This document shows, one piece after another, positions 1 to 64,000 of a DNA stretch of 64,000 nucleotides; within the stretch, counting starts at the first letter, position 1; the number at the start of each line of letters is the position of its first letter. The notes beneath the pieces were generated by a model. That model made no database searches. It worked only from the letters and a program-made list of their open reading frames with translations, and was not told the origin of the DNA. Location: NCBI RefSeq assembly GCF_000715075.1, contig NC_134095.1:8914722-8978721 (forward strand), given 5' to 3'. A program made the translations under genes and the position numbers. This DNA comes from Nicotiana tabacum (Eukaryota > Streptophyta > Magnoliopsida > Solanales > Solanaceae).

Positions 1-462
1 GCTTGTCAATTTCGGTTGGGATATCAAAACGAGGAGCAGTTGAATGGATTTCGGAGGCTTTGAGGGTGGGCTCCGGGGGTAATATTGGTTGTCCTGGGCC
101 TGGAATGTAGGCTCACTAGGAGATTTGTGGAATGTAGCCGGGGGAGGTGCTACGAAAACAGGAGTCACAGGTGGAGAAAAGTATGAAACTGGTTTTGGAG
201 GTGGAGACTGCGGTGTTTGAGAGGTGGTTCCTCGGTAGTGTTGGTAAATGGGGAAATTTGGGGATAATTCAGTGGTAATATTATCCTGAGTTTGGGTCAT
301 TGATGGAGCAGGGTTAGTTGGGTAAGATAGGGGTAACTGCCCTGTAGACCAAGCCTGGTACATTTCAGCCATTTGCTGTTTGAGTTTAAACATCTCTTCT
401 TTCATTTTCCCGACATCCATCTCCTCTAGCTCAATACCTGTGTCAACATCTGGGATAGACAT
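1..462 (-). CDS. Gag N-terminal part of element A (open at window edge)
   Basis: An open frame of 154 codons runs from an ATG at 462 to the left edge without a stop. The N-terminus is acidic, followed by a short Met/Lys/Glu/Gln-rich helix containing KQQMAEMYQAW. That segment closely resembles RQHMADMYQAW in the E2 gag (54538 onward). A Pro/Ser/Gln-rich linker follows, as in E1 gag. The ATG lies about 290 nt after a copy of the structured motif, the same arrangement as in E1 and E2. Gag would form the virus-like particle. The capsid core and zinc knuckle would lie to the left of the window. No lesion is visible in this part. Confidence 0.8.
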   Translation of the reverse strand, partial: MSIPDVDTGIELEEMDVGKMKEEMFKLKQQMAEMYQAWSTGQLPLSYPTNPAPSMTQTQDNITTELSPNFPIYQHYRGTTSQTPQSPPPKPVSYFSPPVTPVFVAPPPATFHKSPSEPTFQAQDNQYYPRSPPSKPPKSIQLLLVLISQPKLTS

Positions 463-753
463 ACTTTCGGGTATTCGTCCTTTTGATCTCGTGTGATAAT
501 GATAATATGCCAGTATACTCTTTAGAGAAACTAACTGCTTGAATTCTTGAAATGAACAAACTTGTTAGTTTTGAGAATTTAACACATATACAATTACACG
601 TTGAGATGCAATGCTCCTAGACAAATATCCCCTTTCTATTATGCATTTGCTCGACTGCTTGTGTCGTCCCAGTTTTCTTGAAAATTTTATTCACTTATAT
701 TTTATTTTATTTTATTATATATATTTTATTGTGGTGGTCGAATCTTATAGAGA

Positions 754-799
754 TTGCCTACGTATCATGCCCCTGCATGAATCAGACCTTGCGTAGTTC
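754..799 (-). ncRNA. Structured motif, copy A-2 (before gag)
   Basis: On the minus strand it reads GAACTACG, then a CTGATT segment, a hairpin CATGC/GCATG, then ATACGTAGGCA. CTACG pairs with CGTAG to form an outer helix. A second small hairpin of the AATC/GATT type follows (to about 741). The same layout occurs at ten sites in the window (see findings). It may be a functional RNA fold; 'ncRNA' is only the nearest category. Confidence 0.6.
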
Positions 800-1584
800 G
801 GACCAATAAAAGATAAGCAATACTAATCATTTTTTTTCAATTTTCATATTGGGTTTCAAAGGTTTAAAAATGACCTACAAACTAGAAAATCAAACGACCC
901 ACATATTATAATCAAAAGTTTTACAAACTCCAAAACAAACGGCCAGCTTCCTTTCTCCGTTTGACAAATGCAACCAAACGGTTATTTTTGCAAATGTGGC
1001 CCCGTCCAAATTTTGAGGCCGGAGAGGATTATTTTATGACACTTTACACACTTGTCCGTTCTTTTACGAAAATAGCCTTTCGACAACTGAAAGATACTCT
1101 GAGGCTATTTCGGCAAGAACGGTTTAAGACGCGGCCGAAGCTGGCTCGGCTTATTATGACAAAATTCAAACGGTATTCACCTGACCGCCGACTATTTATT
1201 TTTATTTTTTTTTAAATTACAATAAAAATCTGGTGTTGCAAACACGGCCCTTCAGCGCCTCGGGGACGAAGATTTTTAAGGCTGTGTGGGTCAACTAGAC
1301 CAAAATCCTAAACATGACCCAAAAGGTGGTTGTTTATGCAAAGTCGGCCTTCTGGCGTCCCATTCGGGAACATTCGGCTATGTCTTGATAAAACAACGTC
1401 ACCCGACTTCTTTATGACTCTTAAAATTCGACATATTTTTTTTTTGGCTATTTTGTTTTAGCAAAAAGTGGAGGCTGGACACTGCCCGACTTATTTATGA
1501 AAAAAAATTAAAATTTTGACATATTTTTTATTTATTTATTGGTTTTTGGCTATTTTAGCAAAAATGGGGGTTGGACCCGATGAG
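800..1584. other. Leader of element A, empty ORF1 slot
   Basis: About 785 bp between motif copies A-1 and A-2. It holds only short non-coding sequence with recurring phrases such as 'gcaaaaatagcc' and 'tttatgac', which also occur in the E1 and E2 leaders. In E1 the same interval holds a 2-kb ORF1. No coding signal is seen here. Confidence 0.6.
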
Positions 1585-1632
1585 GGTTGCCTACGTATCT
1601 CACATCCGGTGAGAATCAAACCCGCGTAGTTC
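1585..1632 (-). ncRNA. Structured motif, copy A-1
   Basis: Minus strand: GAACTACGCGG, TTGATT, inner hairpin TCTCAC/GTGAGA, ATACGTAGGCA, then a second hairpin ACCC/GGGT (to about 1572). The inner stem differs from copy A-2 at both sides of the helix, so pairing is kept. Confidence 0.6.
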
Positions 1633-1961
1633 GGGCAATCAAGAATAAGTAGATGAACTAACTTCCTTTTTTGAATTTGTGAAAGAACTATTTTAAAAGG
1701 AAAAAGGAAATATTTTTTTTTTTGGATTTTTGATTGATTTTCTTTTTAAAAGAAAGACTTCTAAGATATATATATTTTTTTAATTTCCATTTGTTTTTTT
1801 TTTGTTTTTTTTTCTTATTCTAAAGAAGAAAGAAAATATTTTTTTTTTGGAATTTTACCTTTAATAAAAGAAATGCTTTCTAAAAAAATATTTTTTTGAA
1901 TTTTGAATTTTATTTTCAATTTTTAAAGAAGAAGGAAAATATTTTCGAATTTGTTTTATTT

Positions 1962-2006
<45 letters not shown>

Positions 2007-3142
2007 ATAATTAAAAAGACTTTCTTAAAGAAGTCAATATTGGAAAATATTTTTGGATTTTTTTGTTTTGAAAATTGGGAGTGTAAAAAAAACTTTTCTA
2101 GACTTTTTGGCAGGACAACAAATAAAGATATAAATTTTTTGGAAATAAAGAAAAACTTTTTTGGATTTTTATATATATATATATATTTGCAACAAATAAT
2201 AAATCCACTTTCAACGCGACTCTTTTTATTTTATTATTTTTATTTTTATTTTGGTATATAAACAAATAAATAAATAAAAACCCATTTTAACAACAAGAAT
2301 CTTTTTCATTTTCATTTTTTATGGCAAGACAAACTATTTTTTTTTTTTTTAAAAACAAGACAGAACAACGACTCTTTTTTTTTACTATTTTTCCTTTGCT
2401 TTTAATAAAACAAACTAATAAAACATTTTTTTTTTCATTTTCTCAAACTTTCGGCAGAGTTTTGACAGTTATTTGGGTATTGGTTTTTTTTTTTTCAAAA
2501 ATAAACAATCAATTCCCTAACCGCTATTTCTTCTTTTTTTCAATTTTAAAATATTATTCCTGATATTCAAAAGTCAGTCAGCACACAAGTACGAATCAAA
2601 TAAATGCGCAAGTAGGAGCAAGTAAGATGCATCAGGATGGTCATTTTCATTTTTTGGTACACCTGTCCTAGACAGACCCAACCCATGTGTTGAGTCTCCA
2701 AAGTCAAATGCACGTGATGCAAACAAACGCTCCTACTAGGGATCCGGCATGAAGCTGAGTTATTCTAAGTGAAAAAACCTGAGGCATATTGATCTAGCCC
2801 TGGCTTACCCAAACAGACAGTTTGAGCCGAAATGGGGGCAACGTACCGGGAGCACGAAAGTCTGCCCGGCCTAGTTACTTGTCCCAACTTCGTCTTATTT
2901 GGTATGACTTTTAACAGAAAGGTGGGCCACGCGCACGTGTACACCATAAATTCAGAAGACTCAGAGAGAGAAGGGTTTCGTAGCAGTTTTATATACACAA
3001 TTCAGATAATATTAAAGTGGTAAAAGCATCATTTAGCACACTAGGCATATATCATGTAAAAATCAAATAATAAATAAATCCAACTATAACAGTTATTTTA
3101 AGCTCAAATTCTTGAACCCTGAACTAGTGGTTCTGGATTGTT
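1633..3142. other. AT-rich leader of element A
   Basis: Long T and A runs on a low-complexity background between the PBS and motif A-1. The ORFs here translate to Phe/Tyr/Ile-rich low-complexity strings and are not credible. The portion 2580-3142 is the PBS-proximal leader and resembles E1 9550-10030 and E2 52020-52520 in reverse complement. Confidence 0.65.
1965..2003. repeat. (TA)n microsatellite
   Basis: An uninterrupted TA dinucleotide run of 39 bp inside the AT-rich leader of element A. Confidence 0.97.
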
Positions 3143-3160
3143 TCCCCAGCAGAGTCGCCA
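3143..3160 (-). other. Primer-binding site of element A
   Basis: Minus strand TGGCGACTCTGCTGGGGA, four bases (GCTT) after the LTR end. It is identical to the E1 and E2 sites. Ogre-type elements are reported to use a tRNA-Arg primer. I cannot confirm the tRNA from this window. Confidence 0.85.
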
Positions 3161-3164
3161 AAGC

Positions 3165-5830
3165 TGTCACACCTCCTTTTTCCGCACCCGCGAGGGTGCG
3201 TTGGAGTTTTTCCAATTAAAGGACAATCGAGACGGGATTGGTTTATTTATTTCAGAGTCGCCACTTGGGAGATTTAGGGTGTCCCAAGTCACCAATTTTA
3301 ATCCCGAATCGAGGAAAAGAATGACTCCATATTACAGTCTGCGTACCAGAAATCCGGATAAGGAATTCTGTTAACCCGGGAGAAGGTGTTAGGCATTCCC
3401 GAGTTCCGTGGTTCTAGCACGGTCGCTCAACTGTTATATTCGGCTTGATTATCTGATTTTATACAAATATGAACTTATGTGCAAATTTTATCTTTTAACC
3501 GCTTTATTATTATTGTTTTTAAAAGAAATATGAACATCGCTTAAAACACGTCTTTGGACTGCGTTACATGAAATGCACTCACAATCCGGAACACGTTTTA
3601 TTTGATGTTTTGGGATTTGGATTCGGGTCGCATGAAATGCACACCCAGGCTTAAGAAAGTAAAATATTAAACACGCGCCTAAAGAGACTATCGCGTTATT
3701 ATTTTGGGGAAGACCGTGAAATTCGCTAAACGGTCCTTCCGAATTCTAATTAAACCATACATTTTGTGAGGGCCCCGCAATCTATACGTTTTATTTGGCG
3801 AGGCTCGTCTCATTTTTATTTTTAAAGGATAAACCTACAATGACTATATTTTCTATTAAGTTCGTCTCTAAAATAAAAGAAAATCTCTTAATTATTTACA
3901 TGCTGAAAAACGTAACTTATTAGTTATTAGTTTACGGCTAATGCGAATGGAAAATTGCGATCGAGTTTGTACAAAGAAAAACTGTTTTCACTTTATATTC
4001 TGTTATTCAATAATACTAGAACATGAGATTGACCATAATATCAAAACAGATTAATTATTCTCCGTAATTTAAACTAACATTATTAGATGAAGAAAGTATA
4101 CATATGCAACCTCATTATTCATTAATCATTCAACTACATCTTTATACGAAGAAAGAAAAATTATATTCAACCACAAATCTAAACAGGAGGAATTCAACAG
4201 GAACAAAGCCTGATTAATATTTCATTTTTTGCTTCAAGCCGAGATTGTACAAATGTGTACCTGGAAACAGCAGTACAAGAACAAAAGAAGGAGAAGTCAG
4301 CAGCAGTAATAACACAGCAACAGCAGATTCAGCAACATCGCAAACCAGTACAGTAGGAATAGCAGAAAACCCAGGAGACTATAAACGACTCCAAGTATAG
4401 TGAAGAAGTAAAAGGTAGGAAGGTTCTGACTATTTCAGATCTTAAGCGAGACAATGAAGCAGTAACTATTCTTTTTCAACTTCAAAACTCTCCAAAATGA
4501 ATTCTGCCCCTGTATATTCAGTGTATCCAGAATGTATATCGGGTGTATACTTCTCACTCCGCCCCCTCTTTTTTTCTTCTCTCTATCTAGTTTTTCCTCT
4601 CTTTTTTTCCACCCTTCTTCCTAAATTTTCTCTTCTATTTATAGCAAAATTTTCGAAATTTTCAGATTTGTTTTTTATTATTTTATTATTTTTTTAATTA
4701 AAAGAAATCCCACTTACAAATTGCTTTTATTTTTTTAGAAAAAGAAATCCCACCTTTATTTACTTTTATTTTTAAAATTCCAACTTTAATTACTTTATCT
4801 TATTTAAAATCCCACTTTTTATTTTTTTAAAAGAGAATCTCACTTTATTTAACTTTTCTTTAAAAAATAAACCACTATCTTTTCTTTTTCTTTTAAAAAT
4901 GCTACTTTCAATTACTTTAAATTTTTTAAATTTTCAGATATCTTTATATTTATTTTTTAATTCCAACCTTCTTTTACTTTTAAATTTTTTAAAACTTTTT
5001 ACTTTTTTTTTTAAATTTTCTACATTCTTTTACATTTTTTTTATTTTTTTATTTTTTATTTTTTTAAAATCATTTTTTTTATTTTTTTAAAATCATTTCC
5101 GAAATTACTATATATATATATTTTTTAAAATAAAAATAATAAATAAAATAAAATATTTTCGGATTTTTTTATATATATAAAAAAAACAAAAAATAAAACT
5201 ATTAATAGTGATAATTCACTTTTTATTTTTTTATTTTTATTTTTTGGTTTTGTTTTGTGTTGGACAAAAATGAAGAAGGGGTGTTGGGTTAATGGACTGG
5301 ATCGACCCAGTTCGAAATGGACTGGGTCGTAGGGAAGATTGGGCCATTTTTTGGGCCTATAGCTTGAAATTGAAGAAGAGGCCCAATTCCGACTTTCTTT
5401 ATATTTTCGTTCTCTTTTCTTCTTTTATTTTTCTAAAACTAAATTATAAAAATACTTAAACTATTATTAAGAACTAAATTAAGTTATAAAGGCGCAAATT
5501 AACTCCCAATAACAATTAACGCACAATTAAGTATTAATTAAGCATAAAATTGTATATTTGGACATTAAATGCTAAAAATGCAAACGATGCCTATTTTTGT
5601 AATTTTTAATTTTTGTAAAACAATTTTAATTACTAACAATTGTAGAATTAAATCCTACATGCAAAATGCGACATATTTTTGTATTTTTTATTAATTTAGC
5701 GAATAAACACGCACAGACAAATATAAATAATTCTTCAAAATATCACAAAATTATACACCAAAGAAAAATCATTTTATTTTTGAATTTTTTGGGAGTAATT
5801 CTCATATAGGGCAAAAATCACGTGCTTACA
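3165..5830 (-). repeat. 5' LTR of element A (2.67 kb)
   Basis: On the minus strand it begins TGTAAGCACGTGATTTTT at 5830 and ends AAAAGGAGGTGTGACA at 3165, next to the PBS. The 3' third (3165-3850) matches the ends of the E1, E2 and solo LTRs, whereas the start matches the B and solo LTR starts rather than E1/E2. It contains a TATA box, a repeated 'atatacac' block, a CAGGTACAC site and a PBS-like 11-mer (3253-3263). Confidence 0.88.
4635..4643 (-). promoter_or_regulatory. TATA box in LTR of element A
   Basis: Minus strand TATAAATAG preceded by TTTTGC, in the same context as the TATA boxes of the E1 and E2 LTRs. About 80-140 nt downstream lies the repeated 'atatacac' block. It is the likely core promoter of the element. 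Confidence 0.7.
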
Positions 5831-6790
5831 CCAGCTATAACCAATTCACCTAATCAATTAACCAAAATATAGCAGCTATAACCAATTCTTAATCAAATTT
5901 AATCAACAAATTCAAACTAAATGATGAACAACAAAGAAACAACTGGAATTATTTTGATTGTACAATATTTTTAAACAACAAACCTACTTTCAGATTCAAC
6001 AACAATAACAAACAAGTATATTCAAATCACTGAGTTCAAATTCAAATTAAACTTAAACAGAATAAATAAACAGATTCAAATCACTAAACTCAATAATCAA
6101 TTGAACCTTAAACTAAATCTAACAATATTACAACCAAGATGAAGGATTCAAGTTATTAAACTAACACACTTCTATATTAAAACTAAATTCTTTTAAATGA
6201 ATAAAAACAAACTGAAGAAATAATCAAGAAACGATAAACCACGAACAAAAAAGAAACAAACATACACTGATTTCGGATCCGAGAATATCAAGCAAAATAC
6301 GGACAGAAATGAAACTTAAACCAACTAACCGGAAATGAACAACGACGAACTCGAACGGCAATGGAAAAACTCGAACCAAGACTGTCAAACCTAACGGATC
6401 TCGACTCAACAGGAACGTTAAACTTGAAAGTCAGTCGAGAAACTCAAACGAACTCTCCTCGAGCTTTAAACGAACTCCATTGATGAAACAAACTTCCGTC
6501 GCCATTTTCCGGTGGTGATGGAATTCAGTCGACGAAGAAAAAGAAAGGGACAGTAGCAACGCTGCTTGTCAATGAACTGGTGGAGCTGGCCGGAGCTCGA
6601 CGAAGACGAAGGAAGGTGAAGCAGCCATGGAAGCTCGACGAGGGCAGCACCAATGGTTGACGCAACAGCGATGGTTGCTCGTCAATGGCGGACGGAGAGG
6701 GTCGTTGGTGGTTGAAGCTGGGGTGGTGACGACGAGAAGGCAGCCATGGTCGAAGCTGGACGAAGCAGCAACAGCAACAACCATGGCGAC

Positions 6791-6809
6791 TGTGTGTGTG
6801 TGTGTGTGT
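6791..6809. repeat. (TG)n microsatellite
   Basis: Nineteen bases of alternating TG within LTR fragment B. Confidence 0.95.
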
Positions 6810-6913
6810 TCGTCGCTGCTGTTATAGCAGCTGGTGGAGACGGACAGCGACACTGGTTTTTCCGGCGTGGCTGGGGGTCGTTTGGACGTGAGGTTGAGGA
6901 AGAAGAAACAGCA

Positions 6914-6918
6914 GCAGC
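6914..6918. repeat. Target site duplication of E1, left copy
   Basis: GCAGC directly before the E1 LTR. The identical five bases stand at 27048-27052 directly after the 3' LTR. Confidence 0.92.
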
Positions 6919-7633
6919 TGTAAACACCTAATTTTTAACAACATTTAATTTTTTATCACTTCTTTTATGTAAATATTTTAGGGGGTTTTAACCTACTATT
7001 ATTTTAGCTTTATTACACTTTTTATTATAGGATAAAAATACCAAAAATTAAAAGCTGAATTATCACTATTAATATTTTTATTGTTATTTTTTGTTTTTTT
7101 ATATAAAAAAAATCCAATTTTTTTTTAAAAACAAAAATAATAGTTTCGGGAATGATTTAAAAAAATAAGAAAAAGGGAAGTTTTGAATAAAAAAATATAA
7201 AAGTAAAAATAGGTGGAATTCTCTTTTAAAAAAAGTAAAAGAATGTAGAAAATTTAAAAAAATAAAATTTTGTGGAAATTTTTAAAAAATTAAAAAGTAA
7301 AAGAAGGTTGGAATTAAAAAATAAATATAAAGGTATCTGAAAATTTAAAAAAAATTTAAAGTAATTGAAAGTAGCAATTTTAAAAGAAAAAGAAAAGATA
7401 GTGGTTTTTTTTTTTTAAAGAAAAGTTAAATAAAGTGAGATTCTCTTTAAAAAAAATAAAAAGTTGGATTTTAAATAAGATAAAATAATTAAAGTTGTAA
7501 TTTTAAAAATAAAAGTAAATAAAGGTGGGATTTCTTTTTCTAAAAAAATAAAAGCAATTTGTAAGTGGGATTTCTTTTAATTAAAAAATAAAAAAATAAT
7601 AAAAAACAAATCTGAAAATTTCGAAAATTTTGC

Positions 7634-7641
7634 TATAAATA
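7634..7641 (+). promoter_or_regulatory. TATA box, E1 5' LTR
   Basis: TATAAATA after TTTTGC, with the same context in the other Ogre-like LTRs. It marks the probable U3/R transition, with transcription expected a few tens of bases downstream. Confidence 0.7.
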
Positions 7642-9366
7642 AAAGAGAAAATTTAGGAAGAATGAGTTCAAAAAAAGAAGAAAAACTAGATAGAGAGAAG
7701 AAAAAAGAGGGGGCGGAGAGAGCGGTATACACTAGATATACACTTTAGATACATAGGATATACAGGGACAGAATTCATTTTGGAGAGAGTAAAAAAGATA
7801 GAACCAAATTTTTTGAAATATTGAGAGCGAAAGAACACCATAGAGAGTTCAAAGCAAGAAAGAAAAAATAAAGAGAGATTTTCGGACTATTTTTCTTCTC
7901 CATTTTTACTAGTTTTCTCCGTGTTGCTGGGATTTCTGGATTGAGGTGTTGAAGCTACTGTGTTGGGTTTTCTGCTGCTGTATGTTGCTGTGTTACATAC
8001 TACTTTGCTGACCTTCTTCTTCTTGTATTGACAATATCAGGTACACAACTGTAACTTTGGTATATTGTAAGCTGAAATGTGAAAGCATGGATACATATGA
8101 AGAATGGAACTTTGAAGTTTTAATTTAACTTTTTCTTTGTTTCTTTTACTAATTGTATTTAGGTTATTTCATGTATTATTATTTTGTAAATCTTTGTCGC
8201 TTTGCATAACTAGGCATCTTGTAGTGATGTATTAAATAATACTTTGCTTTAACTTGATTATTAGGTAGTATATATTTAAGCATGCTAATTACTGTCAAAC
8301 TGTTTAATAATTAGAATAAGAGGAAAATAACATAAGTTGGTCTTTAGTGAATCGGCTTGGCAAAACTGATTAAGTTCACTGGCTATGAAGGTTTTAATAT
8401 TGTCAACATTAGGTTAATCGTGAACAGGTAACTAAATTTAGTTAAAGCATGAATTTAAATTAACTTCGCGAATTAGGCATTATGACATGATTTGAGTTCA
8501 AACAAGATGAGTTAACGTTTAAATTTAATAAACTTTTGAATATGCATTAGTAATTAAGATTGATTCTAGTTTCAAATAGTTATAAATAATTAATTCTAAC
8601 GGTTCAAGTCATCTAACAATGCGAGTTTAATCTAGTTATAGGATAATTAGTTTCTTTTGAATATATTATTTGTCGATTCCGTATTTTATTTATAATTACA
8701 ATTTTAGTAATATTCCTTTCTGTTAACATTTGTCTTAATCTAGCATTTAATATGTTATGTTTTTTAAGCATGTAATTAATTAGAATTTTTTTTCTTTTAT
8801 TTTAGAGACGAATTTAATAGAAATGTAGTCACTTTAGGATATCCTTAAAATAAATGAGGCGTGCTTCGCCAAAATAAATACAAAATTTGCGGGGCCCTCA
8901 ATAATTATTTGTTTTAAAATACTTAGATCCCGGGACGGGTCATTTAGCAAATTTCACTGCCCTACCCAAAATAAAAACAGCGCGTTAGTCTTTAGGCGCG
9001 TATTTAATAATGTTATTTTCCTAAACTCGGGTGCACATTTATGTGACCCAAATCCAAATCTCAACGGAGTCGAAGTGTGTCGACGACCACGGGTACATTG
9101 ACTGTGACGTGGTTTGAGATATATTTTCACGATTGAGATATAATAATGATAAAAGTGGTTAAAAGTTAAAATTCGCACATATGTTCAACATGTATTATAT
9201 CAGATAATCAAGCCGAATATGACAATTGAGCGACTGTGCTAGAACCACGGAACTCGGGAATGCCTAACACCTTCTCACGGGTTAACAGAATTCCTTATCC
9301 GGATTTCTGGTGCGCAGACTGTTAAACAGAGTCATTCTTTTCCTCGATTCGGGATTAAAACCGGTG

Positions 9367-9403
9367 ACTTGGGACACCATAAATCTCCCAAGTGGCGACT
9401 CTG
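9367..9403 (+). other. U5 hairpin with PBS-like 11-mer
   Basis: ACTTGGGA (9367-9374) pairs perfectly with TCCCAAGT (9386-9393). TGGCGACTCTG (9393-9403), the first 11 nt of the PBS, begins at the foot of this stem about 100 nt before the PBS. The same layout is in A, the solo LTR and the E1 3' LTR, and a decayed form is in E2. Confidence 0.7.
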
Positions 9404-9505
9404 AAACAAATAAATAAATCTCGTTTCGATTGTTCTTTAATTGGAAAAAACTCCCTTCCGAGCCCCGTTGCGGCTGCGCGGGTGAAAAAGGAGGTATGAC
9501 AGCTC

Positions 9506-9523
9506 TGGCGACTCTGCTGGGGA
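9506..9523 (+). other. Primer-binding site of E1
   Basis: TGGCGACTCTGCTGGGGA, four bases (GCTC) after the LTR end. It is the same site as in A and E2. Confidence 0.88.
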
Positions 9524-10935
9524 GCGAACCCAGAATCTCTGGTTCAGGGTTCAAGAATTCGAGCTTAGAATAATTGTTATTATTTGGCTTTATTTATTAT
9601 TTGATTTTATTACATGTTTTGGCCTAAATGTGCAAAATGTTGCTTTTACTGCTTTGATATTATCTGAACTGTATATAAACTGTGCCGAAACCCTTCTCTT
9701 CTCATCTTCGGGGATGTGCTCGCTGGCCGAGACTCTCTGTTCTATTAGTGTCATACCCTAAAATAAGAAAGAGGTCGGACAAGTTACAAAGCCGGACGAT
9801 CTCGCGGGTCCCCGGCACGTAGCCCCCTCCTCGACTCGAGTTGTCCACTCGGGTACACAGTCTAGAACAAATACCCAGGTTATGAACTTAGAATAACTCA
9901 GCTTCATGCCAGATCCCTAGTAGGAACGCTTATCTGCATCATGTTGCATTTGACTTAAGGGATTCAACACAGGGGTGGGGGCCGTCTAGGACTACCAACC
10001 TAAAATGAAAAGACCATTCTGCTGCATCCTGTTTGCTTTATGCATTTATTTGCTTCAGACTTGCATGCTGACCGGCTTCGAAAAATCAGGAATATTGAAA
10101 AATTGTGGGGAAAAAAAGAGCGAAGTAACAGTGTAGAGAATTAATTGCCTATTTTAGAAAGAGAAAAAAAACAATACCCAAATACTGTCGAAATTCTGCT
10201 GAAAATCTTGAAAAAATGAAGAAAAGAAAATGTTTTATTTTATTTCACTCAAAAAAAAGAGTCTTTTTATTTTAAGTTTAGAAGAATAGGTTAGTCATTT
10301 TTTGTGAAACAAAAAAGAAAATAAGTCTTCACTTTGTCTTGTTTTCAAAAAAAAAAAAAATAGTTTGTATTGCCATGAAAAATGAAAATTTAAAAGAGTC
10401 TTGTTTTTAAAATGGTTTTTTTTATTTAAAATGAAAATAAAAAGAGTCGTGCGTTAAACGTGGATTTATTATTTGTTGCAAATATATATATAAATCCAAA
10501 AAGTATTTTTCTTGATTTCCTTTCTAGAAAAGTTTTTTTAAACCCCCAATTTTCAAAATAAAAATCCAAAAATATTTTCCACTATTGATTTCTTTAGAAA
10601 GTCTTTTTAATTGTTTTTTTTAAAAATAAAAATAAAAATAAAAATATTTTCTTCTAATTTCTTCCAAAAAAATATTTTCATTCTTCTTTCAAAATTGAAA
10701 AGAAAATTCAAAATTCAAAAATATTTTTTAGAAGCATTTCTTTCATAAATTGAAAGTAAAATTCCAAAAATATTTTCTTTTTTCTTTAGAAGTTTTTCTT
10801 TCGAAATTCAAAAAAAACAAAAATTAAAAATCTTTTTTCTTTAGAAATCCTTCTTTGCAAAAATGCTCCCTTTCTTCTTTATAAGTCTTTCCTTCAAAAA
10901 AAAAATTAGTTCATTTACTTTATTCATGATCGCCC
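9524..10935 (+). other. Leader of E1
   Basis: Untranslated region between the PBS and the first motif copy. 9524-10080 is similar to the E2 leader at 51993-52530. 10090-10930 is A/T homopolymer-rich. No coding sequence is seen. Confidence 0.75.
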
Positions 10936-10983
10936 GAACTACGCCGGTTTAATTCTCACAGGGTGTGAGATACGTAGGCAACC
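10936..10983 (+). ncRNA. Structured motif, copy E1-1 (before ORF1)
   Basis: GAACTACG, then an inner hairpin TCTCACA/TGTGAGA, then ATACGTAGGCA. CTACG/CGTAG forms the outer helix. A second hairpin ACCCG/CGGGT follows (to about 10995). The ORF1 ATG lies about 345 nt downstream. Confidence 0.62.
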
Positions 10984-11328
10984 CGCATCGGGTCCAACTT
11001 CCCATTTTGCAAAAACGACTAGAAAAATGACAATGTTGCCACTTTTATAAAAGAGTCAGGCGATGTCATTTTGCAAAAATAGCCGAACATTCTCTAAAGA
11101 GGCGCCGGAAGGCTGACTTTGTATAAACAGCCACCTTTGGTCATTCTTTTACCTTTCGGCTGGTTAAATCCCTACAGCCTTAAAATCTTCATCCCTAAAG
11201 AGTCAAAATGTCGTATTTGGAGAATCAGTCTTTCTTTTCCTCAAAAATTAGGGAAAAATGGGAAAATTAGTTTATGAGTCAAATAAAGATTTTGCTTTTT
11301 GTCTAAATCACCTTAATAAATGTGCAGA

Positions 11329-13378
11329 ATGAGCACGAGTAGGAATTCATCTGGTGCCATTATAAACGGGATCCCTTTGGGCTTACGCATATGGTGGAAC
11401 GACTTGGAAGAATCAGGGCGAGATACAATCAAGATGTACTTAGGAAACTTAATTGGGTTACTGGACATTGATCCGTGAGGGGACATTATAAGGGCGTTAA
11501 TTTCATTCTGGGACCCAGCACACAATGTATTTCATTTCTCAGACTTTGAGCTCACACCGACACTGGAAGAACTGACAGGGTACATCGGGGGTCCCAAGGT
11601 CCCTATGAGAGAGCAGTATCTTATTGCACCAAGGACCGTGACCATACACAGGTTTTTAGACACCGTGAAGATCCGGAGAGTTATACACAACCCAGAGTTA
11701 TCAGAAGGTTTTTGTAGTTTGGCATTCCTGTACAACAGATACGGTCAGTTTAGAGGGTTCAACAATCCCGAGGGAAAGATCTGCAGCGGGGAAAACCAGC
11801 TGAAATGGGAAAGACATAGGTGTATTGCTTTCATGGTAGCCTTTCTGGGCCTTCTAGTATTCCCGAGAAAAGACGCGAAAATTAACATACAAGTCGATGG
11901 GGTCGTCAGCACTTTGCTCAAGCAAGACAACAGCACTCTGGCACCAATGATAATAGCAGACATCTTCCGCGCTCTCACTGTTTGCAAAACCGGAGGAGGT
12001 TTCTTTGAGGGTTGCAATGTACTACTGCAAATGTGGATGATAGAACACCTATGTCATCGCCCTCAGTTTCTGAAATATGAGTCGTCACAAAAGACTTGTA
12101 TAGAAGAGTTTTCCACAAGGGTCGACGGGTTTAGCCTGCCAGAAGGGGTCGTTGAATGTGTCACTCTGTTGCGTTCCGTCTCAGCAAACCAGATAGAATG
12201 GGCATTTGGGTGGCTACCCATAGATGAAATCATATACATGTCAGCCGCCGAATCTCATTTGTTGTTGATGGGTCTCCAAAGTATCCAGCCCTATGGGCCA
12301 TATAGAGTGTTGAGACAGTTGTGGCGATACCAAATAGTCCCAAAGGAAAAAGGATCTCAGTGGCCAGGTGGTCGAAATCGGGCCTGGTGGGCAGTTCCCT
12401 GAAGCAATCATTCGGAGAATCTGGAATGAATGTCAAACCCTGAAAGTAGATACTCGTGTACAAAACCGGGCCAAAGGCGAAGTGTCACCAAAATACCTCA
12501 CATGGTACAGAAGAGAGCTTGAGCACCAGAGACCAACTAAGAGAGCTCACGTCCAAGACTTTGTAGAATCATCGCAAGCACAATGGGGTTGGCTAGCAAA
12601 AGAGAAAGAATATCGGGTCGAGATTGGCAAGTTAAAACAGCAAATTGAGGGGCTAAAATACCAAAGCAGCTTGCAAATTGATGCTGATACAGGAGAGAAA
12701 AGCAAGTTGACTCAAGAGAACAAGGCCCTGAGAGCCCGAATCCGCCAAGACAGAAAGAATGTCGGTGACCAACAGAAAAGTCGGTCCAATGAGAGGTTGA
12801 TAGTAGAGTTGAGGAGTCAGGTCAGTAAAAGCCGAGAGGATTTGGAGAGATCCGAGGCTTGCATAGCGAGAATGCGGGTCAGATGGGCAAAAGGTATAAT
12901 GGCACGGAAAAAGCATCTACAACAAGTCATAAGGGATTATGAAATGAGCATTGGACTATTAAGAGAAACAAACTCCACTCTTCAGGAGCGGGTCTTTAAA
13001 CAAGCCCGAGATGCCCAAGCAGACAAAAGGCGTTGTTATGATGTGATGACCAGAATGGAAAAACAAATGGAGAGGTTCCAGGATCGACTCCCCGACAATG
13101 CTCAAGCACTGGGACTAAAAAACCGGCGAATATAGCAACTATTCAGGGAAAGGGACAACATCCAAGGTAGGATTGACGAGGTTGGGCACTACATCTACAT
13201 GAGATGCTTAGCATGTGAGCAAATGCCTCGTGATACCCTACTTGCCTCCGTCATGGGCTACGTCCACCGGATCATGAATGAGTTGAAAAGCTTACAAAGG
13301 GGTCTTACACCAAAGCCCGCGGAAAGGCCGAACGATGCCTCGCAGGCACCAAAATTCAAGGCTTTAATGTATCCCTAG
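11329..13378 (+). pseudogene. ORF1 of E1: plant-mobile-domain/DUF7745-like protein with coiled-coil tail (broken)
   Basis: The first part (about 350 codons from ATG 11329) has the feel of the plant mobile domain/DUF7745 proteins often annotated in Solanaceae, with motifs such as LTGYIGGP, RHRCIAFMVAFLGLLVFP and ADIFRALTVCKTGGGFFEGC. The second part is a charged, Lys/Glu/Arg-rich coiled coil (about 12560-13130), then a short tail ending at 13376-13378. Lesions: TGA at 11476-11478, a frameshift around 12340-12400, and TAG at 13133-13135 followed by about 80 further open codons. Ogre elements are known for an extra ORF before gag of unknown role. Neither A nor E2 has it. The domain name is from memory; the coiled coil is clear from the sequence. 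Confidence 0.75.
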
Positions 13379-13550
13379 TTCAAGCCCGCACTTGTTTGTT
13401 TTTCAGAGTCTGTTGTCTACCCCTATGTTCTCTTCAAACATTGTTAATAGTGTGGAGTCTGTATTTCGTTTGTTTTCTTTCAAATAACAGTTTGTAATAG
13501 CATATTTGGGTAATAGAATGTAAAATTGGGTCTTTATTTTACTCAAGCAC
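13379..13550 (+). other. ORF1-to-motif spacer
   Basis: AT-rich and non-coding. It includes 'tttgtaatagc' type sequence after ORF1 that leads directly into motif copy E1-2. Confidence 0.6.
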
Positions 13551-13597
13551 GAACTACGCCTAGTCTGATTCGTGCGGGGTCACGATACGTAGGCAAT
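13551..13597 (+). ncRNA. Structured motif, copy E1-2 (before gag)
   Basis: GAACTACGCC, CTGATT, inner hairpin TCGTG/CACGA, ATACGTAGGCA, then a second hairpin AATC/GATT (to about 13610). The inner stem is different from copy E1-1, yet fully paired. Confidence 0.62.
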
Positions 13598-13908
13598 CTC
13601 TATAGGATTCTACCTTAATTAAAAAAAAAGGAAAAAGAGAGAGAGAAGAAGAAAAGAAAGGTCCCTGAAACACTTAAAAGAGGCACAAATAAAATAATAC
13701 GGGATGATGCATGCGATCAGAGCAAAAGCATGTTAGAAATGGTTAACTGCCTAAGAACATTGCATCCCCCAACGTGCAATTACAATATCTGTTAAGAATC
13801 TAACACTGACAAGTTTGTTGTTTTTCCAATCTATATCAGTTAGTTTGTTAAAGTGTACTGGCACCGTACCATTATCAAACAAGATCAAAAAGGCCCATAC
13901 CAGAAAGC
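13598..13908 (+). other. gag 5' untranslated spacer in E1
   Basis: About 310 bp between the motif and the gag ATG, with a purine-rich stretch at 13620-13680. No ORF or other feature is seen. Confidence 0.6.
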
Positions 13909-16171
13909 ATGACTGGCTCAGACAACAGTGTTGAGTCAGAAAAGATGGCAAATCAGATGCTGAAGGAGGTCATGGAAAAAATGGAAAATATGAGGCTAGA
14001 AATGAATGAAATGCAAATAGCCTTAGCTAGAGCCCAAAAGGGGCATGAACTACCTGTTACTCCAACTCTCCAACTAGGACACACGCCAGAATACCCCTCT
14101 CCCGGTCCTTCAACGAGTTTCCCAAGCCATCACTACTATCAGGGAAGAGAGGCCTATGATCCCCAAGCTCCACCACCCAATCAGAATCCTCCTCCACCAA
14201 ATGTTCCCGTCTTTGTGGCACCTGCCCAGCCCCATTGCACAGATCGTCTAGCGAGCCATTGTTTCAGGCTCACGATACACAATATTACCCCCCTGAACTC
14301 ACATTCAAAGCACCCGAGCCACATACATATAATCCCCACTTTGAGGTCCCGGCGGAGATTGAAAAGCCGGCTAAGAGCCTAGAGCAGGACGAGGTGATGC
14401 GGAAATTTAAAAGCCTGGAGCAGTCCTTCAGGAACATGCACGGGTTAGGCAACCAGGTCAGCGTGGCTTACAAGGATCTATGCCCTTTCACTGACGTCCA
14501 ATTACCAGCAGGGTTCAAGATGCCCAAATTCGATTTATACGAAGGGCATGGAGATCCTATGGCACATCTACGGGGCTTTTGTAGCAAGATGAGGGGAGCG
14601 GGGGGCAAAGATGAGCTACTGATAGCTTACTTTGGCCAAAGTTTGAGCGGGTCGGCACTAGAGTGGTATACAAGACAAGATCCGAGCAGGTGGTACACCT
14701 GGGATGATCTGGCACAGGCTTTCGCAGGACACTTCCAATACAACCTTGAGATAGTCCCAGATCGTCTCACATTGCTAAAGCTTGAGAAGAAACCCGGAGA
14801 GAGCTTCCAGGAATTTGGGTTCCGATGGAGAGAACAGGCAGCCAGAGTTGATCCTCCAATGAGAGAGGGAGAAATGGTAGATTACTTTCTACAAACTCTA
14901 GAGCCAACTTACTTAGGTCACTTGGCAAATCCTTCAACGAAGTGGTGAAAATGGGAGGCATGATAGAAGAGGGACTTAAGTCCAATAAGATCCTGAGTTA
15001 CTCGGCAATTAAGGCAACGACTCAGGCCATTCAGAGCGGCACGGGAGGTGCGCTCGGAAAGAAAAGGAGAGAGGAGGTCACGACAATAAAGGCAGGCAAT
15101 TGGTCCAGATCTAGAGGTCCTTCCCCTCATTACCAACCCAGACTCCATCATCCAAACTACCCACACATTCCAAATTACCCTCCACAACCCTACTACCTAC
15201 CACAAGAACAACATTTCTCCGTCCATCAAGCCCAGACATATACTCAACCCCCGGCTCGCCCGCAATGGCGCGCGCCAGTTCCCCACAATACATACCCACC
15301 TCCACATAATACCTACCCACCACCACAAAACACCTATCCACCGCCAAGAGCCTACAGGAACCCTCTAGGGACAGGTTTCAGGGGGAATCTGGCTTCCAGA
15401 AATGAAAGACTGCAGAGGCAAAGAACCTTTATTGAGTTGGGAGAAACTTATACTGCCTTGTTCCGCAAATTAAGGCAGTTGGGTTTATTAAATCCTGTTG
15501 AGCCTAGGCTGTCAAATCCCTTACCCCAAAATATGGATCACTCGGTAAGATGTGAATATTGTTCGGGAGCTCCCGGACATGATACCGAGAAATGTTGGAG
15601 GCTGAAACATGCGATACAAGATCTTATTGATACCAACAAGATCGAGGTACAGGCACCGGAGGCACCCAACATTAACCAGAACCCATTGCCAAAGCACCCT
15701 GAAGCCTATATGATCGAGCTTGTGCACGAAGGAGGGGAGCCAAAGAAACCCTCACAGACAGTGATGATGATCCGTGCCACTCCGAAAGAAAAATCGACCG
15801 GTGGGGAAGCAGGGGTACAGTTGAAGGGGGAAGATGTCAAGCCAGTGGTGATATTAGGGAAGAATCCATCCACCGCTACAAAGAAACCAGAGCCAGCCAA
15901 GTTGGTAGTATCGGGAGCATCATCTGCACCCGTAGTTGTTGTGAAAGGGGTCTACAGGGAACCGGTCATCATAAAGCCGGTAGTCCAATTGCTAGTGAAT
16001 GATAGCAAGGCTGTGCCTTGGAAGTATGAAAAGGCAGTGGTAATGTACAAGGGAAAGCAAGTGGAGGAGGATAGTTGTGAGGCGCAAGGACTGCCTCGAT
16101 CGGGACGGTGTTTTACTCCCGTGGAGTTGAGAAGGTCCAACCCAGCAGTAACAAAGAAACCCGTGTCATAA
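13909..16171 (+). pseudogene. gag of E1 (capsid and zinc knuckle; frameshifted)
   Basis: N-terminal helix rich in Met/Glu/Lys, Pro-rich linker (about 14080-14230), capsid-like core (about 14500-14940, with PAGFKMPKFDLYEGHGDP and LEWYTRQ), a second Pro/Tyr-rich stretch with YPPPHNTYPPP repeats (15120-15360), and a zinc knuckle at 15551-15595 (Cys-X2-Cys-X5-His-X4-Cys). Gag assembles the particle and packages RNA. Apparent single-base losses near 14230 and about 14930 move the frame twice, and TAA at 16169-16171 closes the third segment just before the protease. The start at 13909 is the first ATG of the acidic N-terminus. The core matches E2 gag (55100-55650). Confidence 0.88.
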
Positions 16172-17401
16172 GAAGAGGCGGAGGAATTCCTGAAAAGATG
16201 AAAGTGCAGGATTACTCCGTTGTCGAACAATTGAAGAAAACACCGGCCCAGATCTCGTTGTTGTCACTATTGATCCATTCGGACGAGCATCGCCGGGCCC
16301 TGATGAAGATACTAAATGAAGCTCATGTGCCCAATGGAATTTCAGTGAACCACCTTGAAACAATTGCCAACAAAATTTTTGAGGTAAACAGGGTAACGTT
16401 CTCTGATGACGATTTGTCAATGGAGGGCACAAAACATAATAAAGCTCTCAACTTGACTGTCAAATGTGAAGATGCGGTAGTTACTCGGGCGTTGGTGGAT
16501 AACGGTTCAAGTGCCAATATTTGTCCATTATCCACACTGAACCAGTTGAAGATTGACCATGATAGAATCCACAAGAACAACGTTTGCGTCCGAGGGATTG
16601 ACGGAAGTGGAACAGACACCGTGGGGGATATTATACTCGAGTTGACCATCGACCCGGTCGAGTTTAATATGGAGTTCCAGGTATTGGATGCCGCGGTATC
16701 TTATAACCTTTTGGGACGACCGTGGATCTACGCGGCCAAAGCAGTGCCATCCACATTGCATCAAATGGTCAAGTTTGAATGGGACAGACAAGATGTCGTG
16801 TTGCATGGGGAAGACACTGCGTGCACCATGGGAGGTGCCATTGTGCCATTCATAGAAACCAACGATGACAAAGGTCCTTGGGTTTATCAGATTTTTGATG
16901 CAGTGTCAGCAAACAAGATTCCCGAGGGTAAAAGCATTCCACACCCCAGGATAGCTTCCGCAACCGTCATGATAGTTTCGGAGATGCTAAGTAACGGGTT
17001 CGTGCCAGGAAAAGGTCTGGGGGCTGAGCTCCAGGGAATTGTTCAACCTGTCTCTTTGCCCAAGAATTTAGAGACTTTCGGATTGGATTCAAACCAATTG
17101 CAGCAGATATAAAGTGAGCTCGGAAAATGAAGAAGAAAGTTTGGGTTCTTCCCAAGCCAGTTTCGCGTCTCTCTAGATCTTTTGTTAGAGCAGGAGTCAC
17201 AAGGTCGTCAGTCCCGAAAATTCGTGGACCGTTGATTGGGCCAGATGGAGATTTGGATGAGGGATTAGAAAGAATGTTCGCAGATGTCAACACAATAGAA
17301 GCTGGAGAGGGTTCCAGTAAGGCAGACATACAGTTTGTGGGGCCTAGGGCCAATGTCAACAATTGGACAGCTACTCCTCTTCCTACTCGGAGGGAGTCCT
17401 G
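16172..17401 (+). pseudogene. Protease and G-patch region of E1
   Basis: The frame resumes at about 16195 after a one-base shift. An aspartic protease domain carries ALVDNGSSANICPL (active-site Asp at 16498-16500) and the downstream LLGRPWI flap-side motif. About 16975-17060 reads MLSNGFVPGKGLGAELQG, a G-patch-like glycine motif. A further one-base shift near 17085 and TGA at 17115-17117 separate it from a last segment, 17127-17401 (KVWVLPKPV). The protease would cleave Gag-Pol. The segment ends at the putative splice donor 17402. Confidence 0.82.
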
Positions 17402-17601
17402 GTAGTTGGCTCTGATTTTCTTTTTTTGTTTTCTGGATTATTCCAGAGTTGTAATCCAGATTCCTTTTTATTTTTATTAATGCTCAACAAAGTGTGAAAC
17501 CTTGTTATCCCATAATTCAATAAAACGAAAAAGTTTCTTCTTTATTCCTTATTTTATATGTTATTTTTAATTTTGTTTCCTTCGTTTCTTTTTCTGAATA
17601 G
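17402..17601 (+). other. Ogre-type intron between protease and RT (200 nt)
   Basis: The protease frame hits TAG at 17403-17405. A GT at 17402-17403 and an AG at 17600-17601, preceded by a T-rich tract (17565-17595), bound a 200-nt segment. Removing it joins frame 0 (ending with two codon bases) to frame 2 (starting with the third base), so the frame continues without a stop into the RT segment. Ogre elements are known to splice an intron at exactly this place. Splicing here is inferred from phase, sites and family behaviour. Confidence 0.72.
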
Positions 17602-18682
17602 TTCTTCTCATACTGGTTCTAATGACATGGCATGCAAAACGAATCTTCAACCTAGTCTAAAAGATCAATCTGATTCCGAACTAACTATACAAGAGGTCGA
17701 TGATGATAATGAATCGGAATATGATGAGGATGAAGCCTTCGAGGAGATAAACAGGGAGTTAAGTTAGTTTGAAGAAAAATCCAAGCCCAACTTAAATGAC
17801 ACAGAAGTCATCAATTTAGGGGATGCCGACGATATCAGAGAAACTAAAATAAGCATCCACATTGCACCAAATATCAGGGAAGAATTTATCAAAACACTTA
17901 TTGAGTTCAAAGATGTTTTTGCATGGTCATATGATGACATGCCGGGGTTAAGCACAGATTTAGTGGTTCATAAATTGCCCACTGACCCGGCATGCTCTCC
18001 CGTCAAGCAGAAATTGAGGAAGTTCAAAACGGATATGAGTGTGAAGATTAAAGAGGAAGTAACCAAGCAGCTGCAAGCAAAGGTTATTTGTGTCACTTGA
18101 TACCCTGATTGGTTGGCTAATGTGGTGCCGGTGCCAAAGAAAGATGGAAAGATCAGGGTGTGTGTCGATTACCGCAATCTGAACAGGGCAAGCCCAAAGG
18201 ACAACTTTCCTTTACCCAACATCCATATCTTAATCGACAATTGCGCCGGACGTGAGCTCGGATCTTTTGTAGATTGCTATGCTGGGTATCATCAGATTCT
18301 GATGGATGAAGAAGATGCGGAAAAGACGGCATTCATTATGCCGTGGGGAACTTATTACTACCGGGTGATGCCATTTGATTTGAAGAATGTTGGGGCCACG
18401 TACATGAGAGCAATGACTACTGTGTTTCATGACATGATCCATAAAGAAATCGAGGTGTATGTGGACGATGTGATCATAAAGTCTAAGCATCAGGAAGACC
18501 ATGTAGCAGACCTAAGGAAGTTTTTTCAAAGACTTAGAAGGTATGATATTAAGCTTAACCCGGCTAAATGTGCCTTTGGTGTTCCATCTGGAAAGATGTT
18601 GGGATTCATCGTTAGTCGGCGAGGTATTGAACTGGACCCGTCAAAGATCAAATCTATCCAAGATTTGCCACCATCGAAATAA
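17602..18682 (+). pseudogene. Reverse transcriptase of E1
   Basis: It opens with an acidic linker (about 17690-17760) and then the RT domain: VCVDYRNLNRASPKDNFPLP, GYHQILM, MPFDLKN and the catalytic YVDD (18458-18469), followed by KLNPAKCAFGV. It copies the element RNA into DNA. Stops at 17765-17767 (TAG) and 18098-18100 (TGA) interrupt it, and a one-base shift at about 18680 precedes the RNase H region. The RT thumb continues in the next frame with LLGRLNYISRFI. Confidence 0.9.
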
Positions 18683-19340
18683 GACAGAAGTAATGAGTCT
18701 GTTGGGAAGGTTGAACTACATCAGCAGATTTATTGCTCAACTCACAGCAACTTGTGAACCCATCTTTCGATTGCTGAAGAAAGATGCCGCGATAGAATGG
18801 ATGGCAGAATATCAGGAGGCATTTGACCAGATCAAAGGATATTTATCCAATCCACATGTGTTGGTTCCACCTGAGCCGGGGAGTCCATTAATCCTTTATC
18901 TAACGGTCCTGGAGAATTCGTTTGGTTGCGTGTTGGGGCAACACGACATCACAGGAAGGAAAGAGCAAGCCATCTATTATCTCAGCAAGAAGTTTACAGT
19001 CTATGAGAATAAGTACACTCAACTTGAGAAGACATGTTGTGCTCTAACTTGGGTAGCACAGAAGTTTAAGTATTATCTGTCGTCACATACTACTTACCTT
19101 ATTTCACGCCTGGATCCATTAAAGTATATTTTCCAGAAGCCTATGCCCACAGGAAGATTGGCAAAATGGCAGATATTACTCACAGAATTCGACATTGTCT
19201 ATGTGACGAGGACGGCCATGAAAGCCCAAGCATTGGCCGATCACTTGGCTGAGAATCCTATTGATGAAGAATACGAGCCTTTGAGGACGTATTTTTCAGA
19301 TGAAGAAGTGATGTATATAGATGAGTTAGAACTGAATGAG
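18683..19340 (+). pseudogene. First RNase H domain of E1 (catalytically degenerate)
   Basis: This follows the RT thumb: GSPLILYLTVLENSFGCVLG, then KEQAIYYLSKKFTVYE, LEKTCCALTW and DPLKYIF. The first catalytic Asp expected in the strand 'xxxDAS' of gypsy RNase H is not seen (LYLTVLEN stands there), which matches the known state of this domain in the Tat lineage. It is in frame with the second RNase H. Confidence 0.8.
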
Positions 19341-19745
19341 GAACCAGGGTGGAAGCTTTTCTTCGATGGGGCTGCGAATGCAAAAGGAGTTGGAATAGGA
19401 GCGGTACTTATTTCTGAAACAGGACATCACTATCCTGTTACAGCTCAGCTACGTTTCTATTGTACCAACAACATGGCTGAATATGAGGCATGCATTCTGG
19501 GCTTACGTTTAGCTGTAGACATGGATGTCCAGGACGTCTTGGTCTTGGGAGACTCGGACCTTCTGGTACATCAAATCCAGGGTGAATGGGAAACACGGGA
19601 TTTAAAGCTTATACCATATCGACAATGTTTGCACGATCTGAGCAAGCAATTTCGATCAGTGTAGTTCAGACACATCTCGAGAGTTCACAATGAGGTTGCC
19701 GATGCTTTGGCCACTTTAGCATCGATGTTGCACCATCCAGACAAG
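19341..19745 (+). pseudogene. Second, archaeal-type RNase H (aRNH) of E1
   Basis: It starts at LFFDGAANAKGVGIGAVL (Asp at 19365-19367), with NNMAEYEACILGLRLA (Glu), VLGDSDLLVHQI (Asp) and VHNEVADALATLA (final Asp), so all four acidic positions of the DEDD set are visible. A TAG at 19662-19664 interrupts it before the last motif. An extra archaeal-type RNase H is a diagnostic gain of Tat elements and is thought to replace the degenerate first copy in removing the RNA template. Confidence 0.85.
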
Positions 19746-21077
19746 ATCCATGTTGACCCGTTGCATATCCAAGTTCGTGGTCAACATGCTTATTACAACA
19801 TGATAGAGGAAGAAGTGGATGGCGAGCCATGGTTTTATGACGTCAAGGAGTACCTCAGGATGGGGATATACCCGGAGCAGGCCACCGGAGATCAAAAAAG
19901 AGCCATTTGGCGATTGTCAAATGGATTCTTCCTCAGTGGAGGAGTGCTGTACAAAAGAACCCCAGATTTGGGATTGCTGAGATGTATAGATGCTAGTCAA
20001 GCCACGACAGTGATGACAGAGGTACATGCTGGAGTCTGTGGGCCCCATATGAGCGGGTATGTATTGGCAAAGAAGATTCTTCGAGCAGGGTACTATTGGC
20101 TCACTATGGAGCGGGATTGTATCAGTTTCATGCGGAAATGCCATCAATGTCAGATACACGGAGATCTCATTCATTCTCCGCCGACAGAATTGCATACAAT
20201 GTCAGCGCCATGACCATTTGTTGCGTGGGGCATGGATGTCATTGGACCCATTGAGCCGGCAGTTTCAAACGGTCACAGGTTCATTCTGGTAACCATCGAT
20301 TATTTCACCAAATGGGTGGAGGCCAAGACTTTCAAGTCAGTGACCAAAAAGGCGGTGGTGGATTTTGTCCATTCCCATATCATCTGTAGATTTGGGATCC
20401 CGAAAGTGATCATCACGGACAACAGTGCTAATCTTAACAGCAGTTTGATGAAAGAAGTATGTCAACAGTTCAAGATTACACATCGTAATTCCACCCCGTA
20501 TCGTCCCAAGGCGAATGGTGCAGTTGAGGCAGCCAACAAAAACATAAAAAAGATTTTGAGGAAGATGGTAGAAGGGTCCAGACAGTGGCATGAAAAGCTA
20601 CCGTTTGCATTGTTGGGTTATCGCACTACTGTTCGTACATCAGTAGGTGCAACTCCTTATTCGTTAGTATACGGAACCGAAGCAGTAATACCAGCAGAAG
20701 TTGAAAGTCCATCCTTTCAGATTGTCGCTGAGACCGGGATTGATGATGATGAATGGGTCAAAGCCCGACTGGAGCAGTTGAGCTTAATTGATGAAAAAAT
20801 ATTGGCAGCAGTATGCCATGGCCAGTTATATCAGAAGAGAATGGCAAGAGCATACAATAAGAAGGTGCGCCTTAGGAAATTTGAAGCAGGGCAGCAAGTA
20901 TTGAAACGGATCCTCCCACATCAGATCGAGGCAAAAGGCAAGTTCGCCCCGAATTGGCAAGGGCCGTATATTGTGACCAGAGTATTATCCAACGGCGCTT
21001 TACGTCTGACAGATGTCGAAGAAAGATGCATCTACGTGGCTATCAATTCTGATGCAGTCAAGAGATATTATGTATAA
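19746..21077 (+). pseudogene. Integrase of E1
   Basis: The zinc-binding module has HAGVCGPH and KCHQC (about 20026-20150). The catalytic core has D (20235-20237), D in ITDNSANL (20418-20420) and E in GAVEAANK (20526-20528), with 35 residues between the last two (DD35E). The C-terminal domain contains FAPNWQGPYIVTRVL and ends at TAA 21075-21077. TGA at 20211-20213 splits the zinc module from the core. It would insert the DNA copy into the genome, with a 5-bp duplication as seen around E1. Confidence 0.92.
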
Positions 21078-21297
21078 TTTATTTTGTTGTTTATTTGTTT
21101 GTTTGTACTTAGTGCTTATCGGATAATGAGATGACGGAGGCAATTCTTTATTTTATCCAAACACTTTTAACCTTTGCTTTACCCCTTTGAGCCTTACTTA
21201 TTCTTTTATACCCCTCCCTTGGAATCATTAATGAAAAAGAAAAAGAAAAATGAAAAAAGAAAAAAAAAGGGTCGCAAGAAAAACAAAGGAATCAAGT

Positions 21298-21341
21298 GAA
21301 CTACGTTCGACCTGATTCCTCAAAAAGGATACGTAGGCGCC
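21298..21341 (+). ncRNA. Structured motif, copy E1-3 (after pol)
   Basis: GAACTACGTTCGACCTGATT, inner hairpin TCCT/AGGA, then ATACGTAGG, followed by a GCC/GGC hairpin (to about 21352). It lies 220 nt after the integrase stop. Confidence 0.62.
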
Positions 21342-21703
21342 TCACGGCTCGGTCATAATGTAACAAAAATCAAAAATTCCCGAAGCAAGAAAATTGGGGC
21401 AGAAGTTATGTTTTTAAATTTTGGAAAAAAAAAGGGTTTGATTCCAAGAGTTGTAATGTTTTATCCATCAAAGTTATTTTGAATTTTATATCCTTTTCTT
21501 TTAAGCCCCACATAAAACCCCTATTGATGTCCAAAAAAGACCTCCCGATCAGTATCCGAGAGGTGCCAAGACAGGCAAATGAAAGCCGAGAATAACACGC
21601 CGGTCCCCGACTGAATGAGGATCCTGAGCTGAAAGAATTGATAGCCATAAGAATTCCCAGCAGAGAGAATCTTACCGGCAACACTCCAATCCCCAGCTGA
21701 GAG

Positions 21704-22024
21704 GCAAAATGAGAGAGTCTTATCGGTGAAAACCTTCACAGGAACCATAAGGCGACGTAAGCTGAGAGAAGCAAAATGAGAGAGTCTTATCGGTGAAAAC
21801 CTTCACAGGCACCATAAGGCAACGTAAGCTGAGAGAAGCAAAATGAGAGAGTCTTATTGGTGAAAACCTTCACAGGCGCCATAAGACGACGTAAACTGAG
21901 AGAAGCAAAATGAGAGAGTCTTATCGGTGAAAACCTTCATAGGCACCATAAGGCGATGGGAACTGAGAGAAATGAGAGAGTCTTATTAGTGAAAACCCCG
22001 CGAAGGGCACTATGAGGCGACAAG
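21704..22024 (+). repeat. 67-bp tandem repeat array of E1
   Basis: Units start at 21704, 21771, 21838 and 21905 (exact 67-bp spacing), then a shortened degenerate unit from about 21971. The core reads 'atgagagagtcttat' then 'ggtgaaaacctt' and 'ataaggcgac'. A shorter version of the same array occurs in E2 at 57860-58050. Confidence 0.92.
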
Positions 22025-22929
22025 ATAGATTGGCGGAAAGGATCCGCATTTTGCAAAGAGGTGGGCACCTATTTATCCCCAGGAAGTGAAGACATCAGAA
22101 AGATTGATCGACACAAATAGACTGGGTTGATTAATCCGCAATGCACGATATGATCGTTGGAATCGGTTATACCACCCAGATAAGTTCATTTCTTTTCTTT
22201 TCCCCATCATTTGTTCAGAAAGATTTTCTCTTTTTCTATCTTTTCATTTCTTTGTTTAAAAGACTTTTTCCAGATTTTTTTTTTGAGAAAGGTCTTTCAG
22301 AGCTTATAACCAGTTGCCAAAATGGTACAACGTAAAATGTGAAGAGGGCAGGCCAGAGACAAGGCAATAAGACAAAAGACGTTGGTTGCCAGGCCGAATA
22401 ATATTGGTCTAAAATGGCAAGGAAGGTACGGGGAAGAACCGAAAAAAAAACAACATGTTGAGGAAATTGTGGGCCAAGTTCCAAGAGGATCCCCAACATA
22501 ACTCCGACCGAATATCGACCAAGTTCCGAGGTGGTCGGACAACACAGAGTGGGAAAGGAAGAAAGGAAAATCCATCTTCAGCAAAATAACCCCCGGTAAG
22601 TTTTGAGACACAGAACGGGGAAGGGATAAATGGAAAAACCATCCCCAGCAGAATGTTATCCCCAGCAAATAACGTCATCCCCAACAAGTTTTGAGAACGC
22701 CAAACAGGAATAAGGGGAAGGGAACAATCATCCCCCATCAGGAGTGACATGACCACTCGCCATATTTTAAAAACTAACTAAATTTTCTTTGATTTGAACA
22801 GGAAAATAAAGTGTTGATGATGGCCAAAAGACACGCCATAAGAAAGATCGCCAGAACTGGGGCAGAAAATTTTCTGCCACAGGTGAAAATTTTCTCGGAG
22901 AATCGAGGAAACAAATTCAAGTTATTCTT

Positions 22930-23885
22930 TAGCAATTAGGCGCCCACTTGTATAACAAGGGAATACTTTCATGTATTTACCATTAGGCGTCAACCTGTAT
23001 AACAAGGGAATACTTTTCATGTCTTTACCATTAGGCGTCCACCTGTATAACAAGGGAATACTTTCATGTCTTTAGCAATTAGGCGCCCACCTGTATAACG
23101 AGGGAATACTTTCATGTCTTTACCATTAGGTGTCCACCTGTATAACAAGGGAATACTTTCATGTCTTTACCAATTAGGCGCCCACCTGTATAACAAGGGA
23201 ATACATTTCATGTCTTTACCATTAGGCGCCCACCTGTATAACAAGGGAATACATTTCATGTCTTTACCAATTAGGCGCCCACCTGTATAACAAGGGAATA
23301 CATTTCATGTCTTTACCAATTAGGCGCCCACCTGTATAACAAGGGAATACATTTCATGTCTTTACTAATTAAGCGCCCACCTGTATAACAAGGGAATACT
23401 TTTCATGTCTTTACCAGTTAGGCGCCCACCTGTATAACAAGGGAATACATTTCATGTCTTTACCAGTTAGCCGCCCACCTGTATAACAAGGGAATACATT
23501 TCATGTCTTTACCAATTAGGCGTCCACCTGTATAACAAGGGAATACATTTCATGTCTTTACCAATTAGGCGTCCACCTGTATAACAAGGGAATATTTTTC
23601 ATGTCTTTACCATTAGGCATCCACCTGTATAACAAAGGAATACTTTCATGTCTTTACCATTAGGCGCCCACTTGTATAACAAGGGAATACTTTCATGTCT
23701 TTAGCAATTAGGCGTCCACCTGTATAACAAGGGAATACTTTCATGTCTTTAGCAATTAGGCACCCACCTGTATAACAAGGGAATACTTTTCATGTCTTTA
23801 GCAATTAGGCGCCCACCTGTATAACGAGGGAATACTTTTCATGTCTTAGCATTAGGCGCCCACCTGTATAATGAGGGAATATTTT
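22930..23885 (+). repeat. ~48-bp tandem repeat array of E1 (about 20 units)
   Basis: The unit core is 'ttaggcgcccacctgtat' followed by 'aacaagggaatac', 'tttcatgtcttta' and a 3-5-bp variable joint, with a period of 46-49 bp. Units are highly alike, indicating recent expansion. A diverged relative with 'cacctggagagcaaaggaat' is at 60455-61080 in E2. Confidence 0.95.
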
Positions 23886-24216
23886 TCAGTCTTTACATTT
23901 CAGGTCTTGAAATCCGTAACCCACCAAAAGGCAGAGGGTTACAACAAAAATCCCCAGCAGAAATCAGAAGGAAGACCACAAGTCGAGCTAGAAGTAAAAA
24001 AATACGAGAGGAAACACAAAGCAACAAGGCAGCAACAATCACATGACCAAGCTCGAGAATAAATCTTTGTAATTCATAGATCATAACTTAGTATAACTTC
24101 TTGTTTTCTTTCTAGCAATGGTGTAATAAGGAGATCGAAAAGTAGTGGTAACAACACGCAACAGCAGTAACAGTAACATCGCAATCCCATGGTAGTCCTA
24201 GCTACCAAAATTTTTT

Positions 24217-24266
24217 GAACTACACACGACCTGATTCCCTTATAACCAGGGATATGTAGGTTGTCC
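24217..24266 (+). ncRNA. Structured motif, copy E1-4 (before 3' LTR)
   Basis: GAACTACACACGACCTGATT, inner hairpin TCCCT/AGGGA, then ATATGTAGG, followed by GTCC/GGAC. The outer helix is now CTACA/TGTAG, a compensated change from CTACG/CGTAG. It lies 136 nt before the LTR. Confidence 0.65.
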
Positions 24267-24389
24267 AAAATCAGGACTCGGTTGCGCCTTTCCTTTTTTA
24301 TTTTTTTCCTATTTTGAATAACGATATGATCAAAAATTAGTCGCATTGTTCACTTTATCTTTGCCCGAAAGCTCTTCGTGTTTTCGAGC

Positions 24390-24401
24390 AAAGAGGGCAG
24401 C
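24390..24401 (+). other. Polypurine tract of E1
   Basis: AAAGAGGGCAGC directly before the 3' LTR. E2 has a similar tract (61566-61578). It is the expected plus-strand primer. Confidence 0.75.
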
Positions 24402-27047
24402 TGTGAACACCTAATTTTTGACAACATTTAATTTTTTATCACTTCTTTTATGTAAATATTTTAGGGGGTTTTAACCTACTATTATTTTAGCTTTATTACA
24501 CTTTTTATTATAGGATAAAAATACCAAAAAAAAATTAAAAGCTGAATTATCACTATTAGTATTTTTATTATTATTTTTGTTTTTTTTTATATAAAAAAAA
24601 TCTGATTTTTTTTTTAAAACAAAAATAATAGTTTCGGGAATGATTTTAAAAAATTAGAAAAAGGAAAGTTTTGAATAAAAAAATATAAAAATAAAAATAG
24701 GTGGAATTCTCTTTTAAAAAAGTAAAAGAATGTAGAAAATTTAAAAAAATAAAAAGTTTTGTGGAAATTTTTAAAAAATTAAAAAGTAAAAGAAGGTTGG
24801 AATTAAAAAATAAATATAAAGGTATCTGAAAATTTAAAAAATTTAAAGTAATTGAAAGTAGCATTTTTAAAAGAAAAAGAAAAGATAGTGGTTTGTTTTT
24901 TTTAAAGAAAAGTTAAATAAAGTGATATTCTCTTTAAAAAAAAAGTTGGATTTTAAATAAGATAAAGTAATTAAAGTTGGAATTGTAAAAATAAAAGTAA
25001 ATAAAGGTGTGATTTCTTTTTCTAAAAAAATAAAAGCAATTTGTAAATGGGATTTCTTTTAATTAAAAAATAAAACAATAATAAAAAACAAATCTGAAAA
25101 TTTTGAAAATTTTGCTATAAATAGAAGAGAAAATTTAGGAAGAATGAGTTCAAAAAAAGAAGAAAAACTAGATAGAGAGAAGAAAAAAAGAGGGGGCGGA
25201 GAGAGCGGTATACACTCGATATACACTCTAGATACATAGGATATACAGGGACAGAATTCATTTTGGAGAGACTAAAAAAGATAGAACCAAATTTTCTGAA
25301 ATATTGAGAGCGGAAGAGCACCATAGAGAGTTCAAAGCTAGAAAGAAAAAATAAAGAGAGATTTCCGGACTATTTTTCTTCTCCATTTTTACTAGTTTTC
25401 TCCGTGTTGCTGGGATTTCTGGATTGAGGTGTTGAAGCTACTGTGTTGGGTTTTCTGCTGCTGTATGTTGCTGTGTTACATACTACTTTGCTGACCTTCT
25501 TCTTCTTGTATTGACAATATCAGGTACACAACTGTAACTTTGGTATATTGTAAGCTGAAATGTGAAAGCATGAATACATATGAAGAATGGAACTTTGAAG
25601 TTTTAATTTAACTTTTTCTTTGTTTCTTTTACTAATTGTATTTAGGTTATTTCATGTATTATTATTCTGTAAATCTTTGTCGCTTTGCATAACTAGGCAT
25701 CTTGTAGTGATGTATTAAATAATACTTTGCTTTAACTTGATTATTAGGTAGTATATATTTAAGCATGCTCATTACTGTCAAACTGTTTAATAATTGGAAT
25801 AAGAGGAAAATAACATAAGTTGGTCTTTAGTGAATCGGCTTGGCAAAACTGATTAAGTTCACTGGCTATGAAGGTTTTAATATTGTCAACATTAGGTTAA
25901 TCGTGAACAGGTAACTAAATTTAGTTAAAGCATGAATTTAAATTAACTTCGCGAATTAGGCATTATGACATGATTTGAGTTCAAACAAGATGAGTTAACG
26001 TTTAAATTTAATAAACTTTCGAATATGCATTAGTAATTAAGATTGATTCTAGTTTTAAATAGTTGTAAATAATTAATTCCAACGGTTCAAGTCATCTAAC
26101 AATGCGAGTTTAATCTAGTTATAGGATAATTAGTTTCTTTTGAATATATTATTTGTCGATTCCGTATTTTATTTATAATTACAATTTTAGTAATATTCCT
26201 TTCTGTTAACATTTGTCTTAATCTAGCATTTAATATGTTATGTTTTTTAAGCATGTAATTAATTAGGATTTTTTTTCTTTTTTTTTTAGAGACGAATTTA
26301 ATAGAAATGTAGTCACTTTAGGATATCCTTAAAATAAATGAGGCGTGCTTCGCCAAAATAAATACAAATTGCGGGGCCCTCAATAATTATTTGTTTTAAA
26401 ATACTTAGATTCCGAGATGGGTCATTTAGAAAATTTCACTGCCCTACCCAAAATAATAACAGCGCGTTAGTCTTTAGGCGCATATTTAATAATGTTGTTT
26501 TCCTAAACTCGGGTGCACATTTATGTGACCCAAATCCAAATCTCAACGGAGTCGAAGTGTGTCGACGACCACGGGTACATTGACTGTGACGTGGTTCGAG
26601 ATATATTTTCACGAGGTTGCAATTCTCGATAAAAAAATAATAATAATGATAAAAATGATTAAAAGTTAAAATTTTCGATAAAAAATAATAATAATGATAA
26701 AAGCGGTTAAAAGTTAAAATTTTAAAATAGTCCCTTTGTATTATATCAGATAATCAAGCCGAATATGACAGTTGAGCGACCGTGCTAGAACCACGGAACT
26801 CGGGAATGCCTAACACCTTCTCCCGGGTTAACATAATTCCTTATCCGGATTTCTGGTGCGCAGACTGTTAAACAGAGTCATTCTTTTCCTCGATTCGAGA
26901 TTAAAACCGGTGACTTGGGACACCATAAATCTCCCAAGTGGCGACTCTGAAACAAATAAATAAATCCAGTTTCGATTGTCCTTTAATTGAAAAAAACTCC
27001 CTTCCGAGCCCCTTTGCGGCGGCGCGGGTGAAAAAGGAGGTGTGACA
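24402..27047 (+). repeat. 3' LTR of E1
   Basis: It runs from TGTGAACACCTAATTTTTG to GGAGGTGTGACA. It is nearly identical to 6919-9501, with a TATA box at 25116-25123 and a local duplication of about 48 bp at 26627-26725 not present in the 5' copy. Confidence 0.95.
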
Positions 27048-27052
27048 GCAGC
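27048..27052. repeat. Target site duplication of E1, right copy
   Basis: GCAGC, identical to 6914-6918. Confidence 0.92.
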
Positions 27053-27809
27053 GATGGGAAGATGAAGACAGCAAGGGTGGTCGTTTGGGACGTGAGGGTG
27101 AGGAAGAAGAAAGGGGCAGCCATGGTCGAAGCTGGACGAAGCAGCAACAGCCATGGGAGGGGAGCTTGGGGTGCTAGGGCTTGGAGAGGATGAAGAAGAG
27201 GGGGCGGGTAGTTTTTTAGGTTTAGGGTTTTGTTTTGTGAAATGAAAGATAGGGAGATAGGGGTGTTGGGTCTTAGGGGTTATGGACTGGGTCGACCCGG
27301 GTCGAAATGGACCAGGTTGTAGGGGAAGGTTGGGTATCTTTGGGCCTGTGGTTTAAAATTGAAGAAAAGGCCCAATCCGGTCTTCTTCTATTTTTGTTCT
27401 TTTCTATTTATTCAATTTCCTAATTAATAAAGCTAAAAATGCTAAGGTTAAATTATAAAACTCAAAATTATCTAAAAAAAAACTAATTAACTCCTAACAA
27501 CAATTGTCGCACATTTAAATAGCAATTAACGATAAAATCACACAATTTGGACGTTAAATGCTAAAAATGCAACGTACGTTATTTTTTATGATTTTTTATT
27601 TTGTAAAACAAAATTAATTAAATATTAAATGCAAACGTGACATATTTTTATATTTTTATTAATTTAAACAAATAAACATGCACAGACAAAAATACAAATA
27701 ATTATCCAAAAGTGCCACGAAAAATTCAAAAATTGCACACAAAGGAAAATTATTTTATTTGAATTTTTTGGGAGTAGTTCCCATATAGGACAAAAATCAC
27801 GTGCTCACA
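27053..27809 (-). repeat. LTR fragment B, distal part
   Basis: On the minus strand it starts TGTGAGCACGTGATTTTTG at 27809 and is similar over about 560 bp to the start of LTR A (5264-5830). It is therefore the 5' end of a minus-strand gypsy LTR whose remainder lies left of E1. 27053-27180 repeats phrases found at 6700-6910, indicating an internal repeat in this LTR. Confidence 0.75.
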
Positions 27810-28036
27810 TGCATAATATTACATTTTAAATAAGTAATTAATTTAATAATAGTGATATTAGTGGTAATTTTAATAATACTGCTAATAGTACTAATAACAA
27901 AATAATAATTTTTAATAATAGTAATATCTTCAATAATTATAATTATAATAGATAGTAGTCATAATAGTAATAAATAACTAAAGATAGAGCATTAGATTAT
28001 TAATGACTAGGGAGCGTCAGAAAATTAATTAGAAGA
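27810..28036. other. AT-rich spacer
   Basis: Simple A/T-rich sequence with repeated 'aataat' and 'aatagt' phrases between LTR B and the copia remnant. No gene is seen. Confidence 0.6.
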
Positions 28037-28050
28037 AAGGTAGGACAAAT

Positions 28051-28720
28051 TTGGGTATCAACAGTATGAAGGCTCCAATTGAAGGCATAGGGACTTATCG
28101 TTTGATCATGGAGACTGGACGTCACCTTGATCTATTACAGACTCTTTATGTACCTTCAGTTTCTAGGAATTTGATTTCTCTTTCAAGACTTGATGTTTCT
28201 GGATTTGATTTAAAGTTTGGAAATGGATGTTTCAATTTATATAAGAATGCTATTTTTTATGGTTCTGATTTTCTTAGTGATGGTTTATATAAATTGAAAC
28301 TCGACATTGATTTTTCTGAATCCCTTCTTACTGTTCAACATAATGTTGGAATTAAATGTAGTTCACTAGATGAAAGTTCTACTTACTTGTGGCATAGACG
28401 TTTGGGTCATATATCCAAAGAAATGTTAGAAAGATTAGTAAAGAATGAGGTTCTTCCGAATCTAAATTTTACTGATCTTACTATATGTTTGGATTGCATT
28501 AAGGGAAAGCAAATCAAGCATAGTAAAAAAGGTGCCATAAGAAGCTCCCAGCTTCTTGAAATTATACACACCGATATTTGTGGACCCTTTGATGTTCCAT
28601 CTTTTGGTGGAGAGAAATATTTATCACTTTTATCAATAGTTTTTCACGTTATGGATACATCTATTTGCTGAAAGAAAAATCTCAAGCAACAAACACCTTG
28701 AGAGCATTTGTTGCTTCATG
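28051..28720 (+). pseudogene. copia pre-integrase domain and start of integrase
   Basis: It contains LQTLYVPSVSRNLISLSRLD, then YLWHRRLGHISKEMLERLV, the CLDCIKGKQ zinc-side motif and IHTDICGPFDVPSFGGEKY, which opens the integrase core. The frame breaks at about 28625, and the rest of the integrase is missing. The upstream end is cut, so no true start codon exists. Confidence 0.88.
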
Positions 28721-29780
28721 AATGGTGAGGTTAGTAGAAGTGTTGAAAAGCAAAGTGTGAAAATAAAAGAGGTGAGGGCCAATATTCTATTACCCACGAA
28801 TGTGCCTACTTCCACACAAATACCAAATATTATTCCAGTTGTTGAAGAATACTTAGACAACACCGAGCAACATTTGGATGAAACACTTCATGAAGAAACT
28901 AACACCCCAAATATCTGATACAAGTGAACCACAAGAAATGCCATTAAGAAAATCTCAAAGCGTTAGAAAATCGGCTATTCTGGATGATTACGTGGTTTAT
29001 TTGCAAGAGTCAGATTTTGACATTGGTCTTAATAAGGATCCGGTTTCATTTTCACAAGCCAAAGAAAGTAATGAGTCTGAAAAATGGATTGATGCCATGA
29101 AGGAAGAGTTAAAATCCATGGAATACAATAAAGTCTGGGATCTTGTTGAATTGCTAGAAAGTTCTAAAAGAATCGGGTGTAGATGGGTCTTTAAGACCAA
29201 ACGCGATTTAAATGGCAATATTGAACGATACAAAGCCAGACTTGTTGTCAAGGGTTATACTCATAAAGGAGACACTGATTATAAAAAGACATTTTCGCCG
29301 GTCTCAAAGAAAGACTCGTTAAGAATTATTATGGCTTTGGTGGCTCATTACACCAAATGGATATGAAAACCGCCTTTCTTAACGGAGATCTCGAGGAGGA
29401 AGTTTAAATGGACCAACCAGAGAGTTTCGAAACTAAAGGAAAAGGTCAAATGGTGTGTAAACTAAAGAAGTCAATATATGGACTTAAACAAGCTTCACGA
29501 TAATGGTATATAAAGTTTAATGATACCATAACATCTTTTGGATTTGTGAAAAATACAGTTGATCGGTGTATATACCAAAAGATCAGTGGGAGCAAGTTTA
29601 TATTTCTAGTCCTATATGTTGATGATATTCTACTTGCTGCTAATGATTTAGGCATATTGCGTGAGACTAAAGATTTTCTCTCTAAGAATTTTGAAATGCA
29701 AGATATGGGTGAGGCCTCCTATGTGATAGGAATAGAAATATTTCGTGATAGATTACAAGGATTATTGGGATTGTCTTAGA
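28721..29780 (+). pseudogene. copia reverse transcriptase
   Basis: A linker to the RVT_2 domain leads into EKWIDAMKEELKSMEYNKVW and RYKARLVVKGYTHKGDTDY, then IYGLKQAS and the catalytic YVDDILLAAND (about 29617-29650). Several frame changes and at least three stops are present. It is typical of Tnt1-like copia polyproteins; the exact lineage is not resolved. Confidence 0.88.
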
Positions 29781-30597
29781 AAGGCTATATCGAAAGAATT
29801 CTAGAGAGATTTAATATGAACAATTATTCAGCAGGAATTGTTCCAATTCAAAAAGGGGACAAATTTAGTCTCATGCAATGCCCTAAAAATGATATAGAAC
29901 GAAAGGAAATGGAATCAATTCCTTACTCTTCAATTGTTGGTAGTCTGATGTATGCTCAGACTTGCACAAGACCGGATATTAGTTTTGCGGTCGGAATACT
30001 AGGAAGATATCAGAGTAACCCAGGAATTGATAACTGGAAAGCTGCAAAGAAAGTTTTGAGGTACCTGAAAGGAACGAATGATTACATGCTCATGTATAGG
30101 AGATCCAAGCATTTGGAAGTTGTTGGATACTCGGATTCAGATTTCGTTGGATGTATTGACACTAGAAATCCACGTTTGGTTATGTGTTCCAATTAGCTGA
30201 AGGAGCAATATCGTGGAAGAGTGCCAAACAGTCTATCATTGCTACATCCACAATGGAAGCAGAATTTGTGGCATGTTTTGAAGCCACAATTCATGCATTA
30301 TGGTTGCGAAACTTTATTTCAAGACTTAGAGTTGTCGACACCATTACCAAGCCGCTGAAAATTTACTGTGATAATTCTGCAACAGTATTCTTCTCCAAGA
30401 ACGATAAGTACTCCAAAGGTGCCAAGCATATGGAATTAAAGTACTTTACTGTCAAGGAAGAAGTTCAGAAACAAAGAGTGTCACTTGAGCATATTAGAAC
30501 AGATCTCATGATTGCAGATCCGTTAACGAAAGGTTTACAGCCAAAGATATTTAAGGAACATGTACATAGAATGGGTATTGGTTGTATTAATGATTGA
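29781..30597 (+). pseudogene. copia RNase H
   Basis: It contains [49 protein letters not shown] and [24 protein letters not shown], ending with [10 protein letters not shown] and a stop at 30595-30597. One frame change occurs at about 30184. It is the end of the pol polyprotein. Confidence 0.88.
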
Positions 30598-30961
30598 TGT
30601 ATTTATGATGTTTTGACACTCTGAGCTCATTTATATGTTTCTGATATACATTAATAATTTCTTGTTTCTCATAATGGTGTACACATTATTGTTTTGAGAT
30701 ATTACTGGATAAGTCTCAATGAGACATTATTGTGGACCATAATATTTTATAGCTTATGGACCTGGTACAATGAGTTGCTAATGTTGTAGTATATAGAAGG
30801 GAGTATGTAGACAAATTATATATAACCACCATAACTCACATTTAGTAGTTTATCGTATTATGGTATTTATGATGGACATTATAGAAGAGATTTGTTTATG
30901 CGCAACTAATGTTCATATATTAAATATTAATATTATGTGATTATTGGGCCAAGTGGGAGAA

Positions 30962-31313
30962 TGTAAGTTATTTTTCTCCGTGTATGTGGCCCAATAGGTT
31001 AAGGCCCATAATTAATATTTAATTAATTATCAAATCTCATCCGTCCGATTGGTTACTTGATGGACGTACCAGATTAAGTGAGAACCTCTAAAAATTGGTC
31101 CTCTCCCCACCCATTAGGGATACCGTATTTTTATTCTCTTCCATCACTAAAGTCGGCAGTAACGTAAAGTTAGGGTAAGGGGCGAGAAACCAATTACCGA
31201 TTAACGCTTCCGCTTCAAGATAATGGATTCCGCATCAAGTATGTTTTCTGTAACGATTTTGCATAAGATTATCATGTTCAAGATCCTGGTGTGAATTAAA
31301 GTTTATGCTTACA
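30962..31313 (+). repeat. 3' LTR of truncated copia element
   Basis: A 352-bp segment starting TGTAAG and ending CTTACA (perfect terminal inverted repeats), preceded by the purine-rich AAGTGGGAGAA. No 5' partner is in the window, so the ends are inferred from termini and the purine tract. Confidence 0.75.
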
Positions 31314-32000
31314 GGAATCATCAGAAGCTTCCTCGTATATGCCGTACCACGCCCTACTGCAGCAGGAAATATGAAAAGAAATAAAGAGCATAAAACTTTT
31401 TAATTCTGTAGATGAGTATAATAATAAGATATCACAGCACAAGCTGATCAATCTAGAAGGTTCCAACAAGAGGAAGTTGTGCTTTAAATGACAAAAAAAT
31501 TATGAACTAGTTCCTGACTGCACACAGACAAACAACAAGATCGACGGGCAGCACATGTCCAATTTGCCGAGCACAGTATCATGATAATGAACCAGGCATA
31601 TGTTGGTAAATGGGAGGGCAGCCATGATATTTTGTAATACAAGTGTTGATCTTACAAGAAAATTATGTACAAGACATACTTTTCAAGAAACAAAATTTCA
31701 ACAGCATCCAGCACTAAACAACTAGTTCAATTGGTCAACTGCCAAGTGTAGTCATAACTTGTAGCCTAAACACGGGGTGGCTTTCTTCTCATCAATAGTG
31801 GGGATCCTATTATATTTACCAAAGCAAGTTGTATTATAAGAAATATGCACATATCTAACAGCACGTTTATGTTTGTAGCAAACCTGAACAGTGTTTGTAG
31901 TCTTCTATGCTTCGCAAGCACTTCGGCTCTTGTACCAGGTTCCAGCACTGTTCTGCATGCGTCCGTTCAGAAAGACGTCTTATATGGAGCTTAATTGTTC
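31314..32000. other. Downstream flank of the OSB-like gene
   Basis: Likely contains the 3' UTR of the minus-strand gene. A minus-strand stretch at about 31880-31975 stays open for about 37 codons in one frame, but no motif supports it as an exon. No other feature is seen. Confidence 0.45.
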
Positions 32001-35000
32001 TTAGAAACCTTGGTAAACTAATCTAGAATCTAGAATGTCCAACTGTCTTTTTATCCACGGTGGATCATCCGTCCTGAGCCAGAGAACTTCACCAGTATCT
32101 CTGTGCTTAAAGTCTGGGTATTTAGGATTGACTTTACTCTTCCTGAAGTCCATCCATTCATAAGGGCTAGCGAAGAAAATTTGCCACAAATGGATCCGGT
32201 TCCTATACTTCTCCAATTCATCTTCATCTGAAAACGCAAGTGAATGGACCTAGAAATAAGTTAACGAGTTCAAAGAAGCATGGATATGTAGGATCAACAA
32301 ATTTCAATACCCAACATGCCCAGACTGGGCACCATCAATCATGCTAAGGTTTGATTAATTGGATTTTTCAATTGGATTACCGGTCCACCAAGCTGTCTGA
32401 CTTGGAGCTAATATAAATGCTCTGGCACATCCAAGTCTGTGCCTGTGTGTTGCTCTAGATTAAAGTCTTGATTGAACTCCAAAGACAGAGAGCAGAATCA
32501 AGCATTCAGCGTCAGATGTATTTATGCAACATTGAAAGCAGCAATGTTAGCAGGAATATCCAAGCCAGTTCATAATTCGGTTCATCTCTCAATGTCCCAT
32601 TGTTCCAATAATTAACTACATGGAATGGACACTGGAAGAAAGAGAAATATAAAAAGAGGATAACCTAAACCCGGTTTATGTGAAGCATATTTTGAAGTCT
32701 CTTTAGTTGTCCTTTCTTTCTTTTATCAAGATAGAAATTCTCACCCACTCCATTCTACCTCGAAGAATTGAAAGGCGGAAGCTTCAGAGGATATCTTACA
32801 ATAAGTGCACTTTCCTAAACTAAGTATTAGCATTCTTAGATTTTTTAAATAACGCTATAATGAATGTGTCAAAAACTAGTAATTGATTTTTTATAATTTC
32901 TAAAATTCCATTCTAAAAATTTACAAGTTATCCTCCTGCAATCAGCTATGTTTCAGTTTTCCAGAAATGTCACGTATACAATCAATCAACTATCCTCAAT
33001 GCCATACTACTAGCTTACTAGTTATTTAGGGTTGGTCATATAAATCCTCTATATTCCATTCCGCTCTATTCAGGCCCTTCCAGTATAGAAAATGTCTATA
33101 AATTCTTTTGAGAAAAAGAAAATGTCTATAAATTGCTTACAATCTACGAACATTATCAATCTATAAGAAATGGTCAGAAAGTCAATACCTCCTGATTCTT
33201 TCTTCTCAAATTCTGGGGTTGCTGAGACTTGAACATCTGGAGTCGCAAAATTTATTTCCTTGACAACTACCTTCACAAAAGAATCAGTACATGAAAATAA
33301 GAAAGAAAGCATTCTTGTGCAGCACAAGCTACATAAAAAATATGGAAAAAGAAAACGAGAGAGCCTTTTGCTCAGCACATGATCTCAAATTTACAAAGAC
33401 ACATCTGATGCATATTAATTTGGTCATCTAATAACCTGATATCTGAACTTCACCCTCACCTAGAAAAATAAAAGGAAGCTCATACAGGAATGCTAAACAT
33501 AAAATGGCCGATGCAAATCTAATTAATCACCTCTCCAAAAGCTACATTTTGCGCTATGTCAAAGAGAATAAAATGTCACGTAACGTGAAGACAACTGGAA
33601 TTCTCTTAATGACTTGGCTATTCCACATCCATACCGTAACCCTCATTGTCATAGAATGTCGCAAAACAGATAAAATAGCAAAATAGCTCGAGGTGAAAGA
33701 TAAGTCCGTTTGAAGATGAATTCCTATAGAAGTCTAAACCACTAGTAAGCCATAAGGCAAATAATGATAATCTTATGAAGAGGAAACAGACTATATGCGC
33801 TCATGTGTAATCCATGGTGTCCCAAGCACAAAGATCAATGAGTTTTTACACAAATGAAACCAGGTGCTTGCAACTTTGTATCCAAGTACTCCCTATAATC
33901 CCCCTTATTGCAATTGGACAGATAAAACTCAGTGAAGCTTTTGTGCAAAATAGCTGAAAGTTGTCATAGTCCTGGATCATAACTTAATGGAAATGCCCAA
34001 AAGACACTAACAAACTTGGTGGATAACCAACATGCCAAAGTCTCTAATAGATGCAAGGAATTTGGATGGCCAGGGTACGGAATCTGGAGGTCGATGCCTA
34101 ATAGTTTGAGATCATGCAATTGCACCATAGTTAAGTTACTAACAAATACTAGACAATTTTGTATATATACGAGGAACTATAGTGTTACTTTTACTTTTAT
34201 TTTATTTTTATTTTTATTTGGTATGATGATAACATAAGTTGCATTTAAAATGGACAAAGTATTCATATAGCCGACTCCAACTTGTTTGGGACTGAGGCAT
34301 AGTTGTTGTAAATGTTAATTGGGTAACAACAATAACATTCTAAACAAACTAAAGCGGGGAAGTGCAAAACTATCAAGCTGAAAAATTTACCTAATTCTTG
34401 GCAAATCCCTTTATATACAAATAACTGTACATATAATAGACATAAAAAATACAAGTGTTTTTTGTGGGTTACAAACCTCGTATCTCATCATGTGTTTACC
34501 ATTCTGGTCAGTCTTATTGTATGATCTCAAATGACCCCAAACATAGACCAAATCCTTCGGTTTCAAATGCTCCATTGACACTTCCGCCATTTCATCCCAC
34601 ATCTTCAGCATAACTCTGCACACAAACAAAACTTTATTTATTAAAATGAAATATCAATACGGAAATTTGCAAATTAGCAATAAATTTGAAGTCTTACTTA
34701 AAAAAGGGACGGGACTGAGAAGAAGCGGAGACATTGAGGAAAGTATGAAGGCCAAAAGCGCCGTTAGTGGTGTTAATTCTTCTGAACGGAGAATCAATTT
34801 TTCCTATGAGACTGACGGAGTTGTGTAGAACTTGGTTTTGTTTTATGGTTGACGGCCGTTGGAATTTGAGGGCGTGCTGATACACGGCACTTTCCTCGCC
34901 TTCACTGTCATCGTAATAGAAATCCCACGGCCCGTGATTCGCCGCCGACGACGACGAGAAGTGCTGGTGGCGGAGAAATTGAGCTGCCCTTTTGAATATG

Positions 35001-35029
35001 GAGAGGGAACGGGCGGCTGCTGCTGCCAT
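32001..35029 (-). CDS. OSB1: Organellar single-stranded DNA-binding protein, OSB1-like (four exons)
   Basis: Exons (minus): 35029-34698, 34615-34477, 33270-33189 and 32227-32001, together 780 nt or 259 codons plus stop. Junctions use GT/AG (donors GTAAGA, GTTTGT, GTATTG; acceptors TGTGCAG, TGTGAAG, TTTTCAG) and the phases agree. Residues 1-30 are Ala/Arg/Ser-rich without acids, like a mitochondrial or plastid presequence. Residues ~67-165 form an SSB-type OB fold (SVSLIGKIDSPFRR, VYVWGHLRSY). Residues ~187-250 hold the PDF motif, with the literal NPKYPDFKHR and a DDPPW stretch. One PDF motif and 259 residues fit Arabidopsis OSB1 (about 261), which limits recombination of mitochondrial DNA. 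No lesion is seen, so it is probably functional. The symbol is by homology. Confidence 0.88.
34240..34313 (+). mobile_element. SINE 3' fragment (TS/SolS type) in intron 2 of the OSB1-like gene
   Basis: The phrase 'actccaacttgtttgggac' followed by 'tgaggcatagttgttgta' is the typical 3' end of tobacco/Solanaceae SINEs with a TTG-type tail. No clear tRNA-like head with box A/B was found upstream, so it looks truncated or old. Confidence 0.6.
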
Positions 35030-37050
35030 GGAACTTTTGGCAGCTTTCTTTTCGGCGGGTGTTTTTAGTCCGTGTCAACTCGCTAATCACTTGTTTAATT
35101 ATGGTTTCATTCAATTTTTATCTTAGGTTTGGTTTTTGGACATTATTTCAATCTTACTTTGTTAAAGTTTATCGTTTTGAAATATGAATATCTATTAGTA
35201 AAAATTAAAAATTGACAAACATAGAATCTATTAAAATATTCTGATAGCGGAATTTTTCAGTAAACATATAATAGTTATTTTTTTAGTTGTCTAATAATAA
35301 TTTTTTTGTTGGTATGCCCATTCAAGGTCAACCGAATTTCATAATAAACATAAAAATTTGTATGATACCTAAACAATGATATGTTCTATTCAATTTTAAA
35401 TTATCGAAATACCATTTAAAATTCGAAAAAGATATAAGAAATCTTGACATATGAATATAGAAGAACAAATAGATGATTAATGCATTTCAATAAGAGTTGA
35501 TAAGAAAGTGATACAATCCATTATTTAAAGAAAATAAAAAAACAAAAGCACTTCATAGTTCTATTAAATATTACATATCTGTAGATATTTTTTAAAGCAA
35601 ATTTTATTAAAGTCTTAAAATGTATATATAAATTATATATTTTTTTGTCTGTCTGGTTCAGATTTTTTTACTCAATACTAAATCAAATCTAATTAAATTT
35701 TTTAATGGACTTGATTTGACTTTTTAATTTGGTGTGATTTTACGATTCGGTTTAAACATCCCTACTCTTTTACCTCTTTTTTCTTACACATTTTATTGGT
35801 GTAAAATATTACTCCACTACTTCATATGACAAAGAAAAAAATTAATGCTATGAATATAGAAGAACAAATAGATGATTAATACATTTCAATAACAGTTGAT
35901 AAGAAAGTGATACACTATTATTTAAAGAAAATAAAAATAAAAGTACTTCATAGTTCTATTAAATATTACATATCTCTAGACATTTTTTAAAGCAAATTCT
36001 ATTAAAGATATATAAATTATTATATTTATTTGTCGGTTTGGTTCATATTTTTTTATTCAATACCAAATCAAATCTAGTTAGATTTTTTAATGGATTTGAT
36101 TTGACTTTTCGATTTGGCGCGGTTTTACGATTCGGTTTGAACATTCCTACTCTTTACCTCTTTTTTCTTACACGTTTTATTGGTGTAAAATATAACTCCA
36201 CTACTCCATATGACAAAGAACAAAAATTAATGCTCCATTAATTTGACCATTTCAAACTTTATATTAGTAACCGTCACTTTTTATGTTTAAGATTCATAGT
36301 TGTAAATGTACACATACTTAGGGTTGCTAATTACTACCGATGGTTTTTATATTACCTAATGGTGTAACTTACTTCATATTTTATGAGGAATATAACTTAC
36401 TTTTTGGCGGAATTCACTGACAATTCTAAAACTTCACAATAATTTTCACTTTGATATTTCATTTGAGGCTTATTTCTATCAGACACTTTAATTATAGGTA
36501 ACAATTGTTTTCACATTACGTACCATAACTTTTTAATATATGCAGTTGAAGTTGAAATGAAATATATTTGAAATTGAAGTAGTTACAAGAGTATTTAGAC
36601 GTGAACTTTATTTAGAAAAAAAATGGAATTTATGAGAGAAAATCAGTATCTTTTGTATAATACTACTTAAATGATTTCATTTGCAGATAGCAGCATATTT
36701 TAAGTTGAAGTTATAAATCCATTCTAATTTGTGAACCGAAAATTGATTCGCAAATATTATGCACGTCCAAACAGCCATGTAACACACTGTTTCGGTTGCA
36801 TCATCAGCAAAAAAAATACATAAACACAATATCTACAAAAGTTAATAATATATATTACAATCAAATTAGATATTACATAATGTACAACTAAACAAGTTAT
36901 ACGTCAAATTACTTATATAATGAAAAGCTGAAAAGTTAGGGAGAATAATATATATAATTGAGCATAACCAAAATTAACGTATATCGATAACTTCCATCCA
37001 AAGCAGTAGCGGTAATCTTACTAGAACTTGTAATATATTTATTCTCTCTC
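35030..37050. other. Upstream intergenic region of the OSB1-like gene
   Basis: AT-rich sequence containing the gene's presumed promoter and 5' UTR near 35030-35120 and a 400-bp tandem duplication (35451-36234). No other gene is seen. ORFs here are short and low-complexity. Confidence 0.6.
35451..36234. repeat. Two-copy direct tandem duplication (~400 bp unit)
   Basis: 35451-35849 and 35850-36234 both start 'atgaatatagaagaacaaat' and both end '...catatgacaaagaa' plus 'attaatgct'. They differ by scattered substitutions and small indels, so the duplication is not recent. Confidence 0.92.
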
Positions 37051-37328
37051 TGTTAAAACTTGATTCAACCACAACTTGCAATGGAAGCTTCTAGGTTTTC
37101 ATTGTGTTCAGTTGAGAAAACCCGGCGAAGTCTGTACAAAATGTTAATTGTTCTTCCTTACCCGATATATGGGTCGACCCAGTATTTTATATACATCACT
37201 GAACTAATTAGTCAGCCTAAGATAAATACATAGTTACATAGTGGGCTTCTGGGCCTAATAACAAGAGAAAGAAGAGAAGAAGTCCAAGTAGCTGAGTAAC
37301 AACATTTGCATTTGCTTGTATCTCAACA
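37051..37328 (-). repeat. 3' LTR of minus-strand copia element
   Basis: Minus strand TGTTGAGATACAAGC to TTTTAACA. It is preceded on that strand by CCGGGGGG (37336-37329), the end of the polypurine tract. It is collinear with 44189-44492 but shorter. Confidence 0.88.
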
Positions 37329-37445
37329 CCCCCCGGCAAGTTGGAGGGTGAGATAACCCCCCAACAAAAGATGTATGTGCTTTCTTTCCACGACTCCATT
37401 TTGTTGTGCAGTATTAGAGCATGTTGTCTGATGAAATATCTCTTT

Positions 37446-38190
37446 CTAAGAGAAAAACTTTAATCCAACAGTGCTGGATCCTAACTCTAAGGCATTGTCA
37501 CTTTTCATATTTTGGACTTTCAATTGAAACTCAGTCATAACAATGAAAGCTTTTAAGAGCTCAAAAGCATTAGTTTTGGCTCCCATTAGGTGGGTCCAAG
37601 TGGCTCTTAAAAAATCATCAACAATGGTCATAAAATATTTGGAGCCAGTATAGGTATGAGAGTATATGGACCCCTGGTGACAATGTGAATCCACTGAAAA
37701 AGTTTTGTGGTTTGTATACTACTGTCAGGAAATGACAATCTTGTTTGTCTGGCTAATGGACATATTGGGCAGGAAAAAGACTGTTTGGAAGATAAATGTG
37801 ACCCAAGTATAGAGATGTGTTTTATTCTGGAAAAAGGAATATGCCCAAGCCTATAATGCCAAACCACATCCATTTTATTGATATTATTTAGGGTTGCATC
37901 AGTATTTACATGTGTTTCACCAGCATCAATAACATTAATATTCTTTACAAGTGCTTTCTTTACATTTGCTTGCATCTCAGGAAAAACAAAGATAGAAGAA
38001 ATAATAGGGGAAATAAGAGGAGAAGTAACACTAGAAGAGTAACAGGATGTGGTACTGGGAGAAGCAACAGGAGAAAGTAAAAGCTTGTAGAGATTGTGGT
38101 TCAGTTTATCATGAACCAGAGGCATCTTCACAGAAGGGGCATGTATAGCACAAAGAGTTATGATAAACACGACAATCACATTGTATTTTT
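37446..38190 (-). pseudogene. copia pre-integrase domain and truncated integrase
   Basis: The pre-integrase motif VVWHYRLGHIPFSRIKHISI and the cysteine pair CPICPLARQ lie around 37760-37870. The integrase start follows in another frame with YFMTIVDDFLRATWTHLM (about 37610-37660) and KSDNALE. Soon after, the coding sequence stops and the 3' end begins, so the catalytic core is incomplete and RT is missing. Confidence 0.82.
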
Positions 38191-38532
38191 CTAACAGCTC
38201 ATGAACAAAAATAAGATTGTATTGAAAAGAGGGAACATAAAGAACATGATAATTTTGAAATTCGTAAACAAAGTCAAAGATCCAACTAAATGAACTTTGA
38301 CTTTGTACCTATTTGGCAGAGAAACTAGACAGGGTACATGTAGTGTTTGCAGAGTAAAAAGTAAATCCTCATGAGAGGTCATGTGATCAGAAGCTCCAGA
38401 GTCTATGATCCAAATAAAACTATCTACTTGTGAAAGCATGCATGACTTTAGTAGAATATTTTCTGATAACAACTTACCAGCAAAGTTAGCAAAAGCCATT
38501 AGAGTGAGAGTAGAGGAGGAACCAGCAGACAC
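38191..38532 (-). pseudogene. copia protease
   Basis: Contains FIWIIDSGASDHMTSHEDL with the active-site DSGA at about 38390-38405, followed by the TLHVPCLVSLPNRYKVKV strand typical of copia proteases. The frame drifts into low-complexity sequence afterwards. It would process the polyprotein, but the element is dead. Confidence 0.85.
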
Positions 38533-38679
38533 ATGGGACTATTATAGTAACATCATCAGCTGGGAGAATTAATCTTGTGTCAAACCAGGTACCATTGAAC
38601 CATCACCGGACTCAGAGGAACTGACTGAATCAAGACTCATATTAGAATCCACCGTAGCAGGAGGACCAGGAAAGTTCAC

Positions 38680-39530
38680 TTAAACATGAGCTGCAGTTTT
38701 CCTACTGCTAGGACCTTCTGTGAACATGAAGTTTGGAGCATACCCATATAATTTATAGCATTTGTCAATAGTGTGATCTGATTTCTTACAATATTTGAAT
38801 GTAAGAGGTCTTTGAGCATCAAAATTAACTTTGGAAGGGAACTCTTGTTTAGACACCCAGCATTGAAAGAGGCAGATGTAGGAGAAACTGAGAAGAGGTA
38901 GAGACATGCCTCTGCTTCTCATCTGACAACAGTATATTGTATACAGTGCTCACAGATGAAAATGGTTTAATCATGAATATATTACTTCTAGTTTGCACAT
39001 ATACATTATTGAAACCCATCAAAAATTGATACGCCTTTCGAACATCATCATCTTTCTGATAGTTAGATTTGAAATCACAGTTGCTACAAAACCTGACTCT
39101 ACTGATTGACAAGGCATCAATTTCATTCCACAATTGCTTGATTTTGTTGAAATATGAGGCAATATCAAGTAACCCTTGTGAGATGTGAGTTAACTCTTTC
39201 TTAAGCTCAAATATCTTTGCAGCATCTGCTTGACTATATCTTTCCTCCAACTCACTCCAAATATCTTTGGCAAGTTCAGAGTACTCAACACTATGGGCAA
39301 TGTCTTTGGACAAGGAGTTGGTTAACCAAGAGACGACCAAATCAATACACCTCTGCCATTGTCTCGCCAAGGGAGAACTGTCAGGAGGCTTGACTGAGGA
39401 TCCAATAATGAAATCCAGCTTATTTCTAACAGACAAAGCCACAAGGATGGTTTGTCTCCAACTCCAAGGTACAAAAACTAATGAAGACCCTAAAATATCA
39501 TATGGATGCACATAAAAGAGACAACATATG
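38680..39530 (-). pseudogene. copia gag, main part
   Basis: The gag core includes WQRCIDLVVSWLTNSL, DIWSELEERYSQ, IFELKKELTHISQG and YFNKIKQLWNEIDAL (about 39060-39380). A zinc knuckle, YCKKSDHTIDKCYKLYGYAP, lies at about 38730-38800 in a shifted frame, where the first Cys is replaced. The N-terminal part lies on the far side of the solo LTR (43676-43771). Confidence 0.85.
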
Positions 39531-40306
39531 TGAGCACGTGATTTTTGTTTACACGACAATTACTCCAAAAGAAATCGAAAAATAAAACAAATTGTCTTGT
39601 TGTACAATTTTTAGAATTTGCGTGGCATTTTTTGGTAGTTATTTGTAGTTTTTGTCTGTGATTGTTTAGTTTTATCAATTAAAAATACAAAAAATATATG
39701 TCGCGTGGAAATTTAGGATCTTGTTCTACTATTAGGAATTAATTAAATCGTATTTGGTTTTGAATGAATAAAAAATTACAAAAATATTATCTTTGGTAAT
39801 TTTGTCATTCTATCGTTTAAAGGTTGATTTTTGTTTAATTAATATATGATATTGTGTGTTAATTATTATTAAAAAATCAATTAATGTCTTGTGATATAAT
39901 TTTAATTTTTTATATTTTTTATAATTTATTTTAGGATTTTTGTAAATTCGGATGTTAATTAGAAATAGGAAAAGAAAAGAAATGAGTTTAAATTGGACAA
40001 AATCGGATTTGGGCCATTTGAATTGGACCTAAAATCAGGCCCAAAGCACTGTTTTGCCCGGTCTAAATCAGCCAACCTCAGAGAACGTCCAAACGGCGTC
40101 GTTTTGATCATGCTTGATCTGGACCGTTGATCTCAGATTGATCAACGACCAAGATCACATCTCCATACCCACGCTTTAACCCGACCCGTCTCACCCAGAG
40201 ACCCACCGGTCTCACTTAACCCATACGGCGTCGTTTCCATTTAAGCTGATCAATCCAGGCCATTCATTTTTGATGATCTAACGGCCTAGATTAAGTTTCC
40301 CCCTAA

Positions 40307-40316
40307 CTATATAAAC
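40307..40316 (+). promoter_or_regulatory. TATA-like box 1 in solo LTR
   Basis: CTATATAAACCC after a C-rich stretch, with a GC-rich presumed leader downstream. A second TATA-like box, GCTATAAAAAGG, lies at about 41660, so the true start site is uncertain. Confidence 0.5.
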
Positions 40317-41658
40317 CCAATCCCTTACCCCCACGCCCCCTAAGCCAGACCCCCTCCCCCATCATCGTCTCTTTACCAAACACCCTCAAGAACCCTAGCG
40401 CCGCCCCTCCTTTCCCTCACCATAAACCCGACGGCAACAGTGTCGGTGACCACCAGATTAACACCCCTAGTGCACCTTGACCCCCTGGACACGGATCTGC
40501 AAAACGTTGGTCTCAAACCTTCCTCCATCGTCTCGAATCTTCATTTGAAGATTCGAGCCAAACCTCAACTTGTACTAACCAACCCCAGACTAACACCCAA
40601 TAATCCCCTTTACTTCCTCACCCTTAATCCCTAACCAGATTGGCTCGAACATGAGCAAAACCCGTCGACTGACGGATCTAGGGTTTCAGCGTTTCGAGGC
40701 ACGTCAAAGCTTCAAGATCGGTTGGCTTCTATTCAGTATTGTAGGCCTATTTCTCACGAAATAGACATATAATAATGACTAGGACTCAAATCTGAAAGAA
40801 CATATTGTTAAAATCTGAGCAAAGAACAAGTAAGTTCCTCCTTAGTTTCCTTTGTTTCCTTCTTAGTTTTGTTTGGTCTGTTTTGAATTGTATCTTTATT
40901 TTGATTTATTTTTGTCATGTGTTCAGTACTTTTTTTTTCCTTCTCGTGAGACTGTTTGTTGAATCTGAGTTCTATATGCTAGAAGATATGACATTGGTTC
41001 AAACTTGTCTTCTATATTTGATATGTGGCATTGATATTCATCAATCCTGGTTAAGTTCAGTATTATCGCAGAACTTACTTCATTCTAATTAGCTCAATTT
41101 GGAATTATGAATTAATCATTCCCATAATGTGCCAATGTTGATTTGAAGTTTGACCTGGTGTGTGTTCTGATTAGTGGTAATGTTTGTTGATTTCTTTTTC
41201 TGTTTGAGCATTGATGAACTTTGTTTTCAGTTCTTAGATTCAGCTTCAATGTTTCTGCTAAGCTTTGTTTGTCAGTGTTGATTTTGTTTTGAAGTTTCAA
41301 CCCGGAATTTAGGTGTTTGAATTGGCTATAGCTGCAGTTTAATATAGATTTCAGAGTTCAATTCAAATTGATATAGAATGGTTGTCCCTGTTTATCTACT
41401 TTTGTGGACAGCATGTGCATTGTAGTCTTTAAAGGATTAAAATTAACTTGACAGCATGTGCTGTCAGGGCATATTCATGCTGCCCATACTTATTTAGTTT
41501 AATAAAAGGAAAACCATTTTTAATATTGAAGATGAGGGCTGTCAGGGGAATCTCATGGGGAATACTTTTCTTTTAAATTGTGAGTGGAAAGTCAGAAAAG
41601 AGAACATGGGGGGGTCAGTTTTAATGGGTTTTAACAGGCTGTGGAATGAAGTCAGTTT

Positions 41659-41670
41659 GGGCTATAAAAA
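41659..41670 (+). promoter_or_regulatory. TATA-like box 2 in solo LTR
   Basis: GCTATAAAAAGG, about 1.35 kb after box 1. It lies upstream of the acceptor-like CAGGTACAC at 42222-42230, the same order as in E1 and E2, so this is the more likely counterpart of their TATA boxes. Confidence 0.5.
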
Positions 41671-43675
41671 GGGAAGGATTCCAGGGGATTAAGGGTCAGA
41701 CACCAAGAGGTTAAAAACCAGAAAAGAAGAAGAGGTTAGAACCCAAAAAAAAAATCAGGATAGAAGAAAGAAAGAGCATAGTTAGAACCAAAAGGGATTG
41801 GAGAACAAAAAGAGTCTGGAATTTGAAAAAAGGTTCCAAGAGCCTTAAAAGCAAAACACAGGCTAGTTAGTTGAGAGAATTTTCCAGAATTTTAGTATTC
41901 TAAGGCTAGGTCTCACAACAAAAAGTTTCAGTTTGTTTTCTGCTCAAATGTTCAAAAATCAGAAACTACTCTTTTATTGCCTCGGTCTGTGATCTTTTTT
42001 GTAGTGCTGGGATTAATTTAGCAGCCTGGTTGGTCTGTTGATTTTTCGAGCACTTTTCTATTAAGCTACTGGCTTTCTCTTCTTGGTTTTAATTTGTTCC
42101 TGAAATTCCTGCTGCTGTCGTTCCTGGTTGTGCTGGTTTTGCTATGTTGCCAAACTCATTGTTGCTGTGCGTATGCTACTATTGTTCCTGCTGACCTCTT
42201 TTCCTTCTTGTGTCCAATATCCAGGTACACACTAGAATTTCACACTAATGTAACAGTAAAGTTTGAGCATGAAATGAAAGATGCGAAGGATTTTTAATCA
42301 TTTGGTGTTACTTGTAGTTTTTTTTATTTATGAAATGTTAGTAGATTTGTGCAGTTTTTTTTGGTTTATAATTCAATTAAAAATGCATTAGACAGTTTGT
42401 ATTTAATTGAAACTTAGTTATTTAATATTGGATCTATAGTTGTTTAGTGGTCTGTATGATATAGCTATGTAATTTGTGGGATGCACAAGTAGTTAGTGTA
42501 TCGATAGCCAAATTTCATCTCTAGTCATATTTTACACACATAAGGCACTGCTTCTAATTTTGTCAAATGTAACATTGTTTTTTAAATCATTTGAGCCAAC
42601 TCTATCAAACCAGATTTCCTTAGGCAGTTTATAGGACAATATTTTAATCCCGTTAATAATGTCTTTTAGTAGTTGATTCCAGTAATCTCAAAAATATATA
42701 AGTTTAAGTTCAACTTGAAGAACGATTAGCGTGAGCTTAGCAGTTTTGTCAATCTTGCATGCGTATTTTTAGCGGTTCGCTCATGGAATAAGGTACGAAG
42801 TAATTCCCCGCCTTACAAATTCGAGTGCAATTTTCCATTAACATCTTTGTAATCTAATAATTAATAAGAGGCCGGAGCTGGCCAAGCATGTAATTTAATT
42901 AGCGTATATTTTCCTCTTTCATTATAGAGACGAACATAATAGAAAAATGTAGTCATTGTAGGTTTATCCTTTCAAAAAATAAAAAATATAAAAATGAGAC
43001 GAGCCTCGCCAAATACAAAAATACAAATTGCGGGGCCCTCAATAATTGGTCGTAATAAATATTTAGTTTTTTTGGGGATGGACTGTCTAGTGAATTTCAC
43101 TGCCTTCCCTAAAGATAATAACGCGTTAGACTCTTTAGGCGCGATTTAATTAAATTACCTTCTTAAATTCGGGCGCGCATTTATGTGACCCAAATCCAAA
43201 TCTCAACGGAGTTCGAATGTATTAACAACCATGGGTGCATTGATTGCGACGTGGTCCGAGATGCATTTTCATGACGTTGCAATTCCATAAAAGACAAATG
43301 ATAATACAAGTGGTTTAAACTTAATAAAAGCACACAAGTCATGACATGTATTAAAAATAAGATATTTAGCCATTATAACAATTTAAGCGACCGTGCTAGA
43401 ACCACGGGATTCGGGGTGCCTAACACCTTCCCTCAAGTCAACAAAATTCCTTACTTAGAATTTTTGGTTCGCAGACTTCATTTGGAAAGTCGAAAATTTC
43501 CTCGATTCGGGATTCAAGATAAAATCGGTGACTTGGGACACCAAAAGCCAAACCTTTCCCAAGTGGCGACTCTGAATTAAATAAATAATCCCATTTCGAA
43601 TATTGTCACTTAAATTGGAAAAACTCTCTCGCGCATTTACCCTTCGGGGCGGGCGCGTAAAAAGGAGGTGTGACA

Positions 43676-43771
43676 ATATGGATGCGTATAATCATCCTTA
43701 TGAAAAACAAAATGAGAGATAGTATGACGAACAATTGGTAACGCAGATGAGGAAACATCATCATTCAACAT
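43676..43771 (-). pseudogene. copia gag N-terminus, cut by solo LTR
   Basis: An ATG at 43771 opens a frame (MLNDDVSSSALP, then FHKDDYTHPY) that ends at the ATATG duplication and resumes left of 39526 with a frame discrepancy. 'gcatccatatg' occurs on both sides, so a small duplication or shift predates or accompanied the insertion. Confidence 0.65.
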
Positions 43772-44176
43772 TTTTGTGCATAATTAATCAGAAAAATGCA
43801 CACACAATCAAACAATGAGAAGAGATGACTAGGGTTACCAAACTTCCTTTCGCGACAGGAAGGAATAACGGCCTGTGAACAAAATCAGTGACGAAGACAA
43901 ACGAGCCCTAGCTGAATTTACAGTCGTAGAAAACCACCAAACCCTAGGTTGATGAAAACTTCTCAGAAAACTCCAAAAACTCCAAATAGATTCGATAAAT
44001 CACTAGAAACATTCAAGTGATAGTAGAAAATCCCTGATTTCATCGTCAATTCCGAAAAATCTAACCGGAAAAAAAAATCCCAAAACACGAAAGAATAGTG
44101 AAAACTAAAAACTCCGATAAAAAAATGTGAGGGTAACATCGAACGAGAGGTAATAACCCGATCTATCCAGATCTGG
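43772..44176 (-). other. Leader of the minus-strand copia element
   Basis: About 400 bp between the gag ATG and the PBS. No ORF of note. Confidence 0.6.
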
Positions 44177-44188
44177 GCTCTGATACCA
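44177..44188 (-). other. Primer-binding site, initiator tRNA-Met type
   Basis: Minus strand TGGTATCAGAGC immediately after the 5' LTR, the standard copia PBS complementary to initiator tRNA-Met. Confidence 0.92.
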
Positions 44189-44492
44189 TATTAAACCTTG
44201 ATTCAACCACAACTTGTTGATGTTTTGTTGTAAGACAATTGAGAGAAAAACGGAAGCTTCTAGGTTTTCATTGTATTTTATTGAGAGAACCCGACGAAGT
44301 TTGTACAAAATATTAATTGTTCTCCCTTACCAGATAGATGGGCCGGCCCAGTATTTTATACACATCACTCAACTAATTATACAGCCTAAGACAAATACAT
44401 AATTACATAGCGGGCATCTGGGCCTAATAACAAGAGAAAGAACAGAAGAAGCCCAAGTAGCTAAGTAAATTGCATTTGCTTGTATCTCAACA
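44189..44492 (-). repeat. 5' LTR of minus-strand copia element
   Basis: It pairs with 37051-37328. The terminal TG is changed (plus strand begins TATTAAACC rather than TGTTAAAAC). It ends at CTCTC, the target duplication. Confidence 0.88.
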
Positions 44493-44692
44493 CTCTCTTC
44501 ATTAAACTCTACGTCATTCATAGAGTAATTTGCGTCCGGTTATGACTCTCTTACTCTTTGACATAATACTCCTCATTTTTTTGAAACTTAAAAAAAATAA
44601 CTTAATGTTACTTATAGCATATACCACTGAACTTTTCTTAAACTTATATATATAAATACAACTCATTATTCTGTATATGTAGTGAAGAAAAA

Positions 44693-44736
<44 letters not shown>

Positions 44737-47068
44737 AAAATATGCAGTGTACAATAGACTTGTCAGATTGGGGGAAATGATATGATAGATACTTTTAGGC
44801 GAGGGAGAATTTTAAGAGAGATGTTAGGGTACATTTTAGGTGAGAGAATTTCAAAAGAGATATACTAGGGATATAAAATATTGCAATAAATTTTATTTTA
44901 TGTAATTTTGTGAAAGTAATTATAAAAAATTTAAATAAATATTAAAAATATTGTATTCTGTGTAAATTCCTCTTTAAAGAAATGGAACCCAGCACTTGAA
45001 GGCGAGTGTTCAAGTGTCAATGTGGCAGTCAGTGAGAGCTTCTCGCGTGTCATACTTTGCTTAATTCCATTCCTTTATACTTATACGCGTTGCCTTTAAT
45101 ATTTCAGTTTTATTATTAGTAGGAGTGGCAAATGGACGAGTCAGGATCGGATATGAACGCGTCTAAAATGGCTAAATATAACAATAAATAAATTATCCGA
45201 CTTGATTCATATTTGATACAGATAAAAAATAGGTTATTCGGTAGATAATATGAATATTCATATTATCCATGGCTTCTTGAATATTATCACTTTTTAAGAG
45301 AATTCCTAGTCTCTCAAACTTGAGTGACCCCCAATTTGAGGCTTTACAAATGTAAAAGTTAAGCTAATTAGTTATCTATTTTCTAAGTAGATAATAATAT
45401 GATTCTTATTATTCATATTTGACTCATTTTTAAAAAGTTTATTAATCAGCCTATTTTTTAATGGAAAACTATTTTTCTTTATTTATTTTGCCACCACTAC
45501 TAGTAACCATAGTAGTATAATAATGCTAGTAAAAAATCTTGATATGGAACATTTTTCTATTAATTAATGAATTTTATGAAACGTGAATTAGAATTAGTTG
45601 AAACTCCATGCGAATACGAGTGGAAACAAAAAAGAAAAAAGTTTTGTCCTCACTGCCCACTTTTACAGTATTTGTAAGTTATATATCTCGTGCAAAACAA
45701 GAGGAAAAAAAGAGAGGGTGATTTGTGGAAAAACTTGTCAAGAGTGAGGAGTCTTCCTGGGAGCAGATGAGTTGCATCACATATAATCGTTTTTCAGGAT
45801 CCAGCGTACGGTTTGAATTCTCTACTCAAACTCAAACACGCTGCTGGTTTTTTTTTGTCAAGTGTCAACCTTGACCTCGTAATATCATGGGAAATTTGGA
45901 AAATCTCTTTATAACATACTTTTGCCCTCCCCATTTATGTGAAAGAGTTTAAATTTTGAGAGTCGAACGAGTTATTTTTTTATCGTAATATTCTTTACAT
46001 ATCTTTTAAAATATTTAAATTACTAATTATTGTGATTTATAAATTTTATTTCGAAAAAGTTAAAGATTTATGTCCAAATGCCTAATCAAAATTTAAAAAT
46101 TTAAATTTCAAAAATCGAAAAGTGTCACATAAATTAGGATAAAGAAAGATATTATTTTACTCGCGCATATACTCAATAACTCGACAACACTTATACTCTA
46201 ACTTGGACTTTATACAACACAAGAAATCGTGTTTCTGACTTCCAAGAACATAAGATGAAATTATAATCCTCCTTTTTCAATAGAAAGATTCAAACATTGA
46301 CAAAATACAAAAAAATTCGTAGAGTACATACGACTCCACGGTCTCTTCAATGCATTGCTTCATAAAAGCATTTTCACTATCATCAATTTCCCACTACTTC
46401 TTCTCCCACTCAACTTTTTCTTTCTTTCTTATTTATTTATTTATATATGGTTGTGATATTTGAGTCAAGTATCAAGTTAGTTAATATTTTTTGCAGAAGT
46501 TTTAGTGATACGGCACATTAATTTTTCAATTTTTGTGTCCTTTGAACAACAAATTTTTGGTTAGCAACTTAGTTAGTTATCAATCGAAAATAAAGCAATA
46601 GTTTACTTTTAATAAACAGTGTCTTGGAGTGGACAACCTGTATTATTGTATTTTTGTCCTGCAAATCAAAATCTTACTTAGCCATTGCATGTATACAAGT
46701 TCTAGTAGTAAAAGTTATACAAACATATAATACTCTAATCTATACTTTATGTATTTTATTAAACCTTTTTTGTATCCTAAGAAATGAGATATCCTAATAA
46801 CAATGCATGCGACTCTTACGTGACATTTTAAAAATAAAGTACCGAAAATTGACAAACCTTACTGATATTAAAGTGAAAACGAGATGAACAATTTATAAAA
46901 AAAAAATCTAATTTGAGTTATACACAATAGGATAACATTGATATAAATTTGTTACAATAACCGACAAGCGAAGCAATGACATTCCTATTTGGTATAACTC
47001 ATGGAGCACGTACTTAAGGTAGCTTAGATTACCTAATTGTGTAACTCACTTTTTGTAGGTAAAACTTG
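44493..47068. other. Intergenic region without recognisable gene
   Basis: 2.6 kb of AT-rich DNA with a TA microsatellite (44697-44734). No ORF of convincing length or motif, no tRNA and no clear transposon end were found. Confidence 0.6.
44697..44734. repeat. (TA)n microsatellite
   Basis: An uninterrupted TA run of 38 bp. Confidence 0.97.
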
Positions 47069-47735
47069 TGTATACGGTCAAAATCATATACCTCCGATTT
47101 ATAGTCTTGAGGGTTCGTCCTAAGCTTGAGTCCGGGCGAGGTCGAGTTCGAGCCCGATAGACCAGACTCAAGCTCGAGGACAGAATGCAATGCCATGAGA
47201 TCGGAGTACGAGGAATACCGAAGCTGAGTATGCTCGACCTCGAAATAGTACCGTTATGGATTTGTAACAGAATGAGCTAGATTCCTTCCACGTCCCCAAG
47301 ATCATGGCGCAAATCCCAGAATAGGATTGTACGATTCCATACAAGGTGGTTAGACAGTTGTACCAAGAATATTCCTTACTGTAAATAGAAATATTCCTTA
47401 TTTAGGGTTCTCTTATTATATAAAGGGGACCCCAATCATTTGTAACATCATCTAATCATTGAGCAAAGAATATACTCTCTACTTTTTGCCTACTGTTCAT
47501 CAGAATTATCCTTTAGCTCTACTGTTCTTACTTGATTATTTTTATTGTTCTAAGCCCACCTCCAGGTCACTAAGCTCGAGGTCACCGCTCCTGAGTAACA
47601 TTTGGTTTGATTCACTTGTCTCTTTCATTTCTACTTCATATTTCTTGATTATTAATTGGTATTGAACTAAATCATATATCTTTAAAATCACGATTCAAAT
47701 TTAATTGTTACTCGTATTTTCGAGGTAATTAAACA
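47069..47735 (+). repeat. 5' LTR of element D (667 bp)
   Basis: TGTGTATACGGTC to GGTAATTAAACA. It contains a TATA box in 'tattatataaagg' (about 47413-47425) and ends two bases before a PBS. There is no partner in the window, so the left end is inferred. Confidence 0.7.
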
Positions 47736-47737
47736 GT

Positions 47738-47755
47738 TGGCGCCCACCGTGGGGC
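47738..47755 (+). other. Primer-binding site of element D
   Basis: TGGCGCCCACCGTGGGGC, a PBS string commonly seen in plant gypsy elements. It differs from the Ogre-type PBS of A, E1 and E2. tRNA identity not verified. Confidence 0.75.
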
Positions 47756-47849
47756 TAAAGATAATATTGATTATTTTTTTACTGATTCTCATTACACACG
47801 TTGCTTTTACATTTTTTCTTGTCAAGATTTTTGATTCTCAGGTTGAAAC

Positions 47850-48079
47850 ATGTCTAGCTCACAAAATGCACTTGTTCATGACAACGAAGGTCTTGGAGAA
47901 AACAACAACGCAGGGGTCAGTGTACCACCGATAAATCCATGGAAAGTGCTAAATATGGAACCAGTTGATGTTAGTTCGCACATTACTTTGAATGCAGATC
48001 CAGGTGCGGACCCCAAAGGAAATATACGTAGGGAAGCCAGGTCTGGCAGCCAAAGAATGCAAGGAATGGGAGATGGGGG
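47850..48079 (+). pseudogene. gag N-terminus of element D, cut by E2
   Basis: An ATG at 47850 opens a frame of 76 codons (MSSSQNALVHDNEGLG) that ends where the E2 LTR begins. It is polar and Asn/Gly/Ser-rich with no recognisable domain. Its assignment as gag rests on its position just after the PBS. Confidence 0.55.
48075..48079. repeat. Probable left target duplication of E2
   Basis: GGGGG directly before the E2 LTR. The right copy is outside the window, so it cannot be confirmed. Confidence 0.45.
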
Positions 48080-48798
48080 TGTAAGCACCTAATTTTTGAT
48101 AATATTTAACTTTTTTTATCACTTCTTCTATGTAAATATTTAAGGGGTTTTAACCTACAATTTTTAGCTTTGTTATACTTTTTATTATAGGGTAAAAATA
48201 CAAAAATTAAAAGGTGAATTTTTACTATTAATATTATTTTATTTTTATTTTTATTTTTAATAATAAAAACAATTCCGAAAAAATATTAATTTTTTTTTTA
48301 ATTTTCGGGAGTGATTTAAAAAATAAGAAAAAGGGAAGTATTGAATAAAAAAATAAAAGTAAAAGTAGGTGGAATTCTCTTTTAAAAAGTAAAAGAAAGT
48401 AGAAAATTAAAAAAATAAAAGTAAAGTTTTGTGGAAATTTTAAAAAAATAAAAAGTAAAAGAAAGTTGGAATTAAAAAACAAATATAAAGGTATCTGAAA
48501 ATTAAAAAAAATTAAAGTAAAAGAAAGTAGCATTTTTAAAAGAAAAGCAAAAGAAAGTGGATTGTTTTTTAAGAAAAGTTAAATAAAGTGGAATTCTCTT
48601 TTAAAAAGTAAAAAAGTGAGATTTTAAATAAGATAAAAGTAACTAAAGTTGGAATTTAAAAAAATAAAAGTAAAGAAAGGTGGGATTTCTTTTTATAAAA
48701 AAATAAAAGCAATTTGTAAGTGAGATTTCTTTTAATTAAAATATAATAAAGTAATCAAATATTTTTAAAAAAAATCTGAAAAATCTCGAAAATTTTGC

Positions 48799-48806
48799 TA
48801 TAAATA
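48799..48806 (+). promoter_or_regulatory. TATA box, E2 5' LTR
   Basis: TATAAATA after TTTTGC, as in the other Ogre-like LTRs. Confidence 0.7.
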
Positions 48807-49736
48807 GGAGGGAAAAAAAGGAGAGGAGAAGAAAAAAGAAGGAGGGCGGAGAGAGCGGTATACACTCGATATACACTCTGGATACACTGGATATACAGGG
48901 GCAGAATTCATTTTGGAGAGAGTAAAAAAGATAGAACCAAATTTTCTGAAATATTGAGAGCGGAAGAACACCAGAGAGAGTTAAAAGCTAGAAAGAAAAA
49001 ACAAATAGAGATTTCCGGACTATTTTTCTTCTCCATTTTTACTGGTTTTCTCCGTGTTGCTGGGATTTCTGGATTGAGGTGTTGAAGCTCCTGTGTTGGG
49101 CTTTCTGCTACTGTATTCTGCTGTTTGTTGTTGCTGACTGCTTACCCCATTTTTCTGTTCTACATACCAGGTACATGTCCTGAAACTCGATGTATGTAAA
49201 TATCCAGTTGAAAATGAATGAAGTGGAGGCCCATTGTTGTTGAAACGGAGGCCTATTGTTGATTTACTACTTTCATTATACTGTGATAACCGTACTGATG
49301 GACTGTTAATCATAAGTTTGTGCATTTGAACCGTTAAGTGTGTGTTAGATATTTAGAAATGCATATGAGTTTAGTTGAGTATTCGTTGTAATAATTCCAT
49401 GCTGGACTAACAGAATAGTTTCTATTAGTTTAGTTAATTTCCGGTTTTCCTAGATCTGTATAAATGGTGTTTTCAAGCTGTGATTAATTAGGCTGTAGAC
49501 TGTTAAAGTAGTGTGATACTTCTTCTGATTATGGGAGCTTTATATTTAGTAGTGATGATGTGAGTTAATCTATAATTCTGAGTTTGAGTGGTTGTGTGTG
49601 GGTTCGAAATCAGAAAGTTAAAAGTAGATATGAGATATGTAATTTGTAAGGTTAATTTAGGCAATCCATTTTCGTCCAGCATCCTTAATTCTCGAGTTTC
49701 AATTCTCATATGTGGTCACGTTAGTGTTTAATCAAA

Positions 49737-50797
49737 CCCGGAATAGCGGAAATAGGTTCGTGTTCCGCTTCCAAAGTCAGTCGTCTTTGCCCAAGTGTGA
49801 ACTGGTCCGCACCCCCCTGAGTGGACGAGAAAGAAAGGATTTCTCGGAGCAACCCCCCAGGTTCCAGACCCAGGAGTAAACTTTTCCGTATGAGCATTCA
49901 GTACATGTATCAGTCCGTGGAAGAGTTAGGAAATCTAACTCATTCTAAGGTAGAGCTCTTAGAGTCCTACTTAAAGTGAAAGGTATTTCTTTAGTTAAAG
50001 CAAGGAGAGCAGAAACTGAGGGAAAAAAACCTATGTTCTTACGCGGGATGGGAATAAAGGCTACTAAGAGCGGAACTCACGACCTAAGTACTAAGACACT
50101 CTTTAGCCATGTTCGTCGCCCTAGGCTTACCATTATTTCATTTCATTCTATTGATTGGTTCTAGCTCCAAAGAACATATACATGGAGCTATGTCGACTTA
50201 CGTACGTCTTGTTGACTAAACGATCAGGTATACCACGCCACGTATCATCCCCTCTTTCCATAGAGGAGAGATAAAGAAAAATCGAAGATATAGTGATCGT
50301 GCCGTAAGACCTTGTTCCTTTCCCCCAGCGGCGAATTCAAAACTTGTGGGGCCCTATCTATTCCATCTCTCGAGCCCCGAAGAAAACCCCCTACCCTTCG
50401 GACTCCATATATCTTTTGACTCTATATATGTGGGCACCTGATATCTATGAGGGTTCACCCACCCCGGTTACAGCATTCCTTTCTATTGCGCCTAAAATCT
50501 CTATTTCTGCTAATATTTCACGTGTTTCTATTTATGGTTCTTATGGAGCTACATTGCAACAAATCTTCTTTTTGAGTCAGTTGACTTCGATTAGACTAGA
50601 CCGCCCCAGAGAGGAACGTGCCCACGAGGGCACCACCAGATGTTGTAGATAAACCTACTAAAGAAGAAGTTGAGTATATCATAGCTGACCGCACCATGGG
50701 CTAGCTTAATCAAAATAGGTCAAGGGCGCGTCGGAACGGTCGGTAGCTGCTTAGTCTCATCCGAGAGTTTAATCTCCTTACTCCTTACTGCTTTTTT
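49737..50797 (+). other. Nuclear mitochondrial DNA insertion (NUMT) with nad2 exon
   Basis: Present in the 5' LTR but absent from the 3' LTR, which reads straight through at about 63225. It is flanked by CAAA (49733-49736, 50798-50801). Positions about 50425-50570 translate to LYMWAPDIYEGSPTPVTAFL and then SIAPKISISANISRVSIYG, the plant mitochondrial NADH dehydrogenase subunit 2 (nad2) exon after the trans-splice junction. The flanks look like group II intron and mitochondrial spacer sequence. It is not expected to be functional: there is a single exon and no promoter. It is younger than E2. Confidence 0.9.
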
Positions 50798-51974
50798 CAA
50801 AGTTCATGAGTCAGTATTTTAATAAAAATGAGTCATAGTAGGGAATTTGAAATTTGAACTAGTATGCACCATGTTTGAAATTGTGATCATAGGCAGTTTA
50901 CATGGGTCATGAAATCTGAAATCAGTTGCTTTCCAACTCATGTTTAATGTTGCATTGAATTTATTTTACTGGCTAATTAATTTTAGTAGTAGATTCATCA
51001 GATTTGTGTTCTTAATTAAATTGAAATTTCATTTAGTGTAAAAGACAGGGCTTAACAGGCTAGTCCCTAAACGTTTGGGCCTCAGGATAATTGATGCACG
51101 GCCCAGGCCAGTTTTGGCCCCTTTCTCATTTAGGCCTGGGCCAAGGTCTGTTTTGGCCGATTTTATGGTGTATATCTGGTTTTAAATTCCCTCTGTTGGG
51201 CTCACATCGGAGCCCAATGGTCGGATGTTGGTGCAAAAATATTACTTAGTTTGCATCAGTCCAGTAACAAATTAATTAGGGCCTTTCTTTTATTTTAGAG
51301 ACAAATTAAGTAGAAAACTATAGATTGCTCTAGGTTTGCACTTTAAAATAATAAAACGGGATGAGCCTCGCTAAACAAAACACATAAATTGCGGGGCTCT
51401 CGATAATTGTATATATTAAAATACTTAGATTTCGGGACGGGCCGTTTAGCGAATTTCACGGCCTTCCCCAAAATAATACATTACCTCCCTAAACTCGGGT
51501 GCGCATTTATGTGACCCAAATCCAAATCCCAACGATGTTAAAGTATGTCCAAAAACCACGGGTGCATTTATGTGACGTGGTTCAAGACTTGTTTTAATGA
51601 CGTTGCAATTTTCTTTAAAAATGAATAAAAGCGGTTAAGGTTAAAATTTGCACATAGGTTCATAATTGTTAAAATCAGATAACTTAAGCCAAATATAACA
51701 GTTGAGCGACTGTGCTAGAACCAAGGAACTCGGGAATGCCTAACACCTTCTCCTGGGTTAATAGAATTCCTTACTCAGATTTCTGGTTCGCGGACTGTAA
51801 TACAAAGTCAATCTTTTCCTCGATTCGGGATTCAACCGGTGACTTGGGACAACATAAATCTCCCAAGTGGCAACTCTAAATCTTTAATAATAAATCTCGT
51901 TTTCGATTGTCCTTTAATTGGAAAAACTCCCTTATGCCCTTGCGGATGTAGCTAAAAAGGAGGTGTGACAGCTC

Positions 51975-51992
51975 TGGCGACTCTGCTGGGGA
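51975..51992 (+). other. Primer-binding site of E2
   Basis: TGGCGACTCTGCTGGGGA, four bases (GCTC) after the LTR, identical to E1 and A. Confidence 0.87.
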
Positions 51993-52880
51993 TCGAACCC
52001 AGAATCTCTGGTTCAGGGTTCAAGAATTCGAGCTTAGAATAATTGTTATATTTGGCTTTATTTATTGTCTGGTTTTATTTACATGGTTGGGCCTAATGTG
52101 CTAAATGCTGCTTTTACCGCTTTGATATTTGGTTGGACTGTATATAAATTGTTACGAAACCCTCCTCTCTCTGAGTCTTCTAAATCATCTGGGAAGTGTG
52201 CACTTCGTGTGACTTTTTTTCTGTTAGAGTCATATCCCAATTTTAGAACAAGGTTCAGACAAGTTGCAAAGCCGGTGAAGCTTCTGTATTCCCGGTACAC
52301 TGCCCCCCCCTCGGCTCGAGTTGTCCGCTCGGGTAAGCCAAGTCTAGAACAAACAAACCCAGGTTTTTAAACCTAGTATAACAATACCTCATGCCGGATC
52401 CCTAGTAGGAACACTTGTTTGCATCATGTGCATTTTGACTTTGGGGACTCAATACAGGGGTTGGGTCCCTCTAGGACAGGTGTACCCAAAATAACAGACC
52501 ATCTTGATGCATCCTATGTGCTACATGTGCATTTCTTCGAGGGTAAAAGGGTCATTTGGCGGACTAATGATAGTTGAGGGCAAATGAAAAAAAAAGAAAA
52601 AAAAAAGAAAAAAAAGAGAGGGTGAAGTGTGAAGACAAAGCGAGTGGGGCCTAATTATGTTTTCTGTTACATTTTGTTAAGAGAAAAGAAAAAAAAAGAG
52701 CTTGGAAAATTCAAAAGATTTTTATACTTTTTCATCATTTTTCAAAAATCAAAAATCAAAAAAAAAGGAAAAAGAAAATAAAAAAAAAGAGTTTACATGT
52801 TTCATCATTTTCTCAAAAAAAAAACATATTTTCTCTAAATTAGTTGTTATTTTTACTTCTCGCCCGTATCCTATCAGCCC
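51993..52880 (+). other. Leader of E2
   Basis: Similar to the E1 leader up to about 52530, then purine-rich and A/T-rich low-complexity sequence. ORFs here are not credible. Confidence 0.7.
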
Positions 52881-52930
52881 GAACTATGCGAACCTGATTC
52901 TCGTCTCTCGGGGCGGGATACGTAATCAAC
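52881..52930 (+). ncRNA. Structured motif, copy E2-1
   Basis: GAACTATGCGAACCTGATT, an imperfect inner hairpin (CGTC/GGCG region), then GGATACGTAATCAACC. This is the most decayed copy: the outer helix has one mismatch. The following ACCCC/GGGT hairpin is kept. Confidence 0.5.
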
Positions 52931-54068
52931 CCCCATAGGGTCCGGTCTTCCTAGTAAATTTTAGGTTCTTGGCTTTGCGGGGTCTTAGCCAAATTTTGCA
53001 CTTCTAGCCACCTTTTGGCCAAATAAGTCATTTTGCAAAAATAGCCTCAATCATGTCCATGTGTCCAGTAGAGAGTGTTATTGCCTCACATAGTGTTGGT
53101 TTAAAGTTTTCTCATACAGGTGTGGATTTATTTACCGGAGTTTGAGCATGACAGACACCCCGTGACCATCCAGTCAGGATCGCTCAATCAGGAGTTGCTT
53201 AAGGAGATTTGTTTTATTTTTATGTTTTGAGTCTGTTCTTCATTTTATGTCTATCTTTTACTTTCTAGTTTTGTACAATAATGTCAAGTCTTTTGTTATT
53301 GTATTTTCTTCTTTATATTTGAAAAACATGTGTTGTAACTCAAAAATCCAGAAAAAAGAGATATTGCATTTTATATTTCCGTTATAAGTTTTCTTTAGAT
53401 TACTAATTCTAGAAATGGGAAAAAGAAAAATTTTTGAGGTTGTTTTTCCTTCAGGCAATCAATATCTAGGACTTAAAATGAATTGTTTTTATGTTTCCTT
53501 TAAGTATATTAGGACCAAAATTCCAAAACAAAAAGAGAATTTTCTTTTAGTACTTCTTTAAAAGCTTTATTAAGGTGTTAATTCAAAATCTAAAAAGATT
53601 TTCTTTTGAGAAATTTCTTTGGGAAATTAGTGAAAAATGAAAAAAAAAATTAGGATATTGTACATAGAAGAGAAAAAAAGACAACATACTTTACCTTTGA
53701 TTTATTTTCGGAATTTCTCTTTTAGGCAATCAAAATTTAAATCAAAAATATTTTTTTTTTGCTTGTTTCGAAATCTTGCGTCAAGATATCAAATGAAAAT
53801 TCAAAATATTTTTCTGTGGTTTATTCTTTAGATTTTCTTCCTAAAAAAAGAATTAAAAAAAAATCTCTTCTACGATTTTCCCTTAATAATTCCCATAGAG
53901 TATTTGTTTCCAAAAGAGAGAAAAAATATGTGTTCGTTAAGCTTGAGTTTGGAATAGGTTATAGAACATTCAGTTTAGAAAATTCAAATTCTTTTAGTTC
54001 TTTTTCTCATCAGAGTAGTCATTAAGGTTAAAAAAATGTCAGTTTGTTTACTTTATTCCCGATCTTCC
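52931..54068 (+). other. Empty ORF1 slot of E2
   Basis: About 1.1 kb between motif copies 1 and 2. AT-rich, no ORF1 homology detected, only Phe/Lys/Ile-rich low-complexity ORFs. Confidence 0.6.
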
Positions 54069-54117
54069 GAAACTACGCAAAGATCTGATTCATGCAGCGT
54101 CATGATACGTAGGCAAC
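54069..54117 (+). ncRNA. Structured motif, copy E2-2 (before gag)
   Basis: GAAACTACGC, CTGATT, inner hairpin TCATG/CATGA, ATACGTAGGCA, then an AACC/GGTT-type hairpin (to about 54132). The gag ATG is about 420 nt downstream. Confidence 0.62.
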
Positions 54118-54537
54118 CTACATAGGGTTCGATCGAATTATTTTATTTTTTTTAAAAAAGAAAAAAAGAAGGAAAAAAGGGGGGAAAAGAAAAGGAAAAA
54201 GGGTGAAATTATGGGACGTGAGAAATGAGAGTAAAGAAAAGAGTGATAATTAAAAAAAAAAAGAGGAAGGAAAATGATCAAGCAAGTGCTAGAAAAGCAA
54301 AGAAAAGGGAGGTTGAAATGAACAAATTGGGATGATGCCAAGTGACCTTATGACCCTCGAAGTCATTCTAGAACCGTTAATTGTGGCTAGGTGCATTGCA
54401 CGCAATATGATATTTTTGTTGTTAAATGCCCTAACGCTAACGTGATGACCTCATTTTGTTATATTCATAGCAGAAGGGTGGTTGGTTTGTGGTTTTTAAA
54501 GTGGTAACTCTTCTTTACAACACAAAGTCAAAAGGCA
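54118..54537 (+). other. Spacer before E2 gag
   Basis: Purine-rich low-complexity stretch (54150-54320), then ordinary spacer. No feature is seen. Confidence 0.6.
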
Positions 54538-56430
54538 ATGGCAGACAACAACAGAATTGAGTTGGTTGATACCGGTACCCGAAAGCAGTTGGTTGAACAT
54601 GACAATGGGTTGGTTGAAGAGGTAGAGATGTTAAGACAACACATGGCGGACATGTATCAGGCTTGGATGACTGGGAAGGCACCACCCCCGCCACCACCTA
54701 GCTTCCTAGATGCTGCCTTTACCCAAACTCCGGACACAATGCCAGATGATCCTCCATACTCTCCAGATCCACCCGCTTATCACAACTTTCCCAACCACCC
54801 TAGTAGCTCCATCACTCGTCCTCCAACTATCTTTTCCCAAAAGTGCCCTCCTGTCATATCCACTATTCCCAACAATGAATATCCACTCAAAGCTCATTAC
54901 CAAAACTACCTCGTAGAGGTTGCCTACAAGGTTCCTGACTCATACAAGAAGAGCCCTCGGGATAAGCTTCATGTTGAAAATGAAAGGTTCACAGGAAGAG
55001 AAGGGAAAGAAGGGATACCCAGGAGGCTGAAAGGCATAGAAAAATCCTTGAAGAACAAATAAGGAAGGGAAGACCAGGGTAGCATGGCTTACAAAGAACT
55101 GTCTGTGTCCCCTGACGTTCGCCTGCCCGCGGGGTTCAAAGTGCCAAAATTTAACTTGTATGATGGGTGTGGAGATCTGGTAGCCCACCTGAGGGTCTAT
55201 TGCAGTGAAATGAGAAGCGTTGGAGAGAAAGATGTCCTGTTGAGGGCATATTTCAGTAAGAGCCTAACTGGGGCAGCTTTGGACTGGCATATTCATCAAG
55301 ATGTTGGTAAGTGACCTACATTGGGAGACATAGCTCAAGATTTTGTTCGATACTTTCAGTACAGATCAGGTGTTACCCCAGACCGCTCCTCCCTATCTAG
55401 AATGGAAAAGAAGCCGGAGGAAAGCTTTAGAGAGTTTAGGCTCAGATGGAGGGAACAGACTTCTCGAGTCAATACCCCGATTGGTGAAGAAGAAATGGTT
55501 GAGCTTTTCCTACAAGCCCAAGGGCCCACCTACTTCAGTCATTTGATCCCGGCCTTGGGAAATCCTTTCAAAGATGTGTTAAAAATGGGGGAGCTAGTAG
55601 AAGAGGGAATCAAGTCAGGCAAAATCATGAGTTGTTCGAAAGACATTCAGAACATCCCAGTAAGCTTGGGTGGAAGAAAGAGAAACAGAAAAGATGATCC
55701 GATGGGCTTTCCCGATCAACACTTCCAGCCTCGACATCGTCCCCATGGATATCCTGATGCACCTGGTGATCCTCCCCAATGCCACTTCTCTCCACGGAAC
55801 TCCCAAAATCGTACATCACTCTCTCAGTACCCAGCTCCACAAAATGCCTATCCACCCCCACGAGCCTATCGAAACCCCCCTGAATCAGGTTTCTGGCCCA
55901 ATCAAGCATTTAAGAATGAGAGGTTGCTGAAAAAAGAAAAGGTTTTCACCCCATTGGGAGTGTCATACGCCAGTTTGTTCCAAAAGTTGAAGCAATTAGA
56001 CATGTTGAAGCCGATCCAGATAAAAATGCCAAACCCTCTTCCAAAGAAGTTTGATTTTTCTCAAAGGTGCGCATATTGCTCAGATGCCCCGAGGTATGAC
56101 ATAGAGAAGTGTTGGAATATGAAAAATGCGATTCAGAAGCTTATTGATGCATGCGACATTGTCGTGCAAAATCCAGATGCAGCAGACACCAGCCAAAGTC
56201 CATCGCCTGTGCATAATGAGACGCATATGGTGGGTATGATTTATTTTGAAAAGGAATGTGAGAATTCTTCTGGGAGCCTCGGAGGTTCACATGCTACTAA
56301 GCTTTCAACGCTGTCAGAGGTTGATCTTAAGAATGAGCCGGCGGAAGGAACCCAAAAGCAATCTGTTAAGAACAATGTGATGAAGACGTGTGAAGTTCCT
56401 AGTATTGTTGATGCAGAAGTCAGTGGCTAA
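54538..56430 (+). pseudogene. gag of E2
   Basis: Acidic N-terminus with RQHMADMYQAW, Pro-rich linker (54680-54860), capsid core (PAGFKVPKFNLYDG, about 55120-55560), Pro/Tyr-rich stretch with YPPPRAYRNPP, and a knuckle at 56068-56112 in which the metal-binding His is Tyr (codon 56095-56097). The tail ends at 56428-56430. Lesions are TAA at 55060-55062 with local frame disturbance and TGA at 55312-55314. The core is clearly homologous to E1 gag, but the N-terminus is closer to element A. Confidence 0.85.
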
Positions 56431-57200
56431 GATGTTGAGTTTGAGGATTGGAAAGATGCTCTTTTCTTGGTGAGCCAGGGAGGAGCTTTGGTGGCTTAGT
56501 TTGTTATCATTTCTGTTGTCCGGGTTATTTCAGGGTTGTAATCTGGATATTGTCTTGTGACTCAAACCCTCCTATCCTTTTATTTTGTCTAGTTCCTTTA
56601 GTCGTAATATCTCATTTAGTGCTGTCTAGGTTTGTTCCAGGGTTGTATCCCAGTTTGTTTTACTTGTTTTGTTATTCTAACTGTTTCACCGTCTGTCTAA
56701 TGCAATGTCCTGTCTTTTGTTATTTCCAGTCGTTTTCTTTGTTTAGTTCTTTTCTATCCTTTCATTTTGTCTTTTGCCTAATGCTGGTTCTAGTAACATG
56801 ACATGCATGCAAAATTCTAGGCCTGGTCTTAAAGTCAGTTTTGTTATGAAGCAATGGAACAATTTTGAAGATGATAGGGACATTTGAAGGAAATAAGTAA
56901 AGGCATTTTGAGATCACTTCCAGCCTGAATTGTGTGAAACTAGGACAGGTAGAACGTAAAGAAAACCCTACTAAAATGCATCATGCTGCATCGGTTGAAG
57001 CTAAAGGCAAGTTTGCCCAAATTGACAGGAGTTGTTCGTGGTAATGAGAGTGAGAGTGTTGTCCAATGTTGTTTTATATTTAACAGATGTAGAAGGCGAA
57101 TGTGTAGATATGGTTATCAAGTCTGGTATAATCAAAATATGTTACGATTATTTTCCTTGGTTTGTTTAATTGTGTTGTTTGTACTTGGCATGTTTTGAAG
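56431..57200 (+). pseudogene. Remnants of intron and integrase C-terminus in E2
   Basis: After gag there is no protease or RT. 56490-56800 is T-rich and resembles the E1 intron region (shared 'ttccagggttgtaatc' and 'ctggttctagtaacatg' phrases against 'ctggttctaatgacatgg' at 17611). 56990-57140 contains a scrambled match to the integrase end ('gaagctaaaggcaagtttgc', 'acagatgtagaaggcg'). So pol was lost by internal deletion between these points. Confidence 0.65.
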
Positions 57201-57544
57201 ATTGGAATGACGAAGGCATTTTGTTTTGTTATCTAAACACCTTATCCTTCGTTACCCCTTTGAGCCTCATTTATTTTCTTTCATACCCCTCTTTCGGAAT
57301 CAGTAGCAAAGATCAGAAACACAAGCGTGAGAGATAAGTAAAGGAAAAGCAGAAAAGAATAGAACGAAAAGGGAGAGAAGAAAAATGAAAATTGAACAAA
57401 AAAAAAGAAGAGAAAAGAAGAAAAAGAAAAAAAAGAGGAAAAAGAAGAAAGAAAAAAATAACAAAACAACAAAAAAAAGAAAAAGGAAGAAAGAATAGAA
57501 AAGAGAAAAGAAAAATCACAACAACAGAGCAATTCCTATGATAT

Positions 57545-57588
57545 GAACTACGTTCGACCTGATTCCTTTTAAGGATATGTAGGCAGCC
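57545..57588 (+). ncRNA. Structured motif, copy E2-3
   Basis: GAACTACGTTCGACCTGATT, inner hairpin TCCTT/AAGGA, ATATGTAGGCA, then AGCC/GGTT. The outer helix CTACG/TGTAG keeps pairing through a G-U pair. It is the counterpart of E1-3 although pol is gone. Confidence 0.63.
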
Positions 57589-57859
57589 TCACGGTTCGGT
57601 CTCATCAAAATAAAAATCCAAAAGTCCCCAAGCAAAGAAACTGAGGCAGAAGTGGTGGTTGTGATAGGAAATCTGATTCCGAAAGTTGTAATTTTAAACC
57701 CATTCAAATTGTTTTGAGCCTTTGATATCCTTTCTTCCTAACCCCATCCAAAACCCACATTACGGTCCAAAGAAAGACCTTCCGGCCAGTTTTTGAGAGA
57801 TGCCAAGTCAAGCGAGTAGAAGTGAATCATATCAGGAGCAGCACTCTGGTCCAAGCAGA

Positions 57860-58050
57860 GTAATAAAATGAGAGTCTTAGAGGTGAAAACCTTCACGGGC
57901 AACGTAAGGCGACGGGAGCTGAGAGAAATAAAAATGAGAGAGTCTTATTGGTGAAAATCCTCGCGGGCACCGTAAGGCGACAGTAAGTTGAGAGAAAGAA
58001 CAAAATGAGAGAGGCTTGATGGTGAAAACCCTTCGGGCATTACAAGTCGA
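57860..58050 (+). repeat. ~67-bp tandem repeat, E2 version (about 3 units)
   Basis: Units with 'aaaatgagagagtcttat', 'ggtgaaaa' and 'taaggcgac', homologous to the E1 array at 21704-22024 but with fewer and more divergent units. Confidence 0.85.
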
Positions 58051-58389
58051 TTAAGGACTCTGAATCGGATTGGATAATCAGAGCATTGAATCCCAGTTTC
58101 ACGGTTTAGGGGTATAACAGGAGGAACATTAGACTTGCTCAATAGAATAGGCCACAGGTGCATGTCATGGTCATTAGAGTTGGTATCCACATCTAATAGG
58201 TTTCTACTTTGTAATTTTTTTGTTAGGAATCATCTCTTTCCTTTGTCCTTTACTCTGTTCCTCTTGTCTTATTTACTTCCTCTTCCTGAGTCTGTTGGGT
58301 CAAAATAAGTGAGAAATGACTTCAAAATTTGCCACCGGCTGTCCAATTGCACAAAACGGGGTCTGGCTAACACATTGAAATGTCATAAG

Positions 58390-59060
58390 TCAGAAAAGAA
58401 CAACAAGCGCATTGAGCTGGTAATAATCAACATGCTTTGGGATCCTTACGAAATACAAAGGTTTGGTACATATCAATTCATGGACAATGCAACAGATGGA
58501 GGGTGTTAGGTGAATAGATTAAGGGTATTTTCTGTGATAAGATTCACAAAAAGTGGTTAACCAGTGGCAAACGAGGCCTTCCATGCAGAAATCAAAGTTA
58601 TCATGGCAAGCGAGAGAGCAATAGACTTAAAAGCCAAGGCCAGTGGTTTAAGTCAAGGAAGAACAACATACACACTGAGTTGGTAACAATCAACATGCGT
58701 TGGGATCCATGTGAAATACAAGGGACAAAAAAGGTGGTAAACCAGTGACAAGCAAGATCTTCCATGCAGAAATCAAAGCTATCATGGCAAGTGATGGAGC
58801 AATAGACCTCAAGACCAAGGCTAGTGATTTAAATCAGGAAAGAACAATGTGTACATTGAAGTTGGTAATAATCAATATACCGTAGGGATCATGTGAAACA
58901 CAAAGGTTTGGTAGATGCTGGTTCATGAGCAATGCAACAGATAGAAGGTATTGGGTCTGAACGGATCAGAGGTATTTTCTGTGATAAGGGTGATAGAGAA
59001 AGTGGTCAGTCAATAAACAAGCAAGGTCTTTCAAGTTGAAACCAAAGTTATCATGGGAAG
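58390..59060 (+). repeat. Large imperfect tandem repeat in E2 3' region
   Basis: Three units beginning around 58397, 58660 and 58841, sharing 'gaacaac', 'ggtaataatcaacatg', 'gggatccatgtgaaatacaa' and 'gcaatagac' phrases. Spacing is uneven (about 263 and 181 bp). No E1 counterpart is seen. Confidence 0.75.
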
Positions 59061-59339
59061 TGAAGGATCAATCGCCTTCAAAGTCAATGCCACAAAGCAA
59101 CCACCATATTTATAAACTCACAAGTTTTCTTTGTTTGAAACGGGGACAAATATTGTGTCCAAATCAAAGCTTGGAAGATTGAATTTTTTTCAAATGTCAT
59201 GCCAAAATTTTGTCAGCACAAAGGCGGTTTGAGAAGGGGAAAGGAAAATTTGTTCGATCTGTAGGAACCCTCCATGAGGAAAAGCATGGTTCAGAGGCAA
59301 GGAATTTTGTTCGTCATGCAGAGATCCTCCAGAAAGAAA

Positions 59340-60345
59340 GCATGGCTCAGGTAAGTTCATTCTCGGCTCTTCAGGACCCTCCTGGATAATGGAATTTAGT
59401 TTTAAGTGTTCAGGACCCTCCTGGACAATGGAATTTAGTTCTAAGACCTTCATAGAAAATAAGATTTAGCGTAAGTTTTACCTTTAGGAAATATGAATTA
59501 GCTTTGAAGTTGTCACTCTTAAGGTGAGATTTAATTTGAAATTTTCAGGACCCTCCTAGAAAATGGGACTTAGTTTAAAATTCAAAATAATCATGAGTAG
59601 TAACATCTAGCATAAATGTACCCCAAAAGAATATAAGTTGGTTTCAAAAAAAAAAATCTGTAGATAGAATTCAGCTAGGAGTTGTCAAGACCCTCCTAGA
59701 AAATCGGACCTAGTTTAAAAAAAAATGAAACAATCATAAATAGAAAAATCTAGCATAAATGTACCCCAAAGGAATATAAGTTGGTTTCAAAGATTGCATG
59801 TTTAAGATAGGATTCAATTAGGAGTTTTCAGGACCCTCATGAATAATGGTACCTAGCTTTAAGATTTCCATTAGATAACAAGATTTAGCATAAGTTCTGT
59901 TGTAGGGTAATATAGTTTAGCCGTAAAATTGTCACTCTTAAGATAAGACTTGATTTTTGATTGTCAGGACCCTCATGGATAATGGGACGTAGTTTAAAAC
60001 TGGCTTGGATAACAAGATTTTGCATAAGACATACCTTCAGTAGATATAATTCAGCTTTAAAATTGTCGTTTAATTAAGAGTTGTCAGGACCCTCATGGAT
60101 AATGGGGAATAGTTTAAGACCGACCCTTTTAGATAACAAGATTTAGCGGAAGTAACACCTTTAGAAGATACAACTTAGATTTAAAATTGTCGTTTAGTTA
60201 AGAGTTGCCAGGACCCTCCTGGATAATGGGGAGTAGTTTAAGACCCTCTTAGATAACAAGATTTAGCAGAAGTCATACCTTTAAAAGATATAGCTTAGAT
60301 TTAAAATTGTCGTTTAGTTAAGAGTTGTCCGGACCCCCATAGCTT
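59340..60345 (+). repeat. ~120-140-bp tandem repeat in E2 3' region
   Basis: 'caggaccctcctgga' or its variant 'caggaccctcatgga' recurs at about 59369, 59410, 59547, 59688, 59830, 59967, 60085, 60210 and 60330, followed by 'taatgg', a 'tagttta' phrase and 'gataacaagatttagc'. Period mostly 118-142 bp. Not found in E1. Confidence 0.85.
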
Positions 60346-60439
60346 TCAAATTCTTAGTAATATTTGGTAATATGATTCAGTTTAACACTCACATATGCGC
60401 CCAGCTACCAAACTGGGGCAGAAAATTTTCTTTGTTTTG

Positions 60440-61080
60440 TCTATTTTTGTTGAAATCAGGGACCCGCTTGGAGAACAGGGAGAAGCAAGTCAATTTTCAG
60501 CAATCAGGCGCCCACCTGGAGAGCAAAGGAATACAATTCAAGTTTTGGCAATCATGCGCCCACCTGGAGAGCAAAGGAATACAATTCAAGTTTTGGCAAT
60601 CAGGCATCCACTTGGAGAACAAGGAGTAACAGTTCAAGTTAGCAGTCAGGAGCCCGCCTGGAGAGCAGGGAATACATTCAAGTTCAGCAGTCAGGAGCCC
60701 GCCTGGAGAACAAGGGAGTACAATTCAAGTTTTAGTTTTCTAGTTCTTATTGATATTTGGTAATGTGATTCATTTTACACTTAAATATGTTCCCAGATAC
60801 CCAAACTGGGGCAGAAAAATTTCCTTTGTTTTTGTCTATTTTGGTTGAATTCAGCAGCCCGCCTGAAGAGCAGAGAATACATTTCAAGTTAGCAGTCAGG
60901 AGCCCGCCTGGAGAGCAAGGAATACATTTCAAGTCTAGCAATCAGGTACCCGCTTGGAGAACAGGGAGAAGCAGTTCAAGTTTAGCAGTCAGGAGCCCGC
61001 CTGGAGAGCAGGGAATATATTTCAGTCTTTACATTTTTCAAGTTTTGAAGTTGGGAGCCTGCCCATATAACAGAGGAATA
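60440..61080 (+). repeat. ~50-bp tandem repeat in E2 3' region
   Basis: Units with 'caggagcccgcctggagagc' or 'caggcgcccacctggagagc', then 'aaggaatacatttcaag', interrupted at about 60735-60850 by a non-repeat segment. The core 'ggcgcccacctg ... aaggaatac' is shared with the E1 48-bp array, so the two arrays descend from one monomer. Confidence 0.88.
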
Positions 61081-61382
61081 CATTGAAGTTTGAAGTCAGT
61101 AAAGCGGAGGGTTATAACAAAAATCCCCAGCAGAAATCAGAAGGAAGACCACAAGTCGAGCCAGAAGTAAAGAAACAACGGAGGAAGCACAAATCAACAA
61201 GGCAACATCAGTCACAAGATCAAGTTTGGAAATAAATCTTTGTAAAGCATAGATTATAGCTTAGTCTAGCTTCTTCATTTTTGTCATGGTGTAATAAGGA
61301 GGTCAGTAGGCAGTATCAGCAGCAGCAACAACAGTAACAATAAAACCACAGCTTCATGGTAGTCCCAGCTACCAAACTTCTT

Positions 61383-61432
61383 GAACTACACGCAACCTGA
61401 TTCCCCTATAACCCGGGATATGTAGGTTGTCC
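61383..61432 (+). ncRNA. Structured motif, copy E2-4 (before 3' LTR)
   Basis: GAACTACACGCAACCTGATT, inner hairpin TCCC/GGGA, ATATGTAGG, then a GTC/GAC hairpin. The outer helix is CTACA/TGTAG as in E1-4. Confidence 0.65.
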
Positions 61433-61565
61433 AAAACCAAGACTCGGTTGCACCCTTTCTCTTTTCTCTTATCCTTATTTCTTCCCTTTTGAATAAAAAA
61501 TATGTTCAAAAATTAGTCACCTGACTCACCTTATCTTTGCTTGAAAAGTCTTCATGTTTCCAAAC

Positions 61566-61578
61566 AAAGAGGAGCAGC
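61566..61578 (+). other. Polypurine tract of E2
   Basis: AAAGAGGAGCAGC directly before the 3' LTR, like that of E1. Confidence 0.72.
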
Positions 61579-64000
61579 TGTGAGCACCTAATTTTTGATA
61601 ATATTTAATTTTTTTATCACTTCTTCTATGTAAATATTTTTGGGGTTTTAACCTACAATTTTTAGCATTGTTACACTTTTTATTATAGGGTAAAAATACA
61701 AAATTTAAAAGGTGAATTATTACTATTAATATTATTTTATTTTTATTTTTAAAATAATAAAAAAAATCCGAAAAAATATTAATTTTTTTAATTTTCGGGA
61801 GTGATTTAAAAAATAAGAAAAAGGGAAGTATTGAATAAAAAAAATAAAAGTAAAAGTAGGTGGAATTCTCTTTTAAAAAGTAAAAGAAAGTAGAAAATTA
61901 AAAAAATAAAAGTAAAGTTTTGTGGAAATTTTAAAAAAAAAAAGTGAAAGAAAGTTGGAATTAAAAAACAAATATAAAGGTATCTGAAAATTAAAAAAAA
62001 AATTAAAGCAAAAGAAAGTAGCATTTTTAAAAGAAAAGCAAAAGAAAGTGGATTGTTTTTTAAGAAAAGTTAAATAAAGTGAAATTCTCTTTTAAAAAGT
62101 AAAAAAAATGAGATTTTAAATAAGATAAAAGTAATTAAAGTTGGAATTTAAAAAAATAAAAGTAAAGAAAGGTGATATTTATTTTTATAAAAAAATAAAA
62201 GCAATTTGTAAGTGAGATTTCTTTTAATTAAAAAATAATAAAATAATAAAATATTTTTTTAAAAATCTGAAAAATCTCGAAATTTTTTCTATAAATAGGA
62301 GGAAAAAAAAGAGAGGAGAAGAAAAAAGAAGGGGGCGGAGAGAGCGGTATACACGCGATATACACTCTGGATACACTGGATATACAAGGGCAGAATTCAT
62401 TTTGGAGAGAGTAAAAAAGATAGAACCAAATTTTCTGAAATATTGAGAGCGGAAGAACACCAGAGAGAGTTCAAAGCTAGAAAGAGAAAACAAAGAGAGA
62501 TTTCCAGACTATTTTTCTTCTCCATTTTTACTGGTTTTCTCCGTATTGCTGGGATTTCTGGATTGAGGTGTTGAAGCTACTGTGTTGGGCTTTCAGCTAC
62601 TGTATTCTGCTGTTTGCTGTTGCTGATTGCTTACCCCATTTTTATGTTCTACATACCAGGTACATGTCCTAAAACTCGATGTATGTAAATATCCAGTTGA
62701 AAATGAATGAAGTAGAGGCCTATTGTTGTTGAAGTGGAGGCCTATTGTTGATTTACTACTTTCATTATACTGTGATAACTGTACTGATGGACTGTTAATC
62801 ATAAGTTTGTGCATTTGAACCGTTAAGTGTGTGTTAGATATTTAGAAATGCATGTGAGTTTAGTTGAGTATTCGTTGTAATAATTCCATGCTGGACTAAC
62901 AAAATAGTTTCTATTAGTTTAGTTAATTTCCGATTTTCCTAGATATATATAAATGGTCTTTTCAAGCCGTGATTAATTAGGTTGTAGACTGTTAAAGTAG
63001 TGTGATACTTCTTCTGATTATGGGAGCTTTATATTTAGTAGTGATGATGTGAGTTAATCTATAATTCTGAGTTTGAGTGGTTGTGTGTGGGTTCGAAATC
63101 AGAAAGTTAAAAGTAGATATGAGATATGTAATTCGTAAGGTTAATTTAGGCAATCCATTTTCGCCCAGCATCCTTAATTCTCGAGTTTCAATTCTCATAT
63201 GTGGTCACGTTAGTGTTTAATCAAAGTTCATGAGTCAGTATTTTAATAAAAATGAGTCATAGTAGGGAATTTGAAATTTGAACTAGTATGCACCATGTTT
63301 GAAATTGTGATCATAGGCAGTTTACGTGGGTCATGAAATCTGAAATCAGTTGCTTTCCAACTCATGTTTAATATTGCATTGAATTTATTTTGCTGGTTAG
63401 TTAATTTTAGTAGTAGATTCATCAGATTTGTGTTCTTAATTAAATTGAAATTCCATTTAGTGTAAAAGACAAGGCTTAACAGGCTAGTCCCTAAACGTTT
63501 GGGCCTCAGGATAATTGATGCACGACTCAGGCCAGTTTTGGCCCCTTTCTCATTTAGGCCTGGGCCAAGGTCTGTTTTGGCCGATTTTATGGTATATATC
63601 TGGTTTTAAATTCCCTCTGTTGGGCTCACATCGGAGCCCAATGGTTGGATGTTGGTGCAAAAATATTACTTAGTTTGCATCAGTCCAGTAACAAATTAAT
63701 TAGGGCCTTTCTTTTATTTTAGAGACAAATTAAGTAAAAAACTATAGATTGCTCTAGGTTTGCACTTTAAAATAATAAAAAGGGATGAGCCTCGCTAAAC
63801 AAAACACATAAATTGCGGGGCTCTCGATAATTGTATATATTAAAATACTTAGATTTCGGGACGGGCCGTTTAGCGAATTTACATTACCTCCCTAAACTCG
63901 GGTGCGCATTTATATGACCCAAATCAAAATCCCAACGATGTTAAAGTATGTCCAAAAACCACGGGTGCATTTATGTGACGTGGTTCAAGACTTGTTTTAA
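61579..64000 (+). repeat. 3' LTR of E2 (cut by window edge)
   Basis: Starts TGTGAGCACCTAATTTTTG. Collinear with the 5' LTR without the mitochondrial insertion; TATA box at 62290-62297; about 20 bp are missing at about 63880 relative to the 5' copy. Confidence 0.92.

Follow-up and report, generated by a model that had tools for sequence, protein, structure and literature searches.

Ten copies of an RNA element of 61-72 nt, almost certainly a genuine structure of four helices including a pseudoknot, carried on the sense transcript of Ogre-type Ty3 retrotransposons, are found in the window, the 64,000-nt stretch of Nicotiana tabacum DNA analysed here. Ogre-type elements are among the largest plant retrotransposons, and the maintenance, export, translation and packaging of their long RNAs are poorly known. 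A knot conserved at four places in such an RNA is a concrete handle, a short sequence with compensating mutations whose pairing can be disrupted and restored; the motif also marks segments of the elements and could aid the annotation of non-autonomous copies devoid of coding sequence. Our best guess, with a probability of roughly 0.35 to 0.38, is that the motif protects the RNA by blocking 5'-3' decay.

Fold of the motif

The outer helix, P1, is CUACG/CGUAG, P2 is a hairpin 3' of an almost constant UGAU, the 3' strand of P1 is preceded by a UA that also hardly varies, and a second hairpin forms P3. The fold is a pseudoknot because the four to six bases 5' of UGAU pair past this second hairpin, with a strand that adjoins an almost invariant C. 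The first-pass annotation described three helices, all of which are present, but missed this fourth one. All four knot pairs form in eight of the window copies, three of four in the copy at 52878 and two of four in the copy at 13548.

Folding of single sequences did not recover P1 together with the knot, and gave z-scores from -2.45 to +0.19. A competing helix between columns 16-20 and 49-53 is able to form, so the RNA may be bistable. This nested alternative, seen in minimum-energy folds, has no covariation support: of its five column pairs, two are almost invariant and the rest change without coordination.

Covariation and selection on structure

Covariation was assessed over 2145 column pairs with our own script and a tree-based null, a procedure similar to R-scape but not R-scape itself. 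Among 93 distinct copies, the six top-ranking column pairs are all proposed pairs. Three reach E<0.05 against all 2145 pairs, namely P3 55-74 (0.000), pseudoknot 19-78 (0.007) and P2 26-41 (0.013), and six do so when the test is limited to the 20 proposed pairs. When the window and L001 copies are left out (83 distinct rows), pseudoknot pair 19-78 ranks first of 2145 with E 0.007. Selection on RNA structure, as proposed in the annotation, is thus borne out by a test that allows for relatedness. On P1 covariation says little because this helix hardly varies, a single pair having changed on both sides.

Alignment A3 was fitted to P1-P3 only, not to the knot, and the pseudoknot taken alone in it has 93.3% of its cells paired and 113 double-changed cells, a level reached by none of 500 shuffles; sliding the strands by one column lowers pairing to 45% or 41%. 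A genome-wide count of knot pairs gave 3,986 matches in the U-A cell of a 2x2 table. In favour of the sense strand as the folded RNA, the 17 better-paired positions have 104 G-U pairs against 33 A-C combinations, an excess that weakens to 117 against 78 over all 20 pairs.

It is barely credible that the motif has no function and owes its spread to ancient duplication of short segments, drift and the copying of whole elements. In high-copy families one change is seen many times, and pair-breaking changes (19 in the pseudoknot, 17 in P2, 18 in P3 and 9 in P1) outnumber double compensating changes on the same branch (9, 8, 4 and 1, respectively), many of the pair-breaking changes presumably reflecting decay in dead copies. 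Nevertheless, such same-branch compensation occurs in all four helices, which also counters recent duplication with drift, the explanation that the annotation named as fatal to its claim; moreover, the tree-aware null, the excess of G-U over A-C and the conservation of the motif but not of its flanks (within-class identity of 68-81% against 22-48% in 200-nt flanks) speak against it.

Occurrence and sequence conservation

All ten copies lie where they had been placed, with the stem pairs that had been listed. The reported CTGATT is exact in eight of the ten, the copies at 10936 and 1585 reading TTAATT and TTGATT. As for the outer helix, both fourth copies do have CTACA/TGTAG and the closing pair at 57545 is G-U, but the copy at 52881 has CTATG/CGTAA, with one wobble and one mismatch. 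Covariance model R1, built on 45 copies with the ten window copies among them, recovers just these ten from the window (51-77 bits, 61-71 nt each) and no other at E<=0.05.

In the 4.0-Gb source genome, the strict pattern GAACTAYRN{4,12}TGATYCN{4,26}GATAYGTAGGYA has 31,235 + 30,262 exact matches (61,497), and the reversed-pattern control has 0 + 0. The real copy number must be higher, because the strict pattern fits four of the ten window copies and misses six. The accepted set comprises 104 copies scoring 33-77 bits under the covariance model. The GAA upstream of P1 is nearly invariant. Of 104 rows, 98 have the C that precedes the 3' strand of the knot, as do 19 of the 20 rows outside the strict pattern. 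Among 93 rows, 91 share the internal loop UGAU/UA; 46 distinct strings occur in the apical loop region of this set.

The strict pattern has no match in the viral collection and a relaxed one has 18, of which 17 represent one conserved protein-coding segment of phages and the last (L075) lies in another context; all were rejected. Under the covariance model the viral places score 9.5-15.5 bits, one of them (L085) with E 0.032, against 33-77 bits for accepted copies. Reverse transcriptase (RT) and integrase peptides of element E1 had no matches in the same collection.

Host elements

The window elements (Table 1) have the order M1, ORF1, M2, gag-pol, M3, tandem repeats, M4 and 3' LTR, and each of twenty other loci of 9-10 kb shows part of it. 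One motif copy precedes ORF1, one precedes gag, one follows pol and one lies some 110 nt 5' of the polypurine tract; an additional copy is present in some elements. In E3, M1 and M2 are 761 nt apart with no ORF1 match in between. The putative primer-binding sequence of E1 also follows the E2 LTR.

Table 1. Motif copies and element features in the window (knot, strands of the pseudoknot helix)
Feature	Position	Strand	Details
E3 M2 copy	735..802	-	R1 77 bits; knot GGTC/GACC
E3 M1 copy	1568..1635	-	knot GGGTT/AACCC
E1 5' LTR, without motif	6914..9503	+	BLAST against 3' LTR, 94.3% identity
E1 probable primer binding site	9506..9523	+	position beside LTR end
E1 M1 copy, between 5' LTR/primer binding site and ORF1	10933..11000	+	R1 65.5 bits
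E1 ORF1 fragment, plant mobile domain and DUF7745	11605..12402	+	PF10536 E 5e-13, PF24924 E 4.9e-8
E1 M2 copy, between ORF1 and gag	13548..13615	+	R1 67 bits; 2/4 knot pairs
E1 gag fragment	14235..14948	+	PF03732 E 1.1e-7
E1 RT, RNase H, RVT_3 (second RNase H-like) and integrase ORFs, interrupted	18113..21077	+	
E1 M3 copy, about 220 nt past integrase ORF end	21295..21355	+	R1 51.1 bits; knot GACC/GGTC
E1 M4 copy, 108 nt 5' of polypurine tract and 3' LTR	24214..24284	+	68.5 bits; knot CGACC/GGTTG
E1 3' LTR, without motif	24397..27049	+	BLAST against 5' LTR
E2 5' LTR	48080..51971	+	end set by similarity to E1 LTR end
E2 M1 copy	52878..52948	+	R1 55 bits; 3/4 knot pairs
E2 M2 copy	54067..54135	+	R1 66.3 bits; knot GATC/GATC
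E2 ORFs	54538..56430	+	E1 gag match at 54901
E2 M3 copy	57542..57602	+	R1 57.7 bits
E2 M4 copy, 120 nt 5' of polypurine tract	61380..61450	+	59.7 bits; knot GCAACC/GGTTGC
E2 3' LTR, cut by window end	61579..64000	+	95.7% identity to 5' copy over 1.66 kb

The pol region of E1 contains PF00078, PF17917, PF13456, PF17921 and PF00665. Ogre and Retand share a second RNase H, of archaeal type, located between RH and INT (PMC6317226), and in E1 an RVT_3 domain, putatively of this type, follows RT_RNaseH and precedes Integrase_H2C2/rve. An extra ORF with a plant mobile domain, a feature of 57% of Ogre elements, lies before gag in E1, and both features fit an Ogre element (Tat clade).

Several elements keep the motif without the full coding region. 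Locus L022 has M1, M2 and M3 inside 2.8 kb, and it shows no match to seven protein pieces of E1 at E<=1e-6; its longest frame between M2 and M3 has 71 codons, not beyond chance (shuffles have a median of 62 and a 95% point of 91). It shares stretches of up to 2.1 kb with L018, at 83-88% identity. E2, L014 and L026 have gag matches, but their M2-M3 interval lacks any match to RT, and in E2 any match to the E1 integrase as well. Since elements without gag and pol matches keep motif copies, the motif probably acts in cis, and a function of some kind on the element RNA, rather than on one gene, is likely.

Positional evidence bears on two further proposals. In the first, Gag or another element protein would bind the motif for packaging, dimerisation or copying of full-length RNA, as would suit the sense-strand bias of pairing, the ordered copies in elements that lack gag-pol matches and would borrow these proteins, and the steady spacing of M4 and the polypurine tract (8 of 12 M4 copies lie 100-120 nt from it, the remaining four having no recognisable tract). 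Such recognition is nonetheless unlikely, given that the copies are distributed along the whole RNA, the M1 copies of the three window elements being some 0.9-1.5 kb away from the LTR end, and that a divergent copy lies behind a DNA-transposon ORF (see below). In the second, M1 and M2 would serve translation of ORF1 and gag by bringing in ribosomes or by making them start again. In eight of nine loci a frame of 142 codons or more does begin 290-402 nt past M2, but 5-10 extra ATGs intervene in those eight, no gag or pol gene lies downstream of M3 or M4, and M1 and M2 are retained in elements without ORF1 or gag-pol matches, all of which renders translation control improbable.

Comparison with known RNA families

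No Rfam covariance model, hammerhead included, matched the window or L001 at the curated score, and single copies gave sub-threshold matches only. ARAGORN found no tRNA genes in the window, and a tRNA-like structure is not indicated.

The HDV helix order is P1, knot helix, hairpin, P1 strand, hairpin and knot strand. By our own comparison, the covarying P2, P3 and knot with the near-invariant P1 follow this same order (P1-P2-P3-P1'-P4-P2' in HDV terms). HDV-like ribozymes, as outlined in PMC4908430, combine helices P1-P4 with a pseudoknot, their cleavage site being the first base of P1 and their core consisting of L3 and J4/2; compared with that outline, the motif differs in its UGAU and UA joining segments, its short junction to the knot strand, the GAA upstream of P1, a P1.1 contact that is not general and its position inside genomic RNA. 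A self-cleaving ribozyme cutting beside P1 would account for the near invariance of GAA and of the C before the knot 3' strand, but it would cut the genomic RNA internally at four places, the P1.1 contact is possible in just 32 of 93 rows (Watson-Crick in 16), and no Rfam ribozyme matches, so that we consider it very improbable and did not class the motif as HDV-like.

Retrozyme hammerhead ribozymes reportedly occur in plant LTR elements and, like the motif, are structured RNAs found in non-autonomous elements too. Hammerheads are often located in LTRs, according to PMC10226581, unlike the motif, which is absent from the window LTRs and matches no Rfam hammerhead.

Another comparison is offered by the Element for Nuclear Expression (ENE), described as a structured cis element that raises RNA stability and mobility of plant transposon transcripts, e.g. 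in the Evade/Copia93 3' UTR (PMC12501189), and present in LTR retrotransposons and a rice hAT transposon (PMC12846552). The motif is likewise a structured cis element of plant transposon transcripts; however, ENEs as described there rely on U-rich internal loops for binding the poly(A) tail, whereas the motif has a UGAU/UA loop (and an ENE triple helix was rejected on this ground), a pseudoknot and several copies, some far upstream.

The motif was also compared with the exoribonuclease-resistant RNAs (xrRNAs) of plant viruses. In xrRNAD the knot begins in the apical (P2) loop. The motif resembles xrRNAD, as far as its description in PMC6299227 extends, in being a small pseudoknotted RNA with P1 and P2 stems between or after genes, with a downstream hairpin as in some members and more than one copy as in some viruses. 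It differs in that the P2 loop of xrRNAD is tied to the strand 3' of P1, while in the motif the 5' internal loop pairs with the post-P3 strand, and in its conserved parts, L1 and L2B being over 97% conserved in xrRNAD (PMC6299227). The motif is therefore not a known xrRNA, as its apical loop is variable and its knot starts in an internal loop.

Proposed protection from decay and the hAT-associated copy

In the reading that we favour, the compact knot would shield transposon RNA from 5'-3' decay, behaving in effect as an exoribonuclease-resistant RNA, so that the RNA 3' of each copy would survive decapping or silencing cleavage; both the nuclease stop at the motif and the identity of the nuclease are inferred. 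The copies lie outside ORFs, in series along the element. Plant-virus xrRNAs are likewise described from intergenic sites, some standing at the 5' end of a subgenomic RNA that is coding (PMC6299227), and this similar position was counted for decay protection. Were the motif to block decay, a defence described to date in RNA viruses would be present in retrotransposons too.

A divergent copy from another source lies 52 nt 3' of the stop of a hAT transposase ORF (36.5 bits, 7-bp knot), a single locus whose long P3 and knot the covariance model aligns out of register. A general association with hAT was rejected, as the motif is present in 0 of 20 3' flanks of hAT relatives in the source genome (20 of 67 scored relatives), where L001-type sequence was not found either. 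As packaging and reverse transcription play no part for hAT, this copy speaks against a packaging role and was counted for decay protection. It is compatible with RNA export, in which host export factors, recruited by the motif, would carry transposon RNA with or without introns out of the nucleus. Retroviral CTEs act in this way, and retention of the motif in elements without gag-pol matches would fit; yet four copies per RNA exceed the usual need of such elements and no Rfam family matches, leaving export unlikely as well.

A broader view, which we regard as doubtful, is that the motif is a new natural RNA fold with HDV strand order and a different core, carried by unrelated plant transposons (Ogre and at least one hAT) as a transferable cis module for guarding or processing their RNA. 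Were this true, an undescribed functional RNA, repeated next to the gene blocks of the element, would number well over sixty thousand copies in a single large plant genome. As a minor observation, the P1 flanks bear an apparent likeness to helix 18 of 16S rRNA, which we take to be chance.

Occurrence in the window and the source genome

The motif is a pseudoknotted RNA element of Ogre-type elements, a type of Ty3 element represented in the window by E1, E2 and E3. Its outer helix is called P1 and its hairpins P2 and P3, while the fourth helix, the pseudoknot, joins bases before UGAU to a strand beyond P3; copies are named M1 to M4 by their place in the element. All ten copies reported for the window in the first-pass annotation were found, with the stems it had described; the CTGATT that it took as fixed is exact in eight of them and altered in two, and the outer helix that it took as paired carries one mismatch and one wobble in the copy at 52881. 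A covariance model of the motif (R1) matched the window exactly ten times, and these ten matches hold by construction because the ten copies belong to its 45 training copies; the model nevertheless gave no eleventh match, and the covariance search found no copy inside the window's LTRs. A strict exact-match pattern occurs 61,497 times in the 4.0-Gb source genome, which is a lower bound because six of the ten window copies fall outside the strict form, and the same pattern read backward had 0 matches in that genome.

The fourth helix

The pseudoknot was first suspected from reading the copies by eye. In a partner-swap test covering 11 copies the score was 137, compared with a mean of 113 (p 0.0022), and the best runs fell in the proposed register in seven of them. 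A later model, fitted to P1, P2 and P3 only and excluding the pseudoknot helix, produced matches at 104 places, of which 93 are distinct, across 69 sources, with L009 set aside as a duplicate place. The pseudoknot columns have 93.3% of their cells paired and 113 cells changed on both sides, a level of pairing reached by none of 500 shuffles, and sliding the helix by one column lowers pairing to 45% or 41%. Of the 93 distinct rows, 75 have all four pairs and 87 have three or more; among the window copies the full set forms in eight, three pairs form in one and two in another.

Covariation and selection on structure

Since the copies are related, covariation was assessed against a tree-aware null, in which parsimony changes on a FastTree tree were re-placed on random branches and an APC-corrected G statistic was taken over 300 repeats, using our own script, which imitates R-scape and is not R-scape itself. 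In the 93 rows, all six top-ranked column pairs, out of 2145, are among those proposed, which bears out, under this R-scape-like null, the earlier proposal of selection on RNA structure. The E values are 0.000 for P3 55-74, 0.007 for pseudoknot 19-78 and 0.013 for P2 26-41, the next pairs being not significant among all 2145 (P2 27-40, 0.083; pseudoknot 17-80, 1.8, and 18-79, 3.2); restricted to the 20 proposed pairs, six have E <0.05. When the window copies and L001, from which the pseudoknot idea came, are left out, pseudoknot pair 19-78 ranks first (E 0.007) and five of the 20 proposed pairs are still below 0.05. The leading pairs were ranked identically in a 60-repeat run, and in the first, 45-row alignment the top five pairs were all proposed ones, the best pseudoknot pair reaching only E 0.17. 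Pair-breaking changes are frequent too: the pseudoknot has 19 of them, alongside nine cases of double compensation on one branch and 19 single changes after which the bases still pair.

Significant covariation, sought in all three of the helices first described, is present in pairs of P2 and P3, whereas P1 has weaker support because it is nearly invariant and partly fixed by the search pattern. Support is likewise weaker, on the same grounds, for GAA, UGAU, UA and the outer P2 pairs; all of these, and P1, are mostly still present in the 20 rows outside the strict pattern. With two of the inner pairs of P2 and the outer pair of P3 set aside as often unpaired, the remaining 17 pairs have 104 G-U wobbles to 33 A-C mismatches; across all 20 the counts are 117 to 78. 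Both comparisons lean towards a function of the sense RNA, the one across all pairs to a lesser degree. Counting against the fold, single-sequence predictions for eight copies gave z-scores of -2.45 to +0.19 and mostly yielded a competing nested helix in place of P1, for which no covariation support was seen in the alignment; the RNA may have two states.

Comparison with known RNA families

No Rfam family matched the window or L001, and loose thresholds gave only sub-threshold matches of lncRNA type overlapping single copies. HDV-like ribozymes have the same helix order as the motif, but their P1.1 contact is not general among its copies; the knot of plant-virus xrRNAs differs from the motif's, and ENE elements require U-rich loops. 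No description of the motif was found in the open-access literature searched, subscription papers lying mostly outside that search, and the words 'retrotransposon' and 'transposable' are absent from the main text of a survey of plant structured RNAs (PMC12218528). As far as searched, the motif is undescribed.

Place of the motif in Ogre-type elements

The domain set of E1 matches the account of Ogre elements in PMC6317226. E2 has all four motif copies and no RT match, and no ORF1 match was found in the M1-M2 interval of E3. Twenty regions of 9-10 kb, picked non-randomly for variety among the first listed matches on one contig, each display part of the motif and gene order. None contradicts it if, as we infer, neighbouring elements account for the stray features (opposite-strand ones in L017 and L027, an RT match beyond M4 in L029). 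The copies at window 10933 and L024 1025 are M1 by position. Some elements have two M1-type or two M3-type copies, and a 49-nt repeat type, about 65% alike, is common to E1 and E2.

Features of the elements and loci (window coordinates unless a locus is named)
Feature	Location	Remarks
E1 LTRs	6914-9503 and 24397-27049	94.3% identical to each other
E1 probable primer binding site	adjoins 5' LTR	by position
E1 coding parts		ORF1 with plant mobile domain, gag, RT, RNase H, second RNase H-like domain, integrase
E1 M1	5' of ORF1	
E1 M2	ORF1-gag gap	
E1 M3	3' of integrase	
E1 M4	5' of polypurine tract	
E1 ORF between gag and RT, with a G-patch domain close to its end	16108-17112	PF01585, E 3.8e-5
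Tandem repeats filling M3-M4 region	21699-23900, 60400-61100	about 48-49 and 67 nt
E3	minus strand	M1 to M2 distance just 761 nt
Doubled M1-/M3-type copies	L026 3182-4066; G000:C1 near 6480000 and 26427000	~0.8-1.2 kb apart
Leader with short upstream ORFs	L016, L020, L024, L028; window 13616-13909	
L001	JAFUBK010000065.1	'Bacilli' bin, roe-deer gut; motif near contig end

A copy outside Ogre-type elements

When genomes of bacteria and archaea were scanned once, the motif matched at one place, on a contig of a roe-deer gut bin (L001). The bacterial SSB gene on this contig apparently lacks its start; on the other side (L001/L089) lies a 656-codon open frame for a hAT transposase (PF05699, E 1.9e-21). 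The contig is probably a chimera of bacterial and food-plant DNA. Its motif lies 52 nt past the hAT stop and has a pseudoknot of 7 bp with one wobble, situated beyond a P3 that exceeds the model's in length. Among 67 distant hAT relatives scored in the source genome (28-32% identity), the 3' flanks of 20 held the motif in no case, so that the hAT link comes from one locus. The viral-contig matches L070-L087 were rejected, a conserved phage protein segment (..LHDNDSFGYVGQLAGYAKAM..) mimicking the motif spacing by chance in all except L075.

Possible function in cis

Identity within classes is 68-81% for the motif and 22-48% for the 200-nt flanks, the M3 group of this comparison containing the L024 copy that is M1 by position. 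Locus L022 keeps M1, M2 and M3 inside 2.8 kb; none of seven E1 protein pieces matches it, and between M2 and M3 it has no reading frame longer than shuffles would lead one to expect. It has stretches of up to 2.1 kb in common with L018 at 83-88% identity, so that this type is represented by two related copies or more; L018 likewise gave no match to the E1 protein pieces and has one 238-codon frame of unassigned kind. Between M2 and M3, gag alone is matched in E2 and L026, and gag and integrase in L014. Retention of the motif in L022, E2, L026 and L014 favours, from sequence, a function of the RNA itself rather than service to one gene.

Protection from decay, to which we give a probability of roughly one in three, is placed ahead of export and packaging; that the motif acts as an export element seems unlikely, and a part in packaging equally so. 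Eight of 12 M4 copies have the polypurine tract at a distance of 100-120 nt, the other four having no recognised tract. At eight of nine loci a frame of 142 or more codons begins 290-402 nt 3' of M2, with 5-10 ATGs earlier. The leader from M2 to the gag region is of fairly steady length and contains several short upstream ORFs.
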